DNA of 52,231 nt, taken from IMG/VR virus record IMGVR_UViG_3300033182_000152, positions 1 through 52,231 of that record, one strand, 5' to 3'. Each line of letters opens with the position of its first letter. Position 1 is the stretch's first letter. The position numbers and the translations under genes were made by a program. This document shows positions 1-52,231 of this stretch, one piece after another. The notes beneath the pieces are model-generated. The model made no database searches. It was not told the DNA's origin and saw only the letters and a list, made by a program, of their open reading frames with translations. Origin of the DNA: a virus.

Positions 1-1204
1 TATTACGTCCTTTTCCTACAGCATCTTTAGGTTCAGGTTGCTGTGCTGGTTCTGCTGCCTTACCTGGTAAGTTTAATGTTGCGCCTGCTTGAATTTTATT
101 AGGATCCTTAATCTGCGGATTAGCCTTCATAATAGCATCAATAGTTGTTCCATTTGCTTTAGCAATCTTAGTTAAGTTATCGCCTGACTTAATCTTATAA
201 GTACTTCCGCCTGCTGCAACCTGTGCCTGATTAGTTGCTTGTTCAGCGTCAGTGTTAGCCATGTAAGAAGCATCGCCAGCATCTTCGTCGTCATCATCGT
301 CGCTTGCATTATCAGCTGGGGTTGGCGCTGCTGCTGGCGGACGTTCTACACCTACGCCATTAACAGTACCGTATGTAACGCTAGGATCTACCTTGCTCCA
401 GTCTGGATTGCCTTGTGCATCTACAGGAATCTCTGGAACACCTGTGTTAGCAGCATCGTCCATGTTATCTTCTGAACCTTGATCCGGTTGCGGATTACCG
501 CTTGCTGGATCCTTCTGCCATCCTTTAAGATCACCATACTTCATTGCCTTACCAATCTCTTCTGGAGTAGCGTAGATAATCTTTGTTTCGTTACCTTTCT
601 TCCAAATAGTTTTAGGTTTGCTTTTGTCAATGTTAAAGTTTACTAAACTGCCATTAGATTGAATGCCGCGTACTTCCGGTGCTTCGTCAATTACGTAATC
701 CTGCTTTTTTTGTGCTAAAGCAGCCATTAGTTTTTCTTTTAATTCGTCTTCAAGTGCCATTGGGTTGTCACCACCTGCTGTAGCAGGGTAAGCACCTTTT
801 TCTTTATGTAAGTCGTTACCTGACATAATAACGTCTTCATCGCTTTGATATTCTTCGTCTGGCTCGTTATCCCAACCTTCGTCAGCAATAGCATCCATCT
901 TCATGATTTTCATTTTCATGTCGTCTGCTGGACCAGGTAGTTTTTTAGCAGCACAAGGACTAGGTGGAACTTCTAAGCCTTGTGGCTTGTCCATATCCAT
1001 GTCTGGACCAGGACCAATTGAAATAGGTAATTCTGTTGGCTCGTCTTTTTTCTCAGCGCCGCCTAACTGCATAATACGCATTAAGTCACCAACTTCTTCA
1101 GCAGTGCTACCGCTCATGTTAATACTTAAATTGGCTTCGTTTAAAGTTTTCTTCTCGCCAACGATTTCGTCCATCTTTGCGATCATGTCTTTCATTGTAG
1201 TCAT
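1..1204 (-). CDS. LysM-domain phage protein, C-terminus cut by window edge
   Basis: About 401 residues are visible and the 3' end lies beyond base 1. The start is the ATG at 1204, which overlaps the TAA of the upstream gene by one base (TAATG), so the two are probably translationally coupled. The N-terminus is a low-complexity acidic region with the pattern seen in marine T4-like phage hypothetical proteins ([11 protein letters not shown]-like segment near residue 40), followed by a long charged, Pro/Gly/Asp-rich stretch with a run of Asp/Glu near residue 310. At residues about 331-380 there is a clear LysM repeat ([16 protein letters not shown], then [20 protein letters not shown]). LysM folds bind peptidoglycan-like glycans, so a virion or lysis-related role is possible. 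Its position next to gp16 and gp4 suggests a late morphogenesis operon. The exact role is unknown. Confidence 0.8.
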
Positions 1205-1722
1205 TATTTTGCCTCCGGTGCTTTTTCGACACTTTGAATAGGATCAATGTCGCGTTCTTTACGAGCAACTTCTAATTCTTTGAGTAGATCCATTACTTGG
1301 TTGTTAGGGGATAATTTTTGATGTTCTTTTGAATTATCTTCGTAATCTGTGTCAAGCATACTTTCGTATGTTTCGTTGTCTTTTTCCTCTTGATATTCTT
1401 CAGCAGGATCATGTGGATTGCGAACAACAATTGGATTATCTTCTTGACATTCGTTTGTTAGGTACTCTTGTAATTGTGCTGAAGTTACAGGATATCCTAG
1501 TTCTACTTCCCAAGTAGTAACTTCTGAATTTTCCATGTTTGGAAAATCAATTGGACGTTTACTAATAGGTGCTCGCTTACCGGCACTCATATTTTCAACT
1601 TGATATTTTTGAAGAGCAGTTTCTAATCTACCTTCATACTCTTTTGGTAACTCGCCTGCCACACGTATTTTAAATTCATACGTTTTTTTAGACTCTGTTA
1701 GATATTCTGTAAATTTCTTCAT
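1204..1722 (-). CDS. Conserved T4-like phage hypothetical protein, 172 aa
   Basis: The protein starts [20 protein letters not shown], a style of N-terminus seen repeatedly in small proteins of marine T4-like phages. It continues with an alpha/beta segment ([21 protein letters not shown]) and a very acidic, Glu/Asp-rich C-terminal half. There are no membrane segments or recognisable catalytic motifs. The gene lies 20 bases downstream of gp16, has its own late-promoter-like box over the gp16 stop codon, and is coupled to the LysM gene by a one-base overlap. A role in head or packaging assembly fits the position, but this is inference and the function is not known to me. Confidence 0.75.
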
Positions 1723-1742
1723 ATTTGTTTCCCTAACTACAT

Positions 1743-2231
1743 CTATTTATCAATCTTTTTAAGTTTTTCTAGCAAACTGTTACGGTCTGTTACTATGGCT
1801 CCTTGCCCAGCAACTATATCTCCATCTAGTTCGCCTGAATCTTGATCTAATTTTTGCTTCTTTAATTGAAGTTCGATCATTTTAAGTTTCTTATCAAGTT
1901 TAGCAGTTTTAGCATCTAAACTTGTTTTTAACATATTGCCAGCAACTTCAAATACACGACCACTATAGCGGCTTTCAACATTCATACCTAAATCCATTAA
2001 GTCTTCATATGTTTCTAAAGCACGTCTAGCAATGTCATCTAATTCTGTATCTGCTTTTTCGCCTAATCCTTTAACACTAGGCAATGCCGCAGAAATCTTA
2101 TCAAATTCTGCTAACGCATCAAATGTTTCATCTACTTCTTCAGATACTTTTTTTGGAACACTGTTCTTAGGTTCTTGTGTAAGTTCCTGATTTTCAGGTA
2201 GATTTAATAATTCTTCTAATTTTTTGGTCAT
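1743..2231 (-). CDS. gp16: Small terminase subunit (T4 gp16-like)
   Basis: This 162-residue protein is about the size of T4 gp16 (164 aa), the subunit that recognises and nicks concatemeric DNA and stimulates the gp17 motor. A disordered acidic N-terminus (residues 1-45) is followed by a helical core at about 65-145. The core contains the family-typical pattern RVFEVAGNMLKTSLDAKTAK and then a Lys-rich coiled-coil helix (LDKKLKMIELQLKKQKLDQ), consistent with the coiled-coil oligomerisation region of this family. Its position beside gp4 in a head/tail completion block fits. The usual partner gp17 does not follow it here and must be elsewhere in the genome. A perfect TATAAATA late box lies about 28 bases upstream of the ATG. 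Confidence 0.75.
   Translation of the reverse strand: MTKKLEELLNLPENQELTQEPKNSVPKKVSEEVDETFDALAEFDKISAALPSVKGLGEKADTELDDIARRALETYEDLMDLGMNVESRYSGRVFEVAGNMLKTSLDAKTAKLDKKLKMIELQLKKQKLDQDSGELDGDIVAGQGAIVTDRNSLLEKLKKIDK
1744..1751 (-). promoter_or_regulatory. T4-type late promoter box (GATAAATA)
   Basis: Read on the minus strand this is GATAAATA, one base from the T4 late consensus TATAAATA. It overlaps the gp16 stop codon and sits about 22 bases before the ATG of the 172-aa gene. The same octamer recurs before several other late genes in the window. Confidence 0.5.
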
Positions 2232-2258
2232 GTTAAAATACCGTACTTTATACTACTA

Positions 2259-2266
2259 TATTTATA
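2259..2266 (-). promoter_or_regulatory. T4-type late promoter box (TATAAATA, exact)
   Basis: The minus strand reads TATAAATA exactly, the sigma-gp55 late promoter element of T4. It lies in the short gap between gp4 and gp16, about 28 bases upstream of the gp16 ATG. This is the best match in the window. Confidence 0.65.
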
Positions 2267-2274
2267 TTAATAGA

Positions 2275-2712
2275 TTATCGACGACGGCCTTGATGGAAAA
2301 TGTCTTTTTCAGTTATTACACGGAAGTGTATTTTCTTTTGTTTACACCAAGCTCTTGCTGCTTCCCACTTTGCTTGGTTTCTAACCCAGTGTGCTTGGTT
2401 AGCACGACTACGTCCTAACTTTTCTTTTAGTGTTTGGTTTTCAGGTTTTACTTCTATTAGTTCTACACGATTACTTCCGTTTCTATCAGTATAAACTATA
2501 AAGAAGTCTGGAACATAAATTGTATATTTTCCTGTTAAAGGATCTCTATAAGGTATTTGTATTGCTTCACTTGCCCATTGTGATACATTAGGATTTTCAT
2601 CACAAAATTTCATAAAAGCAAATTCCCAGCTTGAACGATATGTAGGTGTTCTATTACCTGCGTACTTCTGTGGGTTTTTGAGATTGAATTTTCCTTGGGC
2701 AAACTTTGGCAT
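2275..2712 (-). CDS. gp4: Head completion nuclease (T4 gp4-like)
   Basis: This 145-residue protein matches the T4 gp4 (gp50) head-completion family in length and layout. The N-terminus has a KNPQKYAGN...YRSSWE pattern (residues 12-30), equivalent to the T4 KNPEKYRGN...YRSNWE. A PD-(D/E)xK nuclease-like core follows, with E49, P68-D69 and E87-V88-K89, then a helix and a final strand (FRVITEKDIF). In T4 the product acts on DNA-filled heads before tail joining. The ATG overlaps the stop of the upstream 119-aa gene by one base. A TATAAATA box separates it from gp16 downstream. Confidence 0.85.
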   Translation of the reverse strand: MPKFAQGKFNLKNPQKYAGNRTPTYRSSWEFAFMKFCDENPNVSQWASEAIQIPYRDPLTGKYTIYVPDFFIVYTDRNGSNRVELIEVKPENQTLKEKLGRSRANQAHWVRNQAKWEAARAWCKQKKIHFRVITEKDIFHQGRRR

Positions 2713-3071
2713 TACGGAAGTATGTTTCTACTGTCAAGGCTTTGTATTTTGTTGCTATTTGTTAAACCAACAGCACTTGTTTTAGGTCTGTTAGCATTAA
2801 TAACATCTGCTACTACTTTGCTTATTTGAACTTCATCTAGACCTTTTAAAGTATCTAATACTTCAAATACTGGAACATTTTCAAACTTGGCTTGTTGTAG
2901 TAATGCTGTAGCAACTGATATAGCAGATTGTTTTTCAAATCCTCTACGAGTAAAAAACGATACAACTGCGTCAACTTCATTTGCTGGATATGAAATTTCT
3001 ACAGTATAATACTGATTAAAAAAACTTTTTGTATCTGTAGATTTAGGTTGTGTTTCTAAGTTAGTACTCAT
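2712..3071 (-). CDS. Conserved small T4-like phage morphogenesis protein, 119 aa
   Basis: The protein is mostly helical (YTVEISYPANEVDAVVSFFT; then SVATALLQQAKFENVPVFEV) and ends with a conserved-looking SLDSRNILP tail. I recognise the pattern as one that accompanies tail/baseplate genes in marine T4-like phages, but I cannot assign it to a numbered T4 gene. It is too short and too different for gp53. It is tightly coupled at both ends: an ATGA overlap with the tail-tube-like gene upstream and a TAATG overlap with gp4 downstream. It therefore belongs to the same late operon. A small baseplate or hub-assembly factor is plausible by position only. Confidence 0.7.
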   Translation of the reverse strand: MSTNLETQPKSTDTKSFFNQYYTVEISYPANEVDAVVSFFTRRGFEKQSAISVATALLQQAKFENVPVFEVLDTLKGLDEVQISKVVADVINANRPKTSAVGLTNSNKIQSLDSRNILP

Positions 3072-4408
3072 GATGCTTTAATCTCTTTGTTGATTACTGT
3101 TAGTGCTTGATCACGATATTCTTGTTTCTTAGTATCAGTTAAACTATCAAATGCTGCTTTGATTGTGTTTAAATCTGCTTCGCCATTTTCTTGTATGTAT
3201 TCTCTTTTAAATACGTTTGACATTGTAAAGTCATCTAATTTCTTAACACTTGAAGTAATAGATGCTACATTAGCAGAAACATTATTACCTACAGTAGAAC
3301 CACTGTTAGCACTAATATTTGTATTTAATGAAGCAGTATCAGTAGATGCGCTAGGTGTGGTAAATGTTGTGTCAGTTAATCCACCTAATGCTACTCCACT
3401 TACTGCTTGTAATCCGCCAGTTAAAAGATTTAATCCTTCTTGTTTTATACCTGAACTATTAAGTTGCTTAAAGTTTTTATATGTGTTAGCACCAGTGATA
3501 ATAGTTTTTAATAAGCCTCCGGCAGTTTTAACTTTGCCGCTACCAATTAAATCAAATATATCAGCAACACCTTCAACTACGCCGCCAGCACCAAATATTG
3601 TAGGTGTGCCGCCACCTGCTGCTGAAATTGGACTAGGTTGTTTATCGTAATGATACTTAGCAAAGCCTTGTGGGCTATCTTCGCCAACAATGCCTGGCTC
3701 ATGATATAAAACTGCTTCGTATGCTACAGACATTTGACTTTCTGCTAGACCGCCGCTTTCGGCAGACGCAACAGTGTCGTGGCTCCAACTAACAATAACA
3801 GGATTTACAAGTGTGTAAGTAAAGTGTCTGTGTCTTGATAATTGGCTAATTTGAATACTTGTAAAGAATCTTTTTGTTCTATTACCGGTATTATAATCCA
3901 TACCGTATTTTGTTGAGTTACTACGACTATAAGCATTTGCTGTATCGAATGCTCCTTGAGCTCCTCCGGAAGTTGGATTACCTAATGAGTCAGATGCTAA
4001 TCCAACATAGTTTCCATCTGCTGCTATGTAATTGTAATATGCTTTCCACATATCAGTAGTAGTGTTATTATTGTCGTCGTGGAATGTAATATTAACTGGA
4101 TCGTAGTTTATTTTAGTTGTAACAATTTTCTTTCTGTTATACTGATTAATAGTACTAGAATCCATATTAAATCTAGGCATATCAGCACTTTTAACTAATA
4201 ACGGAAGTTCATACGTATTAAGTCCGTTAACATTAACACTCGGATTAATATTGAATACTACGTGATATAGAAACTTAGTTTTAGGTGCTAGTTTAAAATA
4301 GTCGTCCGTAAAGGTACGAGCAGCGTGTTGATAATCACCTAAGTTACCTTTGGGATTAAGTAAGCCGTTTTGTAAGTTGTCTAAGAATCCATTAAGTTTG
4401 TTTGCCAT
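3068..4408 (-). CDS. Tail-tube-like baseplate protein (gp48/gp54-like tail tube initiator)
   Basis: The protein has 446 residues. Its N-terminal half has the pattern of marine T4-like tail-tube-associated baseplate proteins: LNPKGNLGDYQHAARTF, then LAPKTKFLYHVVFNINP, a tube-fold segment around LPLLVKSADMPRFNMDSS (about 88-105) and VNITFHDDNNNTTTDMWKAY. In T4, gp48 and gp54 cap the baseplate and nucleate tail-tube polymerisation. The C-terminal part (about 265-446) is Gly/Ala/Thr/Ser-rich and looks elongated or disordered. The gene lies directly after gp19 and a terminator, and starts right behind a GATAAATA box. The choice between gp48 and gp54 is uncertain. A virion tail/baseplate role is fairly secure. 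Confidence 0.6.
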   Translation of the reverse strand: MANKLNGFLDNLQNGLLNPKGNLGDYQHAARTFTDDYFKLAPKTKFLYHVVFNINPSVNVNGLNTYELPLLVKSADMPRFNMDSSTINQYNRKKIVTTKINYDPVNITFHDDNNNTTTDMWKAYYNYIAADGNYVGLASDSLGNPTSGGAQGAFDTANAYSRSNSTKYGMDYNTGNRTKRFFTSIQISQLSRHRHFTYTLVNPVIVSWSHDTVASAESGGLAESQMSVAYEAVLYHEPGIVGEDSPQGFAKYHYDKQPSPISAAGGGTPTIFGAGGVVEGVADIFDLIGSGKVKTAGGLLKTIITGANTYKNFKQLNSSGIKQEGLNLLTGGLQAVSGVALGGLTDTTFTTPSASTDTASLNTNISANSGSTVGNNVSANVASITSSVKKLDDFTMSNVFKREYIQENGEADLNTIKAAFDSLTDTKKQEYRDQALTVINKEIKAS

Positions 4409-4413
4409 AATAA

Positions 4414-4421
4414 TATTTATC
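4414..4421 (-). promoter_or_regulatory. T4-type late promoter box (GATAAATA), very close to start
   Basis: GATAAATA on the minus strand lies between the terminator after gp19 and the ATG at 4408, with only five bases between box and start codon. If it is used, the mRNA would be leaderless or nearly so. That makes the call weaker than the other boxes. Confidence 0.35.
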
Positions 4422-4446
4422 CATCGATATTATATGCGTACATAAT

Positions 4447-4470
4447 AAAAAAGGGTGCTCTAGGCACCCT
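4447..4470 (-). terminator. Rho-independent terminator after gp19
   Basis: On the minus strand an AGGGTGC/GCACCCT stem (7 bp) with a five-base loop is followed by six T. It lies just after the gp19 stop and before the next late box. The same GGGTGC/GCACCC stem recurs in the terminator at 52073-52101. Confidence 0.75.
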
Positions 4471-4496
4471 CTTCTATTTCTTCAACTCTTTTTATA

Positions 4497-5123
4497 TTAT
4501 GCGCCGCCGCCAGTTACTAATGAACCTATTGTACGACCAACGTTTGTTCCAATACCGGTACCTTGTGGTGTTTGGACTGCGTTATCGTAACGAATAGACA
4601 TTGTAACAGTTACTGGTTCGTTCGCTGAATAACTTAACTGATTGTAGTTTGCGTTTTCTACGTAGCAACCATAAAGTTCAAACGTTTCTAGTACGTTAGG
4701 TGTGTTAGCACCGTTACCACCGTCTAAGATTTCAATACGTGTAGTGAATTTATAGTCAATACCCGAAGCAGCACTTGACTGCTCGAAGAAGTCGAATTGC
4801 TTCTGTAGTTGCTCACCAACTAGTTTTTGTACATTGTTGTTTACATCTTCACGTAAGTTAATAGTAATTGGTTCCCAACTATGTTTACCTGCTAGATAAA
4901 CACGTGAGTTGTAAACATCAAGTGTCATTTGCTCAAAACCTACAGTTGGACGAGTTACGTCTACAACTTGTTTTGTAAGTTCTGTAGTTGGTGTACTGAC
5001 ACCAAAGTTTTCTAAAGTAAGGCGGAAGCGATACTGTAGTTTCGGCATCAACAGACCTTGGCTAGCAGCGGAGTCGCTACTTGCTAAAGGTACTGTAAAT
5101 TTTGAAAGAGTTGAAATAGCCAT
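4497..5123 (-). CDS. gp19: Tail tube protein (T4 gp19-like)
   Basis: At 208 residues it is slightly longer than T4 gp19 (163 aa). It has the tail-tube layout: an N-terminal strand (LMPKLQYRFRLTLENFG), central VDVTRPTVGFEQMTLDVYNS, then HSWEPITINLREDVNNNV and a C-terminal sheet (ETFELYGCYVENANYNQLSY) typical of myovirus tube subunits. It forms the inner tube that stacks inside the gp18 sheath. It follows the sheath gene directly, has its own GATAAATA box 25 bases upstream, and is closed by a strong hairpin terminator. That is a usual arrangement for a high-copy virion protein. Confidence 0.9.
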   Translation of the reverse strand: MAISTLSKFTVPLASSDSAASQGLLMPKLQYRFRLTLENFGVSTPTTELTKQVVDVTRPTVGFEQMTLDVYNSRVYLAGKHSWEPITINLREDVNNNVQKLVGEQLQKQFDFFEQSSAASGIDYKFTTRIEILDGGNGANTPNVLETFELYGCYVENANYNQLSYSANEPVTVTMSIRYDNAVQTPQGTGIGTNVGRTIGSLVTGGGA

Positions 5124-5147
5124 TATATGCTCCTAATCTGTTTATAT

Positions 5148-5155
5148 TATTTATC
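5148..5155 (-). promoter_or_regulatory. T4-type late promoter box (GATAAATA) for gp19
   Basis: GATAAATA on the minus strand lies immediately after the sheath stop codon and about 25 bases upstream of the gp19 ATG. This would give tail tube its own late transcript. Confidence 0.55.
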
Positions 5156-8100
5156 TTAACCTAAACCTGCGATCTCTCCAGTATTTTTAAGTCTTAATGG
5201 AATGTAGATAAATTCAACTGACTTAACTGGTTCAATAGCAATGTCCACGTAAAGTTGGTTTCTATCAATACGTGCTGGCGTATTGTTAGATTCGTCACAA
5301 ACAACTAGGAAGTCATAAAGAGCTCTTTGTCCTACTAGTTCAAGCATAATGCTTTCAACTTGTTGTTTAATCTCATCACGTGTAATCTTATCGTTAGGTT
5401 CAAAGATATATGGCTTAGCCAATTTGTTCAACTGTGAACGTAAGTAAACTACTAAACGTGCTACGTTAATTCTATCTAAAGCACTTGCGTTTTTAGCACG
5501 AGTCTTTTGACCCATACAAACAACACCACTACCAGTAATAAATGTAATTGGGTTAGTGTTAACACTGTAAAGGATATCTCTTTGACCTTCGTTCAATGCT
5601 ATTGATTTAAATTCGCCTTCAGCATCAATGTAACCAACTGCTGATGCGTTAGTTACGCCACCACGTCTAGTACCTGCTGGAGCAAACCATGGGTAACTAA
5701 CTTGGTCACTTAACGCAATAGTTCTTAGCATCATGTGACTTGCTGGAACAACAACGTTGTTACCAAAGTTGTCACTAGTAAAGCCTGATGGATAATAAAT
5801 GCCTAAGTATTCGTCTGAAGTAACTAAACCGTCGTCGTTATCTTCAACTGCTAGAGCAACGTTTTTACCCCAGTTGTTAAGAGCAGTACCATTAGATTCT
5901 AGTCTAAATGGAGTGTCGCCTACAACAAACGCAGTTAAGCCACGATCGTAGTTTAGTGTAACCATTTCGCCAATTAACTCAGGATATCCTGGTGTAGCAA
6001 TTAGGTTAAAGTTTAATGTTTCTTCATCACGGATTTCATCGTTGCTGTTAACAAGTGCTTGTAGTGCCTTAACAACAACTTTACGTTGTGCGTGACGTCC
6101 AAATGCGCCTGAACCATCTTCGTTGTTAGTAGAAACAGTTACCCAACGGTGTGGATAGTAGTTGCTCATGCTAACCCCACCTTGACGCTCATTATCTGCT
6201 GTTGTATCAATGTAGTTACGAACAAACTTCTTAACGTTAAATCCGCTTCTACGTGTATTCCAAAGAATCATACCACGTGGATAAAGTGCTGGATCTGGAG
6301 CATCTGGATCTAAGAAGTCGTTAGTTAACAAGTCTGTAATATCGCCTTCTAAGATGCCTTCTGAATTACCACCTGATAAGCCCCAACGTGCGTCAGCAAA
6401 TAGAACGCCGTCTTCTGAAGTTTGATCAGTGTTATCTAGTAATTCCCAAGCACCGCCTAGTGAATATCTATAAATTTGTGGATACTCTTCTAAGTCCGAA
6501 GTATCAATCCAAATGTCACCAAATGTTAATGGAGTAACACCGTCTGCTTTAATAGTAGGCTGTGTAGCACTAATAATAGGACCAGTGTAATCTGAGAATA
6601 CGTTTTTGTAACCTCTCCAAGTTGTGCCATCGTGGATCATTAAGTCTACTTCGTCAACAATTGAGTTGTACCATAGAGCGCCATCTGCTGTTAATGAAGT
6701 AGGATTGTCAGCACTACAATTAGGTGCTAAGTATCTCCAACCACTAGCAACAAAGTTGTGCTCACTGTCGCCTACTGGTGCGCCATATAAGTTTGCTGTA
6801 CCATTGCCCGGGCCTTGATAAGCAGTAAATCCTGCTTTAGCAAAAGGAGTATTAGTATCATCACTAATACGGAATTCGCCGCCTAATCCATGTGTAATAA
6901 CAACTCTGTTGTTACTATCAACACTTGCTGTTACGTTTGTTAATCCCATACCGTTAACACTTGCAGCAAAAGCACTAGCATCTGCTTGAGCATTGCCTGT
7001 AGTAATAAATGAACCTAGTCCAGTAACTAAAGCACTGCTGTTAGCACGTGATTCACTAATTTTGTAATCGTAAGCTGGTGCTTCATCAAATGTAGTTGCT
7101 GTAATAGGACTTGAAACAATACTAACTGCGCCTAATACTTCTCTACGGAAGAACTTAATGTTTGCTAATGCTGGATCAGAATCTGCGCCAGCAGTTTCGC
7201 CTGCGTTAGTTTGAATGTAAACTGTACCTACGCCAATGTTTGCGCCGCCTGCTTCTCTATCCAAGTTGTAAATTGCTGCTTGGTTTGAAGCATATAACGG
7301 AGCACTAACTTCGTCCCAAAGTTTAGTAGCGTTGTTCCATAAGTTTAATCTGTAACGAGAGCCGCCGTTTGGATCAGTTGTTTTAACCCAAATACTTCCG
7401 CTTGGACGAGGATTACTATCAACTGACTTAAATTCTGGCACACTAGTATGTGCTGAAATTTGTAGTCTTGGCGGGTAGTAAGTTCCAACAGCAACACCAA
7501 TATCACTATCTTCTGCGTTAGCAGTAACAAGTGTTCCGCCTAGTGTAATACCGTTTGAACTATCAGTTTCTTCTGCTGTATTATCTAAAGCATTGCTTAC
7601 ATAAATTTCTAACTTACCGTTAACAACAGCCGCTTGTACATAACTTTGTTTACCTGCGGCAGTAATTTCACTGTTGATTTCACTAACCAATGTATCAAGT
7701 GTTTGTGCGCCTGCGTTTGGAACTGTAGCACTTACAGCTAAGCCAGAACCTGTAATTGTAAACGTGTCGCCGCCTTGAACGGTTGGATTTGCTTTAGTAC
7801 CAGTAACAGTAGCCCAATCCATAGACCAAGCATTGCTGCCTACTTCTACCCAAACGTTATTTTTTGTTTTATACCAAATACGTTTAATAGGATAATCAGT
7901 AATAGCAACAACAGCGTAATCACCAATAGCACCAACTGAATTAAGTGGAGCATATGGTGAAGCAATGTTTACTTGACTTTCGTCTGTAATAACAATAGGT
8001 GAAGTTGATTTAAATTTTTGTCCGCCAGTGGTAGTAGCAGCATTACCATTCCACTCAAAAATACCATAACTTGTAGCACTAGTGTCTAACCAATAAGTGC

Positions 8101-8497
8101 CTGCGTCTGGATTTCCTGCTGGTGCTTCTGAAGTAGCAGTTAGTTCTGTTGTGTCTAAATCAGCACGTACAATGTATGCTCTGTTAGCAACGCCTAAGAA
8201 TGAATAAGCAGCCTGTAAGCCGTATTCATTTTGTTCGCCGCCGTGTATTGATGCGCCACTAGCATCAGTGTAAAATGTTGGGTCGCCAAATGTTTCAGCA
8301 AGGTCACGTTGTGATGTAATTGTATAAACCTTACCTGCGTTTTCTTTTTGTGTACCTGGAGCAACTCCTGTCCCAGATGAATTTGTTTTATCTTGCCCTG
8401 ACGCAACGATAATCAGTGGTGTTGTACCTGGTTCAGCGGGAGTGTAAAAACTCTCATCAATTACGCTAACCTGTACGCCTGGTGATTCTAAAGCCAT
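5156..8497 (-). CDS. gp18: Tail sheath protein (T4 gp18-like), enlarged
   Basis: The start was set at the ATG at 8497 (ALESPGVQVSVIDESFYTPA), which has a clear AGGAG ribosome site. A longer reading frame to 8629 would run through the divergent promoter region. The product is 1113 residues, against 659 for T4 gp18. The N-terminus and the C-terminal third (from about residue 800: RKVVVKALQALVNSNDEIRD, ARIDRNQLYVDIAIEPVKS, ending LKNTGEIAGLG) carry the conserved contractile-sheath core. The extra length is in the middle, where Ig-like/decoration modules with the pattern GTYWLD...FEWNG, GSIWVKTTDPNGGSRYRLN and WYNSIVDEVDLMIHDGTTWR occur. These probably project from the sheath surface. The gene is followed at once by gp19. 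Confidence 0.9.
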   Translation of the reverse strand: MALESPGVQVSVIDESFYTPAEPGTTPLIIVASGQDKTNSSGTGVAPGTQKENAGKVYTITSQRDLAETFGDPTFYTDASGASIHGGEQNEYGLQAAYSFLGVANRAYIVRADLDTTELTATSEAPAGNPDAGTYWLDTSATSYGIFEWNGNAATTTGGQKFKSTSPIVITDESQVNIASPYAPLNSVGAIGDYAVVAITDYPIKRIWYKTKNNVWVEVGSNAWSMDWATVTGTKANPTVQGGDTFTITGSGLAVSATVPNAGAQTLDTLVSEINSEITAAGKQSYVQAAVVNGKLEIYVSNALDNTAEETDSSNGITLGGTLVTANAEDSDIGVAVGTYYPPRLQISAHTSVPEFKSVDSNPRPSGSIWVKTTDPNGGSRYRLNLWNNATKLWDEVSAPLYASNQAAIYNLDREAGGANIGVGTVYIQTNAGETAGADSDPALANIKFFRREVLGAVSIVSSPITATTFDEAPAYDYKISESRANSSALVTGLGSFITTGNAQADASAFAASVNGMGLTNVTASVDSNNRVVITHGLGGEFRISDDTNTPFAKAGFTAYQGPGNGTANLYGAPVGDSEHNFVASGWRYLAPNCSADNPTSLTADGALWYNSIVDEVDLMIHDGTTWRGYKNVFSDYTGPIISATQPTIKADGVTPLTFGDIWIDTSDLEEYPQIYRYSLGGAWELLDNTDQTSEDGVLFADARWGLSGGNSEGILEGDITDLLTNDFLDPDAPDPALYPRGMILWNTRRSGFNVKKFVRNYIDTTADNERQGGVSMSNYYPHRWVTVSTNNEDGSGAFGRHAQRKVVVKALQALVNSNDEIRDEETLNFNLIATPGYPELIGEMVTLNYDRGLTAFVVGDTPFRLESNGTALNNWGKNVALAVEDNDDGLVTSDEYLGIYYPSGFTSDNFGNNVVVPASHMMLRTIALSDQVSYPWFAPAGTRRGGVTNASAVGYIDAEGEFKSIALNEGQRDILYSVNTNPITFITGSGVVCMGQKTRAKNASALDRINVARLVVYLRSQLNKLAKPYIFEPNDKITRDEIKQQVESIMLELVGQRALYDFLVVCDESNNTPARIDRNQLYVDIAIEPVKSVEFIYIPLRLKNTGEIAGLG

Positions 8498-8535
8498 GTG
8501 TTTTTCTCCTATTGAGCGTTTACTACTGTTACTAT

Positions 8536-8543
8536 TATTTAGC
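8536..8543 (-). promoter_or_regulatory. Late promoter box (GCTAAATA) for the sheath gene
   Basis: The minus strand reads GCTAAATA about 39 bases before the sheath ATG. A CTAAATA core is close to the late motif reported for T4-like cyanophages. It lies in the 122-base divergent gap shared with the HNH gene. Confidence 0.45.
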
Positions 8544-8605
8544 AGATAAAATGAAAAATACTGTTCTAAATGCCGTAAAAAAGGGACCGAAAAGGTGAGG
8601 TTTAA

Positions 8606-8613
8606 ATAAATAC
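8606..8613 (+). promoter_or_regulatory. Possible late promoter box for the HNH gene
   Basis: The plus strand carries overlapping TTTAAATA and ATAAATAC within 8601-8613, only about 6-12 bases upstream of the ATG at 8620. The spacing is short, so this is tentative. A GGTGAGG at 8594-8600 is too far upstream to act as a normal ribosome site. Confidence 0.3.
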
Positions 8614-8619
8614 ACTGGA

Positions 8620-8955
8620 ATGAGACCATTATGTAAGTGCGGACAGCGTCCTGCTGCTATAAATTATAAAAAAGGAGACAGAACTTACTATCGTAAGCTC
8701 TGCGAAACCTGTTTACGAAATGGTTTAGGACACGGTATTCCTAAATGGAAGCAACGTGGATATGAGAAAAAGAATTTCTGTGAGAAGTGTGGCTACAAAT
8801 CAAGACACGAAGAACAGTTTAATGTATACCACATAGACGGTGATTTGAACAACTGTCGTCCAACTAACTTAAAAACTATCTGTGCTAATTGTCAACGGAT
8901 CCTTCAAAAAGAAGGAGTTAAGTGGAAACAGGGAGATCTTGTTCCGGACTTTTAA
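8620..8955 (+). CDS. HNH endonuclease-like zinc-ribbon protein, 111 aa
   Basis: Four cysteine pairs are visible: C5/C7, C28/C31, C54/C57 and C88/C91. An HNH-type core sits between the last two pairs: H71-I-D73, Asn77/78, then the N83-L84 segment leading into TICANC. This is the ββα-metal arrangement of small phage HNH nucleases. It lies on the opposite strand to its neighbours, diverges from the sheath gene, and ends tail-to-tail with the 79-aa gene (four-base overlap). It could be a free-standing homing nuclease or a conserved accessory nuclease. The strand and its isolation inside a structural block favour a mobile origin, which is inference. Confidence 0.75.
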   Translation: MRPLCKCGQRPAAINYKKGDRTYYRKLCETCLRNGLGHGIPKWKQRGYEKKNFCEKCGYKSRHEEQFNVYHIDGDLNNCRPTNLKTICANCQRILQKEGVKWKQGDLVPDF

Positions 8956-9191
8956 CAGTCACCGTATTTTTCTAGTCGCGCAATCTCTGCGTCAATATAA
9001 TATTTGATCTTTTTAGCATCACGCAGTCTTGGTGAATGCTCTACCTGTCCATAACGATAAACAGCACGAAAGATTTCGGCCATCTGCCCGTTCATGTTCT
9101 TGTAGGAAATTAGATGCTGTAATTCTTTAGCATCTTCTGGTAGCTCATAATAGTTTGCTGTTGAGCCGTCGCTTACTTCTTTTTTAGCCAT
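8952..9191 (-). CDS. Small phage protein, possibly DUF3310/SaV-like
   Basis: This 79-residue soluble helical protein has the pattern YYELPEDAKELQHLISY, then MAEIFRAVYRYGQ, then LRDAKKIKYYIDAEIARLEK. The arrangement (YY near the start, an AVYR-G turn, a final helix with regularly spaced Lys and Glu) recalls the short phage DUF3310 family, a 'nucleotide kinase-like' group of unproven activity, but the match is by eye. It lies between gp13 and the sheath gene. Its stop codon overlaps the convergent HNH stop. Function is unknown. Confidence 0.6.
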   Translation of the reverse strand: MAKKEVSDGSTANYYELPEDAKELQHLISYKNMNGQMAEIFRAVYRYGQVEHSPRLRDAKKIKYYIDAEIARLEKYGDC

Positions 9192-9247
9192 ATAGTCCTC
9201 GCTAGTTTTTTAACTATTATACACAAGGATGCGGTGCGTGTCAACCT

Positions 9248-9295
9248 TTAATTATATCCACGTCCTACAATTTTATCTATATCTTCGTGTTCCAT
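9248..9295 (-). CDS. Candidate 15-codon micro-ORF coupled to gp13
   Basis: The ATG overlaps the gp13 TAA (TAATG) and opens a 15-residue frame reading MEHEDIDKIVGRGYN before a TAA. It occupies almost half of the 103-base gap between gp13 and the next gene. The start/stop overlap is the same coupling style as in the rest of the phage. It could equally be chance, since no conservation data are available. Confidence 0.2.
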   Translation of the reverse strand: MEHEDIDKIVGRGYN

Positions 9296-10053
9296 TAGCC
9301 AATAATGAAGCCGTAACCCTTACCGCCAGTAACTTGTGTAGCAACTTCTTGTTCAAGTTTTTCCATTTCTTGTTGTGCTTCTGATTTTAAGTCGTTACCG
9401 TTAAGAGTTGATCCGCCTTGTGGGCCAGCAATAGTAGCGAATTTTGAACGTGCTTCGCCAAGCATATATTTACAACTTGCTAAAGTATAATCTTTAATCC
9501 ATTGTTTTGAATAAGGATCTGTTAGTATTGTAATATCTGGTTTATAGTTGTAAGTGTACAACAATACTTCTTCATCTGCTCTTGGACGTTGCAAAATTGT
9601 AAGTTGTTTGTTTGTAGTGTTAAATTTAAACTCGATAAATGAACCAAACATACGACCTACTAGTTCTTGATATCCTGAAAATAATTCGTATGTAAGTAAT
9701 CCGCCTATTGAACTAGAACTTAGTAAGTATGTGTTTGTGTATGCCAAGTTGAACGGCTCAAACAATGTACCGCCGTTGCCGCCTCCGCTGCGTGAGCCAA
9801 TTGAACGTCTGTAAATTTTACGAACTTCAACTACTTCTTGTGGAAGTGTATATACATTTTGGTCTTCAATTAGAGTAAGAAAACTGTAACTTTCTTCTAC
9901 AGAGTTATCTGAACGTTGCCTAAATCTTGTAAGTGCTTTATCAAGTGCTGCTTCATAATGTCTAGGATCAAGCTCAACGTCAACCATGCCCCCGCCAAGC
10001 ATTGTTTCAACGTAGTCAAATATATTACTCTTTTCTGTTACTAAGTCAGTCAT
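9295..10053 (-). CDS. gp13: Neck protein (T4 gp13-like)
   Basis: The protein has 252 residues (T4 gp13 has 309). The N-terminus (FDYVETMLGGGMVDVELDPRHYEAALDKAL) mirrors the T4 start in which a helix leads into 'V-x-L-T/D-P-x-x-x-x-x-x-L-x-x-A-L'. YTLPQEVVEVRKIYR (about 68-82) and WIKDYTLASCKYMLGEARSKF (about 184-204), followed by the GLU-rich C-terminal helix and a terminal GFIIG, match the family. It forms the portal-proximal neck with gp14. In T4, gp14 and gp15 follow directly. Here they lie some 6 kb away on the opposite strand, separated by two fibre-type genes. Confidence 0.85.
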   Translation of the reverse strand: MTDLVTEKSNIFDYVETMLGGGMVDVELDPRHYEAALDKALTRFRQRSDNSVEESYSFLTLIEDQNVYTLPQEVVEVRKIYRRSIGSRSGGGNGGTLFEPFNLAYTNTYLLSSSSIGGLLTYELFSGYQELVGRMFGSFIEFKFNTTNKQLTILQRPRADEEVLLYTYNYKPDITILTDPYSKQWIKDYTLASCKYMLGEARSKFATIAGPQGGSTLNGNDLKSEAQQEMEKLEQEVATQVTGGKGYGFIIG

Positions 10054-10063
10054 ATTTTATACC

Positions 10064-11611
10064 TTATGCAGCAAACGTAGCATTTGTAATTTGACATAAT
10101 ACAGTTGCTAATAAGTTTGCTCTGTTGGTTGTAACACCGTTTTCAATAATTGGAATTGCTTTCAAGTGTCTTTGATCGATGCCGTTTAAAGTACTTATAC
10201 CATTTGGAGTTCCGTCAACTTGATCTGTGTACAATTCGTCTACTACAATTAAATATTTAGAACTTGGAGCAATGTGCGGGTGAATAGTGTAATTTGCGTT
10301 AGTCGCATAACCTGCACCTGTTTCAATATAGCCAACTACAAGTGCCCAGTGACCTACTGTATTTTCAGCAGTATCAGCGTTACCTTCAAAATACTCTTCG
10401 TTGTTAGGACCAGTTGTTTGTGCTGCTCCCCAGTCATAAAATTTAATAGGTAAACTTTTACATAAACTTGTACCACCTACTGTTTCTGGGGCAAGTTTGT
10501 TTTCTGGGTTAGTTCTTTGTGTAATATTCCAATGTTTAAAACAAGCAAAGAACGGTCTATCGTTTGTCATTTCAGTTCTTACAATTTGGAAGTTAGTATC
10601 AAAGTTATCCATTAGTGTCGAAGCATATCCTTCGCCAAAGCCCGACATTGCTGTGTCTTGCGAGTTGTAACTTACAGATACATCATTAGCCTGTAAAGCA
10701 CCTTCGCCAATTTGTTGTAACCAAGCTCTTAGTCCTACTACAAAGTTACCTACACTTGTACCATAAGCGGCATTAGCAGCATTCCAGTAAGTTGCTGTAT
10801 CACTAGCACCTAAACCATTAGTACCTACATACCAACCAAAGTCTGTAACAACAGTTGTCTGTTGAGCAAACGATACCGTTGTTGCTGGACGAGCACCGTC
10901 GTATAAATGGTCTTTCCATTGAGCATCGCCAAATGTGTATGTGCCTGAATCAGGGTAGTCAACACCGTCGCCGAATGTATTAAACGGTCCCCATCTATTT
11001 TCAATAAATCCTAACCAGTTTGACAATGCTGTAGGCGCACTCCATCCGTATGTATCTTCTTGTGTAATAGTATTATCATAGTTAAATGGATTATCCCACA
11101 TACCTGGCTGATAGTTACAAGTAACTAATTGTACATTGTTAGTAGCCATTTCTGTTTCTGATGGACGAAGTCTGCGATAGTTTAAGTTAGCACTTGCTGA
11201 ACTAGTATTACTATCCCAACGGTTGTTTGTTCCGTCATATACAAAGAGTGTTTCAAGGTTTCTGTCATCTAATATAAGTGTTTTGTTATCACCTAAGTAT
11301 GTGTTTACATAAGTTCCGTCAGGCACTACACCAGTTGTTCTAAAGTCAATTGGATGACCTGCTCTAACACTTACAGCATTAGTCAAGTGTCCGTATCCTT
11401 TTACAATAATACGAACAGTATCTCCATCAGCCGGAGTTGCTGATAAATTTACAACAAAGCCTGGTAAGTAGTCAAGTGTTTGTGATGTAGATGTATCACT
11501 TGTTGCTCTAGCAGCAGTGTCAATAATTATAGTATCGCCGTTACCAGCGTTATATGAATCATCTGCTGTTTTAGTCTTTGCTGCTGCATTTCTTATTTCT
11601 GCTAAAAACAT
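10064..11611 (-). CDS. Virion protein with a C39/papain-like peptidase fold lacking the catalytic Cys
   Basis: Residues about 25-135 resemble the fibre-type module also seen at the end of the preceding 1516-aa protein (GDTVRIIVKGYG..., TLILDDRNLETLFVYDGTNNRW). From about 160 a cysteine-peptidase-like domain appears: YGWSAPTALSNWLGFIENRWG (189 onward) aligns by eye with the 'GWCGPTA...' active-site helix of C39/papain-like folds, and GHWALVVGYI (420-429) with the catalytic-His strand. D458 in YLIVVDEL is a possible third residue. The nucleophile position is Ser191 (codon AGT, one base from TGT Cys). The protein is therefore either inactive and structural, or an unusual serine variant. It sits four bases after the 1516-aa fibre gene and just before gp13, so it is probably a neck/tail fibre component. 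Confidence 0.6.
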   Translation of the reverse strand: MFLAEIRNAAAKTKTADDSYNAGNGDTIIIDTAARATSDTSTSQTLDYLPGFVVNLSATPADGDTVRIIVKGYGHLTNAVSVRAGHPIDFRTTGVVPDGTYVNTYLGDNKTLILDDRNLETLFVYDGTNNRWDSNTSSASANLNYRRLRPSETEMATNNVQLVTCNYQPGMWDNPFNYDNTITQEDTYGWSAPTALSNWLGFIENRWGPFNTFGDGVDYPDSGTYTFGDAQWKDHLYDGARPATTVSFAQQTTVVTDFGWYVGTNGLGASDTATYWNAANAAYGTSVGNFVVGLRAWLQQIGEGALQANDVSVSYNSQDTAMSGFGEGYASTLMDNFDTNFQIVRTEMTNDRPFFACFKHWNITQRTNPENKLAPETVGGTSLCKSLPIKFYDWGAAQTTGPNNEEYFEGNADTAENTVGHWALVVGYIETGAGYATNANYTIHPHIAPSSKYLIVVDELYTDQVDGTPNGISTLNGIDQRHLKAIPIIENGVTTNRANLLATVLCQITNATFAA

Positions 11612-11615
11612 TATA

Positions 11616-14600
11616 TTAGTTCTCCGTTAGTATCCAACCTTGTTCTGCGTTATAATATACAAGACCAAAAGCAGATCTATCTGTTTGGACAACTAAGTCC
11701 TCTGCTCTACCTTGAATGTTATGTCCGTTACGTGCTATAGTGATGTTGAATATACTTGCTTCCCCCATACCATCAATAACTCTTATTTCGTCTCCTAGTT
11801 CTGCTGTTGCCGGTAATGTAATAGTAATACCTGCTGTTACAGTAGTATCAACAATATAAGCACTACCTGCTTCTGCTGTTACATCTGTAATTAATTCAGT
11901 CCAACCTCTTGACAGTTTGCCAGTTTTTAATACACTAGTTGTAGTATTAGTGTTTACAACATCGCCAACTACAGTACCGTCAATGTCGTTAATAACTTGT
12001 GTACTGTCTTGAGCAAATACTGAACCAGTTATGTCACCTCTAATATTGTTAGAAACAATATCGCCAACATATAGATTAGCATATCTAAATGTTGCACTAC
12101 CAATATTGCCGTCTAGATCAAACTCCGGAATAATATTTACACCAGTATTAGTTTGTACACTACTTTGTAAAGTTAATGCTCCAGCAATTTCTGTTGTGCC
12201 ATCAATATAAAATCTTTCTGCTCCGCCAACTGTAAACCAAAAGCCGTCACCTGCTTCGGTTGGGTTAAAGTACAATGAAGTACCTTGTTTTAGAATACTT
12301 AATTCGTCGTTAGCAATACGTCCTTTAATTTCGCCTACTAGTCCGTCTACCATTATGCTCGAATCGTCTGCAAATACAGAACCTTTCAAGTCACCTGCCA
12401 AACTAGTAAATTCAGCACCGTTAGTCCATTGTGTTCCGTCCCATTGCAGAACATCGCCAACTGCTGGAGCACCTAGTGTTACATCATTTAAATCATCAAG
12501 TCCTTTAGTAGCAAACTCAGAATTAAATCTTGCGTTTGTAAAGTAGTAGTTAGCAATACCTTCTGCTAAATCGTCTGTTGTTTTTAAACTTAAACTGTTA
12601 TCAAATCTATCTTCAGTCCAGTATAAGTTAGTTGTTCCTTCTTCAATATCACTTGTAAGTAGATTGCTTAAACGATAATCAAAGTCTTGGTTAAAGTAAG
12701 TTGTTTGATAGTATCTATTTGAACTGCCTTCTGCTAAGTTATCAGTTGATATTGATAGTAAGTTAGAAGTAAAATTAGCATCACCTCTAGCCTCGGTCCA
12801 GTATAAATTGTTATTACCTTCTGCAACTCCGTCAGTTGTTAGGCCGCCACCCTCTCTAATTAGTTTATTCCAATTACCGTCAACAGCAACATACGCTTCG
12901 CTTTCACCTTGTACTACAGCAAACATACCGTTGTATGAGCTTGCTGTTGGAAGGTCTTGTAGTGTAGCATAATAACTTCTAATCTTGTTAGTAGCACTTG
13001 TAAGTTCGACAGTAGCAGTAGCACTTGAAATACTACCGTCTAATGTACCAACAAATGTACTAGCAGTGATACTATTTGTACCTGCGCTCCACGAATCAGC
13101 TGATTCGTCCCATATCCAAGATACAGTATTTTCGTCACCTCTAAGTACTTCAATACCAGCATTTAAACTTGGTGTTCCTGTATTAAAGTTTGAGTTTAAT
13201 GTAACAATGTTATCGTCGACTAATAACTGTTGTGTATCAAGTGTAGTAGTTGTTCCTTGAACTGTTAAGTCGCCTGTAATTGTTAGTTCAGCAAATGTAG
13301 GTGTTGCGTTTGTAGCGACATCCTGACCAATTGAAATTTCACCCGATGTACTATTATATGTAACACCAGTGCCAGCACTTAAAGAAGCCCTTGCTCTTGG
13401 TTCTGTAAAGTATAAGTTAGTAGCACCTTGCGCTTCTGAAATCTCATCTGTTACTGTTGGAATAGTTGGTGTGTTAGTAAAGTTATTATAGTCTAAGAAA
13501 TCAGCAGGTGTTTGACCATTTAAGTTTTGTACTTCACCAAATTCGTTAATAATAACATCGCCGTACGCATTTTGAATTTGATATCCAGCAAGGTCATCAA
13601 GAATATAATTACCCTTCAATGTTGATTCAATTGTGCCGCTAGATGTAAAGTTACCGCTAACTGACAAGTTATTAAACGATGAAGTATTTGTACTTGTAAC
13701 GTCGCCACTTAGTGTACCATTTACACTACCATTTAAACTACCAGTAAACAAACCTTGGAATTCTAAGTTTGTGTTTGGACTTGTAGGATCTGCTTTTACT
13801 ACCATTGGTAGTGTGCTGTAGAATTGTACCGAAGTACCTTCAATACGCATATTACCTAGTGTTGCTGTCGGAGCACCTGTAATTGATGTGCCTGTACCAA
13901 ATGCTAGTTCTGTGTTATTAGAAACAGCAATTTCTGACGTTGTGTTTGGTCCTAGTTCGTCTGTTTTTGTAAGTGTGTTTACAACATCACCAGTAAGTAA
14001 ATTTGAAACACCGTCAACGAGTATAGTTGAATCGTCACCAAATACAGAACCTTTAACATCACTGCCCCAAATTGCTGTTGAAATATCAGCAAATTCTACA
14101 GCATCACCGGCTGCGTTTACAGCAAGGAATTTGTTAGCAAATCCACTAAAACTGCTCGGAGTATCTGTTAGTCCTAAGAATGTAGTTGAGCCGCCTGTGC
14201 CACCGCCTGTTGCTTCAACTGTTAATGTGTTAGCAACATCGTCATAATTTAAAGTAATGCCAGCGCCAGCAGATAGTAATGCGTTAACACGATCGTCAAC
14301 ACGTTCTTCAGTATACCATTTGTTAATAGTACCTTCTGATAAATCGTCTGTTGACTTTAAAGCAAACTGTACGTTCCAGTCTGCTTGTGTGTAAACATCA
14401 AGTACATAAATTGTGCCTGACTGTCCTGGATAATATTGTGAATTGTAATATAATGTATCTGGAGCATCCATTGGAACAGTAAATGTAATTGTTCCTGTTT
14501 CCGATCCGTTACCTGTTACACCGTCATTGTAAGCGTTTGCTGTACCTGTTGAGTTAGCAGTCTTAATAAACAACGGACTACCAGTTGTGTTCATAGAGAA

Positions 14601-16166
14601 CGTATAAGTTTGTCCTCTTGTCAAATATAATGTAGGATCGTTATCGCTACTTGTTCCGCCACCGTCGAATACATAATGATCTGTAGTAGGTGCTGTTACA
14701 TTAAAGTTAATAACTCCGTCAACACTTGCTACGTCACCTGGTACAAAGTTTAAACCGTCCCACACAAGTGCTTGACCGTTTGTAGGTGCTGTTGAAGTAG
14801 TATCTACATCACTTAACGCATCAACACTTGTAGTTGCTAAGTTTGGTACTGTGTTTCCTGGAACCCAGTTAGAACCATCCCATACAAGTGCCTCACCATT
14901 ACTAGGTGCTAATGAAGTTGTGTCAACATCTGATAATGCGTTAATACTTGTAGCACTAATATCTGCTGCTACTGCTCCTGGAACAAAGTCGTTGCCGTTC
15001 CAAACTAATGCTTCGCCATTGTTAGGTGCTACTGTTGTAATGTCGACATCACTTAGAGCACCAACACTAAACGAACCAATACCTGTGATATAACCTGAAT
15101 TGTTAATGAAACTAATAACACCAGTTACTTGGTTAAAGTCAATATCACCAGTGCCGCTAATATCAGTTAAAGCAATACCAGTACCGCCAGTGCCCTCTGA
15201 ATCTGCTGCTGGTGCCCAGGTTGCGCCATCCCATTTTAGTACTTGTCCTGTATTAGGCGCTGTGCTACTCACGTCTGCTAAATCTGCTAAGTTACTTGGA
15301 ATAGTCGGAGTACCAGTTAAATCACTGTATGCTCCTGAAGTCGCTACAGTTGCTAATGTTGGAGTATCAGTTAAATCTCCGTATGCTCCTGAAGTTGCTA
15401 CAGTTGCTAAACTTGCTGTTGTAGCATAACCTGATAAGTCTGGAGGAGTAAGAGTAAACAAACCTGTAAGACTGTTATATGCTAACGAGCCGCCACCGCT
15501 CGCTGCGATAGTGTTTGCCGACAAGTCAGTAAGAGTAATGCCTCCACCGCCTGCTACAGTTCCAGGTACCCAATTACTTCCGTCCCAAACAAGTGCCTGT
15601 CCATTGCTAGGAGCAGCAGATGTAGTATCTACATCTGATAGTGCGTCAATGCTAGTTGAACCAATATCTGCTGCTACAGCACCTGCTACCCACGCACTGC
15701 CATTCCATACTAATGCCTGTCCATTGCTAGGAGTTGGAACAGAAACATTCGTTAAATCGCCTAGTGCTTGCGGTACTGCTGATGGAGTAGTTGCTGTCCA
15801 AACAGCGCCGTCAAAACTAAGAACTTGTCCGCTTGTAGGTGAATTAATTGAAGTATCAGTAAGTGCTACAAGTGATGTGACTAATGTAGGAGTGTTTGTA
15901 AAGTTGTTATAATCTAAGTAATAAGATGGTGCTTCACCGCCTAGTGTTGCTGCGTCAGTACCAATTGATCCTGGACTTGCCCAAATTACTGTTCCATCTT
16001 GTTGAACAACAAGTGTTTGCCCGGCAACGCCAAGACTGTCTGGAAAATCTCCAACTTTAAGGTATAATTCTGTAAAATTGTTGTTCGTTTTTATTAGGGC
16101 AGCGCGAAGAGTATCTCCATCACCCGCATCTGGGCCGCTACCTACATTGATAATTTCTTGAGCCAT
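11616..16166 (-). CDS. Large modular fibre/virion structural protein, 1516 aa
   Basis: The N-terminus (INVGSGPDAGDGDTLRAALI, then KTNNNFTELY) is the usual start of fibre proteins in marine T4-like phages. Residues about 100-480 hold seven copies of a module of about 35 residues ending in [GQ/GE]-A/V-L-x-[W/F]-[D/N]-G-x-x-[W/F]. Another copy lies near residue 1240. LYWTE/LYFTE 'threads' recur through the middle (residues 700-1200). The C-terminus (ITLPATAELGDEIRVIDGMG, then NGHNIQG...GWILTEN) is a receptor/virion module shared with other cyanophage fibres. Expression is from a GATAAATA box at 16204-16211, with an AGGAAC ribosome site. It is likely an external neck or tail fibre, but the location on the particle is not known. 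Confidence 0.8.
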   Translation of the reverse strand: MAQEIINVGSGPDAGDGDTLRAALIKTNNNFTELYLKVGDFPDSLGVAGQTLVVQQDGTVIWASPGSIGTDAATLGGEAPSYYLDYNNFTNTPTLVTSLVALTDTSINSPTSGQVLSFDGAVWTATTPSAVPQALGDLTNVSVPTPSNGQALVWNGSAWVAGAVAADIGSTSIDALSDVDTTSAAPSNGQALVWDGSNWVPGTVAGGGGITLTDLSANTIAASGGGSLAYNSLTGLFTLTPPDLSGYATTASLATVATSGAYGDLTDTPTLATVATSGAYSDLTGTPTIPSNLADLADVSSTAPNTGQVLKWDGATWAPAADSEGTGGTGIALTDISGTGDIDFNQVTGVISFINNSGYITGIGSFSVGALSDVDITTVAPNNGEALVWNGNDFVPGAVAADISATSINALSDVDTTSLAPSNGEALVWDGSNWVPGNTVPNLATTSVDALSDVDTTSTAPTNGQALVWDGLNFVPGDVASVDGVINFNVTAPTTDHYVFDGGGTSSDNDPTLYLTRGQTYTFSMNTTGSPLFIKTANSTGTANAYNDGVTGNGSETGTITFTVPMDAPDTLYYNSQYYPGQSGTIYVLDVYTQADWNVQFALKSTDDLSEGTINKWYTEERVDDRVNALLSAGAGITLNYDDVANTLTVEATGGGTGGSTTFLGLTDTPSSFSGFANKFLAVNAAGDAVEFADISTAIWGSDVKGSVFGDDSTILVDGVSNLLTGDVVNTLTKTDELGPNTTSEIAVSNNTELAFGTGTSITGAPTATLGNMRIEGTSVQFYSTLPMVVKADPTSPNTNLEFQGLFTGSLNGSVNGTLSGDVTSTNTSSFNNLSVSGNFTSSGTIESTLKGNYILDDLAGYQIQNAYGDVIINEFGEVQNLNGQTPADFLDYNNFTNTPTIPTVTDEISEAQGATNLYFTEPRARASLSAGTGVTYNSTSGEISIGQDVATNATPTFAELTITGDLTVQGTTTTLDTQQLLVDDNIVTLNSNFNTGTPSLNAGIEVLRGDENTVSWIWDESADSWSAGTNSITASTFVGTLDGSISSATATVELTSATNKIRSYYATLQDLPTASSYNGMFAVVQGESEAYVAVDGNWNKLIREGGGLTTDGVAEGNNNLYWTEARGDANFTSNLLSISTDNLAEGSSNRYYQTTYFNQDFDYRLSNLLTSDIEEGTTNLYWTEDRFDNSLSLKTTDDLAEGIANYYFTNARFNSEFATKGLDDLNDVTLGAPAVGDVLQWDGTQWTNGAEFTSLAGDLKGSVFADDSSIMVDGLVGEIKGRIANDELSILKQGTSLYFNPTEAGDGFWFTVGGAERFYIDGTTEIAGALTLQSSVQTNTGVNIIPEFDLDGNIGSATFRYANLYVGDIVSNNIRGDITGSVFAQDSTQVINDIDGTVVGDVVNTNTTTSVLKTGKLSRGWTELITDVTAEAGSAYIVDTTVTAGITITLPATAELGDEIRVIDGMGEASIFNITIARNGHNIQGRAEDLVVQTDRSAFGLVYYNAEQGWILTEN
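14740..15870 (-). repeat. In-frame repeats of about 110 nt inside the 1516-aa fibre gene
   Basis: Seven diverged copies of a module of about 35 codons encode a consensus like SDVDTTSxAPSNGQALVWDG followed by SNWVPG. The copies differ at many third positions, so they are old duplications under protein-level constraint. A lone further copy lies near 12410-12500. Confidence 0.7.
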
Positions 16167-16203
16167 ATTATTGTTCCTAGCAATGTCACATTGTGTTATA
16201 ATA

Positions 16204-16211
16204 TATTTATC
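16204..16211 (-). promoter_or_regulatory. T4-type late promoter box (GATAAATA) for the 1516-aa fibre gene
   Basis: GATAAATA on the minus strand lies about 38 bases upstream of the fibre ATG at 16166, in the 77-base divergent gap shared with gp14. No equally good box is visible for gp14 on the plus strand; only a weak GGTAAATA at 16228-16235 sits close to its ATG. Confidence 0.55.
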
Positions 16212-16243
16212 TTACGATAAAGATTCTGGTAAATAGTTATACT

Positions 16244-17611
16244 ATGCCAAGACTAAGTTTATATAAACCCGAAAAAGGGAATGATTACAAGTTTATAGAT
16301 CGTCAGATTTATGAAATGTTTCAAGTAGGCGGTACAGACGTAAATGTACACAAATACATTGGAACCGATGACGGAACCACTGTGAAAGATCATACGCAAA
16401 TACAAGACTTATTGTTTTTAGAAAACAGAGATAGAAAGTACGATGAAGATATCTATTCTATTAGAGGTATCTACAATGTACAAGACATTGACTTTGATTT
16501 AAGTCAATTTGGTTTGTTTTTACAAAATGATACATTGTTTATGACTATACACATTAATAGTTCTGTTGATGCGTTAGGTAGAAAAATAATGCCAGGTGAT
16601 GTTTTAGAATTACCGCATTTAAAAGATGAGTACGCTGAAAATGATTATGAAGTTGCGTTAAAACGCTTTTATGTAGTAGAGGACGTAAATAGAGCAGCAG
16701 AAGGATTCAGTCCGACTTGGTATCCACATCTTTATAGAATAAAGATGAAACAAATACTCGACAGTCAAGAATACAAAGACATACTTGACTTACCAATGAA
16801 TGAAGAAGCACCTGAAGACGGTTCGTTAAGAGATTTGCTTTCTACATACGAAAAAGAAATGCAAATTAATGACGCTGTTGTTGCTGAAGCAGAGAAAGAT
16901 GCTGCTAAGTCGGGCTATGATGTCACCCACTTGTATACTTTAGAAGTTTCAGAAGGTAAATCAAATCTTCAAACAGTTGACGATAGCGAGATAAACGTAG
17001 CATCAAGTGAAACTGTAGATGCGTTAAGAAATACTCCTTCAAAGTTAGGTTATAGCGGATACTTATTAGGTATTGACGGCGCACCAAACGGCGCACCTTT
17101 TGGAAGTGGCATTTCGTTTCCAGATACAGCAGCCAATGGTGACTATTTCCTACGTATAGACTTTTTACCTAATAGACTATTTAGATACGATGGTAAACGT
17201 TGGATTAAAATGCAAGATGATTTACGAATGGATTTAACTAACACAGATACTAGACAAACACAAAAAGGTACATTTATTAATAACATTAACTATACATATC
17301 AAGACAACATTGCTATTGACAGTGTACGTTTAGAAGTAGGTAACACAGAGATACTTACAGATATTGAGCATCCTACTAGTGCTACACCAAACTATATTGT
17401 AATACAATTAAACAATTATGCGTTAGAATATGTTGTTGCTGATCATCCTACTATGATTTCAACTTATACAAAGAATAACAAAACACTTGTTAAACTAACT
17501 ATTCCAGATGAGATTATATCCGACGGACTTTGGGAAGTTGGATTATTTGGCTCTAGAGTAAAAGAACGTCAAAGTCTAAGTGAAGCACTACGTCCAAGGA
17601 GCGATAACTAA
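16244..17611 (+). CDS. gp14: Neck protein (T4 gp14-like) with long C-terminal extension
   Basis: The N-terminal 200 residues match the gp14 neck family. FGLFLQND (89-96) corresponds to the T4 FGMQVQDE segment, GDVLELPH (118-125) to GDLIYFP, and a following strand (KRFYVVEDVNRA...YRIKMKQIL) to the 'W-V-E-P-Y-D...IRKITAGKF' region. At 455 residues it is far longer than T4 gp14 (256). The extra C-terminal half contains a decoration-like module (YFLRIDFLPNRLFRYDGKRW, near 300-320) followed by a beta-rich end. It opens the plus-strand block. gp15 follows with a TAATG overlap. Confidence 0.8.
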   Translation: MPRLSLYKPEKGNDYKFIDRQIYEMFQVGGTDVNVHKYIGTDDGTTVKDHTQIQDLLFLENRDRKYDEDIYSIRGIYNVQDIDFDLSQFGLFLQNDTLFMTIHINSSVDALGRKIMPGDVLELPHLKDEYAENDYEVALKRFYVVEDVNRAAEGFSPTWYPHLYRIKMKQILDSQEYKDILDLPMNEEAPEDGSLRDLLSTYEKEMQINDAVVAEAEKDAAKSGYDVTHLYTLEVSEGKSNLQTVDDSEINVASSETVDALRNTPSKLGYSGYLLGIDGAPNGAPFGSGISFPDTAANGDYFLRIDFLPNRLFRYDGKRWIKMQDDLRMDLTNTDTRQTQKGTFINNINYTYQDNIAIDSVRLEVGNTEILTDIEHPTSATPNYIVIQLNNYALEYVVADHPTMISTYTKNNKTLVKLTIPDEIISDGLWEVGLFGSRVKERQSLSEALRPRSDN

Positions 17612-19041
17612 TGCAACATTTTTATGACGGACAAGTAAGACGCTATCTAAATCAAATGATTAGATTGCTTAGTCATTTTACATATAAAGATGGCTCTGGA
17701 CAACTTACTCGTGTTCCTGTAATGTACGGTGATATTACTAGACAAGTAGGTAGTATTATTAGAGATAATTCAGAAAACAAACTGCCAAGTGCTCCACGTA
17801 TTGGTATGTATGTAACCGCATTAGAAATGGATAGAACTAGAACTGCTGATGCTAGTTATGTTAGTAAACTTCATATGCGTGAAAGAGAGTATGACGAAGC
17901 AAACCAAAAATATTTAAACACTCAAGGTAGAACATATACAGTTGAAAGACTAATGCCTAGTCCATATAACCTTACTGTAAATGCGGATATTTGGAGTACT
18001 AACACAGATCAAAAACTACAACTTGTAGAACAGATATTAATGTTGTTTAACCCAAGTTTAGAAATACAAACAACAGACAACTTTGTAGATTGGACTAGTT
18101 TAAGTGTTGTAAATTTAGAAGGCATTACTTGGAGTAGTAGAAGTATTCCTCAAGGCACTGACAGTGAAATTGACGTTGCTACGTTAACTTTCCAAACTCC
18201 GATTTATATTAGTCCTCCTGCTAAAGTTAAGAAACTAGGTGTTATTACTCAAATTACAATGAGTGTTAATGACGAAACAGCAGGTACCATAGAAACAGGT
18301 ATTAATGTTGACGGATTTAGTGGTTGGGACGAATCAGATCCAGGTGCGTTTGGCGGACAATTAATTAATAGAACACACTCTGATTGGCATTTATTAGCAA
18401 TCAATAACAATGCCCAACTTGTTAATCCTACTGGAATGAATTCGCAACCTGAATTAGATGTTCCAGAAAATACAGGAAAAAGCGGACATTGGCAAGCGGC
18501 AATTGACGAATTACCAGGCGAATATAGAGCAGGTTTAAGTAAAATATTCTTACGCAGAGTAGAAACAAAAACTCCTATTGTAGGTTATTTTACACTTAAT
18601 CCATTAGACGCTACTTCGCTTACTGTTGACTGGGACATTGACACGTTGCCAACTAATACTACACTAACTGGTCCTACTAGATCAGATGGAAATATTGATG
18701 CTGTTATCAATCCTGAAAGAACTCCGCCTACTAAAGTAGCAGGTACTAGATTTTTAATTACTGAAAATATCGGTAGTGTTAATAATACTGACGGTCCTGA
18801 TGCTTGGAAAAATTCAAATGGTTCAGACTTTGTTGCTGAAGCAAATGATATCATTGAATGGGATGGAAGTAATTGGCATATAGTTTTTGATGCTTCTGAT
18901 AATACAGGTGACGAAGTTAGTCCTGTATATGTAACTAATACAAATTCAAATAGCGGACTACAATTTAAGTGGACTGGCACTGAATGGCTCAAAGCCTGGG
19001 AAGGCATTTACGAGCCAGGTTGGTGGCAGATCGTACTATAA
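17611..19041 (+). CDS. gp15: Tail terminator / sheath stabiliser (T4 gp15-like), extended
   Basis: The first 220 residues follow T4 gp15: MQHFYDGQVRRYLNQMIRLL, RVPVMYGD (34-41), PSPYNLTVNADIWSTN, VEQILMLFNPSLEI and a closing strand (EIDVATLTFQTPIYISPP). In T4 this hexamer caps the finished tail and joins it to the neck. The protein is 476 residues against 272 in T4. The extra 250 residues hold Ig/decoration-like modules with a DG-x-x-W pattern (DIIEWDGSNWHIVFD, FKWTGTEWLKAWEG) resembling those in the fibre and sheath proteins. It starts by TAATG overlap with gp14. The accessory metabolic/modification cassette begins 18 bases after its stop. Confidence 0.8.
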   Translation: MQHFYDGQVRRYLNQMIRLLSHFTYKDGSGQLTRVPVMYGDITRQVGSIIRDNSENKLPSAPRIGMYVTALEMDRTRTADASYVSKLHMREREYDEANQKYLNTQGRTYTVERLMPSPYNLTVNADIWSTNTDQKLQLVEQILMLFNPSLEIQTTDNFVDWTSLSVVNLEGITWSSRSIPQGTDSEIDVATLTFQTPIYISPPAKVKKLGVITQITMSVNDETAGTIETGINVDGFSGWDESDPGAFGGQLINRTHSDWHLLAINNNAQLVNPTGMNSQPELDVPENTGKSGHWQAAIDELPGEYRAGLSKIFLRRVETKTPIVGYFTLNPLDATSLTVDWDIDTLPTNTTLTGPTRSDGNIDAVINPERTPPTKVAGTRFLITENIGSVNNTDGPDAWKNSNGSDFVAEANDIIEWDGSNWHIVFDASDNTGDEVSPVYVTNTNSNSGLQFKWTGTEWLKAWEGIYEPGWWQIVL

Positions 19042-19058
19042 AACGCATACATAATAGT

Positions 19059-19499
19059 ATGTCCGATAAAATTATCTGTAGCGGATCTATTATCTGCTCA
19101 CTACACACAAAACGTTTTCTTTTACTACAGCGTACTAGTGCTAAATCTCTTGGTCAATGGGGTTTAGTTGGCGGAACAAATAATGATGGCGAAACGCCCT
19201 GGCAAGGTCTTGAAAGAGAAATTGAAGAAGAAATAGGACATTTGCCCGAATTTAAAAAGATTATTCCTTTAGAGCTGTTTGTTTCAAACGATGAAAAATT
19301 CAACTTTCATACATACCTTTGTTTTGTAAAAGATGAATTTATTCCTACATTAAACAGCGAACACTCAGGTTATGCTTGGGTTGAATTTGGAAAATGGCCT
19401 AAACCTTTACATCAGGGGTTGCGAAATACTTTAAACAATGCTATAATAAAAACAAAGATTCTAACAGCAGTAGATGTGTTAGACTATTTGGAGGAATAA
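19059..19499 (+). CDS. Nudix hydrolase
   Basis: The product is 146 residues from ATG 19059. A further in-frame ATG at 18984 lies inside gp15 and is less likely. A perfect Nudix box G-x5-E-x7-REUxEE-x-G is present: GTNNDGE, then TPWQGLE, then REIEEEIG. The beta strands on either side (IICSGSIICSLHTKRFLLLQ; FNFHTYLCFVKDEF) fit the Nudix fold. Nudix enzymes hydrolyse nucleoside diphosphates linked to another moiety. The substrate cannot be told from sequence. It is the first gene of a tightly packed cassette with Fe(II) oxygenase-like and radical SAM genes, and an SD-like GGAGG near its end serves the next gene. Confidence 0.85.
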   Translation: MSDKIICSGSIICSLHTKRFLLLQRTSAKSLGQWGLVGGTNNDGETPWQGLEREIEEEIGHLPEFKKIIPLELFVSNDEKFNFHTYLCFVKDEFIPTLNSEHSGYAWVEFGKWPKPLHQGLRNTLNNAIIKTKILTAVDVLDYLEE

Positions 19500-20027
19500 A
19501 TGGTAGAGTTTGGTTGGGGGACACCTATAGCCCATTACGTCTGGGACGACGAAGTAAAGTTAACTAGCACAGTTAGTGATATTATTATTAACTTTCCTAA
19601 CGGGGTTGACAACGACGAAAAACCTAGTATTGACGAATATCCAGAAATATCTTCTGCGCACAACTTCATGGACAAGTGTACAAAAGATTTTATAAAAACA
19701 CAGTTTCCAAAACAAATTGAATATTCTATTAGTTGGTGGATTCATGTTTACCGAGAAGGGTTTTACCATCAATTACACAACCACGCAGGAAGTCAATTTA
19801 CAGGCATTTTATATCTTGCTGCTCCCGAAAAAGGAGGAGAGTTAGTATTACATGATCCTAGAGGAAATGCTAATAGGGGATATAACAACAATTTGCGTGA
19901 TATGTTTAACCCTATAACAATACAGCCTAAAGCAGGAGATTTATATTTGTTTCCAAGTTTTATCTGGCATAATGTAGAACCTGTAAAAGATTTACGAATT
20001 TGTATACCGTTTGACGTTTGGTGCTAA
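19500..20027 (+). CDS. Putative 2OG-Fe(II) dioxygenase
   Basis: This 175-residue protein matches the TIGR02466-type putative 2OG-Fe(II) oxygenases common in marine phages. A double-stranded beta-helix core carries H90-x2-H93-N-H95, then SQFTGILYLAAP, GGELVLHDPRG and PKAGDLYLFPSFIWHNVEPV. H93/H95 with distal H157 would bind iron, and R166 in RICIPFD would bind 2-oxoglutarate. The target (a free amino acid, peptide or protein side chain) is unknown. It starts immediately after the Nudix stop behind TTTGGAGGAATAA. Two oxidising non-haem iron proteins next to radical SAM genes suggest a modification pathway. Confidence 0.8.
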   Translation: MVEFGWGTPIAHYVWDDEVKLTSTVSDIIINFPNGVDNDEKPSIDEYPEISSAHNFMDKCTKDFIKTQFPKQIEYSISWWIHVYREGFYHQLHNHAGSQFTGILYLAAPEKGGELVLHDPRGNANRGYNNNLRDMFNPITIQPKAGDLYLFPSFIWHNVEPVKDLRICIPFDVWC

Positions 20028-20028
20028 T

Positions 20029-20487
20029 ATGATTCCAAGTGTTAGTATGTCGTTGCCAGAGTTTCATAATTTGCTTCGAAGCGAAGAAGCATTTAGCATG
20101 GCCATGGCTAGTTATATTGATGTTAACGGCTTACAACATTTTATAAAAGAAAACGATTATGTATCATATCTCGGTATTGTTGATAATTTGTTACTAAGAA
20201 ATGATATAACTATAAAGTTAGAAAAATATGAAAAACTTTGTAATTATAATGACGGTACTTGTCATATTTTTTACGCAAGATCTAATTCGCCATCATTTGA
20301 CACACATACCGATCCTGTAGATTTAATATTGCAAGTAACGCACGGATCTAAAACACTTGAGATAAATCAAGCATTTATTACAGCACGTAGTGGGCATAGT
20401 TTATTTGTTCCAGCAAATACACCACACCGTGCTATTAATTTAGATGAAAGTATAATGTTATCGTGGGGACTAAATGACTGTTCATAA
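20029..20487 (+). CDS. Cupin / JmjC-like protein, possible Fe(II) oxygenase
   Basis: The ATG at 20029 directly follows the previous stop and gives 152 residues. An upstream TTG (20011) would add only six residues inside the neighbour. The second half has a cupin pattern: DTHTDPVDLILQVTHGSK, where H-x-D (HTD) would be the proximal metal pair, then ITARSGHSLFVPANTPHRAI with a distal His. This HxD...H set is typical of cupins and JmjC-type dioxygenases that act on proteins or small molecules. The N-terminal half is helical and not recognised. No clear 2-oxoglutarate-binding arginine could be assigned, so a non-catalytic cupin is also possible. Confidence 0.65.
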   Translation: MIPSVSMSLPEFHNLLRSEEAFSMAMASYIDVNGLQHFIKENDYVSYLGIVDNLLLRNDITIKLEKYEKLCNYNDGTCHIFYARSNSPSFDTHTDPVDLILQVTHGSKTLEINQAFITARSGHSLFVPANTPHRAINLDESIMLSWGLNDCS

Positions 20488-21502
20488 TGCTAGACAGTTT
20501 ATGGCTTATATAAAAACAACTGAGACGTGTAATCTAAATTGCGCTCATTGTTTTACTAATGGCACTAACGGACGAAAAATATATTTTGATCCTGTAGCAA
20601 CTGCCAACTTCTTTAATAGGCTTGATAATTTTGTTCCAGGAAGCGGAATAGCATTTGAATTTCACGGCGGTGAGCCTATGCTTGCTCCAATTGAAGATAT
20701 GAAACTATTTCATAAACTAACTTATGATGTTTGGGGTGATCGTGCTTATTATGGAATGACTACAAACCTTACATATAAACTTACAGATGAAAAACTTGAT
20801 CTAATAAATGGAATACTACATAAACGATTAGGTACAAGTTATGATCCTTACATACGTTGGGAAAATTCTAAGCAGCAAACACTATGGGAAAATAACGTTC
20901 GTCAACTAACAGCAGATGGTGTAGAAATAAAATGTTTTGTAAGTTTAAGTGCTGATATTGCTAAAGAAAATCCAGCAGATATTATAGAGTATCTTATTGA
21001 TTTAGGAATTGCAGAAGTAGATTTCGAACGCTTAACTTCAGATGGAAATGCTGTACGCAACCCTGCTATTTTTCCTAGTAATGTAGATATACAAAATTGG
21101 TATATGTTATTACATAAAGAAACAGAAGAAAGAGGATTGCGTGATAAAATTTACAATCAAACACTAGAAAGTGTGTATATGAAATTTGAAGAAGGTATTA
21201 CTCGTGCTTCAACATTTTGTAGAGATTGCGAACAAAAATTATTTACAATAAATGCTGACGGTACTATTGCTGGTTGTCCAAACTCAGCACCAACAGCACA
21301 TTACGCTCACATAAGTGATGACATTAGTAAAGTAATGTATAATCCAAAACGTATGTGTAATATAGCAAATGAATTAAATAGAAATCCGCAGTGTTATGAA
21401 TGCCCTGTACAATTTTATTGCGGAGGCGACTGTTATAAACTTGCGTGGGAAGGCGAAGTTTGTCCAGCACCTAAGCGTCTAATGATAGAGTTAGCAAAGT
21501 AA
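20474..21502 (+). CDS. Radical SAM/SPASM enzyme (plus-strand copy 1)
   Basis: The radical SAM cluster site is C19-x3-C23-x2-C26 (TCNLNCAHC). FEFHGGEPM gives the GGE motif that binds SAM. A C-terminal SPASM-type region holds FCRDCEQKLFTINADG with further cysteines (AGCPNSAP, QCYECPVQFYCGGDCY, EVCP), so one or two extra 4Fe-4S clusters are expected. This architecture is typical of peptide- and protein-modifying enzymes such as anSME and RiPP maturases. The chosen ATG overlaps the cupin gene by 14 bases. A second ATG at 20501 (MAYIKTTETC) is possible. The TAA overlaps the next ATG. Confidence 0.85.
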   Translation: MTVHNARQFMAYIKTTETCNLNCAHCFTNGTNGRKIYFDPVATANFFNRLDNFVPGSGIAFEFHGGEPMLAPIEDMKLFHKLTYDVWGDRAYYGMTTNLTYKLTDEKLDLINGILHKRLGTSYDPYIRWENSKQQTLWENNVRQLTADGVEIKCFVSLSADIAKENPADIIEYLIDLGIAEVDFERLTSDGNAVRNPAIFPSNVDIQNWYMLLHKETEERGLRDKIYNQTLESVYMKFEEGITRASTFCRDCEQKLFTINADGTIAGCPNSAPTAHYAHISDDISKVMYNPKRMCNIANELNRNPQCYECPVQFYCGGDCYKLAWEGEVCPAPKRLMIELAK

Positions 21503-22536
21503 TGGATTTAATTATCAAACCAACAGAAGCGTGTAACTTCAAATGTACATTTTGTTCGTCAACTAAAATTGATCCTAACAAAGCCGGACTGTTGGATATT
21601 GATTATATTTTTAGATTTTTAGATCGCTATCCTGAAACAAATACTATTATTGTAAATGGCGGCGATCCTCTAATGGTAGATCCAGATTACTATTGGAAAA
21701 TACTAAACTATCTTGATGATAATAATTTACCTAGTACACTAAGTTTTACAAGTAACCTGTGGCCGTTTTACAAAAATCCTGATAAGTGGGTTGAACTATT
21801 TCGTCATCCACGTATGGGCATTACTACAAGTTTCCAATATGGTGTTGGAAGATTAAAAGGCGACTTTAGTGTGTTTACTGAAGATGACTTTTGGAAAGTG
21901 TCAGACAAGATGTTAGGACTAGTTGGATACCGTCCAGAGTTTATTGCTGTTATTGATGATCTAAATGCTCATACAATTATAAAAACTGTAGAACTTGCTA
22001 AAAAGATGGATGTAGTTTGTAAGATAAACTATGCTATGGCAAGTGGCGAACAAGGTTACACATATCGCCTAAGTAAAATTTACAAAGCATATTTAGAAAT
22101 TTACGAAGCAGGACTAGCACCTTGGGAATTTAATACACAGCAAATGATACGTAGACTACAAAGTGATACAACTACGTGTCCACAAAACAGACATTGTGAT
22201 GAAGGTATTAGGGCATTCAACCCAGGCGGTGATTATTATAGTTGCGGAAGTTTAGGTGATGACAAAGATTATCCTATCGACTTTGAACATGAAATGGCAG
22301 GTAGCTTTGTTACTCCTTTACAGAATGAAGCAGAACTTGCTTCAATGAAACAGGCTTGTTTTACGTGTCCAATGTTCCGTATATGTAACGGGTGTCGTAA
22401 AACTATTAGAGATTTAAAACGTGAAGGACAAGTTGAAGATCATTGTTATGAAATGAAACAACTTGCTCCTCAGATACTAAAATTAAATGGCAAAGATCCT
22501 AGCGAAGTTACACCTTATGTGAGAGAATATGAATAG
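21502..22536 (+). CDS. Radical SAM/SPASM-like enzyme (plus-strand copy 2)
   Basis: C11-x3-C15-x2-C18 (ACNFKCTFC) opens the protein only ten residues from the start, so there is no N-terminal extension. VNGGDPL replaces the usual GGEP motif. The C-terminal part contains TCPQNRHC, YYSCGSLGDDK and ACFTCPMFRICNGCRK with a last Cys near EDHC, a SPASM/twitch-like cluster set. It is 344 residues, coupled by TAATG to copy 1 and by an eight-base overlap to copy 3. It is clearly diverged from both neighbours, so these three are not recent duplicates. The substrate is unknown. Confidence 0.85.
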   Translation: MDLIIKPTEACNFKCTFCSSTKIDPNKAGLLDIDYIFRFLDRYPETNTIIVNGGDPLMVDPDYYWKILNYLDDNNLPSTLSFTSNLWPFYKNPDKWVELFRHPRMGITTSFQYGVGRLKGDFSVFTEDDFWKVSDKMLGLVGYRPEFIAVIDDLNAHTIIKTVELAKKMDVVCKINYAMASGEQGYTYRLSKIYKAYLEIYEAGLAPWEFNTQQMIRRLQSDTTTCPQNRHCDEGIRAFNPGGDYYSCGSLGDDKDYPIDFEHEMAGSFVTPLQNEAELASMKQACFTCPMFRICNGCRKTIRDLKREGQVEDHCYEMKQLAPQILKLNGKDPSEVTPYVREYE

Positions 22537-23446
22537 TTTTACTGTTAGTATCAATCCTACATACTTTTGTAACTTTCGTTGTGACTTTTGTTATCTTACG
22601 GAAAAACAACTAGCAGATAAAATTCGTATAAGTCCGCAAGACTTAGATAAGCGTTTAAGTGAAATGTCAGTTCCTATTACACACGTAGATTTATACGGTG
22701 GCGAAATAGGAATGTTAGACAATGATTATTTTTATAGTATAAAAGAAGTTATAAAAAAGTACTTTGGAGGTACTATAAACATAAACACTAATTTTAGTGC
22801 TAGACCAGATTTTTTTCTTGACGAAGATGTACACATCAGTGTAAGTTATGATTTTGCTGCTAGGGAGTTACACGACAAAGTTTTACAAAATATAATGTTC
22901 TTTCCAAAAGACGTTAGTGTTCTTGTATTAGCAAGTCCAAAGGTACTAGCAACAGATGTAGACTATATGATAAACACATTTAATATGATACAAAACATAA
23001 AGTGTGTTGAAGTAAAACCTTATAGTACTAACCAAGCAAATGCTCATCCTGTAACACATAAAGACTTTGAACAACATATACAAAAGTGGATAGAATCTCC
23101 TATTCCTAAAAACTTTGAATTTGTAAATGTTGAAGAATTAGAAGAAGTATTAGACGGAACACGTAATGCATTTTCAAACGATCACGTATACATTACACCT
23201 GATGCTAAGTTTGGTGTGCTAGAGTTTGACACTGATGACAATGAGTATTTTGAGAAATATGATACTTTTAGGGAGTACTTAGAGTGGGTAAATAATGAGC
23301 CCGTAAAAAACGTCAGTCCTGTATGTCACAAATGTGAGTACTATGGGAAATGTCTAACTGAACATTATCGTTACGTAACAGATTTAGACAACGGGTGTAA
23401 CGGATACAAAGGACTAATAGACTGGTATGCTAGACTGGAAGACTAG
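22529..23446 (+). CDS. Radical SAM enzyme with short C-terminal cluster domain (plus-strand copy 3)
   Basis: C14-x3-C18-x2-C21 (FCNFRCDFC) is followed by VDLYGGEIGM as the GGE motif. The C-terminus carries CHKCEYYGKC and then a Cys in DNGCNGY, i.e. C-x2-C-x5-C-x14-C, similar to the arrangement in the minus-strand paralogues (C-x2-C-x5-C-x16-C). At 305 residues it is the shortest radical SAM protein in the window. It overlaps copy 2 at its start and the small 139-aa gene at its end (20 bases). Confidence 0.85.
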   Translation: MNSFTVSINPTYFCNFRCDFCYLTEKQLADKIRISPQDLDKRLSEMSVPITHVDLYGGEIGMLDNDYFYSIKEVIKKYFGGTININTNFSARPDFFLDEDVHISVSYDFAARELHDKVLQNIMFFPKDVSVLVLASPKVLATDVDYMINTFNMIQNIKCVEVKPYSTNQANAHPVTHKDFEQHIQKWIESPIPKNFEFVNVEELEEVLDGTRNAFSNDHVYITPDAKFGVLEFDTDDNEYFEKYDTFREYLEWVNNEPVKNVSPVCHKCEYYGKCLTEHYRYVTDLDNGCNGYKGLIDWYARLED

Positions 23447-23846
23447 ACAACAACTTTTCAATTCTACTGCTGAAGAATTTACAGATGACTTAAACAAAGT
23501 TGATATTCGAACAGAAGAAGATAGTGTTACTTGGGCAGTAAAACACTTTAACGAACGTGTAGACGAATGGGTATATCCTGCTAAAAGTTATTTTGTAGCA
23601 TTATGTTATGCTACTTGGATACATCAAGATTTTGGCGATGATTTTTATGACTTACTAAACTCAGACGATTTATTAGCAGGCAACGATCCTTATTACAAAC
23701 CTTATAGTGAAGATCCTGAAACGTATAATGCTATTCTTGAGAAGATTGAATTGCCTTCTGCTTCATCTCAGACGGGAATGGTGCCCGACGTAAGGTCTTA
23801 TTATGAGGAAGAGATGATGTTTGATCAATATCCCCTACATAGTTAA
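23427..23846 (+). CDS. Small unknown protein closing the plus-strand cassette, 139 aa
   Basis: This is an acidic, mostly helical protein with aromatic residues (EWVYPAKSYFVALCYATWIH) and a Tyr/Asp/Pro-rich centre (DPYYKPYSEDPETYNAILEK). It has a single Cys and no recognisable domain. It starts inside the third radical SAM gene (20-base overlap), so translation is probably coupled. Its last 116 bases lie over the end of the convergent minus-strand radical SAM gene, so the true 3' end could be debated. It could be a partner or a target of the preceding enzymes, but nothing in it resembles the CHxS peptides. Confidence 0.6.
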   Translation: MLDWKTRQQLFNSTAEEFTDDLNKVDIRTEEDSVTWAVKHFNERVDEWVYPAKSYFVALCYATWIHQDFGDDFYDLLNSDDLLAGNDPYYKPYSEDPETYNAILEKIELPSASSQTGMVPDVRSYYEEEMMFDQYPLHS

Positions 23847-24930
23847 AAAACTCACGTATAGGGCAAACACCTGTAGGCAAATCTCTAGCACGATTTTTCC
23901 AATCCCATTGTGTATAGCAACGGAATCCGCAACGATTAAAATATTGACAACTTAGACATCCAACTTCGTCCATATATGCTTTCATTAAATTAGTATTGTC
24001 TTTTCTAATGTAGGCATGATTGAAGTCGCTTTTCTTATATCTATCCCAACGACAATTAGCAGTTGTGTTATCAGGAAATATTGTAAGTTTGTTTAAGCTC
24101 ATACAGTGCATTTGATTTGTTTCATTTTCAATTAGTTCTTTATAAGGATTTACATTTGGATAATGGTCCGCAATAAATTTCATAAATTCCAAATAAAGAC
24201 TATCAGCGGGTACCATATGATCGTATCCAGGATCTGGTATGAAATCATCAAAGAAAAGATCAAAGTTTTCGTAAAGATAGTCAAAGTATTCGTCACCGTT
24301 GAATAAAGCATTTATGCTATCTGTTGTTGCTACTAAGTTTATTGTAGAAATATAATCTTTCATACGTTCAATATTCTTAGTATACTGTCCGCCTGTTGGA
24401 CGGCCTGTAAGATCATAAGACGCAATTAGTTTACTAGGTATGCCAGCATCATTTAGATCGTCTAATAACTTACGCACATCTTCGTGATACTTGAATAAAA
24501 AGTTTGAAACCCATACTGCTTGTATTTCATGATTATACTTGTCACAGATTTTCTTTATCTCAAGCATTAGATTATAATACATAGGATATAGATTATCTTT
24601 GTCTCTATCTTGAAATAGTTCTCCTCCTACCATATTAAACTGCATAGCACTTAGCATACCTTCAGTCTTTTTACAATGTTCTTCAATAAGAGGAAGTTTG
24701 GCTAACATTTCTTCGTATGTCATGCCAACTGTAGATTTTTTATCGTGAAAACAAAAGTCACATACAATAGGACAATTTTCAAATAGTGTGACTTCTATTT
24801 CACCTATTAGAGGACGCTTACGTTCTAGTATAGTTCTTGTAAGAGCATTCTCTGCTTGTTGCTTTGGAGTATCTAACAAATGGTCATCTGTAGCATTAGG
24901 CATATTTGCCCATCTAATTATTTCTTCCAT
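23731..24930 (-). CDS. Radical SAM/SPASM enzyme (last gene of the minus-strand array)
   Basis: C53-x3-C57-x2-C60 (ENCPIVCDFCFH) and NMVGGEL give the radical SAM core. The C-terminus has a fuller SPASM domain than its upstream neighbours: a TIFPDNTTANCRW strand, then GCLSCQYFNRCGFRCYTQ and a final TGVCP, i.e. C-x2-C-x5-C-x3-C...C. It lacks the GPTD motif of the five upstream paralogues and is a separate lineage. Its start overlaps the previous gene by 13 bases. An AATAAATA about 41 bases upstream (24971-24978, inside the previous gene) could be an internal late box, but this is weak. The last 50 residues follow the last cysteine and may be a tail. Confidence 0.85.
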   Translation of the reverse strand: MEEIIRWANMPNATDDHLLDTPKQQAENALTRTILERKRPLIGEIEVTLFENCPIVCDFCFHDKKSTVGMTYEEMLAKLPLIEEHCKKTEGMLSAMQFNMVGGELFQDRDKDNLYPMYYNLMLEIKKICDKYNHEIQAVWVSNFLFKYHEDVRKLLDDLNDAGIPSKLIASYDLTGRPTGGQYTKNIERMKDYISTINLVATTDSINALFNGDEYFDYLYENFDLFFDDFIPDPGYDHMVPADSLYLEFMKFIADHYPNVNPYKELIENETNQMHCMSLNKLTIFPDNTTANCRWDRYKKSDFNHAYIRKDNTNLMKAYMDEVGCLSCQYFNRCGFRCYTQWDWKNRARDLPTGVCPIREFFNYVGDIDQTSSLPHNKTLRRAPFPSEMKQKAIQSSQE

Positions 24931-26057
24931 TTTTGTAACCCCATATTATCATATAGTTCCATTGCGTTTCTATTTATTAGGCATTCATTTTGCCCAACAA
25001 CATCTGTGATTATACTAGGTATAAGTCTTGCTGAACAGTTTTCTACATACTTACAGTTGTTACATACAAGGTTAGGTATACTTTGATACTGTTCAATTTG
25101 TTTTTGATGTTTTTTGTTTAGTATACTTTTAAGAACAGATCCATTTATATCTATTTCATAACTAGGATGATATAAAGGTGCGTTTTCGTATAAGAATGGA
25201 ACAATGTACATTCTATCATTGTTTACACTAACTACTACTTCGTTAAAATTTTTATGGCTGTTATCAGCTTGTATCCATAAGAACTCGTTTGTAAATCTTT
25301 GTTTGTCTGTGTTAATAACTGCGTCAATACTATTATTCCAACCTTGAATCATTTTTAGCATTTTATCTGGCTTGTGTACCATTGCTCTAACAAGACTAGG
25401 ACCCCATTCTACAACAGTTCCCCAACGTTCTCTCACAGTTGCTAACTTATCTAATACATCTTCATCAACTGCTTGTGTAATATTACATAGCAAACTAACT
25501 TCGTATTCAATTGAACTACGTTCCATTACTTCTAAACGTTTTTCAATAAGACTATGTACATTTGAATTATCTAGCATATGAAGATCAACTGCTATTTGTA
25601 CATCAAATGGGCGTTCTCTCAAGTAACTATTTTCAACGTGTTTAATTACTTGTTCAACACGTTCATCACCAATAAAAAAGTCTACTGAACAGTTGTGTTG
25701 TAGTCCGCCGTCATCTGGTAAAGCATCAACTATTTTACGGAAGCGAGGATCATCGAGTACTTGTATAATGTTGCCACTTGAAAAGAAATCGGTAGGTCCA
25801 ACAATAATGTCGTCTAATTCATATTGTTCAGTAAGTTCATCAACTAATTGTGCTGCTAAATCAAGGCCGATACCTGTGCCGTAATTTTTTCTACGTTTTA
25901 CAAAGCAACCTGAACAATTATACGCACAGCCTTCAAGTATTTCAAGCATTAGTTGTATTTTTATTTTGTTTTGATCAGCAAGATCTACAAAAGTATCTGG
26001 GTTAGCAAATCCTTTAGTATTATTCTTTGTATAGTACTGCCAATCTTTTTTTAACAT
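24918..26057 (-). CDS. GPTD-family radical SAM paralogue 5
   Basis: C44-x3-C48-x2-C51 lies in LEGCAYNCSGCFVKRR, the same local pattern as the other four members of this array. VGPTDFFSSGNI follows the first beta-alpha units, where most radical SAM proteins carry GGEP. The C-terminal cysteine set is CNNCKYVENC...C with spacing C-x2-C-x5-C-x17-C, one residue longer than in its sisters. It is 379 residues. It overlaps its upstream neighbour by seven bases and its downstream neighbour by 13. The substrate is inferred, not shown: the CHxS-tailed proteins at the head of the same operon are the obvious candidates. Confidence 0.85.
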   Translation of the reverse strand: MLKKDWQYYTKNNTKGFANPDTFVDLADQNKIKIQLMLEILEGCAYNCSGCFVKRRKNYGTGIGLDLAAQLVDELTEQYELDDIIVGPTDFFSSGNIIQVLDDPRFRKIVDALPDDGGLQHNCSVDFFIGDERVEQVIKHVENSYLRERPFDVQIAVDLHMLDNSNVHSLIEKRLEVMERSSIEYEVSLLCNITQAVDEDVLDKLATVRERWGTVVEWGPSLVRAMVHKPDKMLKMIQGWNNSIDAVINTDKQRFTNEFLWIQADNSHKNFNEVVVSVNNDRMYIVPFLYENAPLYHPSYEIDINGSVLKSILNKKHQKQIEQYQSIPNLVCNNCKYVENCSARLIPSIITDVVGQNECLINRNAMELYDNMGLQKWKK

Positions 26058-27145
26058 TTATTTGCCTTGTACTCATTTAATACTTCTAATGGATAAACAC
26101 ATTCAGTAAATCCGTAATGTTCCATATAACTTAGTACGTGTTTATTCAAACATATTTCTCTTCGATCACAAGTTTCACAGTGTAGTGTTTTAGGCGAATA
26201 AGAAAGTTGATCAATATACAACTCTGTTTTTATATTAGTCCAACTTTGTAAATCTAAAGGATTTTTTATCCTAAATTTTTCATCACGTATAAGTGCTACT
26301 TCGTATACAAAAGGAGTTGAATAAAATTCGCCGCCACTATAAGTATAGTTTAGTTCAAGCGGTCCGCCTTGATCTTTGTCAGCAATGGTCATTGCTAGAT
26401 ATTCTTGATTTTCTTCAGTATATGTATCTTCAATCATATCAACCCAAGACATAATAATATCGTTATGTATTTTTCCTTTACCGTAACGTTGGTAACTTGG
26501 TATAGGCTCAACAATAGTGTTATATTCTTCTTTTACTACACGGCTAATTTCTGCTAAATTACCAAATTTAGCAAAATCTTGGTCCATATTAAAAATAATA
26601 TAAAAGTTTAAAGGGTCAGTAAATCGATTTAATACATCGTGTATACGTGCTAAGTGTTGTTTTCTATATTCTGAATCTAATGCTTGATTTACATCAATAA
26701 CAACTTGAAAGTCGTATAAAAAACCTTCACGTTTAGGTATTTTATTAAAGCCTTCAATAATAGGATCAATAACACTATCGTCATTTAACAGTGTACTAAC
26801 CATTCCTACAGTGGTACAATTACTAACTATTTCTTTAAAGTTATCAAACTCTAAAATTTCTTGAATATTTAAGTTTCCAAATACATCAGTAGGTCCAACA
26901 GTTAGTGTACTAAACCGTATATTGTTATCATTAAACATACGTTGAGCATCAAGTATCTTTTTAAAGTCTTCGTTAGATGCTTTTTGTCGTCTACGATTGA
27001 CAAAACACCCACCGCAGTTATGTATACAACCATCGAGTACATCGGCAGTCATATTAACTTTTAGTCCTGAAGCATTACCAACACTAATATTATAATCTTC
27101 GTGGCCTCTTGTTGCTTCCCAATAATTGTCACTTACGATTGGCAT
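26051..27145 (-). CDS. GPTD-family radical SAM paralogue 4
   Basis: C40-x3-C44-x2-C47 is in LDGCIHNCGGCFVNRRR. VGPTDVFGNLNI is the family motif. CETCDRREIC with a last Cys in FTECVYP gives the shared C-x2-C-x5-C-x16-C ending. It is 364 residues and ends in a terminal cysteine (KANKC). Its start lies 17 bases inside the preceding gene, and MPIV at the N-terminus parallels MPII in the preceding paralogue. The central region (FDNFKEIVSNCTTVGMVSTL) is the usual partial TIM-barrel. I cannot tell which of the five paralogues are active; all keep the cluster-binding cysteines. Confidence 0.85.
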   Translation of the reverse strand: MPIVSDNYWEATRGHEDYNISVGNASGLKVNMTADVLDGCIHNCGGCFVNRRRQKASNEDFKKILDAQRMFNDNNIRFSTLTVGPTDVFGNLNIQEILEFDNFKEIVSNCTTVGMVSTLLNDDSVIDPIIEGFNKIPKREGFLYDFQVVIDVNQALDSEYRKQHLARIHDVLNRFTDPLNFYIIFNMDQDFAKFGNLAEISRVVKEEYNTIVEPIPSYQRYGKGKIHNDIIMSWVDMIEDTYTEENQEYLAMTIADKDQGGPLELNYTYSGGEFYSTPFVYEVALIRDEKFRIKNPLDLQSWTNIKTELYIDQLSYSPKTLHCETCDRREICLNKHVLSYMEHYGFTECVYPLEVLNEYKANKC

Positions 27146-28307
27146 GATAAATTTTCTTTATTTCCTCTAATCTTTCGTCACCATCTTCGGTTACTAGAAA
27201 CTTTTTACGATAACCTTGCTTGTCTGCTTCAACCGTATAACCTTCCCAGTCATACATTTCCGCAGCACTTTTATTATAATTGTGAATATTTCGCAACATA
27301 TTCTCTTTTGGTGCTATACAAGTACTTACTCCTAAGTAGTCACGTAGTAAAATTATTTTTCTGTTGTAACAACTAAAGAACATATCACAATTTTCACATT
27401 CTGTACCTTTAGCACGTTCCATTTGTGTTAATGTTTTGTAGTATGCCTCATCTAAATCTTCTACTAAAAACTGATCATCATACAATGCCATATTTTCATA
27501 CAAGAAAGGACTTAGATACCACTTACCTTTTTTAAAGTTTAGAACAGTATAGTTGTGTCCTGCGTGTGTATGATCTACCATGATGTTGTTTAAGTGAGTG
27601 TCTTCAGGTAAATTCTCAAAAAACTCATTAAATTGTCCTAGTGTGTTTAATATAATGTTTGGTTTATGGCTACGACTAACACTAGGAATAAAATCTATAG
27701 TTGTTTTAAATTGTTTTACTACAAAATCGTGTATTTCTTCGTAATCTAAGTCGTAGTTACGTATGTTTACAATAAACGTATAGGTACATTCGTGCTTTAA
27801 GTGTGCATCAATGTAATTTATACAAGTTCTAAGTTGTTGTATATACAATAAATCTTTATAGCGAGTTGGATCAGTAGCAATGCCTACTTCGATCTCGGTA
27901 TCAGTGTTCACATTATCATGTAAGAAGTTGACCCAACGCTCAATGTACCCTAAATCTTGCTCTAAAAATGTAGTAGTAAACGCAAGTATAGGGGAATTTT
28001 CATTTATCATTGCCAGTAAGTCGTTATCACTCATTACATCATAAAAGTTTTCACTTGACAAGCAGTCAGTAGGTCCTATTAGTATCTCATCTACCAGTAT
28101 TCCTTTGTCAGTTATGCGTTTTACAAACTCACGGCACTCTTTTAAGTGGTTGTCTTTAGGAGCGTTGCCTCTACGATGAACAAAACAACCAGGGCAAGCG
28201 TGTACACACCCGTCAAGAACGTCTAATTGTATTTTTACAGCACTAACCGGCTTGGTTTGCGTTTCGGTTGTTAGTTCATAGTACAAATTATTCTTAATTA
28301 TTGGCAT
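27129..28307 (-). CDS. GPTD-family radical SAM paralogue 3, with C-terminal tail
   Basis: C34-x3-C38-x2-C41 is in LDGCVHACPGCFVHRR. ILIGPTDCLSSENF carries the family GPTD motif with an extra Cys. CENCDMFFSC with a last Cys in VSTCIAP repeats the C-x2-C-x5-C-x16-C ending. It is 392 residues, longer than its sisters because about 60 charged residues follow the final cysteine (EMYDWEGYTVEADKQGYRKK and beyond). This extension might be a docking segment. It overlaps the genes on both sides (14 and 17 bases). Confidence 0.85.
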   Translation of the reverse strand: MPIIKNNLYYELTTETQTKPVSAVKIQLDVLDGCVHACPGCFVHRRGNAPKDNHLKECREFVKRITDKGILVDEILIGPTDCLSSENFYDVMSDNDLLAMINENSPILAFTTTFLEQDLGYIERWVNFLHDNVNTDTEIEVGIATDPTRYKDLLYIQQLRTCINYIDAHLKHECTYTFIVNIRNYDLDYEEIHDFVVKQFKTTIDFIPSVSRSHKPNIILNTLGQFNEFFENLPEDTHLNNIMVDHTHAGHNYTVLNFKKGKWYLSPFLYENMALYDDQFLVEDLDEAYYKTLTQMERAKGTECENCDMFFSCYNRKIILLRDYLGVSTCIAPKENMLRNIHNYNKSAAEMYDWEGYTVEADKQGYRKKFLVTEDGDERLEEIKKIYHANRK

Positions 28308-29322
28308 TTATGTACTCCTTAGGTAAAACACACTCGGTAATACTTCTATTTTTCATATAGTACAACACATTACGCTCTGAACAACTCATTAAATGTGGGC
28401 AATTTGAACATTCTACAGTTTTTTCAGCATAATTGAGGTTAGCAGTTAAGAAATCTTGAGTATTCATGTCACTAACTTCAAACTCTGGTGTACGCTGAAG
28501 TATAGCATCGTACAAAAACGGATTCATGTACAGTTTACCATTGTAAAAACTGTAATTTGTACACCCATAACCATTAAACTTAGCATCAAACATAGTGTAT
28601 AAGTTTCTATACTCTGGTTTGATGTTTTGTTTACGTAATTCTTCAACAAACATAGGCAAATATTTACTAACTTTACCTCCACTGTTACGGTCGGTTAGAA
28701 AACTAGGTAATATTACTACCGGTGCGTTAAAATCTTGCTTTACTTGGTCGCACAACTCGTTATAACTAATACGATCAAATATACCTGGATAGTAATTTAC
28801 TCTAAACTGTACACTGCCTTCTGTAAATAGTTCTAGTCTACGACAAAAGTCTTCAATATCACCATTTAGATACTTGTCTATATCTAATACAATTTTAAAG
28901 TCCATATCGTTTATGCGATCTACACCTTCATAAAGACTCCAAATTGCGTCATGCTTTAATTGTATCTCATCTAACGGCTGTAACAGTGTACTTGTATATG
29001 CTATACCACTAGTTTCGTATAATTTTTTAGTAGCAGGGTGTTTTATTATTTCCCAAAAGTTTTTAGCATCGAAAATGTCTGTTGGGCCTATTACAATTTC
29101 GTCAGGATATAATTTACTTTGCTGTAAAATATTATGTAAAGTTTCTAATTGATCAACATTAGTTAAATTTTTACGTGGAATAAAGCAACCAGGGCATTGT
29201 TGATCACAACCATGTAATATGTCCGCATGAACTTCGACACGTAAAAAGTCCTGATTTATTGGACTTACGCCTTCAATGTATGTGTAGTATCCTGCTGGAG
29301 TATCGTTGAGTTTAACTAGCAT
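28294..29322 (-). CDS. GPTD-family radical SAM paralogue 2
   Basis: C39-x3-C43-x2-C46 is in LHGCDQQCPGCFIPRK. IVIGPTDIFDAKNF is the GPTD motif. CSNCPHLMSC and a last Cys in ITECVLP give C305-x2-C308-x5-C314-x16-C331. It is 342 residues, among the most compact members. The first residues before the cluster (HADI, strand) match those of the other paralogues. It overlaps the flanking genes by 11 and 14 bases. Members 1 and 2 have identical spacing from N-terminus to the cluster (39, 43, 46). Confidence 0.85.
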   Translation of the reverse strand: MLVKLNDTPAGYYTYIEGVSPINQDFLRVEVHADILHGCDQQCPGCFIPRKNLTNVDQLETLHNILQQSKLYPDEIVIGPTDIFDAKNFWEIIKHPATKKLYETSGIAYTSTLLQPLDEIQLKHDAIWSLYEGVDRINDMDFKIVLDIDKYLNGDIEDFCRRLELFTEGSVQFRVNYYPGIFDRISYNELCDQVKQDFNAPVVILPSFLTDRNSGGKVSKYLPMFVEELRKQNIKPEYRNLYTMFDAKFNGYGCTNYSFYNGKLYMNPFLYDAILQRTPEFEVSDMNTQDFLTANLNYAEKTVECSNCPHLMSCSERNVLYYMKNRSITECVLPKEYINANN

Positions 29323-30493
29323 TGACGATTTTCAAGGCATCGTCGTTCCATTGCTCGTTGCTATCAATATATGGATTGAATAGATCAAGTACATCTAGAG
29401 GCATCAAACACTCATGCATATTCATAGCGTCTTGTGCTTGGAAAATTAATCTACTAGCACACGCAACAGAGTATTTACAGTCAGCACAATCCTTAACAGT
29501 GGAAGACTTTGCCAAGCCTTTTGCTATTAGTTGATCCCTCTTCGCTAAGATTTCTTCAAAACTTAAACCTGTTACCTCTAATTCATCGTGTTGTGTAAAG
29601 AATGCTTGTTCGTGTAACATAACATTTAAGAATACACGAGGTGAATCAATACCAGGAGTAATAGTTAGCCCTATGAAGTTCATTGAGTTACAATATAAGT
29701 TAGCCATACTCATTGTAACTTTATCAAAGTTGTCTTGACCAACAACTTCGCTTAAAAACTTATTCCACGAAACAAGATTGCGTCTTTGCATAAGAGCGTT
29801 TGGTGCTCTCGAAAACGCAGGATTCATTTCTAAAATAGTTTCGTATTCATCTACTACTTTATCAAGTAATTTATTGTAAGTTTCTTTATTCAAACGTTTT
29901 TGCATTACATTACTTGCTTGTAATGTCCAACTCCAGTCAACTTCTTTTGGAGTTTCTTTATCAAAAAATTCTAATTTTGCTTTTATGTCGTTGAAATAAT
30001 CTTCATCATTTATAATACGATCAATGTCACCAATAGGCATAATAAATTCAATGATCATTTCATCTCTATACTTTGATGGATCATCTAGTATAGCAAACAC
30101 ATCACGCAGTTTTTCCATAGACACATCGTCAATTTTACTCGGAGTAGCGATACGTGCTTTAGTATGCTCGCGCATAATATTTTGAATAATAGGATTATTT
30201 AGAACATTTTCAGTATTTGCTGCGGAAAATAAATCAGTTGGGCCAATAACAAATTCACGTAAGTTAAGTCCTGTACGTTTTACGCCGTCTGCTAGTTCTT
30301 GAGCAGTTTCTAACATACTGTTCATTGTAGCAACATCTTGGTTTTTGTTTACAAAACACCCTACACAACCATGATTACAACCTGTGAGGCCTTCAAAGTT
30401 AATCAACACATCAAATTTTTGTGCTTTACTCGGTGGCAAACTTTCAGGTCCACTGTACCTCATTTGTTTGCAATATGATTGTTGCATTGTCAT
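29312..30493 (-). CDS. GPTD-family radical SAM paralogue 1 (first of the array)
   Basis: C39-x3-C43-x2-C46 is in LTGCNHGCVGCFVNKN, with FVIGPTDLF at 82-90. The C-terminal signature is C336-x2-C339-x5-C345-x16-C362, followed by about 30 residues. It is 393 residues. The ATG overlaps the TGA of the preceding unknown gene (ATGA), so translation is coupled to it. Its middle region differs most from the other four, and a Cys-rich N-terminus (SYCKQM) precedes the core. Confidence 0.85.
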   Translation of the reverse strand: MTMQQSYCKQMRYSGPESLPPSKAQKFDVLINFEGLTGCNHGCVGCFVNKNQDVATMNSMLETAQELADGVKRTGLNLREFVIGPTDLFSAANTENVLNNPIIQNIMREHTKARIATPSKIDDVSMEKLRDVFAILDDPSKYRDEMIIEFIMPIGDIDRIINDEDYFNDIKAKLEFFDKETPKEVDWSWTLQASNVMQKRLNKETYNKLLDKVVDEYETILEMNPAFSRAPNALMQRRNLVSWNKFLSEVVGQDNFDKVTMSMANLYCNSMNFIGLTITPGIDSPRVFLNVMLHEQAFFTQHDELEVTGLSFEEILAKRDQLIAKGLAKSSTVKDCADCKYSVACASRLIFQAQDAMNMHECLMPLDVLDLFNPYIDSNEQWNDDALKIVNAS

Positions 30494-31212
30494 TCTGTTA
30501 CTTCCTCAGTATCTTCGTTTTCAAAAAGTTCTAAAATATTGCCAGCAACACCATAACGTAACAACGTGTTATATAAATCGTTTCCTTGATACTTACTAGC
30601 ATCGTTGAATATACGTGTATTCAATTGTTTAGTAGGCCAAGGTCCTAACTTATTTCCTAACAAGTAAAGAATGTCAGGTGCATATGTTGCAATATATACA
30701 ATATTTAGTCCAACACTTGTATCAACATCAGTATGTTCTAAGTCGGTTAGGTAATCGTCGTATTTTTTGTTATACTTGTTTGCTTGTTCTAAGCAAAATA
30801 AAGGTATATGACTTAATTTATCAATCAAATCGTTAATAAGCTCGCCGTGTTCTTTTAGGTAAGCATCAATCTCTTCGTCAGTCCATAACGTGTTTAGTGC
30901 GTGATCAACATTATTATATTCTTGTTGATATTTGCGTTTAACTATTAACGCAATTATTCTTGACAACATAGGACAATCTACTAAAAAGTTAGTTTGAATG
31001 TACTCGTTTACAAGATCAGCGTCCATTGATTCGAACTGAACTTTAAAATTAGTATTACTAATGTATACTAAAATATGTTTTACACTAAGAACTTCTTTAC
31101 TTTTTTCGTAATTTACACGTAATGTAAAATCGTCCTGGTCTGCTTTTATTTTGTAGATCTCAGCAAGATCTACAGGGTTTAACGGAAGTGTATAACTATT
31201 TTCACTTATCAT
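30490..31212 (-). CDS. Unknown protein of the radical SAM operon, 240 aa
   Basis: I do not recognise this family. The N-terminal 80 residues contain alternating strands (FTLRVNYEKSKEVLSVKHIL, VYISNTNFKVQF) that could form a small beta fold. The remainder is helical and acidic (HGELINDLIDKLSHIPLFCL), ending in ELFENEDTEEVTE. There are no cluster-binding cysteine sets or nucleotide-binding motifs. It lies between the second unknown protein (two-base gap, GGAG ribosome site) and the first radical SAM gene (ATGA overlap). A role in target recognition, like the RRE/PqqD or HxsD partners of other systems, is a guess from position. A tail or head accessory protein is the alternative. Confidence 0.7.
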   Translation of the reverse strand: MISENSYTLPLNPVDLAEIYKIKADQDDFTLRVNYEKSKEVLSVKHILVYISNTNFKVQFESMDADLVNEYIQTNFLVDCPMLSRIIALIVKRKYQQEYNNVDHALNTLWTDEEIDAYLKEHGELINDLIDKLSHIPLFCLEQANKYNKKYDDYLTDLEHTDVDTSVGLNIVYIATYAPDILYLLGNKLGPWPTKQLNTRIFNDASKYQGNDLYNTLLRYGVAGNILELFENEDTEEVTE

Positions 31213-31214
31213 GT

Positions 31215-32273
31215 TTACTCCGATACTAGTGGCGCAACATTGAATAACAAATAAGGAATTCTACTTTTACGTTTGTAGAAGAATTCTACTTCTTTCCATA
31301 CATTTGATAATTCTTTGTTTGTTGCGAAGTTAAATCCGCCCTCTGCTACTTTTATAATTACTGGAATTGTTCTCGCAAACTCGTTGTATACATCTTCGTA
31401 TTCCCAATCTTTGTGATTGTTGATAATAGACATAAGTTCTGCGTTATTGCCCACTTCATCCCAGAAATCTCTTAATACATATAATGCTTGCATTCTGTTT
31501 TTATTTTGGAATGTATCTTTTACAAACTGTACTTTGTCCCAATTATTGTTATCCTGTGAATGCATCCAATCAATAATGTTATTAATAACACTAATATAAC
31601 CAATTTTAGTTTGAAGCATACTAATAACTTCAAAAATCATCTTTTCACTGTGTACAGTAAACTTTTCACGTAGATGATTTTGTGTTACAGCATTAATTTC
31701 AGCGTATGTTTCGTCTTGGTTGTATCTATCATTAATGAAGAATAGAATATCATAACCCCAATGCTTACTATTTGGAGTTCCCATATCATGCCATTCATTC
31801 TTAGCAAATACTGACTCTACACGAGCATCAACATCATCTAATGTAAAATGCGTATATGTAGCATATTCAATATCACGTTTAAAAACTAATTTTAAGAAAT
31901 CTTTTACAATTTGTTTTACATCACCGCTTGTTGTAGTTTTTAACAATGAAGCAATATACTTTGCATACACGTCGATAATATCAAACGCATCGTCAAACAA
32001 TAAAAATTCTTTATCGTTATTAGACAAATATTCCCAAGTATTAATTTCATTTGTGTTAGTAAATGTAATCATATCTGGATTAGCATTTGGATAATCTGTA
32101 AGTAGTGTATCAATATAAGACTGTTGTACTTGCGAGTGTCCTTCTGGCGCTACAAGAACTAATGATCTTGATTGATCTCCGCTCCACGGACTTTCTGCTA
32201 AAGCAGTTACCATAGAGCTAGATTTCCCTAAATATTTTTTGTTGTTTATATAATAAAAACTTTCACCTATCAT
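31215..32273 (-). CDS. Unknown protein of the radical SAM operon, about 352 aa
   Basis: The start was placed at the ATG at 32273 because it overlaps the TGA of the preceding CHxS gene (ATGA). A further ATG at 32297 would add eight residues inside that gene. The protein is mixed alpha/beta: an N-terminal segment with GKSS, a strand-like SLVLVAP and FLLFDDAFDII, then long helices (FEVISMLQTKIGYISVINN, NRMQALYVLRDFWDEVG). GKSS and FLLFDD superficially recall Walker motifs, but the upstream Gly of a P-loop is missing, so I do not call an NTPase. It sits between the presumed peptides and the radical SAM array, suggesting a chaperone, partner or carrier role. Confidence 0.7.
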   Translation of the reverse strand: MIGESFYYINNKKYLGKSSSMVTALAESPWSGDQSRSLVLVAPEGHSQVQQSYIDTLLTDYPNANPDMITFTNTNEINTWEYLSNNDKEFLLFDDAFDIIDVYAKYIASLLKTTTSGDVKQIVKDFLKLVFKRDIEYATYTHFTLDDVDARVESVFAKNEWHDMGTPNSKHWGYDILFFINDRYNQDETYAEINAVTQNHLREKFTVHSEKMIFEVISMLQTKIGYISVINNIIDWMHSQDNNNWDKVQFVKDTFQNKNRMQALYVLRDFWDEVGNNAELMSIINNHKDWEYEDVYNEFARTIPVIIKVAEGGFNFATNKELSNVWKEVEFFYKRKSRIPYLLFNVAPLVSE

Positions 32274-32653
32274 CTTCTTCCCCTTGATCCATGGCAACTA
32301 TAATGGCAACTTGAATGGCAAATACGCCAATCAAACGAACTGTTTGTTAATCTTCCTTCAATAGCATTTACAGTACGTGATATACAGTTTGTTGCGAAGT
32401 TTTGTACATCAGTAGCTCTTGCTATAATATTATCACCTACGTTGTTTGGTAAATCTCCTGTACTATAAACATTACTAGGAGCGTTTACATATTCATAACG
32501 TCTATTACCGTATGCTCTTGCTTGCCCCCATCCACCAGAGTTAGCATAATAACATTGCGCATTAAAGTTAATAGTTTTATCAAAAGTACGTATTTTAGTA
32601 TAAGCACTGTTAATGTAGCGAGATTCTAATGAACCGTGACTTAAACCTGCCAT
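32270..32653 (-). CDS. CHxS-repeat small protein B (candidate radical SAM target / fibre tip), 127 aa
   Basis: The protein ends in CHSSCHYSCHGSRGRR: three tandem CHxS tetrapeptides (C112, C116, C120, each followed by His) and a basic RGRR end. A body of about 110 residues precedes it with FDKTINFNAQ, AYGNRRYEYVNA and an amphipathic helix (DNIIARATDVQNFATNCIS, IEGRLT). It is a paralogue of the 124-aa protein upstream, overlapping it by one base. Short proteins with a conserved body and repetitive Cys/His/Ser C-terminus are the pattern of His-Xaa-Ser and CXXX-repeat radical SAM target peptides (Haft and Basu description). Here it is joined to a fibre gene upstream and radical SAM genes downstream. 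It might instead be a metal-binding adhesin. No modification is proven. Confidence 0.7.
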   Translation of the reverse strand: MAGLSHGSLESRYINSAYTKIRTFDKTINFNAQCYYANSGGWGQARAYGNRRYEYVNAPSNVYSTGDLPNNVGDNIIARATDVQNFATNCISRTVNAIEGRLTNSSFDWRICHSSCHYSCHGSRGRR

Positions 32654-33027
32654 TATCTTCTCCCTCTACTACCGTGACAACTATAGTGACAACTTGCGTG
32701 ACAAATTCTAAAATCAAAATACTGGTCAGTTAGTCGTCCTTCAATTAGATCACACGTTCTTTGAATAGCGTTTAATGCTTGATCAACTAAGTGTGTTGCG
32801 TCAATTAGTGTTGTGTTTGGGTAAACTTGGCTGTTATAGACCTGGTTACTAGCATTTACATACTCGTAACGTCTATTACCATAAGCAGTGCCTTGGTTAT
32901 ATCCGCCATAGTTTTGATTTAAGTAAACTGTTGCTGAAACATTTACTGTTTTATCAAAACCTCTTAACTGTGCTCCAGCATTACCACGAAAGTAATCTCT
33001 AGCCGAAGCTCGAGTCATATTACCCAT
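32653..33027 (-). CDS. CHxS-repeat small protein A (candidate radical SAM target / fibre tip), 124 aa
   Basis: The C-terminus is CHASCHYSCHGSRGRR (C109/H110, C113/H114, C117/H118), 15 of 16 residues identical to the paralogue downstream. The body holds FDKTVNVSATVY, a Gly/Asn/Tyr-rich segment, AYGNRRYEYVNA and a helix (LVDQALNAIQRTCDLIEGRL) that could trimerise. The ATG lies three bases after the stop of the 4132-aa fibre gene behind GAGGTGAAGG, so the protein should be made together with the fibre. In T4 the gene after a tail-fibre gene often encodes a tip adhesin or chaperone (gp38), so a tip role is plausible. The RiPP-like tail and downstream radical SAM genes suggest post-translational modification. 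Both statements are inference. Confidence 0.72.
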   Translation of the reverse strand: MGNMTRASARDYFRGNAGAQLRGFDKTVNVSATVYLNQNYGGYNQGTAYGNRRYEYVNASNQVYNSQVYPNTTLIDATHLVDQALNAIQRTCDLIEGRLTDQYFDFRICHASCHYSCHGSRGRR

Positions 33028-33030
33028 TGT

Positions 33031-36000
33031 TTACACCTTCACCTCTACAGTACCTTCTCCATCACAATCACTAATTGCTGTACCAATTAGTAATGTGTAT
33101 TCTTCAATAGTACTTAGTGTATCTACAGCACGACCTTTACCGTCCTGATTAGCAATAATGTATTGTCCTTTCTTAGCAGTTCCGTTAATCAAACAAGGAA
33201 CACGACCTTTTAGTGCCACAAATGGCCACATAGGATCATCTCTGTTCTCGTCTGTTTGGTTCATCATTAAGCCTGGTAATGTTGAAACAACGCCTGCTAG
33301 TTTCATACCTGGCTCGTAACGTGTAACTTCTTTGTCGCCGCCAATAGCAAGAACTGTACCATGCTCATAGACTGTATCTGCTTCATATTTCTCTGCCAAG
33401 TCAGCCCAGTTAGCACTTGCCGCTGTACCTTGGTAAACACCTGAGTTATCAACGTATGATACGTCTGTACCATCTCGTCTAAACTGACAAACTCTGTTAG
33501 AGTTAGCACCCGCCGCAATGTAGAATCTGTTAGAGTGATATTCAATTTTACCAACGTCATTACCTGGGTTACCAGTCCATGATTCGTTTGAGTTTTCGTA
33601 GAATCTAATACCTGGTGATACGCCATCATTGTTGTATGAACGTAGTGCCCAGTTGCCATCTTCGTTTAAGAAGCCTTGCGAATCATTGTCAGCATATAGT
33701 CTACCGTAAATAGTGTTTGAACTGTTACATAGTGTAACCTCACATGATCCACTGCTAGCAGATCTCATATGCATTCTGTTACTTGCTTGTGGATAAATGT
33801 GCCAACCTGCGTATGAACCTGCTTGCCAGTAAATACCTGAATTACTTTCAATACGTAACCAGTTGTTCAAGTACAATTCACCGTTTACATCAACACCATT
33901 AGATCTTGTATTAATCTTGTTACTGTTGTTGTAACGCATTTCTGTTGAGCCACCGTGTACTGCGTAGAATAACCAGTGGTTGTTTACATCGTTGTAAATA
34001 CCAGTACTACTTCCTCCGTCATGCATAAACACAGCACGACCGTCAATACTAAAGCCTTCCCAGTTACCTGCGCCACTACCGTTAATTTGAATTGAACCAT
34101 AGTTACCACTTGGTTGTGACAAGTAACGTGTAGTTTGTCCACCTACAGCAACAACATTGCCTACACACAAGTTACCGTTTGTAGTAAGTGACATAGCACC
34201 TGCTGCTACACCATCGTCTGTATCACGCCATTTCCAGCCACGATCACTTTCGTTGTTCATTGTAAATGTCATGGCCCAGTCATTCAACCAACCATGTGTT
34301 TGTCCTGACGCCATACCAATAGTATAAGAACTACTGCCGTATACTCTTAGTTTATCATAATTACTACTACTGTAACCGTCAATAAACCCAATGTTGTAAC
34401 GTGTACTGTTGCTAAATCTATCTGGGAATGTACCAGCATTAATATTACTTGCGTTACGATAGAATGAACCTTCTTGACCGTCTAACAAGTCAGCGTCTAG
34501 TCCGCTGCTACTACCATCGTTACCAGCGTGCCATACTCTATGTGCTACAGCACCACGTGACCAACCACCCATTGCTAAGTCGTTTGTAGTACCATCTAAA
34601 CCAAAGTGTACAGCGTAGTCACCACCAATGTGGAATGTCATAAACGCATCGTATGAGTTAGCACCGTTGCCTTGGTAACATTGTAGTGTATTAACTTCGC
34701 CAGTATTTTGAATAGTTGTTGCCGGGCCACTAATCTTAAATACACCACCACTAAACGCAGCACCCGTATCAACACGTAGGAAACTTGAAGCGTGTAAGCC
34801 ATCAAGTAAGTCTGCGTTCAATCCTGAACCTTCGCCGTCATTTGAAGCAGTCCAAATAGCACCACCGTTAATGTAACCAGTTGTAGCATTGAAACTTCCG
34901 TTTACATCTAAGTTATAAGTACCGCCTGGATCTTTGTTAATACCAACTTTACCGTCGCCTCGTACACTGAAACAAATATTACCATTTGTTTGTGATACGT
35001 CATTGTTAACACGTAAGAATGTTGTAGCAGCACTGTTATTAGAGTTACTATCAAGTCTAATGTTTACATTATGGTATGAGTTAATACTTAAATCGTCGCT
35101 TGCGATCCAACTTTCTGAACGTGAACTAATACCGTGATTTGTATAGCCACCTAATGAACCATAGTTGCCATCCCAGTCAAAACTAATAGCGTGTACTTTA
35201 GCAATTTGACCTGTTGTACCACCTGACGAAATAAATCTTCTATTACTGTCAATAGTTTCAACACCGTTTACGTTGTAACTGTTACCATTTACAGCACCCG
35301 TTAGTGATAAGTCTGCTGCTGATAACTGTCCGCCAACATACAAGTTTTTACTAAAACTGCCGCCACCGTCTACACGTAAAGCACCAGTTGTAGTACTTGT
35401 TGCTTGGTCAGCGGAGTTAACGTGTAAGTATCCTGAAGCAGCACCGATATCAATTGCTGTTGCTGCGCCACCAATGTTAAGTGTAGTAACAGTATCATTT
35501 AGTAGATCAAATGCTGCTTGGTTAGTACCTAAACTTGATGCTTGTGTAATAACATTTTTGTTTAATCTAATAGCATCGCCTGAGAAACTAGCAACTAGTT
35601 CTTGGTTTTGAATACCACTGCCTGAACCAATTGAATTTGAACCATAAATTTCAACAGCAGCACCTGCGCCAGAACCTGTACCACTTCCTGGTTTAAGTTC
35701 TAATACAGAACCATTAATATTAAACTGTCCTGTAATAGGTCCTTTAACACCTAACGTAGCAATTTGCTGTGAGTTTTGTGAACTACGTCCTAAGTATACA
35801 CTTGGAGTATGATCTGTTACGCCGCCAATTTCAACTCTATCAACTTGTGTTCTTAACGCACTACCAGAAGTTCCTGCTGAACTTGTTCTAACATAAACTC
35901 TACCTGGATCACCGTTACCAGTTGAGCCACCGCCTGTTATTGTTAAGTCAGGACCGTTTTTGTTTGTACCTAATCCGTTTGGTGCTTTAATTGTAGCATT

Positions 36001-39000
36001 TGCTGGTTGCGTTTCTGTGTCGTCGCCGCCAACTACAAGTGTTGTATTTCTAACACGCATTGTACCTGATTTATCAGCACCAATAGTAACACTAGTTGCT
36101 GCTCTACCAATACTTAATGCTGTAACAGTATTGTCATATACTGTAGCACTTGTTTTAGTAGTTTTAATATCGCCGCCGTCAACGTTTAAGTCACCGTCAA
36201 TTTGTAAGTTACCTAAACTATCAAGTACCATACGCTCTTGGAGGAAGCCTGCTGCCATAGTACCAAACTTAAGGCTAAAGTCTTCTGAACCAAATGTTAC
36301 GTCTGTAGCAACAGCATCAATAACAGCACCAGTTTCTCTGTTGTTATTAGCAGTTTCAACTTGGAACTGCATACCAACACCAATGCCTACTGCCGGAGTG
36401 TTAGTAACTTCGTGACGTATTTCTAGTGGTCTTGCTACACCTGTGTTGTTAGTATCTTCAGTAAACGGAGCAACGTCATTTGACCATGCTGGGTTTCCTA
36501 ATTGGTCAACAACCATAACAGCACCCTGTGAGCCAATTGGTAATCTGTTAAGTGTAGTAGGTGATGTAGCATAAATCATGTCACCGGCAATATACTGGTC
36601 AAGTGCTGTACCACCTCTGTTTACTGGAACAGGGTTTAGTAAGTTACCTGGTTCTAAGAAGTATTGACTATCAAGTCCGTCTAGTGTACCTGCGTCAAGT
36701 ACGCCTGCTTTTAATTCAACTTCACCTGCGTTAACATTAAACTGTGCTTTACTAAATGCCGCAACACCTAAGTTAGTGAAACTTTGATTACCTAGTGTAT
36801 CATCAGTTCTATCAATATCAAATTGTGTGTTTGCGTAGTAATAGTTTTGGCCGCCACTTGTGTAGAAGTCACCAGTAATGTTTAGTGGTGAGTTAAGTGC
36901 TATACGTGCTGTACGTACAGCGTAATCCCAACTACTATCACCTTTTAAGTATGTCTTATCGTTAGCAGATCCAACTGCTGCTAATCTTGAAGTACTAATT
37001 ACACCTGATACAATGTTACTCGCATCTACGTTAGCACTACCGGTTAGTGCCCAGTTGCTATCTAACTTACTTGAAGTGTTTACAGAATCATAAATTGTAA
37101 TATTTTGTTTTACAAAGTCTGCTGAGCCACTACCTGTTTGAACAAAGTTAATATTATTCTGTGTTAAACCGTTTACACTTTCAACAGCGTCTTGCTGTAC
37201 TTCATGAACAGTAAATCCGTTAGCAGTAACACTACCAACAAAGTAGTAGTTTCCACTTACCATTCCTGTTGGCGGGTTAGTACTTACAAAACGGAATGCT
37301 TGACCAGTTGTGTAACCATGTGACGGAGCATAAATTCTGTCTTTACGTGTGTCAACGTGTTTAATAATTAATGCGTGTGTACCAGTTGAACTAGTTGTAA
37401 ACGATACTTTAGTACCTGGATCTAAATCATATCTATTGTAAAGTTCGATAGTATTAGCGTCTAGTACTTTTACAAAATAACTTTCACCTTGTAATAAACC
37501 ACCAATTGGAGTATTTGGTGAACTTGCGTAGTTTACAATATCGCCATCGTCAAATATGTGTGCGTTAATAGTAATTCTTGAATTCGCATAATCAACATTA
37601 CCACCGTTTGGAACAGTGTCAGCGTTAAATGCTGTTAATGTAGTATTACCAATTGCTACACTTGTAATAGTAGCATTAGAATCTTCAATGTAGTCATTGT
37701 TAGTTGTTGATACAGTAAACTTACCTTCAATTAGGTCAATATACAATCTGTTTTCTACGCCGTTTGCTGCGATTTGGAAAGCAGTAGTTGAACTTCCGCC
37801 TAAATTACTTGTTGCTGCTGTAAGGATATCACCTGTTTGATAACCTGTACCACCTCGTGTAAGGTCAACGTTTGATACAATACCGTTAGTAACAGTAATA
37901 TCAGCAATAGCACCTGTACCAACACCTGTGTTAGCAACCATTGGAACATTTTCGTATGTTTGTGTACCTGATACTGGTACATAACCTTGACCGCCACTAA
38001 TATTACCATTGTCTACTGCTATAAGTACACCTTCTGTTTGACTTGTAATAGTACCCTGTGTTTTAGCACCAGCAGCAGTAATTGTAACTCCGTTTGTAAA
38101 CGAAGCACCACTTGGACTATATTTTAAGTACTCACTAGTAGAGTCAGAAACTAGTGTATATTGTACTTCTCTTGTTTCTGTACTACCTGTGTTAGTAATA
38201 TAAGTTGTTGTATTACCGCCATTTACAACTAGTGTATTAGCACTAATATTGTTACTAAATGTACCTGTAATGTTTGTAAGGTAAACTGTTGCTGCTCCGC
38301 CGTTATCTTCATCAACAATAGCAGTTGCGCCAGTGTTTGCTTCGACAACAACATCATCAGCACTTAATGTAGTAGGAGCACTTAATGTAAAGAATATTCT
38401 TGGATATTTCTCAGACGCAATGTCACCTTGAAGTGGTTGTTGTGCCGGAATATCATCTGTTAAATCAAGTCTTCCATATTTTAGATCTGAGTTAAACAAA
38501 CTAAAGTTACGTGTAGCAGGAATAATATCTGCGTTCAACAAGCCTTGTGCGTTCATCTGTGGAACAGCGCCGCCTAGTGAGTTAGTAGATACGTTCTTGT
38601 CTAAGAAGTCGCCTAGTCTGTTCGCCATGAAACTACGTTGTGCTAACTGTGTAGTCAAACGTGTATCTGTGGCACCACCCGGTTCGTTGTCACCTAATCC
38701 TGGGTCAGTTGAAATCGCTTCAATAACAACATCCGAAACTGCTAGTTTCAATGCTGAAAGTTCACCAACTGTAACTGTGTTTTTAAATGTAATGTTACCA
38801 GTTCTGTTTTCAGCAACAATGAAGTCACCAACTTTAAAGTCACCTAGTTCGTTAGTACCTGATGAGTAAACTCGTCCTGGTAAGTCACTGAACTGTTCGT
38901 ATTCCTCTCTTGTAATACCGCCGTTCTGTGGTAGAGCGTTATAGTCTGTACCTGAACCTGCGTATTCCCAAGTGTGAGCAGATGAGTTAACAATACTTGG

Positions 39001-42000
39001 TCTGTGTAAACGAACGTATGTTCCTGGTAAGTTGCCGGTGTTAGTTAACACACCACCAACAATAGTCGGATCAATAGTAAACTCTGCTGTAAACAAGTCT
39101 GTTCTTGAAGTAAAGCCTGTTACAAGAATATTTGTTTGCGCAACTGCCGAACTATCTGAGTCAATTACAGATGTAGCATCAAAGAAGATTCTTGTCAACT
39201 GTCCGCTGTTTTCTGCCTTTTCTACAGATACTGTTAGTGTTCTAGTTGCTTGATCATATGTGTAAACATACGCTTTGTTTCTATAGATACCAGTTGTTGC
39301 TTCAATAAGGTCACCTGGATTAAATGTATAACTACCAGGAGCAAGTGTTAGAACTTGATACTTATTGTGTGTTTGTTTGTTGCCGTCTGCGTCAAGAATT
39401 AATTCGTCAATAAAGAATTCTTCTGTCTGTGTTTCAAGAATGTGATCGCCCGTTGATGCTTCTAACAAGTCAGCAACAAATTCTCTTGAATCGTCTTGGA
39501 ACAGTCTAATAATATCATTAGTTAGTACTTCAACGTAGTACAAACCTTGGTCAGCAAGACCGTTAATTTCAACGTTGCCGTTTCTACGATATGTTACAGC
39601 GTCACCAGTTACAAGTCCGTGACCTACAATAGTAATTGTATTAGCCTCTAGATCCAGTGTACCCGAACTGTCATCAACACTAGCAGCATTAAACGTTAAG
39701 ATATTTGGAATAGTCTTAAAGTTGTTAGTAATATCGTTTGCCAAGTTGTTTTCTTCGTCATCGTCATAGAAGCGTAAGATAAACTGGTTAACTGGAGTAC
39801 GTTTAGTACCAACTGTAATAAGTTTTTGCTGTGACGCTTGGTTGCCTACTTCAGCAATAACACCACGGTCAAATACAAACGAGTTAGCAGAATAACCTGA
39901 CGAACGTAATGCGTACAAACCAAAGTTAGTAGCAGAGTTAGTAACAGAAAGGTAAGCGCCTGACTGACACCAACAACCATTGCCTAGGAAAATTTGGAAA
40001 CATGATACAATCTGTGCGTAAGCATCGTTAGTTAGACGCCAACCAGTACCACCAAATGATAGCATGGTGTATGCGTTAGCAACCATTGACTTACCTTGTT
40101 CAGGTGTTTCACCAAATACTGGATTCTCAGCCTCAATAGCAAAACGTGGAATGTTTGGTGTAATAACTTTTGAACCGTCTACTAAACATCCACTTAGTCC
40201 TAAGAACGAAATAATTGATACGTTCTGTACGTATGGCGATTGTGTAATAATTGGTTTTTCACGTAAGCCTACATAGCCTGTACGATCAACACCTGTGTCA
40301 AATGGATCGTCAAATGCTGTACAGAATCTACCAGTGAAACTTGGTACGTTAAACGCATCAAGACCATCTTTAAATGTAATACCTAACAAGTAACAACCAT
40401 TACGTACACGGAAAATATCTTGGTTAGCATTTAACGGACGAACAATAGTTGTACGCAAGTTATCACCAACAATAGACACATAGTCTGGAATAATAACTGG
40501 GTTGTCTTCTTTATATTCACCAGTAGCAACCATAATAGTTGTATAGTTAATATTAAACGCACCTTCAACTTCAGTTGGAATGTTTGGCGATTGTGGACCG
40601 TTTTCAATAATATCAATGATAATATCAAATTCTGCTTCAACTATGCCTAATGTGCCGGGTTCAACTATTTTAGTTACATCTGTAACTTGTCCTGCCGTGT
40701 TTTGATATAAACGCTTGTTTTCAATATTTTGTAAAACATTATTAACTAGTTTTTGGAAGTATCTGTTAGCAAGAACAGTTTGGAATTCTTCACCTGGAAT
40801 AACAATCGTATTACCAATGTAGTAAGACTTACCTGCTTCAATAGCACGTTCATTACCGCCGTATACTAAGTCGTATTGAATAGCGTTAATAAACAATCCA
40901 ACGTCTCTACGACAAAAATCTACATCGTAAGTAAAGTTTGTAAAGTTTGTGTTAATGTAAGAAATAACTTCTGCTTGGATAAACGATCTGTTTAGAGCAA
41001 GCAAATCAGCAGCATTAATTACATTTTGATTTGAACTTGGAACAATACCTGAAGCACTAACAGTTACAGCAGTGCTAACACCATCGATAATAATATCTTC
41101 AAGTATTGTACCTAATTGGTCGATTTTATCAATAGCAGCCTGACTTCCTGGATTTAATGGATCAGTTACCTGTGAACTATTAATTTGGAATGATGTTACA
41201 TCATAGTTTTCTACTACTTGTTTAGCAAGTCTAACGCCGTGCATTATGCCGTCAATAGTTTGTACCAGTTGACGCTGTAGTGCTACAGAACTACTTTGTT
41301 TAAAGTAAGAAATTGCTGCTGCTGTAGTATTAGATGTTCCGCCCCAAGTTAAATCAAACGCAAATGCGTCTAATATGTAACCAATATCACGTTGACAAAG
41401 TGCTTGGTTATAACCGTTAGTACCAAATGTAATCCAACTAGCATCTACATAAGCAACAGTTTCGTCTTGGATAAACGTTTTGTTAGAAGTAATAAGTGCG
41501 CCAGCATTAAGAATGTCTTGGTCTGTAGTTAAAGCACCGTTTGCTGTAATATTTGTAAAGTCACTTACGCCATCATCAACAACATCAACAATAACATCCA
41601 TTAACGCACCAAGTGTTTGAGCACTTGTAGTATCGCCCGGATTTACACCGTCAAATACTTGTGTTTCAGCTGAATAAGTTGTACTAATTGTTACGTTACG
41701 AACAACATCTTGTACTAGGCTCTTTAAGTGATTTAGAGCAGCAATAGTTTCTGTTTTTTGTCCGCTTACAACAATAGCAGCCGCTTGTTTATAGTATGCC
41801 GCACCTGCTACAATAGTATTAGTATTACCGCCGTGTGTTAAGTCGTATTGTAAAGCATCAAGAATTAATCCTGTATCTCTACGACAAGAAGTTTGATCAT
41901 ATGTTAAAGCTGGATACTGATTGTTAATATATCCGATAACCTCTTCAGTAATAAACAATCTGTTACTTTCTATAAGTGTTTCAGAGTTTAATGCGCCAGT

Positions 42001-45000
42001 GTTAGTAGTTTTATCTACATTGTTTGATGTACCTACACCGTTTTTAACTGTAACATAAATCTTATTAGCAAGATCATAAACTGTTTGCGCCGCAGCATTG
42101 TTACTTGGGTTAGCACCGTCAAATGTTTGTGTTGTAGTATTTTGATACAATCCTGTTAAGTTAGTTTGTAATACAACGTTTGCTAATAAATCTCTTGCGT
42201 ACTCAATAGCGTCAATAGTAGGTTGTAATTGTTTGTTTACTACATTTTGGGCATCACCAGTAATTTGTGATTGGCCTGATACTACGTTGTTATAATATGT
42301 TAAACCAGCAAAAATACTTTCTGCGTCACCGCCGTGCTCTAAGTCATATTTTACAGCATCAACAATTAAGCCCACGTCACGTGAACAAGTTGCCGAGTCG
42401 TAATTAAAGTTACCGTAATTTTCTTCAATAAAGGCAACAGTTTCTGCTCGGATAAACTCTCTGTTTGCTGCTAAAATTGCGTTAGCCTGTTGTACATTAC
42501 TGTCAACACTTGGTACAGAGTTATTAGGGTCAATATCTAATCCAATAGTAGTACTGTCACCGTCTGTAATAATATCAGTTGAAAGTGTTTGTAGTCCTGT
42601 AATAATAGTTTGTGTAGCAGCATCGCCCGGGTTACCCACGTCAGTAAATTGGTTGTACAATGCTTGGTAACTTGTAGCAGGTGTTTGGTTAACAATTACT
42701 AGTTTTGCTAGATCATAAGCATAGTTAATACCATCTAATGTTTCTGTTAGTTGGCTATTTAATGCGGTACTAGCACTATATGTATAATAAGACAACGCAG
42801 CCTGAATAGTTTCATTGTTGCCGCCATGAGTAAAGTCATAACGTAATGCGTCTAATAATAGTCCAACATCTCTACGACACTTGTTTTGATCGTATACAAA
42901 CAAATTAGCATCTACATAATCAATAGTATCGTTAATTAATCCAGTTTTATTATTTTGTATCTGAGAAAACGCATCTTGTAATTCTTGTGTTGCCCAACTA
43001 ATTGAAGGAGTAGTTGTGCTAGGTAATCCAGCGATACTTCCTGCTGTAATAACATCTTCAATAATTTGTACTAAGCCGTCAAGTGTAGTTCCTTCTGTTG
43101 ATGTAGCGTTACCGCTAGAAAAATCTTGACCTACTACTGCTTGTTCTGCTGTTACTGCGATACCTTGTACAACATTTGAAATATGTCCTGCTAGGAAGTT
43201 GTAAGAGTCTGCTGTAATAGTTGCTTCGCCCGAACCTAGTTGACTTGTAGTTCCTACAAAGTACGCTTCTGCTGCCTGTATAGTAGCACTATTACCACCA
43301 TATAGAATGTCATATGTTAACGCATCAACAATATAGCCAGTATCTCTTTCGCAAGCAGTTACATTATATGTATGTGCTGGATAAGTGTTTGAAATGTAAG
43401 CAGTTACTTCAGCAATTAAGAATGCTCTGTTTGCTTGTAGTTGATCTTTAGCATCGACTAAATCTTGGCTTGCGCCAGTTGGTGTTGGGAATGTTAACGC
43501 ATCAGCATTACCTGCGCCGTTATTTAATATATCACGTATTTCAGCAATACCAGTATTTACTCTGTTAGTTGCTGTAGTACTTCCTGAAACATCAGAAAGA
43601 GCAACAATGTCAGTGCCTAACTCACCAATAGCATTATCAGTTAATGTAAGTTGATTACTTTGTAAGTAAGCAGTATTAGCACGAGTATATGCTAAACCTG
43701 CTGTAACACTGTTATAGTTTGTGCCTAACGCAGTATCGTAAGATACAGCATCAATAATTAAACCAGAGTCTCTACGACATTTAGTTTCATCGTAAGTTGA
43801 CTGATACTGTGATGACAAATATCCAATTACTTCTTCTTTAATAAAGTCTGTGTTTTGTTGGATCAATGTATCTGAATTTAGTTTTCCTGTATCAGTTGTA
43901 ATTGTACCGTTAGATGTACCAATACCATTGTTTAGTAGTCCGTAGATAATACTAAATCTATCATCAATTTCTTGTACTTCAATTGACGTGCCTGGTTGTA
44001 AAGTATTGTCTTGTGTTACTGCTGTTTGGTAAGTGTATTTTACATCTTGTCCTGCTATAATTTGTTTAGCAAGGTCTCTAGCATAGTTAATGCCAGCAAG
44101 TGTTTGTTGTTTTTGATCTGATCTTACTAGTGATGCCGCAGCATTTAAGTATGTAATCCCTGCGTAATGCGATTCAGCAGTTCCACTATATAGCAAGTCA
44201 TAGTTAACAGCATCAATAATTAAACCTGTATCTCTTGAACATTTAGCAGCATCAAATTCAAAACCACTGTATTTGTTAGCAAGGAACGCAACAACTTCAT
44301 CTTTAATAAATTGTTGGTTTGCGTCAAGTAATGTTTCAGCGTTTAGTAAGCCTACATCAGATGTTTTAATTTCGTTTGGAATTACACCAACACCGTCAAT
44401 ATAGTAATCAATTACTTTTTGACCTAATACATCAACTGCTGTTACTTCTGTGGCTGTAGCAGTTTTATTTCCATCAAATTGTTGTTGTACACCTGCTTGT
44501 GTCAATTCTGTTACAACAGTATTTGTTACCACTGCTTTAGCAATTTCTTGGATACGTCTTAAACTATATTCTGTTGCTACATCTTGTGCTTGCTTTACTA
44601 GTGCTGAACTTTCTAAAGCATAAAACGCACCAGCAACAGATGAAGCAGCATCGCCGCCGTAACGTAAATCATGTTCAAACGCATCAATAATTAAACCGAC
44701 GTCACGCTCACATTTTGTTTGATCGTAACCTTGAATATTAAAAGCATTTGTACTAAATGCTACAACTTCGTCTTGTAAAAAGTCTCTGTTTTGTTCAAGC
44801 AAATCTTTAGCATCGTAAGCAGATTGACCTGGATCAGTTACTGGAGTAAAGATGCCATCAGACGCAATTTGCGAAGCACGTTTAATTGTTTTTACTGGTT
44901 GTAATTTACCATCGTTATTGTCGTCACCGTATTGACTACTGACATAAATTCTGTTGCCGGCTAAGCCGCCTGGATCACTCCATTGTGTTTGACCAAAGCC

Positions 45001-45429
45001 AACGTTTTGTAATACTTGACCTTTCTTAGCATCTGAATCTGGAAGAATAATATCGTAAGAGCCTTCCATTGTTGCGGACGCTTTTACGTTAACAGAGTTA
45101 GTTCCGAATGACTGTTGTTCTTTAAACTTTACAGATCCTTGATTATCAATTTCTAAATCATCAGCAATATAAACATTTGTACCATCTATACGAAGTTTTT
45201 CAACTCCGTCAATTTCCATAGTAACAACACCGTTACCTTCATCATTAACTACTACTCTTGTATCACCCTTTTCAATTTGTTGAGTAATATCTTTAATAGT
45301 GCCATCGGCTTGCTTAATAAACATTTTGCCATCGGCAGTGTTAATAGCAATTTCGCCTAAGTCTATTTGATTCGATAGTGGTTCCTGACCGGATACGTTA
45401 TTTCTTTTATGTAATATTTTGTTTGCCAT
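33031..45429 (-). CDS. Giant modular tail fibre protein, 4132 aa
   Basis: The N-terminus (ILHKRNNVSGQEPLSNQIDL, then GEIAINTADGKMFIKQADGT) is the standard start of T4-like marine phage fibre proteins. Residues about 200-1580 hold nine copies of a helical module carrying C-x-R-D-x-G and a downstream [D/N]A signature. A beta-helix stretch (VSIVGDNLRTTIVRPL) follows, then long Gly/Ser/Thr/Asn-rich fibre, with DADLLDGQ and ADLLDGLHAS repeats near 3500-3650. The end (NWADLAEKYEADTVYEHGTV, then ALKGRVPCLINGTAKKGQYI) is a compact terminal domain of the kind found at the end of fibre proteins. It has a late-like box 36 bases upstream. The two CHxS proteins follow at once. It probably makes a long receptor-binding fibre; trimerisation is inferred from family habit. 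Confidence 0.85.
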   Translation of the reverse strand: MANKILHKRNNVSGQEPLSNQIDLGEIAINTADGKMFIKQADGTIKDITQQIEKGDTRVVVNDEGNGVVTMEIDGVEKLRIDGTNVYIADDLEIDNQGSVKFKEQQSFGTNSVNVKASATMEGSYDIILPDSDAKKGQVLQNVGFGQTQWSDPGGLAGNRIYVSSQYGDDNNDGKLQPVKTIKRASQIASDGIFTPVTDPGQSAYDAKDLLEQNRDFLQDEVVAFSTNAFNIQGYDQTKCERDVGLIIDAFEHDLRYGGDAASSVAGAFYALESSALVKQAQDVATEYSLRRIQEIAKAVVTNTVVTELTQAGVQQQFDGNKTATATEVTAVDVLGQKVIDYYIDGVGVIPNEIKTSDVGLLNAETLLDANQQFIKDEVVAFLANKYSGFEFDAAKCSRDTGLIIDAVNYDLLYSGTAESHYAGITYLNAAASLVRSDQKQQTLAGINYARDLAKQIIAGQDVKYTYQTAVTQDNTLQPGTSIEVQEIDDRFSIIYGLLNNGIGTSNGTITTDTGKLNSDTLIQQNTDFIKEEVIGYLSSQYQSTYDETKCRRDSGLIIDAVSYDTALGTNYNSVTAGLAYTRANTAYLQSNQLTLTDNAIGELGTDIVALSDVSGSTTATNRVNTGIAEIRDILNNGAGNADALTFPTPTGASQDLVDAKDQLQANRAFLIAEVTAYISNTYPAHTYNVTACERDTGYIVDALTYDILYGGNSATIQAAEAYFVGTTSQLGSGEATITADSYNFLAGHISNVVQGIAVTAEQAVVGQDFSSGNATSTEGTTLDGLVQIIEDVITAGSIAGLPSTTTPSISWATQELQDAFSQIQNNKTGLINDTIDYVDANLFVYDQNKCRRDVGLLLDALRYDFTHGGNNETIQAALSYYTYSASTALNSQLTETLDGINYAYDLAKLVIVNQTPATSYQALYNQFTDVGNPGDAATQTIITGLQTLSTDIITDGDSTTIGLDIDPNNSVPSVDSNVQQANAILAANREFIRAETVAFIEENYGNFNYDSATCSRDVGLIVDAVKYDLEHGGDAESIFAGLTYYNNVVSGQSQITGDAQNVVNKQLQPTIDAIEYARDLLANVVLQTNLTGLYQNTTTQTFDGANPSNNAAAQTVYDLANKIYVTVKNGVGTSNNVDKTTNTGALNSETLIESNRLFITEEVIGYINNQYPALTYDQTSCRRDTGLILDALQYDLTHGGNTNTIVAGAAYYKQAAAIVVSGQKTETIAALNHLKSLVQDVVRNVTISTTYSAETQVFDGVNPGDTTSAQTLGALMDVIVDVVDDGVSDFTNITANGALTTDQDILNAGALITSNKTFIQDETVAYVDASWITFGTNGYNQALCQRDIGYILDAFAFDLTWGGTSNTTAAAISYFKQSSSVALQRQLVQTIDGIMHGVRLAKQVVENYDVTSFQINSSQVTDPLNPGSQAAIDKIDQLGTILEDIIIDGVSTAVTVSASGIVPSSNQNVINAADLLALNRSFIQAEVISYINTNFTNFTYDVDFCRRDVGLFINAIQYDLVYGGNERAIEAGKSYYIGNTIVIPGEEFQTVLANRYFQKLVNNVLQNIENKRLYQNTAGQVTDVTKIVEPGTLGIVEAEFDIIIDIIENGPQSPNIPTEVEGAFNINYTTIMVATGEYKEDNPVIIPDYVSIVGDNLRTTIVRPLNANQDIFRVRNGCYLLGITFKDGLDAFNVPSFTGRFCTAFDDPFDTGVDRTGYVGLREKPIITQSPYVQNVSIISFLGLSGCLVDGSKVITPNIPRFAIEAENPVFGETPEQGKSMVANAYTMLSFGGTGWRLTNDAYAQIVSCFQIFLGNGCWCQSGAYLSVTNSATNFGLYALRSSGYSANSFVFDRGVIAEVGNQASQQKLITVGTKRTPVNQFILRFYDDDEENNLANDITNNFKTIPNILTFNAASVDDSSGTLDLEANTITIVGHGLVTGDAVTYRRNGNVEINGLADQGLYYVEVLTNDIIRLFQDDSREFVADLLEASTGDHILETQTEEFFIDELILDADGNKQTHNKYQVLTLAPGSYTFNPGDLIEATTGIYRNKAYVYTYDQATRTLTVSVEKAENSGQLTRIFFDATSVIDSDSSAVAQTNILVTGFTSRTDLFTAEFTIDPTIVGGVLTNTGNLPGTYVRLHRPSIVNSSAHTWEYAGSGTDYNALPQNGGITREEYEQFSDLPGRVYSSGTNELGDFKVGDFIVAENRTGNITFKNTVTVGELSALKLAVSDVVIEAISTDPGLGDNEPGGATDTRLTTQLAQRSFMANRLGDFLDKNVSTNSLGGAVPQMNAQGLLNADIIPATRNFSLFNSDLKYGRLDLTDDIPAQQPLQGDIASEKYPRIFFTLSAPTTLSADDVVVEANTGATAIVDEDNGGAATVYLTNITGTFSNNISANTLVVNGGNTTTYITNTGSTETREVQYTLVSDSTSEYLKYSPSGASFTNGVTITAAGAKTQGTITSQTEGVLIAVDNGNISGGQGYVPVSGTQTYENVPMVANTGVGTGAIADITVTNGIVSNVDLTRGGTGYQTGDILTAATSNLGGSSTTAFQIAANGVENRLYIDLIEGKFTVSTTNNDYIEDSNATITSVAIGNTTLTAFNADTVPNGGNVDYANSRITINAHIFDDGDIVNYASSPNTPIGGLLQGESYFVKVLDANTIELYNRYDLDPGTKVSFTTSSTGTHALIIKHVDTRKDRIYAPSHGYTTGQAFRFVSTNPPTGMVSGNYYFVGSVTANGFTVHEVQQDAVESVNGLTQNNINFVQTGSGSADFVKQNITIYDSVNTSSKLDSNWALTGSANVDASNIVSGVISTSRLAAVGSANDKTYLKGDSSWDYAVRTARIALNSPLNITGDFYTSGGQNYYYANTQFDIDRTDDTLGNQSFTNLGVAAFSKAQFNVNAGEVELKAGVLDAGTLDGLDSQYFLEPGNLLNPVPVNRGGTALDQYIAGDMIYATSPTTLNRLPIGSQGAVMVVDQLGNPAWSNDVAPFTEDTNNTGVARPLEIRHEVTNTPAVGIGVGMQFQVETANNNRETGAVIDAVATDVTFGSEDFSLKFGTMAAGFLQERMVLDSLGNLQIDGDLNVDGGDIKTTKTSATVYDNTVTALSIGRAATSVTIGADKSGTMRVRNTTLVVGGDDTETQPANATIKAPNGLGTNKNGPDLTITGGGSTGNGDPGRVYVRTSSAGTSGSALRTQVDRVEIGGVTDHTPSVYLGRSSQNSQQIATLGVKGPITGQFNINGSVLELKPGSGTGSGAGAAVEIYGSNSIGSGSGIQNQELVASFSGDAIRLNKNVITQASSLGTNQAAFDLLNDTVTTLNIGGAATAIDIGAASGYLHVNSADQATSTTTGALRVDGGGSFSKNLYVGGQLSAADLSLTGAVNGNSYNVNGVETIDSNRRFISSGGTTGQIAKVHAISFDWDGNYGSLGGYTNHGISSRSESWIASDDLSINSYHNVNIRLDSNSNNSAATTFLRVNNDVSQTNGNICFSVRGDGKVGINKDPGGTYNLDVNGSFNATTGYINGGAIWTASNDGEGSGLNADLLDGLHASSFLRVDTGAAFSGGVFKISGPATTIQNTGEVNTLQCYQGNGANSYDAFMTFHIGGDYAVHFGLDGTTNDLAMGGWSRGAVAHRVWHAGNDGSSSGLDADLLDGQEGSFYRNASNINAGTFPDRFSNSTRYNIGFIDGYSSSNYDKLRVYGSSSYTIGMASGQTHGWLNDWAMTFTMNNESDRGWKWRDTDDGVAAGAMSLTTNGNLCVGNVVAVGGQTTRYLSQPSGNYGSIQINGSGAGNWEGFSIDGRAVFMHDGGSSTGIYNDVNNHWLFYAVHGGSTEMRYNNSNKINTRSNGVDVNGELYLNNWLRIESNSGIYWQAGSYAGWHIYPQASNRMHMRSASSGSCEVTLCNSSNTIYGRLYADNDSQGFLNEDGNWALRSYNNDGVSPGIRFYENSNESWTGNPGNDVGKIEYHSNRFYIAAGANSNRVCQFRRDGTDVSYVDNSGVYQGTAASANWADLAEKYEADTVYEHGTVLAIGGDKEVTRYEPGMKLAGVVSTLPGLMMNQTDENRDDPMWPFVALKGRVPCLINGTAKKGQYIIANQDGKGRAVDTLSTIEEYTLLIGTAISDCDGEGTVEVKV
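40700..44850 (-). repeat. Nine in-frame repeats of about 470 nt in the giant fibre gene
   Basis: Each copy encodes about 140-168 residues with the signature C-x-R-D-x-G-[L/Y]-[I/F/L]-x-[D/N]-A-x-x-[Y/F/H]-D (for example CERDVGLIIDAFEHDLRYGG and CRRDSGLIIDAVSYD), preceded by NR/NxxFIxxEV and followed by a helix. Cysteine is conserved in all nine. The Cys codons lie near 44705, 44240, 43775, 43355, 42875, 42390, 41885, 41395 and 40915. Confidence 0.8.
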
Positions 45430-45464
45430 TCGGTTACTTCCTAATTCAAAGTATCATGTGCATG

Positions 45465-45472
45465 TATTTATT
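45465..45472 (-). promoter_or_regulatory. T4-like late promoter box (AATAAATA) for the giant fibre / radical SAM operon
   Basis: AATAAATA on the minus strand lies about 36 bases upstream of the 4132-aa ATG, which has an AGGAAG ribosome site. If it is used, the fibre, both CHxS proteins, the two unknowns and all six minus-strand radical SAM genes could share one late transcript of about 21.7 kb. Confidence 0.4.
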
Positions 45473-45502
45473 TCTTTTGTCAGATTGGGGGACGGTCGGT
45501 GG

Positions 45503-48500
45503 TTAGTAAGTGCCGCCATCGATAGTAAAGTTATTAATATAACTTAAATCAATGCCTGAGCCTTCTAAATCTTGACCTAGATAGATATCACGACCTACAC
45601 CTATGCCGCCTGCTACAACAACAGCGCCAGTTATAGTGTTTGAAGATTCTTCTGTAGATTCAAACTTAGTAGTTGTACCTGCTACATTTAATTGCTTCTT
45701 AACTGCTAAACCGCCTTCTAATATAACAGCGCCAGTTGTACTATCTGTAGATTCAGTAGCATCGGCTACATTTACAGTGCCGCCAACATTTAGACTTTTT
45801 GTTATTCCAACTCCGCCGTCAGTAACAATAGAGCCTGTAGTAGTTGATGTAGAATCAGTTGTATTAGCAGCATTTAGTATGCCGTCAACATATAAGTTTT
45901 TAGCAATACCTACACCGCCATCTACAACTAGTGAACCACTAGCAGCACTAGAGCTGTCAGCAGTTGATTGAATAGTTGTTGTACCAGTTAAAGAACCAAA
46001 TAAGATTCCTGTTGCCGAATTAAACGCATTTAAGTTTTGAATATTGTTTACTAATAAATTAAAGTTTTGATTATTAGTTGTTATGTCTTGACCGTCAACA
46101 TTTAAGTCTCCAGCAATGTTTACGTTTTCACCAACACCTAAACCACCGCCAATTACAACAGCACCTGTGTTGTATGCGTTTGAGCCTTGGTTACTGTTAA
46201 AACGTGTTGTACCAGCAGCATTACCAAAACTAGTATATGTTGAAGCACCGAATGCGTTTACAGTTGTAGCAGTTGTATTGAATACGTTTTGTGTAGTTTG
46301 ATTACCATAAATGTCGCCTTCGATATACAACTCGCCTTCAACGTTCATGTTAGTCATTGAAATAACACGGCCTGTACCCGAGGCGTCTAGTTGTAACGGA
46401 GCGTTAGTTTCTTGTGTTGTAATTCGTGTACCAAAGATACCCAACTGATCCATATAGATGTTCTTAGTAAAGAACGCATCTTCGTTTACAGTTAAGAAGT
46501 CAATACTAGCATTCGGAGTATTGATTGTATTTGTTACACTGAATATACCATCAACTGTTGTGTTGTCATTAATTTGTGTTGGAACATTAATAATAACTTC
46601 AGTATCATCAAACTGTACATTGTCTGATGTACGTAATTCGTTATTAGCATCAAAGTAAGCAATTCTATCTGCTGTAGATGTTGCTACAAAAATTCTTGGC
46701 AAATAACTTACTAATGAAACTGTTAAATCACCTGTAACATTAGTAGTGTTGTTTAAGTTGATTACACCAGTACCTTGTGCTGTTACATCTAAATCTGAAT
46801 TTGAAATAGTTGTTTTTAATGCATTACCTTCAAGACTGATGTTGTTGTCAACTAAGATGCCGCCTTGCCAACCTTGGTTTGTTAGTCTAGCAAGTTCAAT
46901 TCCGCCACCATAAAAGAATAGTGTATTTTCATTTGAACCTGGACTTAGTTCTGGTAAAATATAAGTGTCACCGTCTACGTCACGAACACCGCCTAATGAA
47001 CTCCAAGCAACTCCGTTGTAACCTTCGTACTGATTAGTATCTGTATTGAAACGTACTTGACCTATTTCTCCAATTGGTCTATTAGCATTAGAGCCAGTTG
47101 GTACAACAACAGCACTATTACCTAAGAATCTAAATTGTCCGCTACCTGCTGTATCAAATTCAAAGTCACTATTAGTGTCAATAGTTGACATTCTATTTTG
47201 GAAAATTCTAAAGTTTTCAGTTGTAATATTGTTTACATATAGTTCGTTAAATGTAGATGTACTATGTCCAATATCATATGCTAGATTAACGTCTGGAATG
47301 ATGTTACTAGCAAAATTTGTTGCCGCAATACTTGTAACTTGTAATGTTGCGTTTGGCGCACTAATAGTGCCGCCAGGAAGATTAATATCTCCGTCTACAT
47401 TTATTGTTTTACTAAAGAAGAATTCACCAGTACCACCTGGAGTAATTTCAAAGCGGTAGTCTACATTTGGATCTGTTACCTTCATAACATCATTTTCAAA
47501 TGTAAAGTTGTTGTTTGTAAATCTAGTAGTGTTTACAGTTAAATCTGTTTGATTCCATTCACCTACTAATACTCCGCCTGCGTAAATATCAAATCTATTA
47601 TCGTTAGATCCTGGAGTTACTTCCGGAGTAATATAAGTATCGCCGTCAATGTCTTTTACGCCGCCTAGTGAACTCCACGCAGTTCCTTGATATCCTTCAA
47701 ATTGTTGTATCTGTGTATTAAAGCGGATACCACCAGTTACTGGATTAGCACCACGCTCTGGTGTGTTACCTGTTGGAACAACAGCAAAAGTTGTTCCTCC
47801 TAAAAATACTCTACCTGCTCCGCTAGGTTCAATTTCAATATCTTGGTTAGTGTTGTTTACATATATTTTATTGTTTTCAATTTGTAAATCATCGACTAAT
47901 AATTTACTAGCATATACGTTACCCCAAACAGCATCAGGAGCACCTAAGTCCCAAATACCAGTAAATGTTGGATCTGGTTGAATGTTACCCTCAACTGCTG
48001 CTTTAATTTGTAATGTATGCGGAATTGGATCGCCTTCGTTTACTGGATCGCTACCAATAACAGTGTTACCAATTAACTGTACTGATAAACCTTCTGCTCT
48101 AATATCACCAGGTTGTAGTACATAAGTTGAATTGCCGCCAGCATCTAATAAAATTCCGCTCTCTTGTGAAGTAAGACTAAAGTCTTCTAGTACATCAAAT
48201 TCAAAAAATGCGCTTGCTTCTAAACTTGTTCCAATCAGTGTTGACTTTCCGTTTACATTTTCTGTAGTAACTTCTGTTGATGTAATAGTACTCTTGTTAC
48301 CTACACCATCATCAAATACTAATCCACCTGCTAAAGCACCAAAGTTTAATCCTTCACCGTCAATTTGTACTACGCCAGTTTCTTGTGATACGTAGAATAA
48401 ATCACCTACACGGAAATCACCTAAGTGGTCAACGGATGTATATCTTACTTTAGCACCTGTAAGTTCTACAACTTCGTTACCTTGTATAGCATCTGAAGCA

Positions 48501-50038
48501 CGGTTAGTTGTTAGTTTACCTGCGCCAACATAACCAAAGTTTTGACTTATTAAACGTAAACTTACTCCCGGACCTTCAGCAACAACACCACTGTCACCGT
48601 AAACAATAGCTGAACCAATTGATCTTAATTCAGCACCAAATTCAAATTTTGTTACTTCAACAATACGCTCTGCTTGTACACCAGATACAATACCAATAAT
48701 AGAACCACCTTGTCCAGGTTGTGGTGTAAAGTCAACACCGTCTAGTCCTGTATAAAGTCCTGAAACAGCAAGTGTGTTAGTACCAACGTCCCAACTTACA
48801 ATTTGGAATTCTGATACTGTTGATCCGTCTGTTGAAGTGTAACGTACTGTTTCGCCTGGAATAAAGTTTCCACCAGTTACGTTGTCAACAATAACATAAG
48901 TTCTACCAGATCCGCCCCAACCAACTGTGTCGGTAGTTGCGTGTACTGCTTTGTCTGCTAGGTATACAAACGAGTTAAGCATTTCCATTCTAACACCGTT
49001 TGTTAGAACAATACCAGTTTGACCTGGAGTAAACAATGTAACTTCGTTAATAAGGAAACTTGGTTCAATAGCAGATCTGTTTATATATTGAGCGTCTGCT
49101 TTAATACCTCTACCAGCATCTCTTGAGTCAAATCCATAAGGGTCGTCTGTAGAGTTTAGTCCTAATCTTACGCTCGATCCAAAGTTAAGAACTGTTACGT
49201 TCATTATGTATGGACCACGTTCAAATGTTGCTGTTGTTGATTCGTCAAAACAGAACGCATAACCTCTGTCGTTAACTACGTCGTATTCCATTTCGCGAAC
49301 TGTTAAATCTTTTACTGTGCCGCCGCCTCTAAATTGAAAACCGTTTTGTGTGCGTGTAGCAGCAGTTGGTTTAATCTGTGTTGAACGTATGCCTTGACCT
49401 GTAATGCTTACGCCTGGATAAACTGTTAATGGAAATACTTCTTCAAACGTACCTGAGCCAATTTTAATTGTATCTCCGTTACGTGCTAATACAAGTGCTT
49501 GTCTAACTGTACGGAAAGCATCTTGCATACTTTCACCAGTGTTACCGTCTGAACCGTTTTCAGTAACCCAGTAAACATTTCCTTCTTTTTTGGTAATGTC
49601 AGTACCGTTAGCATAAATGCCGCCAGTACCAGCACTGTTTAAGTATAGTGAAGTATTTGAATCAAGTGCTGAAATACCTGTAGCAGCACCGTCACCGTCT
49701 AATCTTAAGTTGTTAATGTCAACAACTTCACCAGTAAAGGTAGTTGCTGTTTCACCAACAGTAAGCAAGTTGTTAATAACAACGTTGCCCGTACCACTTG
49801 CTCTTAAAATAATATCACCGTTTGAATATTGCGGTTCTAATATTGTTGTTTGTACGTTTGTTACGTTTAATGTATCAGATATAGCAGCACTACCAGCAAC
49901 GTCTAATTCTGCTGTAGGTCTTGACGTTTTACCTACTGCTAATTTGCTGTCGGAAGTAACTTCTCCGTATCTATTAATTTTAAGAGCTTCGTCTTTTACA
50001 TTTTTAGAAGCAACCGTGGTACGCTTTAAATACTTCAT
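45503..50038 (-). CDS. Large virion protein with beta-helix and repeat modules, 1511 aa
   Basis: After a short basic start (MKYLKRTTVASKNVKDEALK) the protein alternates fibre-type strands. At about 155-360 it has a parallel beta-helix segment with the DUF1565-like pattern YWVTENGSDGNTGESMQDAF, FRTVRQAL, and GDTIKIGSGTFEEVFPLTVY, then GVSITGQG. Two copies of a module with GV[KR]D[IV]DGDTY (about 800 and 1015) and four C-terminal copies of a VVDGGVGIAKNLYVDG-type unit (about 1350-1490) follow. Together with the beta-helix they suggest a fibre or tailspike-like adhesin component. It precedes the giant fibre gene without a strong terminator between them. Confidence 0.8.
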   Translation of the reverse strand: MKYLKRTTVASKNVKDEALKINRYGEVTSDSKLAVGKTSRPTAELDVAGSAAISDTLNVTNVQTTILEPQYSNGDIILRASGTGNVVINNLLTVGETATTFTGEVVDINNLRLDGDGAATGISALDSNTSLYLNSAGTGGIYANGTDITKKEGNVYWVTENGSDGNTGESMQDAFRTVRQALVLARNGDTIKIGSGTFEEVFPLTVYPGVSITGQGIRSTQIKPTAATRTQNGFQFRGGGTVKDLTVREMEYDVVNDRGYAFCFDESTTATFERGPYIMNVTVLNFGSSVRLGLNSTDDPYGFDSRDAGRGIKADAQYINRSAIEPSFLINEVTLFTPGQTGIVLTNGVRMEMLNSFVYLADKAVHATTDTVGWGGSGRTYVIVDNVTGGNFIPGETVRYTSTDGSTVSEFQIVSWDVGTNTLAVSGLYTGLDGVDFTPQPGQGGSIIGIVSGVQAERIVEVTKFEFGAELRSIGSAIVYGDSGVVAEGPGVSLRLISQNFGYVGAGKLTTNRASDAIQGNEVVELTGAKVRYTSVDHLGDFRVGDLFYVSQETGVVQIDGEGLNFGALAGGLVFDDGVGNKSTITSTEVTTENVNGKSTLIGTSLEASAFFEFDVLEDFSLTSQESGILLDAGGNSTYVLQPGDIRAEGLSVQLIGNTVIGSDPVNEGDPIPHTLQIKAAVEGNIQPDPTFTGIWDLGAPDAVWGNVYASKLLVDDLQIENNKIYVNNTNQDIEIEPSGAGRVFLGGTTFAVVPTGNTPERGANPVTGGIRFNTQIQQFEGYQGTAWSSLGGVKDIDGDTYITPEVTPGSNDNRFDIYAGGVLVGEWNQTDLTVNTTRFTNNNFTFENDVMKVTDPNVDYRFEITPGGTGEFFFSKTINVDGDINLPGGTISAPNATLQVTSIAATNFASNIIPDVNLAYDIGHSTSTFNELYVNNITTENFRIFQNRMSTIDTNSDFEFDTAGSGQFRFLGNSAVVVPTGSNANRPIGEIGQVRFNTDTNQYEGYNGVAWSSLGGVRDVDGDTYILPELSPGSNENTLFFYGGGIELARLTNQGWQGGILVDNNISLEGNALKTTISNSDLDVTAQGTGVINLNNTTNVTGDLTVSLVSYLPRIFVATSTADRIAYFDANNELRTSDNVQFDDTEVIINVPTQINDNTTVDGIFSVTNTINTPNASIDFLTVNEDAFFTKNIYMDQLGIFGTRITTQETNAPLQLDASGTGRVISMTNMNVEGELYIEGDIYGNQTTQNVFNTTATTVNAFGASTYTSFGNAAGTTRFNSNQGSNAYNTGAVVIGGGLGVGENVNIAGDLNVDGQDITTNNQNFNLLVNNIQNLNAFNSATGILFGSLTGTTTIQSTADSSSAASGSLVVDGGVGIAKNLYVDGILNAANTTDSTSTTTGSIVTDGGVGITKSLNVGGTVNVADATESTDSTTGAVILEGGLAVKKQLNVAGTTTKFESTEESSNTITGAVVVAGGIGVGRDIYLGQDLEGSGIDLSYINNFTIDGGTY
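45590..46000 (-). repeat. Tandem repeats of about 110 nt at the 3' end of the 1511-aa gene
   Basis: Four diverged in-frame copies of a unit of about 36 codons encode a pattern like [ST]G[AS][VI]V[VT]DGG[VL][GA][IV]x[KR] followed by a beta strand and a short Asn/Thr/Ser linker. They look like an extended coil of fibre repeats ending at the C-terminus. Confidence 0.65.
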
Positions 50039-50040
50039 TC

Positions 50041-50373
50041 TTATACTCTCACATAACTAGATGTAACGGTAATAGCGTTAGCCGCACTTGCGATAACTTG
50101 TATACTATCGTTTTCTTCTAGTACAAACTTTTCTGTATCTAAACTAAAACTTTCGCCTGCGGGGACTGATAAATCTTTCATTATCATATTATCGTCACCT
50201 GCTGCTTCAGTAGCGGCTACAACATGAAGATCAACTAACACATCAGTAGAGTTAGTTGTATTACATAGAATCATAATGGTAACAGCGATGTCGTTGCCGC
50301 CCCCTACTACTTGGCTATTAGTTAATACCTCAGTTGGGTTAGTTGTTGTAATTCTTTGATTTGATATAGCCAT
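50041..50373 (-). CDS. Small beta-rich virion protein, 110 aa
   Basis: MAISNQRITTTNPTEV followed by strands (VTIMILCNTTNSTDVLVDLH; SIQVIASAANAITVTSSYVR) is an Ig/jelly-roll-like pattern seen in small structural proteins of marine T4-like phages. It has no catalytic motif. It follows the 367-aa virion gene and precedes the 1511-aa gene by two bases, so it is co-expressed with fibres. A decoration or fibre-base role is likely, but the exact location is unknown. Confidence 0.7.
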   Translation of the reverse strand: MAISNQRITTTNPTEVLTNSQVVGGGNDIAVTIMILCNTTNSTDVLVDLHVVAATEAAGDDNMIMKDLSVPAGESFSLDTEKFVLEENDSIQVIASAANAITVTSSYVRV

Positions 50374-50385
50374 TTTTGTTTATCC

Positions 50386-51489
50386 TTAAAATAGCAATCC
50401 GTAAATGATTGCTTTTCTTCTACTTGCTAATTCGTCTCTACCTTCTTCTGTAGCAGCATACAAGCCAGTACCGCCACCTCCAACTTCAGCAGCATATAAT
50501 TTTGTTCCTGTGCCAGGTGGTGGTAAAGCAGGATCTCCTGCGTTTCTTACCATTAAAAAGTCATCTGTAACAACTACACTACCAGAACCAGTTACTGATA
50601 AAGTTAAATTAGTATTTGTACCAAAACTTTCAAGTAATGTTCCATCTGGAGTGTTTTTAATTCTTAAGCCGTCGCCTGAACCTGGGCCACCATCTGTAGC
50701 ATAAAATTCAAAACCATCTTCTACTGTTGCTCTAAAAACTTCATTTCCGTTAATCTGCCAGTCAATCTGACTGTTTTGTGTCCAAGCATTAACACCGTCT
50801 TGTTTTACAGTGATACGTGTAGCAACAATTTCTTGTCCGGTATTAGGATCATAATCAATAGCAGCAAGTGACGGAATACCAATAGTATTTACATAGTCGC
50901 CAATTTTCCAATCAACGTATGCTTTGTTTGTTAGTATGTTATCGTCGCCGCCTGTTGAAAATCCTGCTGCACGCGGATCAACTGCTTCAGCGTACTGATT
51001 GTTGTAAGCTCTTACAACACCAGTAGTACCAAAGCCTGCTAGTATCATATCGTGTCCTGTAGACACAATTAATCCTGAAGCCTTTATAGGTTGAGTAACT
51101 TCAATACGTTGCCCTTGCCCGTTAAATTCTTCTGTGAACGCATTAAACGCACCATCGTGTGATACTCCTTGAGCGTCAGACCATGTTATGGTTTCATCCC
51201 AAGTAAAATAACTATCAGGTACGCCTGCTCCACGATTGATGTGTATTCCGGATTTTTCAAAACTAACACCCGGACCTGGATCACCTTCGTTTAAAGTAAT
51301 AATAGGGTCTTTAATTGTTGTAATAGTAGACTCGATAGTTGATGTGTTACCTTCAACTATCAAGTTACCTTTAATAACAACTTCGCCTGTACTGTTTCCA
51401 CCTGGATCTAAAATAATTTCCCCAGGAGTTAAAGCAGTACCTACTTTAACTTTGTAATCACCATTTGGAACACTAACGAGTTTGAGCAT
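50386..51489 (-). CDS. Fibre-type virion structural protein, 367 aa
   Basis: The N-terminal half has the fibre-type repeat pattern NSTGEVVIKGNLIVEGNTST, IESTITTIKDPIITLNEGD and SFEKSGIHINRGAGVPDSYF, which is shared with marine T4-like structural proteins. The middle (DNILTNKAYVDWKIGDYVNT) and the Gly/Pro-rich end (PPPGTGTKLYAAEVGGGGTG, then ASRRKAIIYGLLF) are also characteristic. The role within the tail or fibre base is not assignable from sequence. It is followed at 12 bases by the 110-aa gene. Confidence 0.75.
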   Translation of the reverse strand: MLKLVSVPNGDYKVKVGTALTPGEIILDPGGNSTGEVVIKGNLIVEGNTSTIESTITTIKDPIITLNEGDPGPGVSFEKSGIHINRGAGVPDSYFTWDETITWSDAQGVSHDGAFNAFTEEFNGQGQRIEVTQPIKASGLIVSTGHDMILAGFGTTGVVRAYNNQYAEAVDPRAAGFSTGGDDNILTNKAYVDWKIGDYVNTIGIPSLAAIDYDPNTGQEIVATRITVKQDGVNAWTQNSQIDWQINGNEVFRATVEDGFEFYATDGGPGSGDGLRIKNTPDGTLLESFGTNTNLTLSVTGSGSVVVTDDFLMVRNAGDPALPPPGTGTKLYAAEVGGGGTGLYAATEEGRDELASRRKAIIYGLLF

Positions 51490-51510
51490 TTAATTTACCT
51501 TATAAAGTTA

Positions 51511-51912
51511 TTATGGTGTTTCGTCACCTTCAAAGTCGTCAGCGTTAGTTAAACTTGCGTCATCACCTGCTTCTTCAACTTCTACAGTATCACCAGTACC
51601 GGTAAAGTCCCAATTAATACGTGAACCATTATCCATAGTTACCATACGTCCAGAAATTTTAGTTACTTGACGTGCTGTGCCGCCATCACTAACAGTGATA
51701 GACATCTGACCTGCGGTTAATGCTGCGGCTGCTGCATCTGTTAAGAAACAATCTTTTGTTGCTGTACCGTCTGTACAACGGAACTTTTTAGAACCTAATT
51801 GCTTAACAATCCAACCCGGAACACTTGATGTGCCGTTGTGAAATTGAACTTTAATTTCGTTGCCTCCAGCAGTAGGTGTGCCGAAGTATCTTTTGTTGAG
51901 TGGTCTTCCCAT
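51511..51912 (-). CDS. Small virion-associated protein of marine T4-like phages, 133 aa
   Basis: The start MGRPLNKRYFGTPTAGGNEI with a beta-rich body (WIVKQLGSKKFRCTDGTATK, then MSITVSDGG, VTKISGRMVTMDNG) and an acidic tail (EEAGDDASLTNADDFEGDE) is a form I associate with structural genes near gp23 in cyanophage-type genomes. It has an AAGGAG ribosome site and a leader of about 90 bases behind a GATAAATA box, containing a short uORF. It leads the right-hand fibre operon. Confidence 0.75.
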   Translation of the reverse strand: MGRPLNKRYFGTPTAGGNEIKVQFHNGTSSVPGWIVKQLGSKKFRCTDGTATKDCFLTDAAAAALTAGQMSITVSDGGTARQVTKISGRMVTMDNGSRINWDFTGTGDTVEVEEAGDDASLTNADDFEGDETP

Positions 51913-51945
51913 TTGTTTTCTCCTTAATAAGTTGACGTTCTAGGT

Positions 51946-51975
51946 CTACGCGGCGGGTACCGCATAAGTCCTCAT
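51946..51975 (-). CDS. Possible leader uORF (9 codons) before the 133-aa gene
   Basis: ATG at 51975 opens MRTYAVPAA before TAG. A GAGGAG lies 11-16 bases upstream, and the surrounding leader contains a GAGG...CCTC inverted repeat (51979-51992). The frame is GC-richer than the phage average. It may be chance or an attenuation-type leader. No conservation data are available. Confidence 0.2.
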   Translation of the reverse strand: MRTYAVPAA

Positions 51976-52002
51976 CTTAGAGGCTCTCCTCTTTGACACA
52001 AG

Positions 52003-52010
52003 TATTTATC
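52003..52010 (-). promoter_or_regulatory. T4-type late promoter box (GATAAATA) for the right-hand fibre operon
   Basis: GATAAATA on the minus strand lies just downstream of the GC-rich terminator and about 91 bases upstream of the 133-aa ATG. It is a natural start for transcripts that run into the fibre genes after the capsid transcript has ended. Confidence 0.55.
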
Positions 52011-52042
52011 AAAAAGAAAAAAAGCCCGCAGGCAGCGGGCTT
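52011..52042 (-). terminator. Rho-independent terminator, second after the probable capsid gene
   Basis: On the minus strand an AAGCCCGC/GCGGGCTT stem (8 bp, five-base loop) is followed by TTTTTTTCTTTTT. It is placed right before the late box of the next operon. With the hairpin at 52073-52101 it forms a tandem pair. Confidence 0.75.
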
Positions 52043-52072
52043 GGAATGTTTACTTATTCATCAAAAGGTCGT

Positions 52073-52101
52073 AAAAAAAGGGTGCCTAAGCACCCTTTTT
52101 T
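52073..52101. terminator. Bidirectional-looking hairpin terminator after the probable capsid gene
   Basis: A GGGTGC/GCACCC stem with a four-base loop has six or more A on the left and T on the right, so T-tracts exist on both strands. It directly follows the capsid-like stop. Its stem is identical to that of the terminator after gp19. Confidence 0.75.
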
Positions 52102-52123
52102 ATTTGCGTTATAACTCTAACTA

Positions 52124-52231
52124 TTAAGAGAAAGTAACGTTAGACACGCTAACTCTTTCAACATAGTCAGCAGCATTACCTAGTGATGATGCTGTGTTGT
52201 TAAGTTCAACATAACCATAACGTGTCATGAA
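52124..52231 (-). CDS. gp23: Probable C-terminal end of major capsid protein gp23 (partial)
   Basis: Only the last 35 residues are visible, reading ...FMTRYGYVELNNTASS... and ending DYVERVSVSNVTFS before TAA. An 'MTRY' strand and a closing 'Y[V/F]x[R/K]V...V' strand are what I expect at the end of T4-like gp23. Two strong terminators follow, as expected for a very highly expressed capsid gene. The start and the diagnostic core are outside the window, so the call rests on a short tail and context. Another virion protein cannot be ruled out. Confidence 0.5.
   Translation of the reverse strand, partial: FMTRYGYVELNNTASSLGNAADYVERVSVSNVTFS

What the first reader, a model, noticed from the sequence alone, without database searches (positions are those of the whole stretch)
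32270..33027. Two fibre-linked phage proteins with RiPP-like CHxS-repeat tails
The 124-aa and 127-aa proteins end in three tandem CHxS tetrapeptides plus RGRR. A conserved body with a short repetitive Cys/His/Ser C-terminus is the hallmark of target peptides in radical SAM systems such as His-Xaa-Ser and CXXX-repeat families. Here the repeat combines both patterns (CHxS). They sit between a giant tail-fibre gene and a radical SAM array. I know of no described phage system in which a tail-tip protein is a radical SAM target. The sequence shows the tails and the neighbours; modification is inference.
Basis: partly seen in the sequence, partly recalled or inferred. Interest (0 to 1): 0.95.

Follow-up and report, generated by a model that had tools for sequence, protein, structure and literature searches.

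The report
Phage fibre-linked proteins with radical-SAM toolkit
Many large phages carry, beside a tail-fibre gene, a small protein ending in the near-invariant sequence CHxSCHxSCHxSRGRR together with a fixed set of four or more radical SAM enzymes that probably chemically modify that ending; no such phage-particle maturation system was found described, and it gives the puzzling radical SAM genes of marine phages a likely target.

Summary
Both proteins (32653-33027 and 32270-32653, minus strand) end exactly in CHxSCHYSCHGSRGRR. I collected 180 distinct proteins with this ending. They fall into at least nine groups with unrelated bodies, but in all 180 the C, H and R positions of the tail are invariant. 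Every one of 63 loci has a radical SAM gene within reach, and 51 have three or more. Of 43 long CHxS contigs tested, 42 carry the same orthologous radical SAM enzyme (rB); the exception ends 1.4 kb past the CHxS gene. Conversely, rB/rA contigs carry the CHxS tail or a variant wherever the contig reaches the expected place. The upstream gene is a tail fibre in at least 30 of 34 distinct cases. The cassette occurs in unrelated phages (marine T4-like, Ralstonia/Burkholderia and Pseudomonas jumbo phages, Atu_ph07-like) and not in ordinary bacterial chromosomes. Best reading: a fibre-associated virion protein, probably a tip adhesin, whose C-terminal tail is modified by a conserved RiPP-type enzyme set. 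Chemistry and virion position are inferred, not shown. Membership of the known His-Xaa-Ser and CXXX families was tested and not met. Published work reports radical SAM arrays in marine phages without a substrate.

The parts
32653..33027 (-). CHxS protein 1 (P0002, 124 aa); tail CHASCHYSCHGSRGRR encoded at 32656-32703
   Evidence: homologues
32270..32653 (-). CHxS protein 2 (P0001, 127 aa); tail CHSSCHYSCHGSRGRR encoded at 32273-32320
   Evidence: paralogue, 51% identical
33031..45429 (-). 4132-aa tail fibre directly upstream (3-nt gap); its C-terminal region belongs to the fibre family (phrog_19602/22593, Peptidase_G2-like) found upstream of the cassette elsewhere
   Evidence: family assigned on the homologous fibres in L002-L016
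31215..32270 (-). u360: cassette protein of unknown function (start ATG at 32270 as in homologues; the ORF caller's TTG start at 32297 is probably wrong); found in 12 loci by profile, with possible divergent counterparts elsewhere
30490..31212 (-). u240: core cassette protein, in 61 of 63 loci; confident model with no PDB fold match; structural relatives only in phages, including RSF1 and Atu_ph07
29312..30493 (-). radical SAM-type enzyme rE (GCx3CxGCFV)
28294..29322 (-). radical SAM-type enzyme rE
27129..28307 (-). radical SAM-type enzyme rE (weak Pfam Radical_SAM match, below cut-off)
26051..27145 (-). radical SAM-type enzyme rE
24918..26057 (-). radical SAM-type enzyme rE
23731..24930 (-). 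radical SAM enzyme rD (core family, 56 of 63 loci)
   Evidence: (phrog_1802, E 2.5e-23)
23427..23846 (+). u139: small conserved cassette protein (phrog_20737), in 37 of 63 loci
22529..23446 (+). radical SAM enzyme rC (Pfam Radical_SAM above cut-off)
21502..22536 (+). radical SAM enzyme rB (Pfam Radical_SAM above cut-off; 56-64% identical to the orthologues in unrelated phages)
20474..21502 (+). radical SAM/SPASM enzyme rA (SPASM model above cut-off); in most relatives it directly precedes the CHxS gene
20011..20487 (+). cupin-like protein of the cassette (49 of 63 loci)
19500..20027 (+). 2OG-Fe(II) oxygenase (PF13759 above cut-off); family in 43 of 63 loci

Best explanation
The two proteins are fibre-associated virion proteins, probably tip adhesins made directly after the fibre. 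Each has a variable body and an invariant C-terminal substrate tail, (CHxS)3-RGRR. A conserved cassette acts on that tail: radical SAM enzymes rA-rD plus several rE, a cupin, often 2OG-Fe(II) oxygenases, and the phage-only protein u240, which may present the substrate. The enzymes probably form cross-links or other oxidative modifications at the Cys, His or Ser residues before assembly, giving a rigid or metal-binding, protease-resistant receptor-contacting tip. Shown: the invariant tail, unrelated bodies, near one-to-one co-occurrence, gene order and fibre linkage. Inferred: that the enzymes act on this tail, the type of bond, and the position on the virion.
For: (1) The tail is conserved across at least nine unrelated bodies: C, H and R invariant in 180 of 180 proteins, almost no Cys in the bodies, synonymous saturation at the Cys and His codons. 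(2) Co-occurrence both ways: 63/63 loci, 42/43 long contigs; rA and rB hit the same 7 phage records, and the phages behind them carry the tail; 55 of 75 rA/rB contigs have the exact tail and 2 a variant, the other 18 ending before or near the expected place. (3) rA lies -22 to +39 nt from the CHxS start in 43 of 63 loci. (4) rA has a SPASM domain above cut-off, and its best weak relatives are peptide or protein maturases; invariant extra Cys in rA, rB and rD. (5) Some cassettes add a B12 radical SAM methyltransferase-like gene or a tryptophan halogenase. (6) Fibre upstream in at least 30 of 34. (7) In L060/L061/L063 a glycine-rich adhesin-like protein shares its first ~46 residues (76-78%) with CHxS bodies. 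(8) Atu_ph07 gp170, the CHxS protein, bounds the virion-protein cluster 'CDS 170-215' found by ESI-MS/MS (PMC6102473; L011).
Against: No modification has been measured. The rE enzymes miss Pfam cut-offs and match rD only at hhalign probability 80. The CHxS model is of moderate confidence (pLDDT 72, pTM 0.50) and has no fold match, so adhesin or trimer status is not shown structurally. gp170 as a detected virion protein is inferred from a cluster boundary; the supplementary table could not be read. u240 has no known function.
Confidence: 0.7

Rival explanations
1. The CHxS tail is an unmodified metal- or cluster-binding tip (three CH pairs binding Zn or Fe, like His/Cys-capped spike tips), and the radical SAM enzymes have another target.
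For: Cys-His repeats are natural metal ligands; body Cys are nearly absent; metal-capped phage spikes are established knowledge.
Against: It does not explain the near-perfect co-occurrence with four orthologous radical SAM families, their overlap with the CHxS gene, or the conserved Ser and C-terminal RxRR.
Confidence: 0.12
2. A phage-encoded RiPP: the tail is cleaved off and released as a small bioactive molecule, the body being a leader.
For: Invariant short C-terminal core, variable leader-like body, RiPP-type tailoring genes including a halogenase and a B12 radical SAM gene.
Against: Bodies of 100-300 aa share an N-terminus with a glycine-rich adhesin-like protein; the genes sit directly behind tail fibres; no peptidase or exporter was recognised among the cassette families scanned.
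Confidence: 0.1
3. The radical SAM genes are metabolic or Fe-S auxiliary genes carried in the host-recognition island, and their link to the CHxS gene is only hitch-hiking in a mobile block.
For: Published reading of radical SAM arrays in marine T4-like phages as Fe-S metabolism genes (PMC5332604) and as variable cassettes of the host recognition cluster (PMC7029224).
Against: The same set is kept in unrelated phages with different gene orders, and no whole contig with one but not the other was found except by truncation or with a variant tail.
Confidence: 0.06

Closest known systems
His-Xaa-Ser (HxsABCD) radical SAM system
   Same: Target protein with a C-terminal tandem repeat containing HxS; more than one radical SAM enzyme
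   Different: Period 4 with an added Cys; terminal RGRR; HxsB and HxsC models reach 29 and 22 bits against cut-offs of 370 and 268; phage-only; fibre-linked
CXXX-repeat target family / ranthipeptide-type radical SAM SPASM maturases
   Same: Cys every four residues in the target; SPASM maturase
   Different: The TIGR04115 model scores 22.6 against a cut-off of 350; the target is a long fibre-linked phage protein
Radical SAM arrays reported in marine T4-like phages and jumbo phages (PMC5332604, PMC7029224, PMC8066314, PMC11898562, PMC5468394)
   Same: FLC6 and SURPRISE13 genes described there belong to this cassette (gp70, 71, 76, 79-82); RP12/RP31 and the marine phages have comparable radical SAM genes that I did not test
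   Different: No target peptide, fibre link or maturation role is given there
T4-type adhesins made directly downstream of the long fibre (gp38 and glycine-rich relatives)
   Same: Small gene immediately behind the large fibre gene; in one phage group a glycine-rich protein shares the N-terminus
   Different: No glycine-rich receptor domain in the CHxS proteins themselves; Cys/His/Ser tail instead

Membership tests
His-Xaa-Ser radical SAM system | HxsB/HxsC-type maturases above the curated cut-off | tested here: not met
   rA 28.6 bits vs 370 (HxsB); rB 22.1 vs 267.9 (HxsC)
His-Xaa-Ser radical SAM system | HxsA-type target protein | tested here: not met
   no NCBIfam model matches P0001, P0002 or three other CHxS proteins at E<=1 (a fourth has only a weak lantibiotic match)
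CXXX-repeat radical SAM target family | TIGR04115 maturase above cut-off | tested here: not met
   rA 22.6 bits vs 350; rD of Atu_ph07 18.2 vs 350
Radical SAM superfamily | CxxxCxxC motif and superfamily profile | tested here: met
   rB and rC above the Pfam cut-off (33.4 and 29.7 vs 29.5); rA and rD by phrog_1802 (E 6e-53 and 2.5e-23); rE only by the motif and weak profiles
SPASM-type maturase | SPASM domain (TIGR04085) above cut-off | tested here: met
   rA 30 vs 27 bits; rB 20 bits, below cut-off, but with invariant extra Cys
RiPP in general | Ribosomal precursor carrying post-translational modification | not testable with these tools
   needs mass spectrometry
Phage tail-fibre tip adhesin | Gene directly downstream of the fibre | tested here: met
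   window gap 3 nt; upstream fibre-family match in 30 of 34, although cupin and rA lie between fibre and CHxS gene in most non-T4-like relatives
Phage tail-fibre tip adhesin | Present on the virion and binds the receptor | tested here: inconclusive
   PMC6102473: MS-defined virion cluster begins at CDS 170, the CHxS gene; receptor binding not testable

The most novel reading that the evidence does not exclude
A new class of virion maturation: phages install radical-SAM-made, non-proteinogenic cross-links on the tip of their fibres, using a mobile phage-only set of four or more radical SAM enzymes shared by unrelated large myophages, sometimes with added methylation, hydroxylation or halogenation.
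Probability: 0.55. Interest if true: 0.96.

Novelty: new variant of a known kind. Interest (0 to 1): 0.92.

Why it matters
Arrays of radical SAM genes in marine and jumbo phages have been read as metabolic genes with no known substrate. This supplies a concrete, invariant candidate substrate on a fibre-linked protein. If true, it would be a case of RiPP-style radical chemistry used to build a virus particle and probably its receptor-contact point. It is directly testable in cultured phages (Atu_ph07, FLC8, SURPRISE13) by mass spectrometry. It would also give a sequence signature for these phages, a source of new maturases, and an explanation for iron-sulphur gene load in ocean phages.

Tried and rejected
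Chance origin of the tail: rejected. A general bacterial family: the pattern scan of 84,980 species genomes gave 13 hits. Eleven are real CHxS proteins on contigs that look phage-derived, ten of them with a radical SAM gene in the stretch held, and two are chance hits with no ORF (L185, L193). Plasmid homologues of rB are only ~25% identical. A short-tail tblastn query returned nothing in phages or plasmids, probably a sensitivity limit, since it also missed phages known to carry the tail; it is not used as evidence. The Foldseek search of the CHxS model was uninformative. Iterated profile searches merged the radical SAM subfamilies, so blastp clusters were used instead. PDB sequence search gave no relative of CHxS or rE, and only general radical SAM enzymes for rA and rB.

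Full report
OBSERVATION. The two ORFs are exactly as described: 124 aa at 32653-33027 and 127 aa at 32270-32653, both on the minus strand. They end in CHASCHYSCHGSRGRR and CHSSCHYSCHGSRGRR, directly at the stop codon. They follow the 4132-aa fibre (33031-45429) after 3 nt. Stop and start codons overlap from the first CHxS gene to the second and from the second to the 31215 gene, and the - strand genes run closely packed from there to rD. Shuffling gives no chance hit.

FAMILY. They also occur in isolates: Burkholderia FLC6, FLC8 and SURPRISE13, Agrobacterium Atu_ph07 (gp170), Sinorhizobium Phosso and Pseudomonas pPa_SNUABM_DT01. Two IMG records have the lengths I remember for Ralstonia RSL2 and RSF1 (L026, L088; identity is inference). 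In all, 180 distinct proteins were collected. By body sequence they form at least nine groups without detectable similarity, yet the tail keeps C, H and R invariant in 180 of 180; Ser is kept in 180, 171 and 179 of 180 in the three repeats. One spacing variant exists, CHYSCFTSSCHFSRGRR in L333/L335. Codon third positions vary freely while the first and second positions of the Cys and His codons never vary, so the protein sequence is what is selected. Upstream of the tail an Arg at -11 and alternating hydrophobic residues recur across unrelated bodies.

CASSETTE. In 63 loci the radical SAM genes cluster into families: D in 56, A in 52, C in 44, B in 43, E in 21. With them come u240 (61 loci), a cupin (49), 2OG-Fe(II) oxygenases (43) and u139 (37). 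The window has nine radical SAM-type genes: rA, rB and rC on +, rD and five rE on -. rA passes the SPASM cut-off, rB and rC pass the Pfam Radical_SAM cut-off, and rA and rD match the radical SAM PHROG strongly. rE is weaker: it has the GCxxxCxGC motif, four further invariant Cys and only marginal profile matches. Additional tailoring-type genes in some relatives are a B12 radical SAM gene (14 loci in the sample; KedN5 C-methyltransferase model 95 bits, below its cut-off) and a tryptophan halogenase (E 5e-76).

LINKAGE TESTS. Forward: 63 of 63 CHxS loci have a radical SAM gene, 51 have three or more; in 43 rA lies within -22 to +39 nt of the CHxS start. Forward on whole contigs: 42 of 43 contigs have rB at E<=1e-159. 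The exception, L074/L057, ends 1.4 kb after the CHxS gene and still has cupin, rA and u240. Reverse: of 75 distinct rA/rB contigs, 55 hold the exact tail and 2 hold the variant tail. The other 18 end before or near the place where relatives keep the gene: 9.2-10.6 kb downstream of rB in the rE-array type, about 7 kb upstream in the L210 type. This last point is my reading of contig coordinates; L219 is borderline. In the phage collection rA and rB hit the same seven records (Atu_ph07 appearing twice), all from phages with the tail. Contigs in these sets are metagenomic and partly related, so the counts are not independent events. The cassette's presence in clearly different phage groups, with rB still 56-64% identical, is the stronger point.

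FIBRE LINK. Of 34 distinct genes immediately upstream of the cassette, 30 match phrog_22593, 25 match phrog_19602 (tail fiber protein) and 9 carry a Peptidase_G2 domain. In L060/L061/L063 a glycine-rich 308-aa protein lies just upstream of the CHxS gene. Its first ~46 residues are 76-78% identical to the N-termini of several CHxS proteins, which suggests a shared attachment module with exchangeable ends. In Atu_ph07 the CHxS protein is gp170, and the published ESI-MS/MS virion clusters include 'CDS 170-215' (PMC6102473). The related phage AP-J-162 has a structural cluster ORFs 49-63 whose last member would be the CHxS gene by synteny with Phosso (PMC11242549; inference).

STRUCTURE. The CHxS body is predicted as helix, long beta hairpin, helix and unordered tail (pLDDT 72), with no fold match. 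u240 is predicted well (pLDDT 88), has no PDB match, and in the viral library its significant matches are only phage proteins, including RSF1 and Atu_ph07.

MECHANISM. Most likely the SPASM-type enzymes bind the body or the pre-tail strand and act stepwise on the repeated Cys-His-x-Ser units. The modified protein then sits on the fibre. The bond type is open: thioether, His-Cys or C-C cross-links are all possible, as is modification followed by metal binding. The rivals (pure metal tip, released peptide, unrelated metabolic genes) explain the linkage data less well.

KNOWN OR NEW. Searches of open papers found radical SAM genes in these phages without a substrate (PMC8066314, PMC11898562, PMC5468394, PMC5332604, PMC7029224) and no paper on phage-encoded radical SAM targets. 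Preprints and subscription journals were not searchable. Known families (His-Xaa-Ser, CXXX) fail their cut-offs. I file it as working like a radical SAM RiPP-type maturation system, but as a member of no named family.

Noticed in passing
L333 19416-20768 and 7084-9012: A phage cassette with a tryptophan-halogenase-like gene (PF04820, E 5e-76) and, nearby on the other strand, a PLOD-type glycosyltransferase domain protein as in collagen lysine glycosylation.
   Followed up: partly
L216 6605-8554 and relatives (14 loci): B12-binding radical SAM protein resembling KedN5-type C-methyltransferases, close to the CHxS cassette.
   Followed up: partly
L333/L335 11010-11699: Variant CHxS tail with changed spacing (CHYSCFTSSCHFSRGRR), useful for defining what the enzymes recognise.
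   Followed up: no
L018 6024-7100 and many marine rA proteins: The maturase rA itself carries a CHSDCHQL motif near its C-terminus, echoing the target's Cys-His spacing; probably auxiliary cluster ligands.
   Followed up: no
L108 11753-13464: Two adjacent CHxS proteins with unrelated bodies in one phage.
   Followed up: no
window 33031-45429: The giant fibre contains many copies of a ~50-aa repeat (F..DEVVAF...Y..F.YD...C.RD.G.I.DA..YDL).
   Followed up: no
window 8620-8955: Plus-strand ORF that looks like a small HNH-type endonuclease beside the tail sheath-like gene; judged from sequence only.
   Followed up: no
window 18984-19499: NUDIX-domain gene (PF00293, E 5e-15) just before the 2OG oxygenase and radical SAM genes.
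   Followed up: no
L001 19842-21057: Two dihydrofolate reductase genes sit inside the cassette of FLC8 and SURPRISE13, between rD and rB.
   Followed up: no
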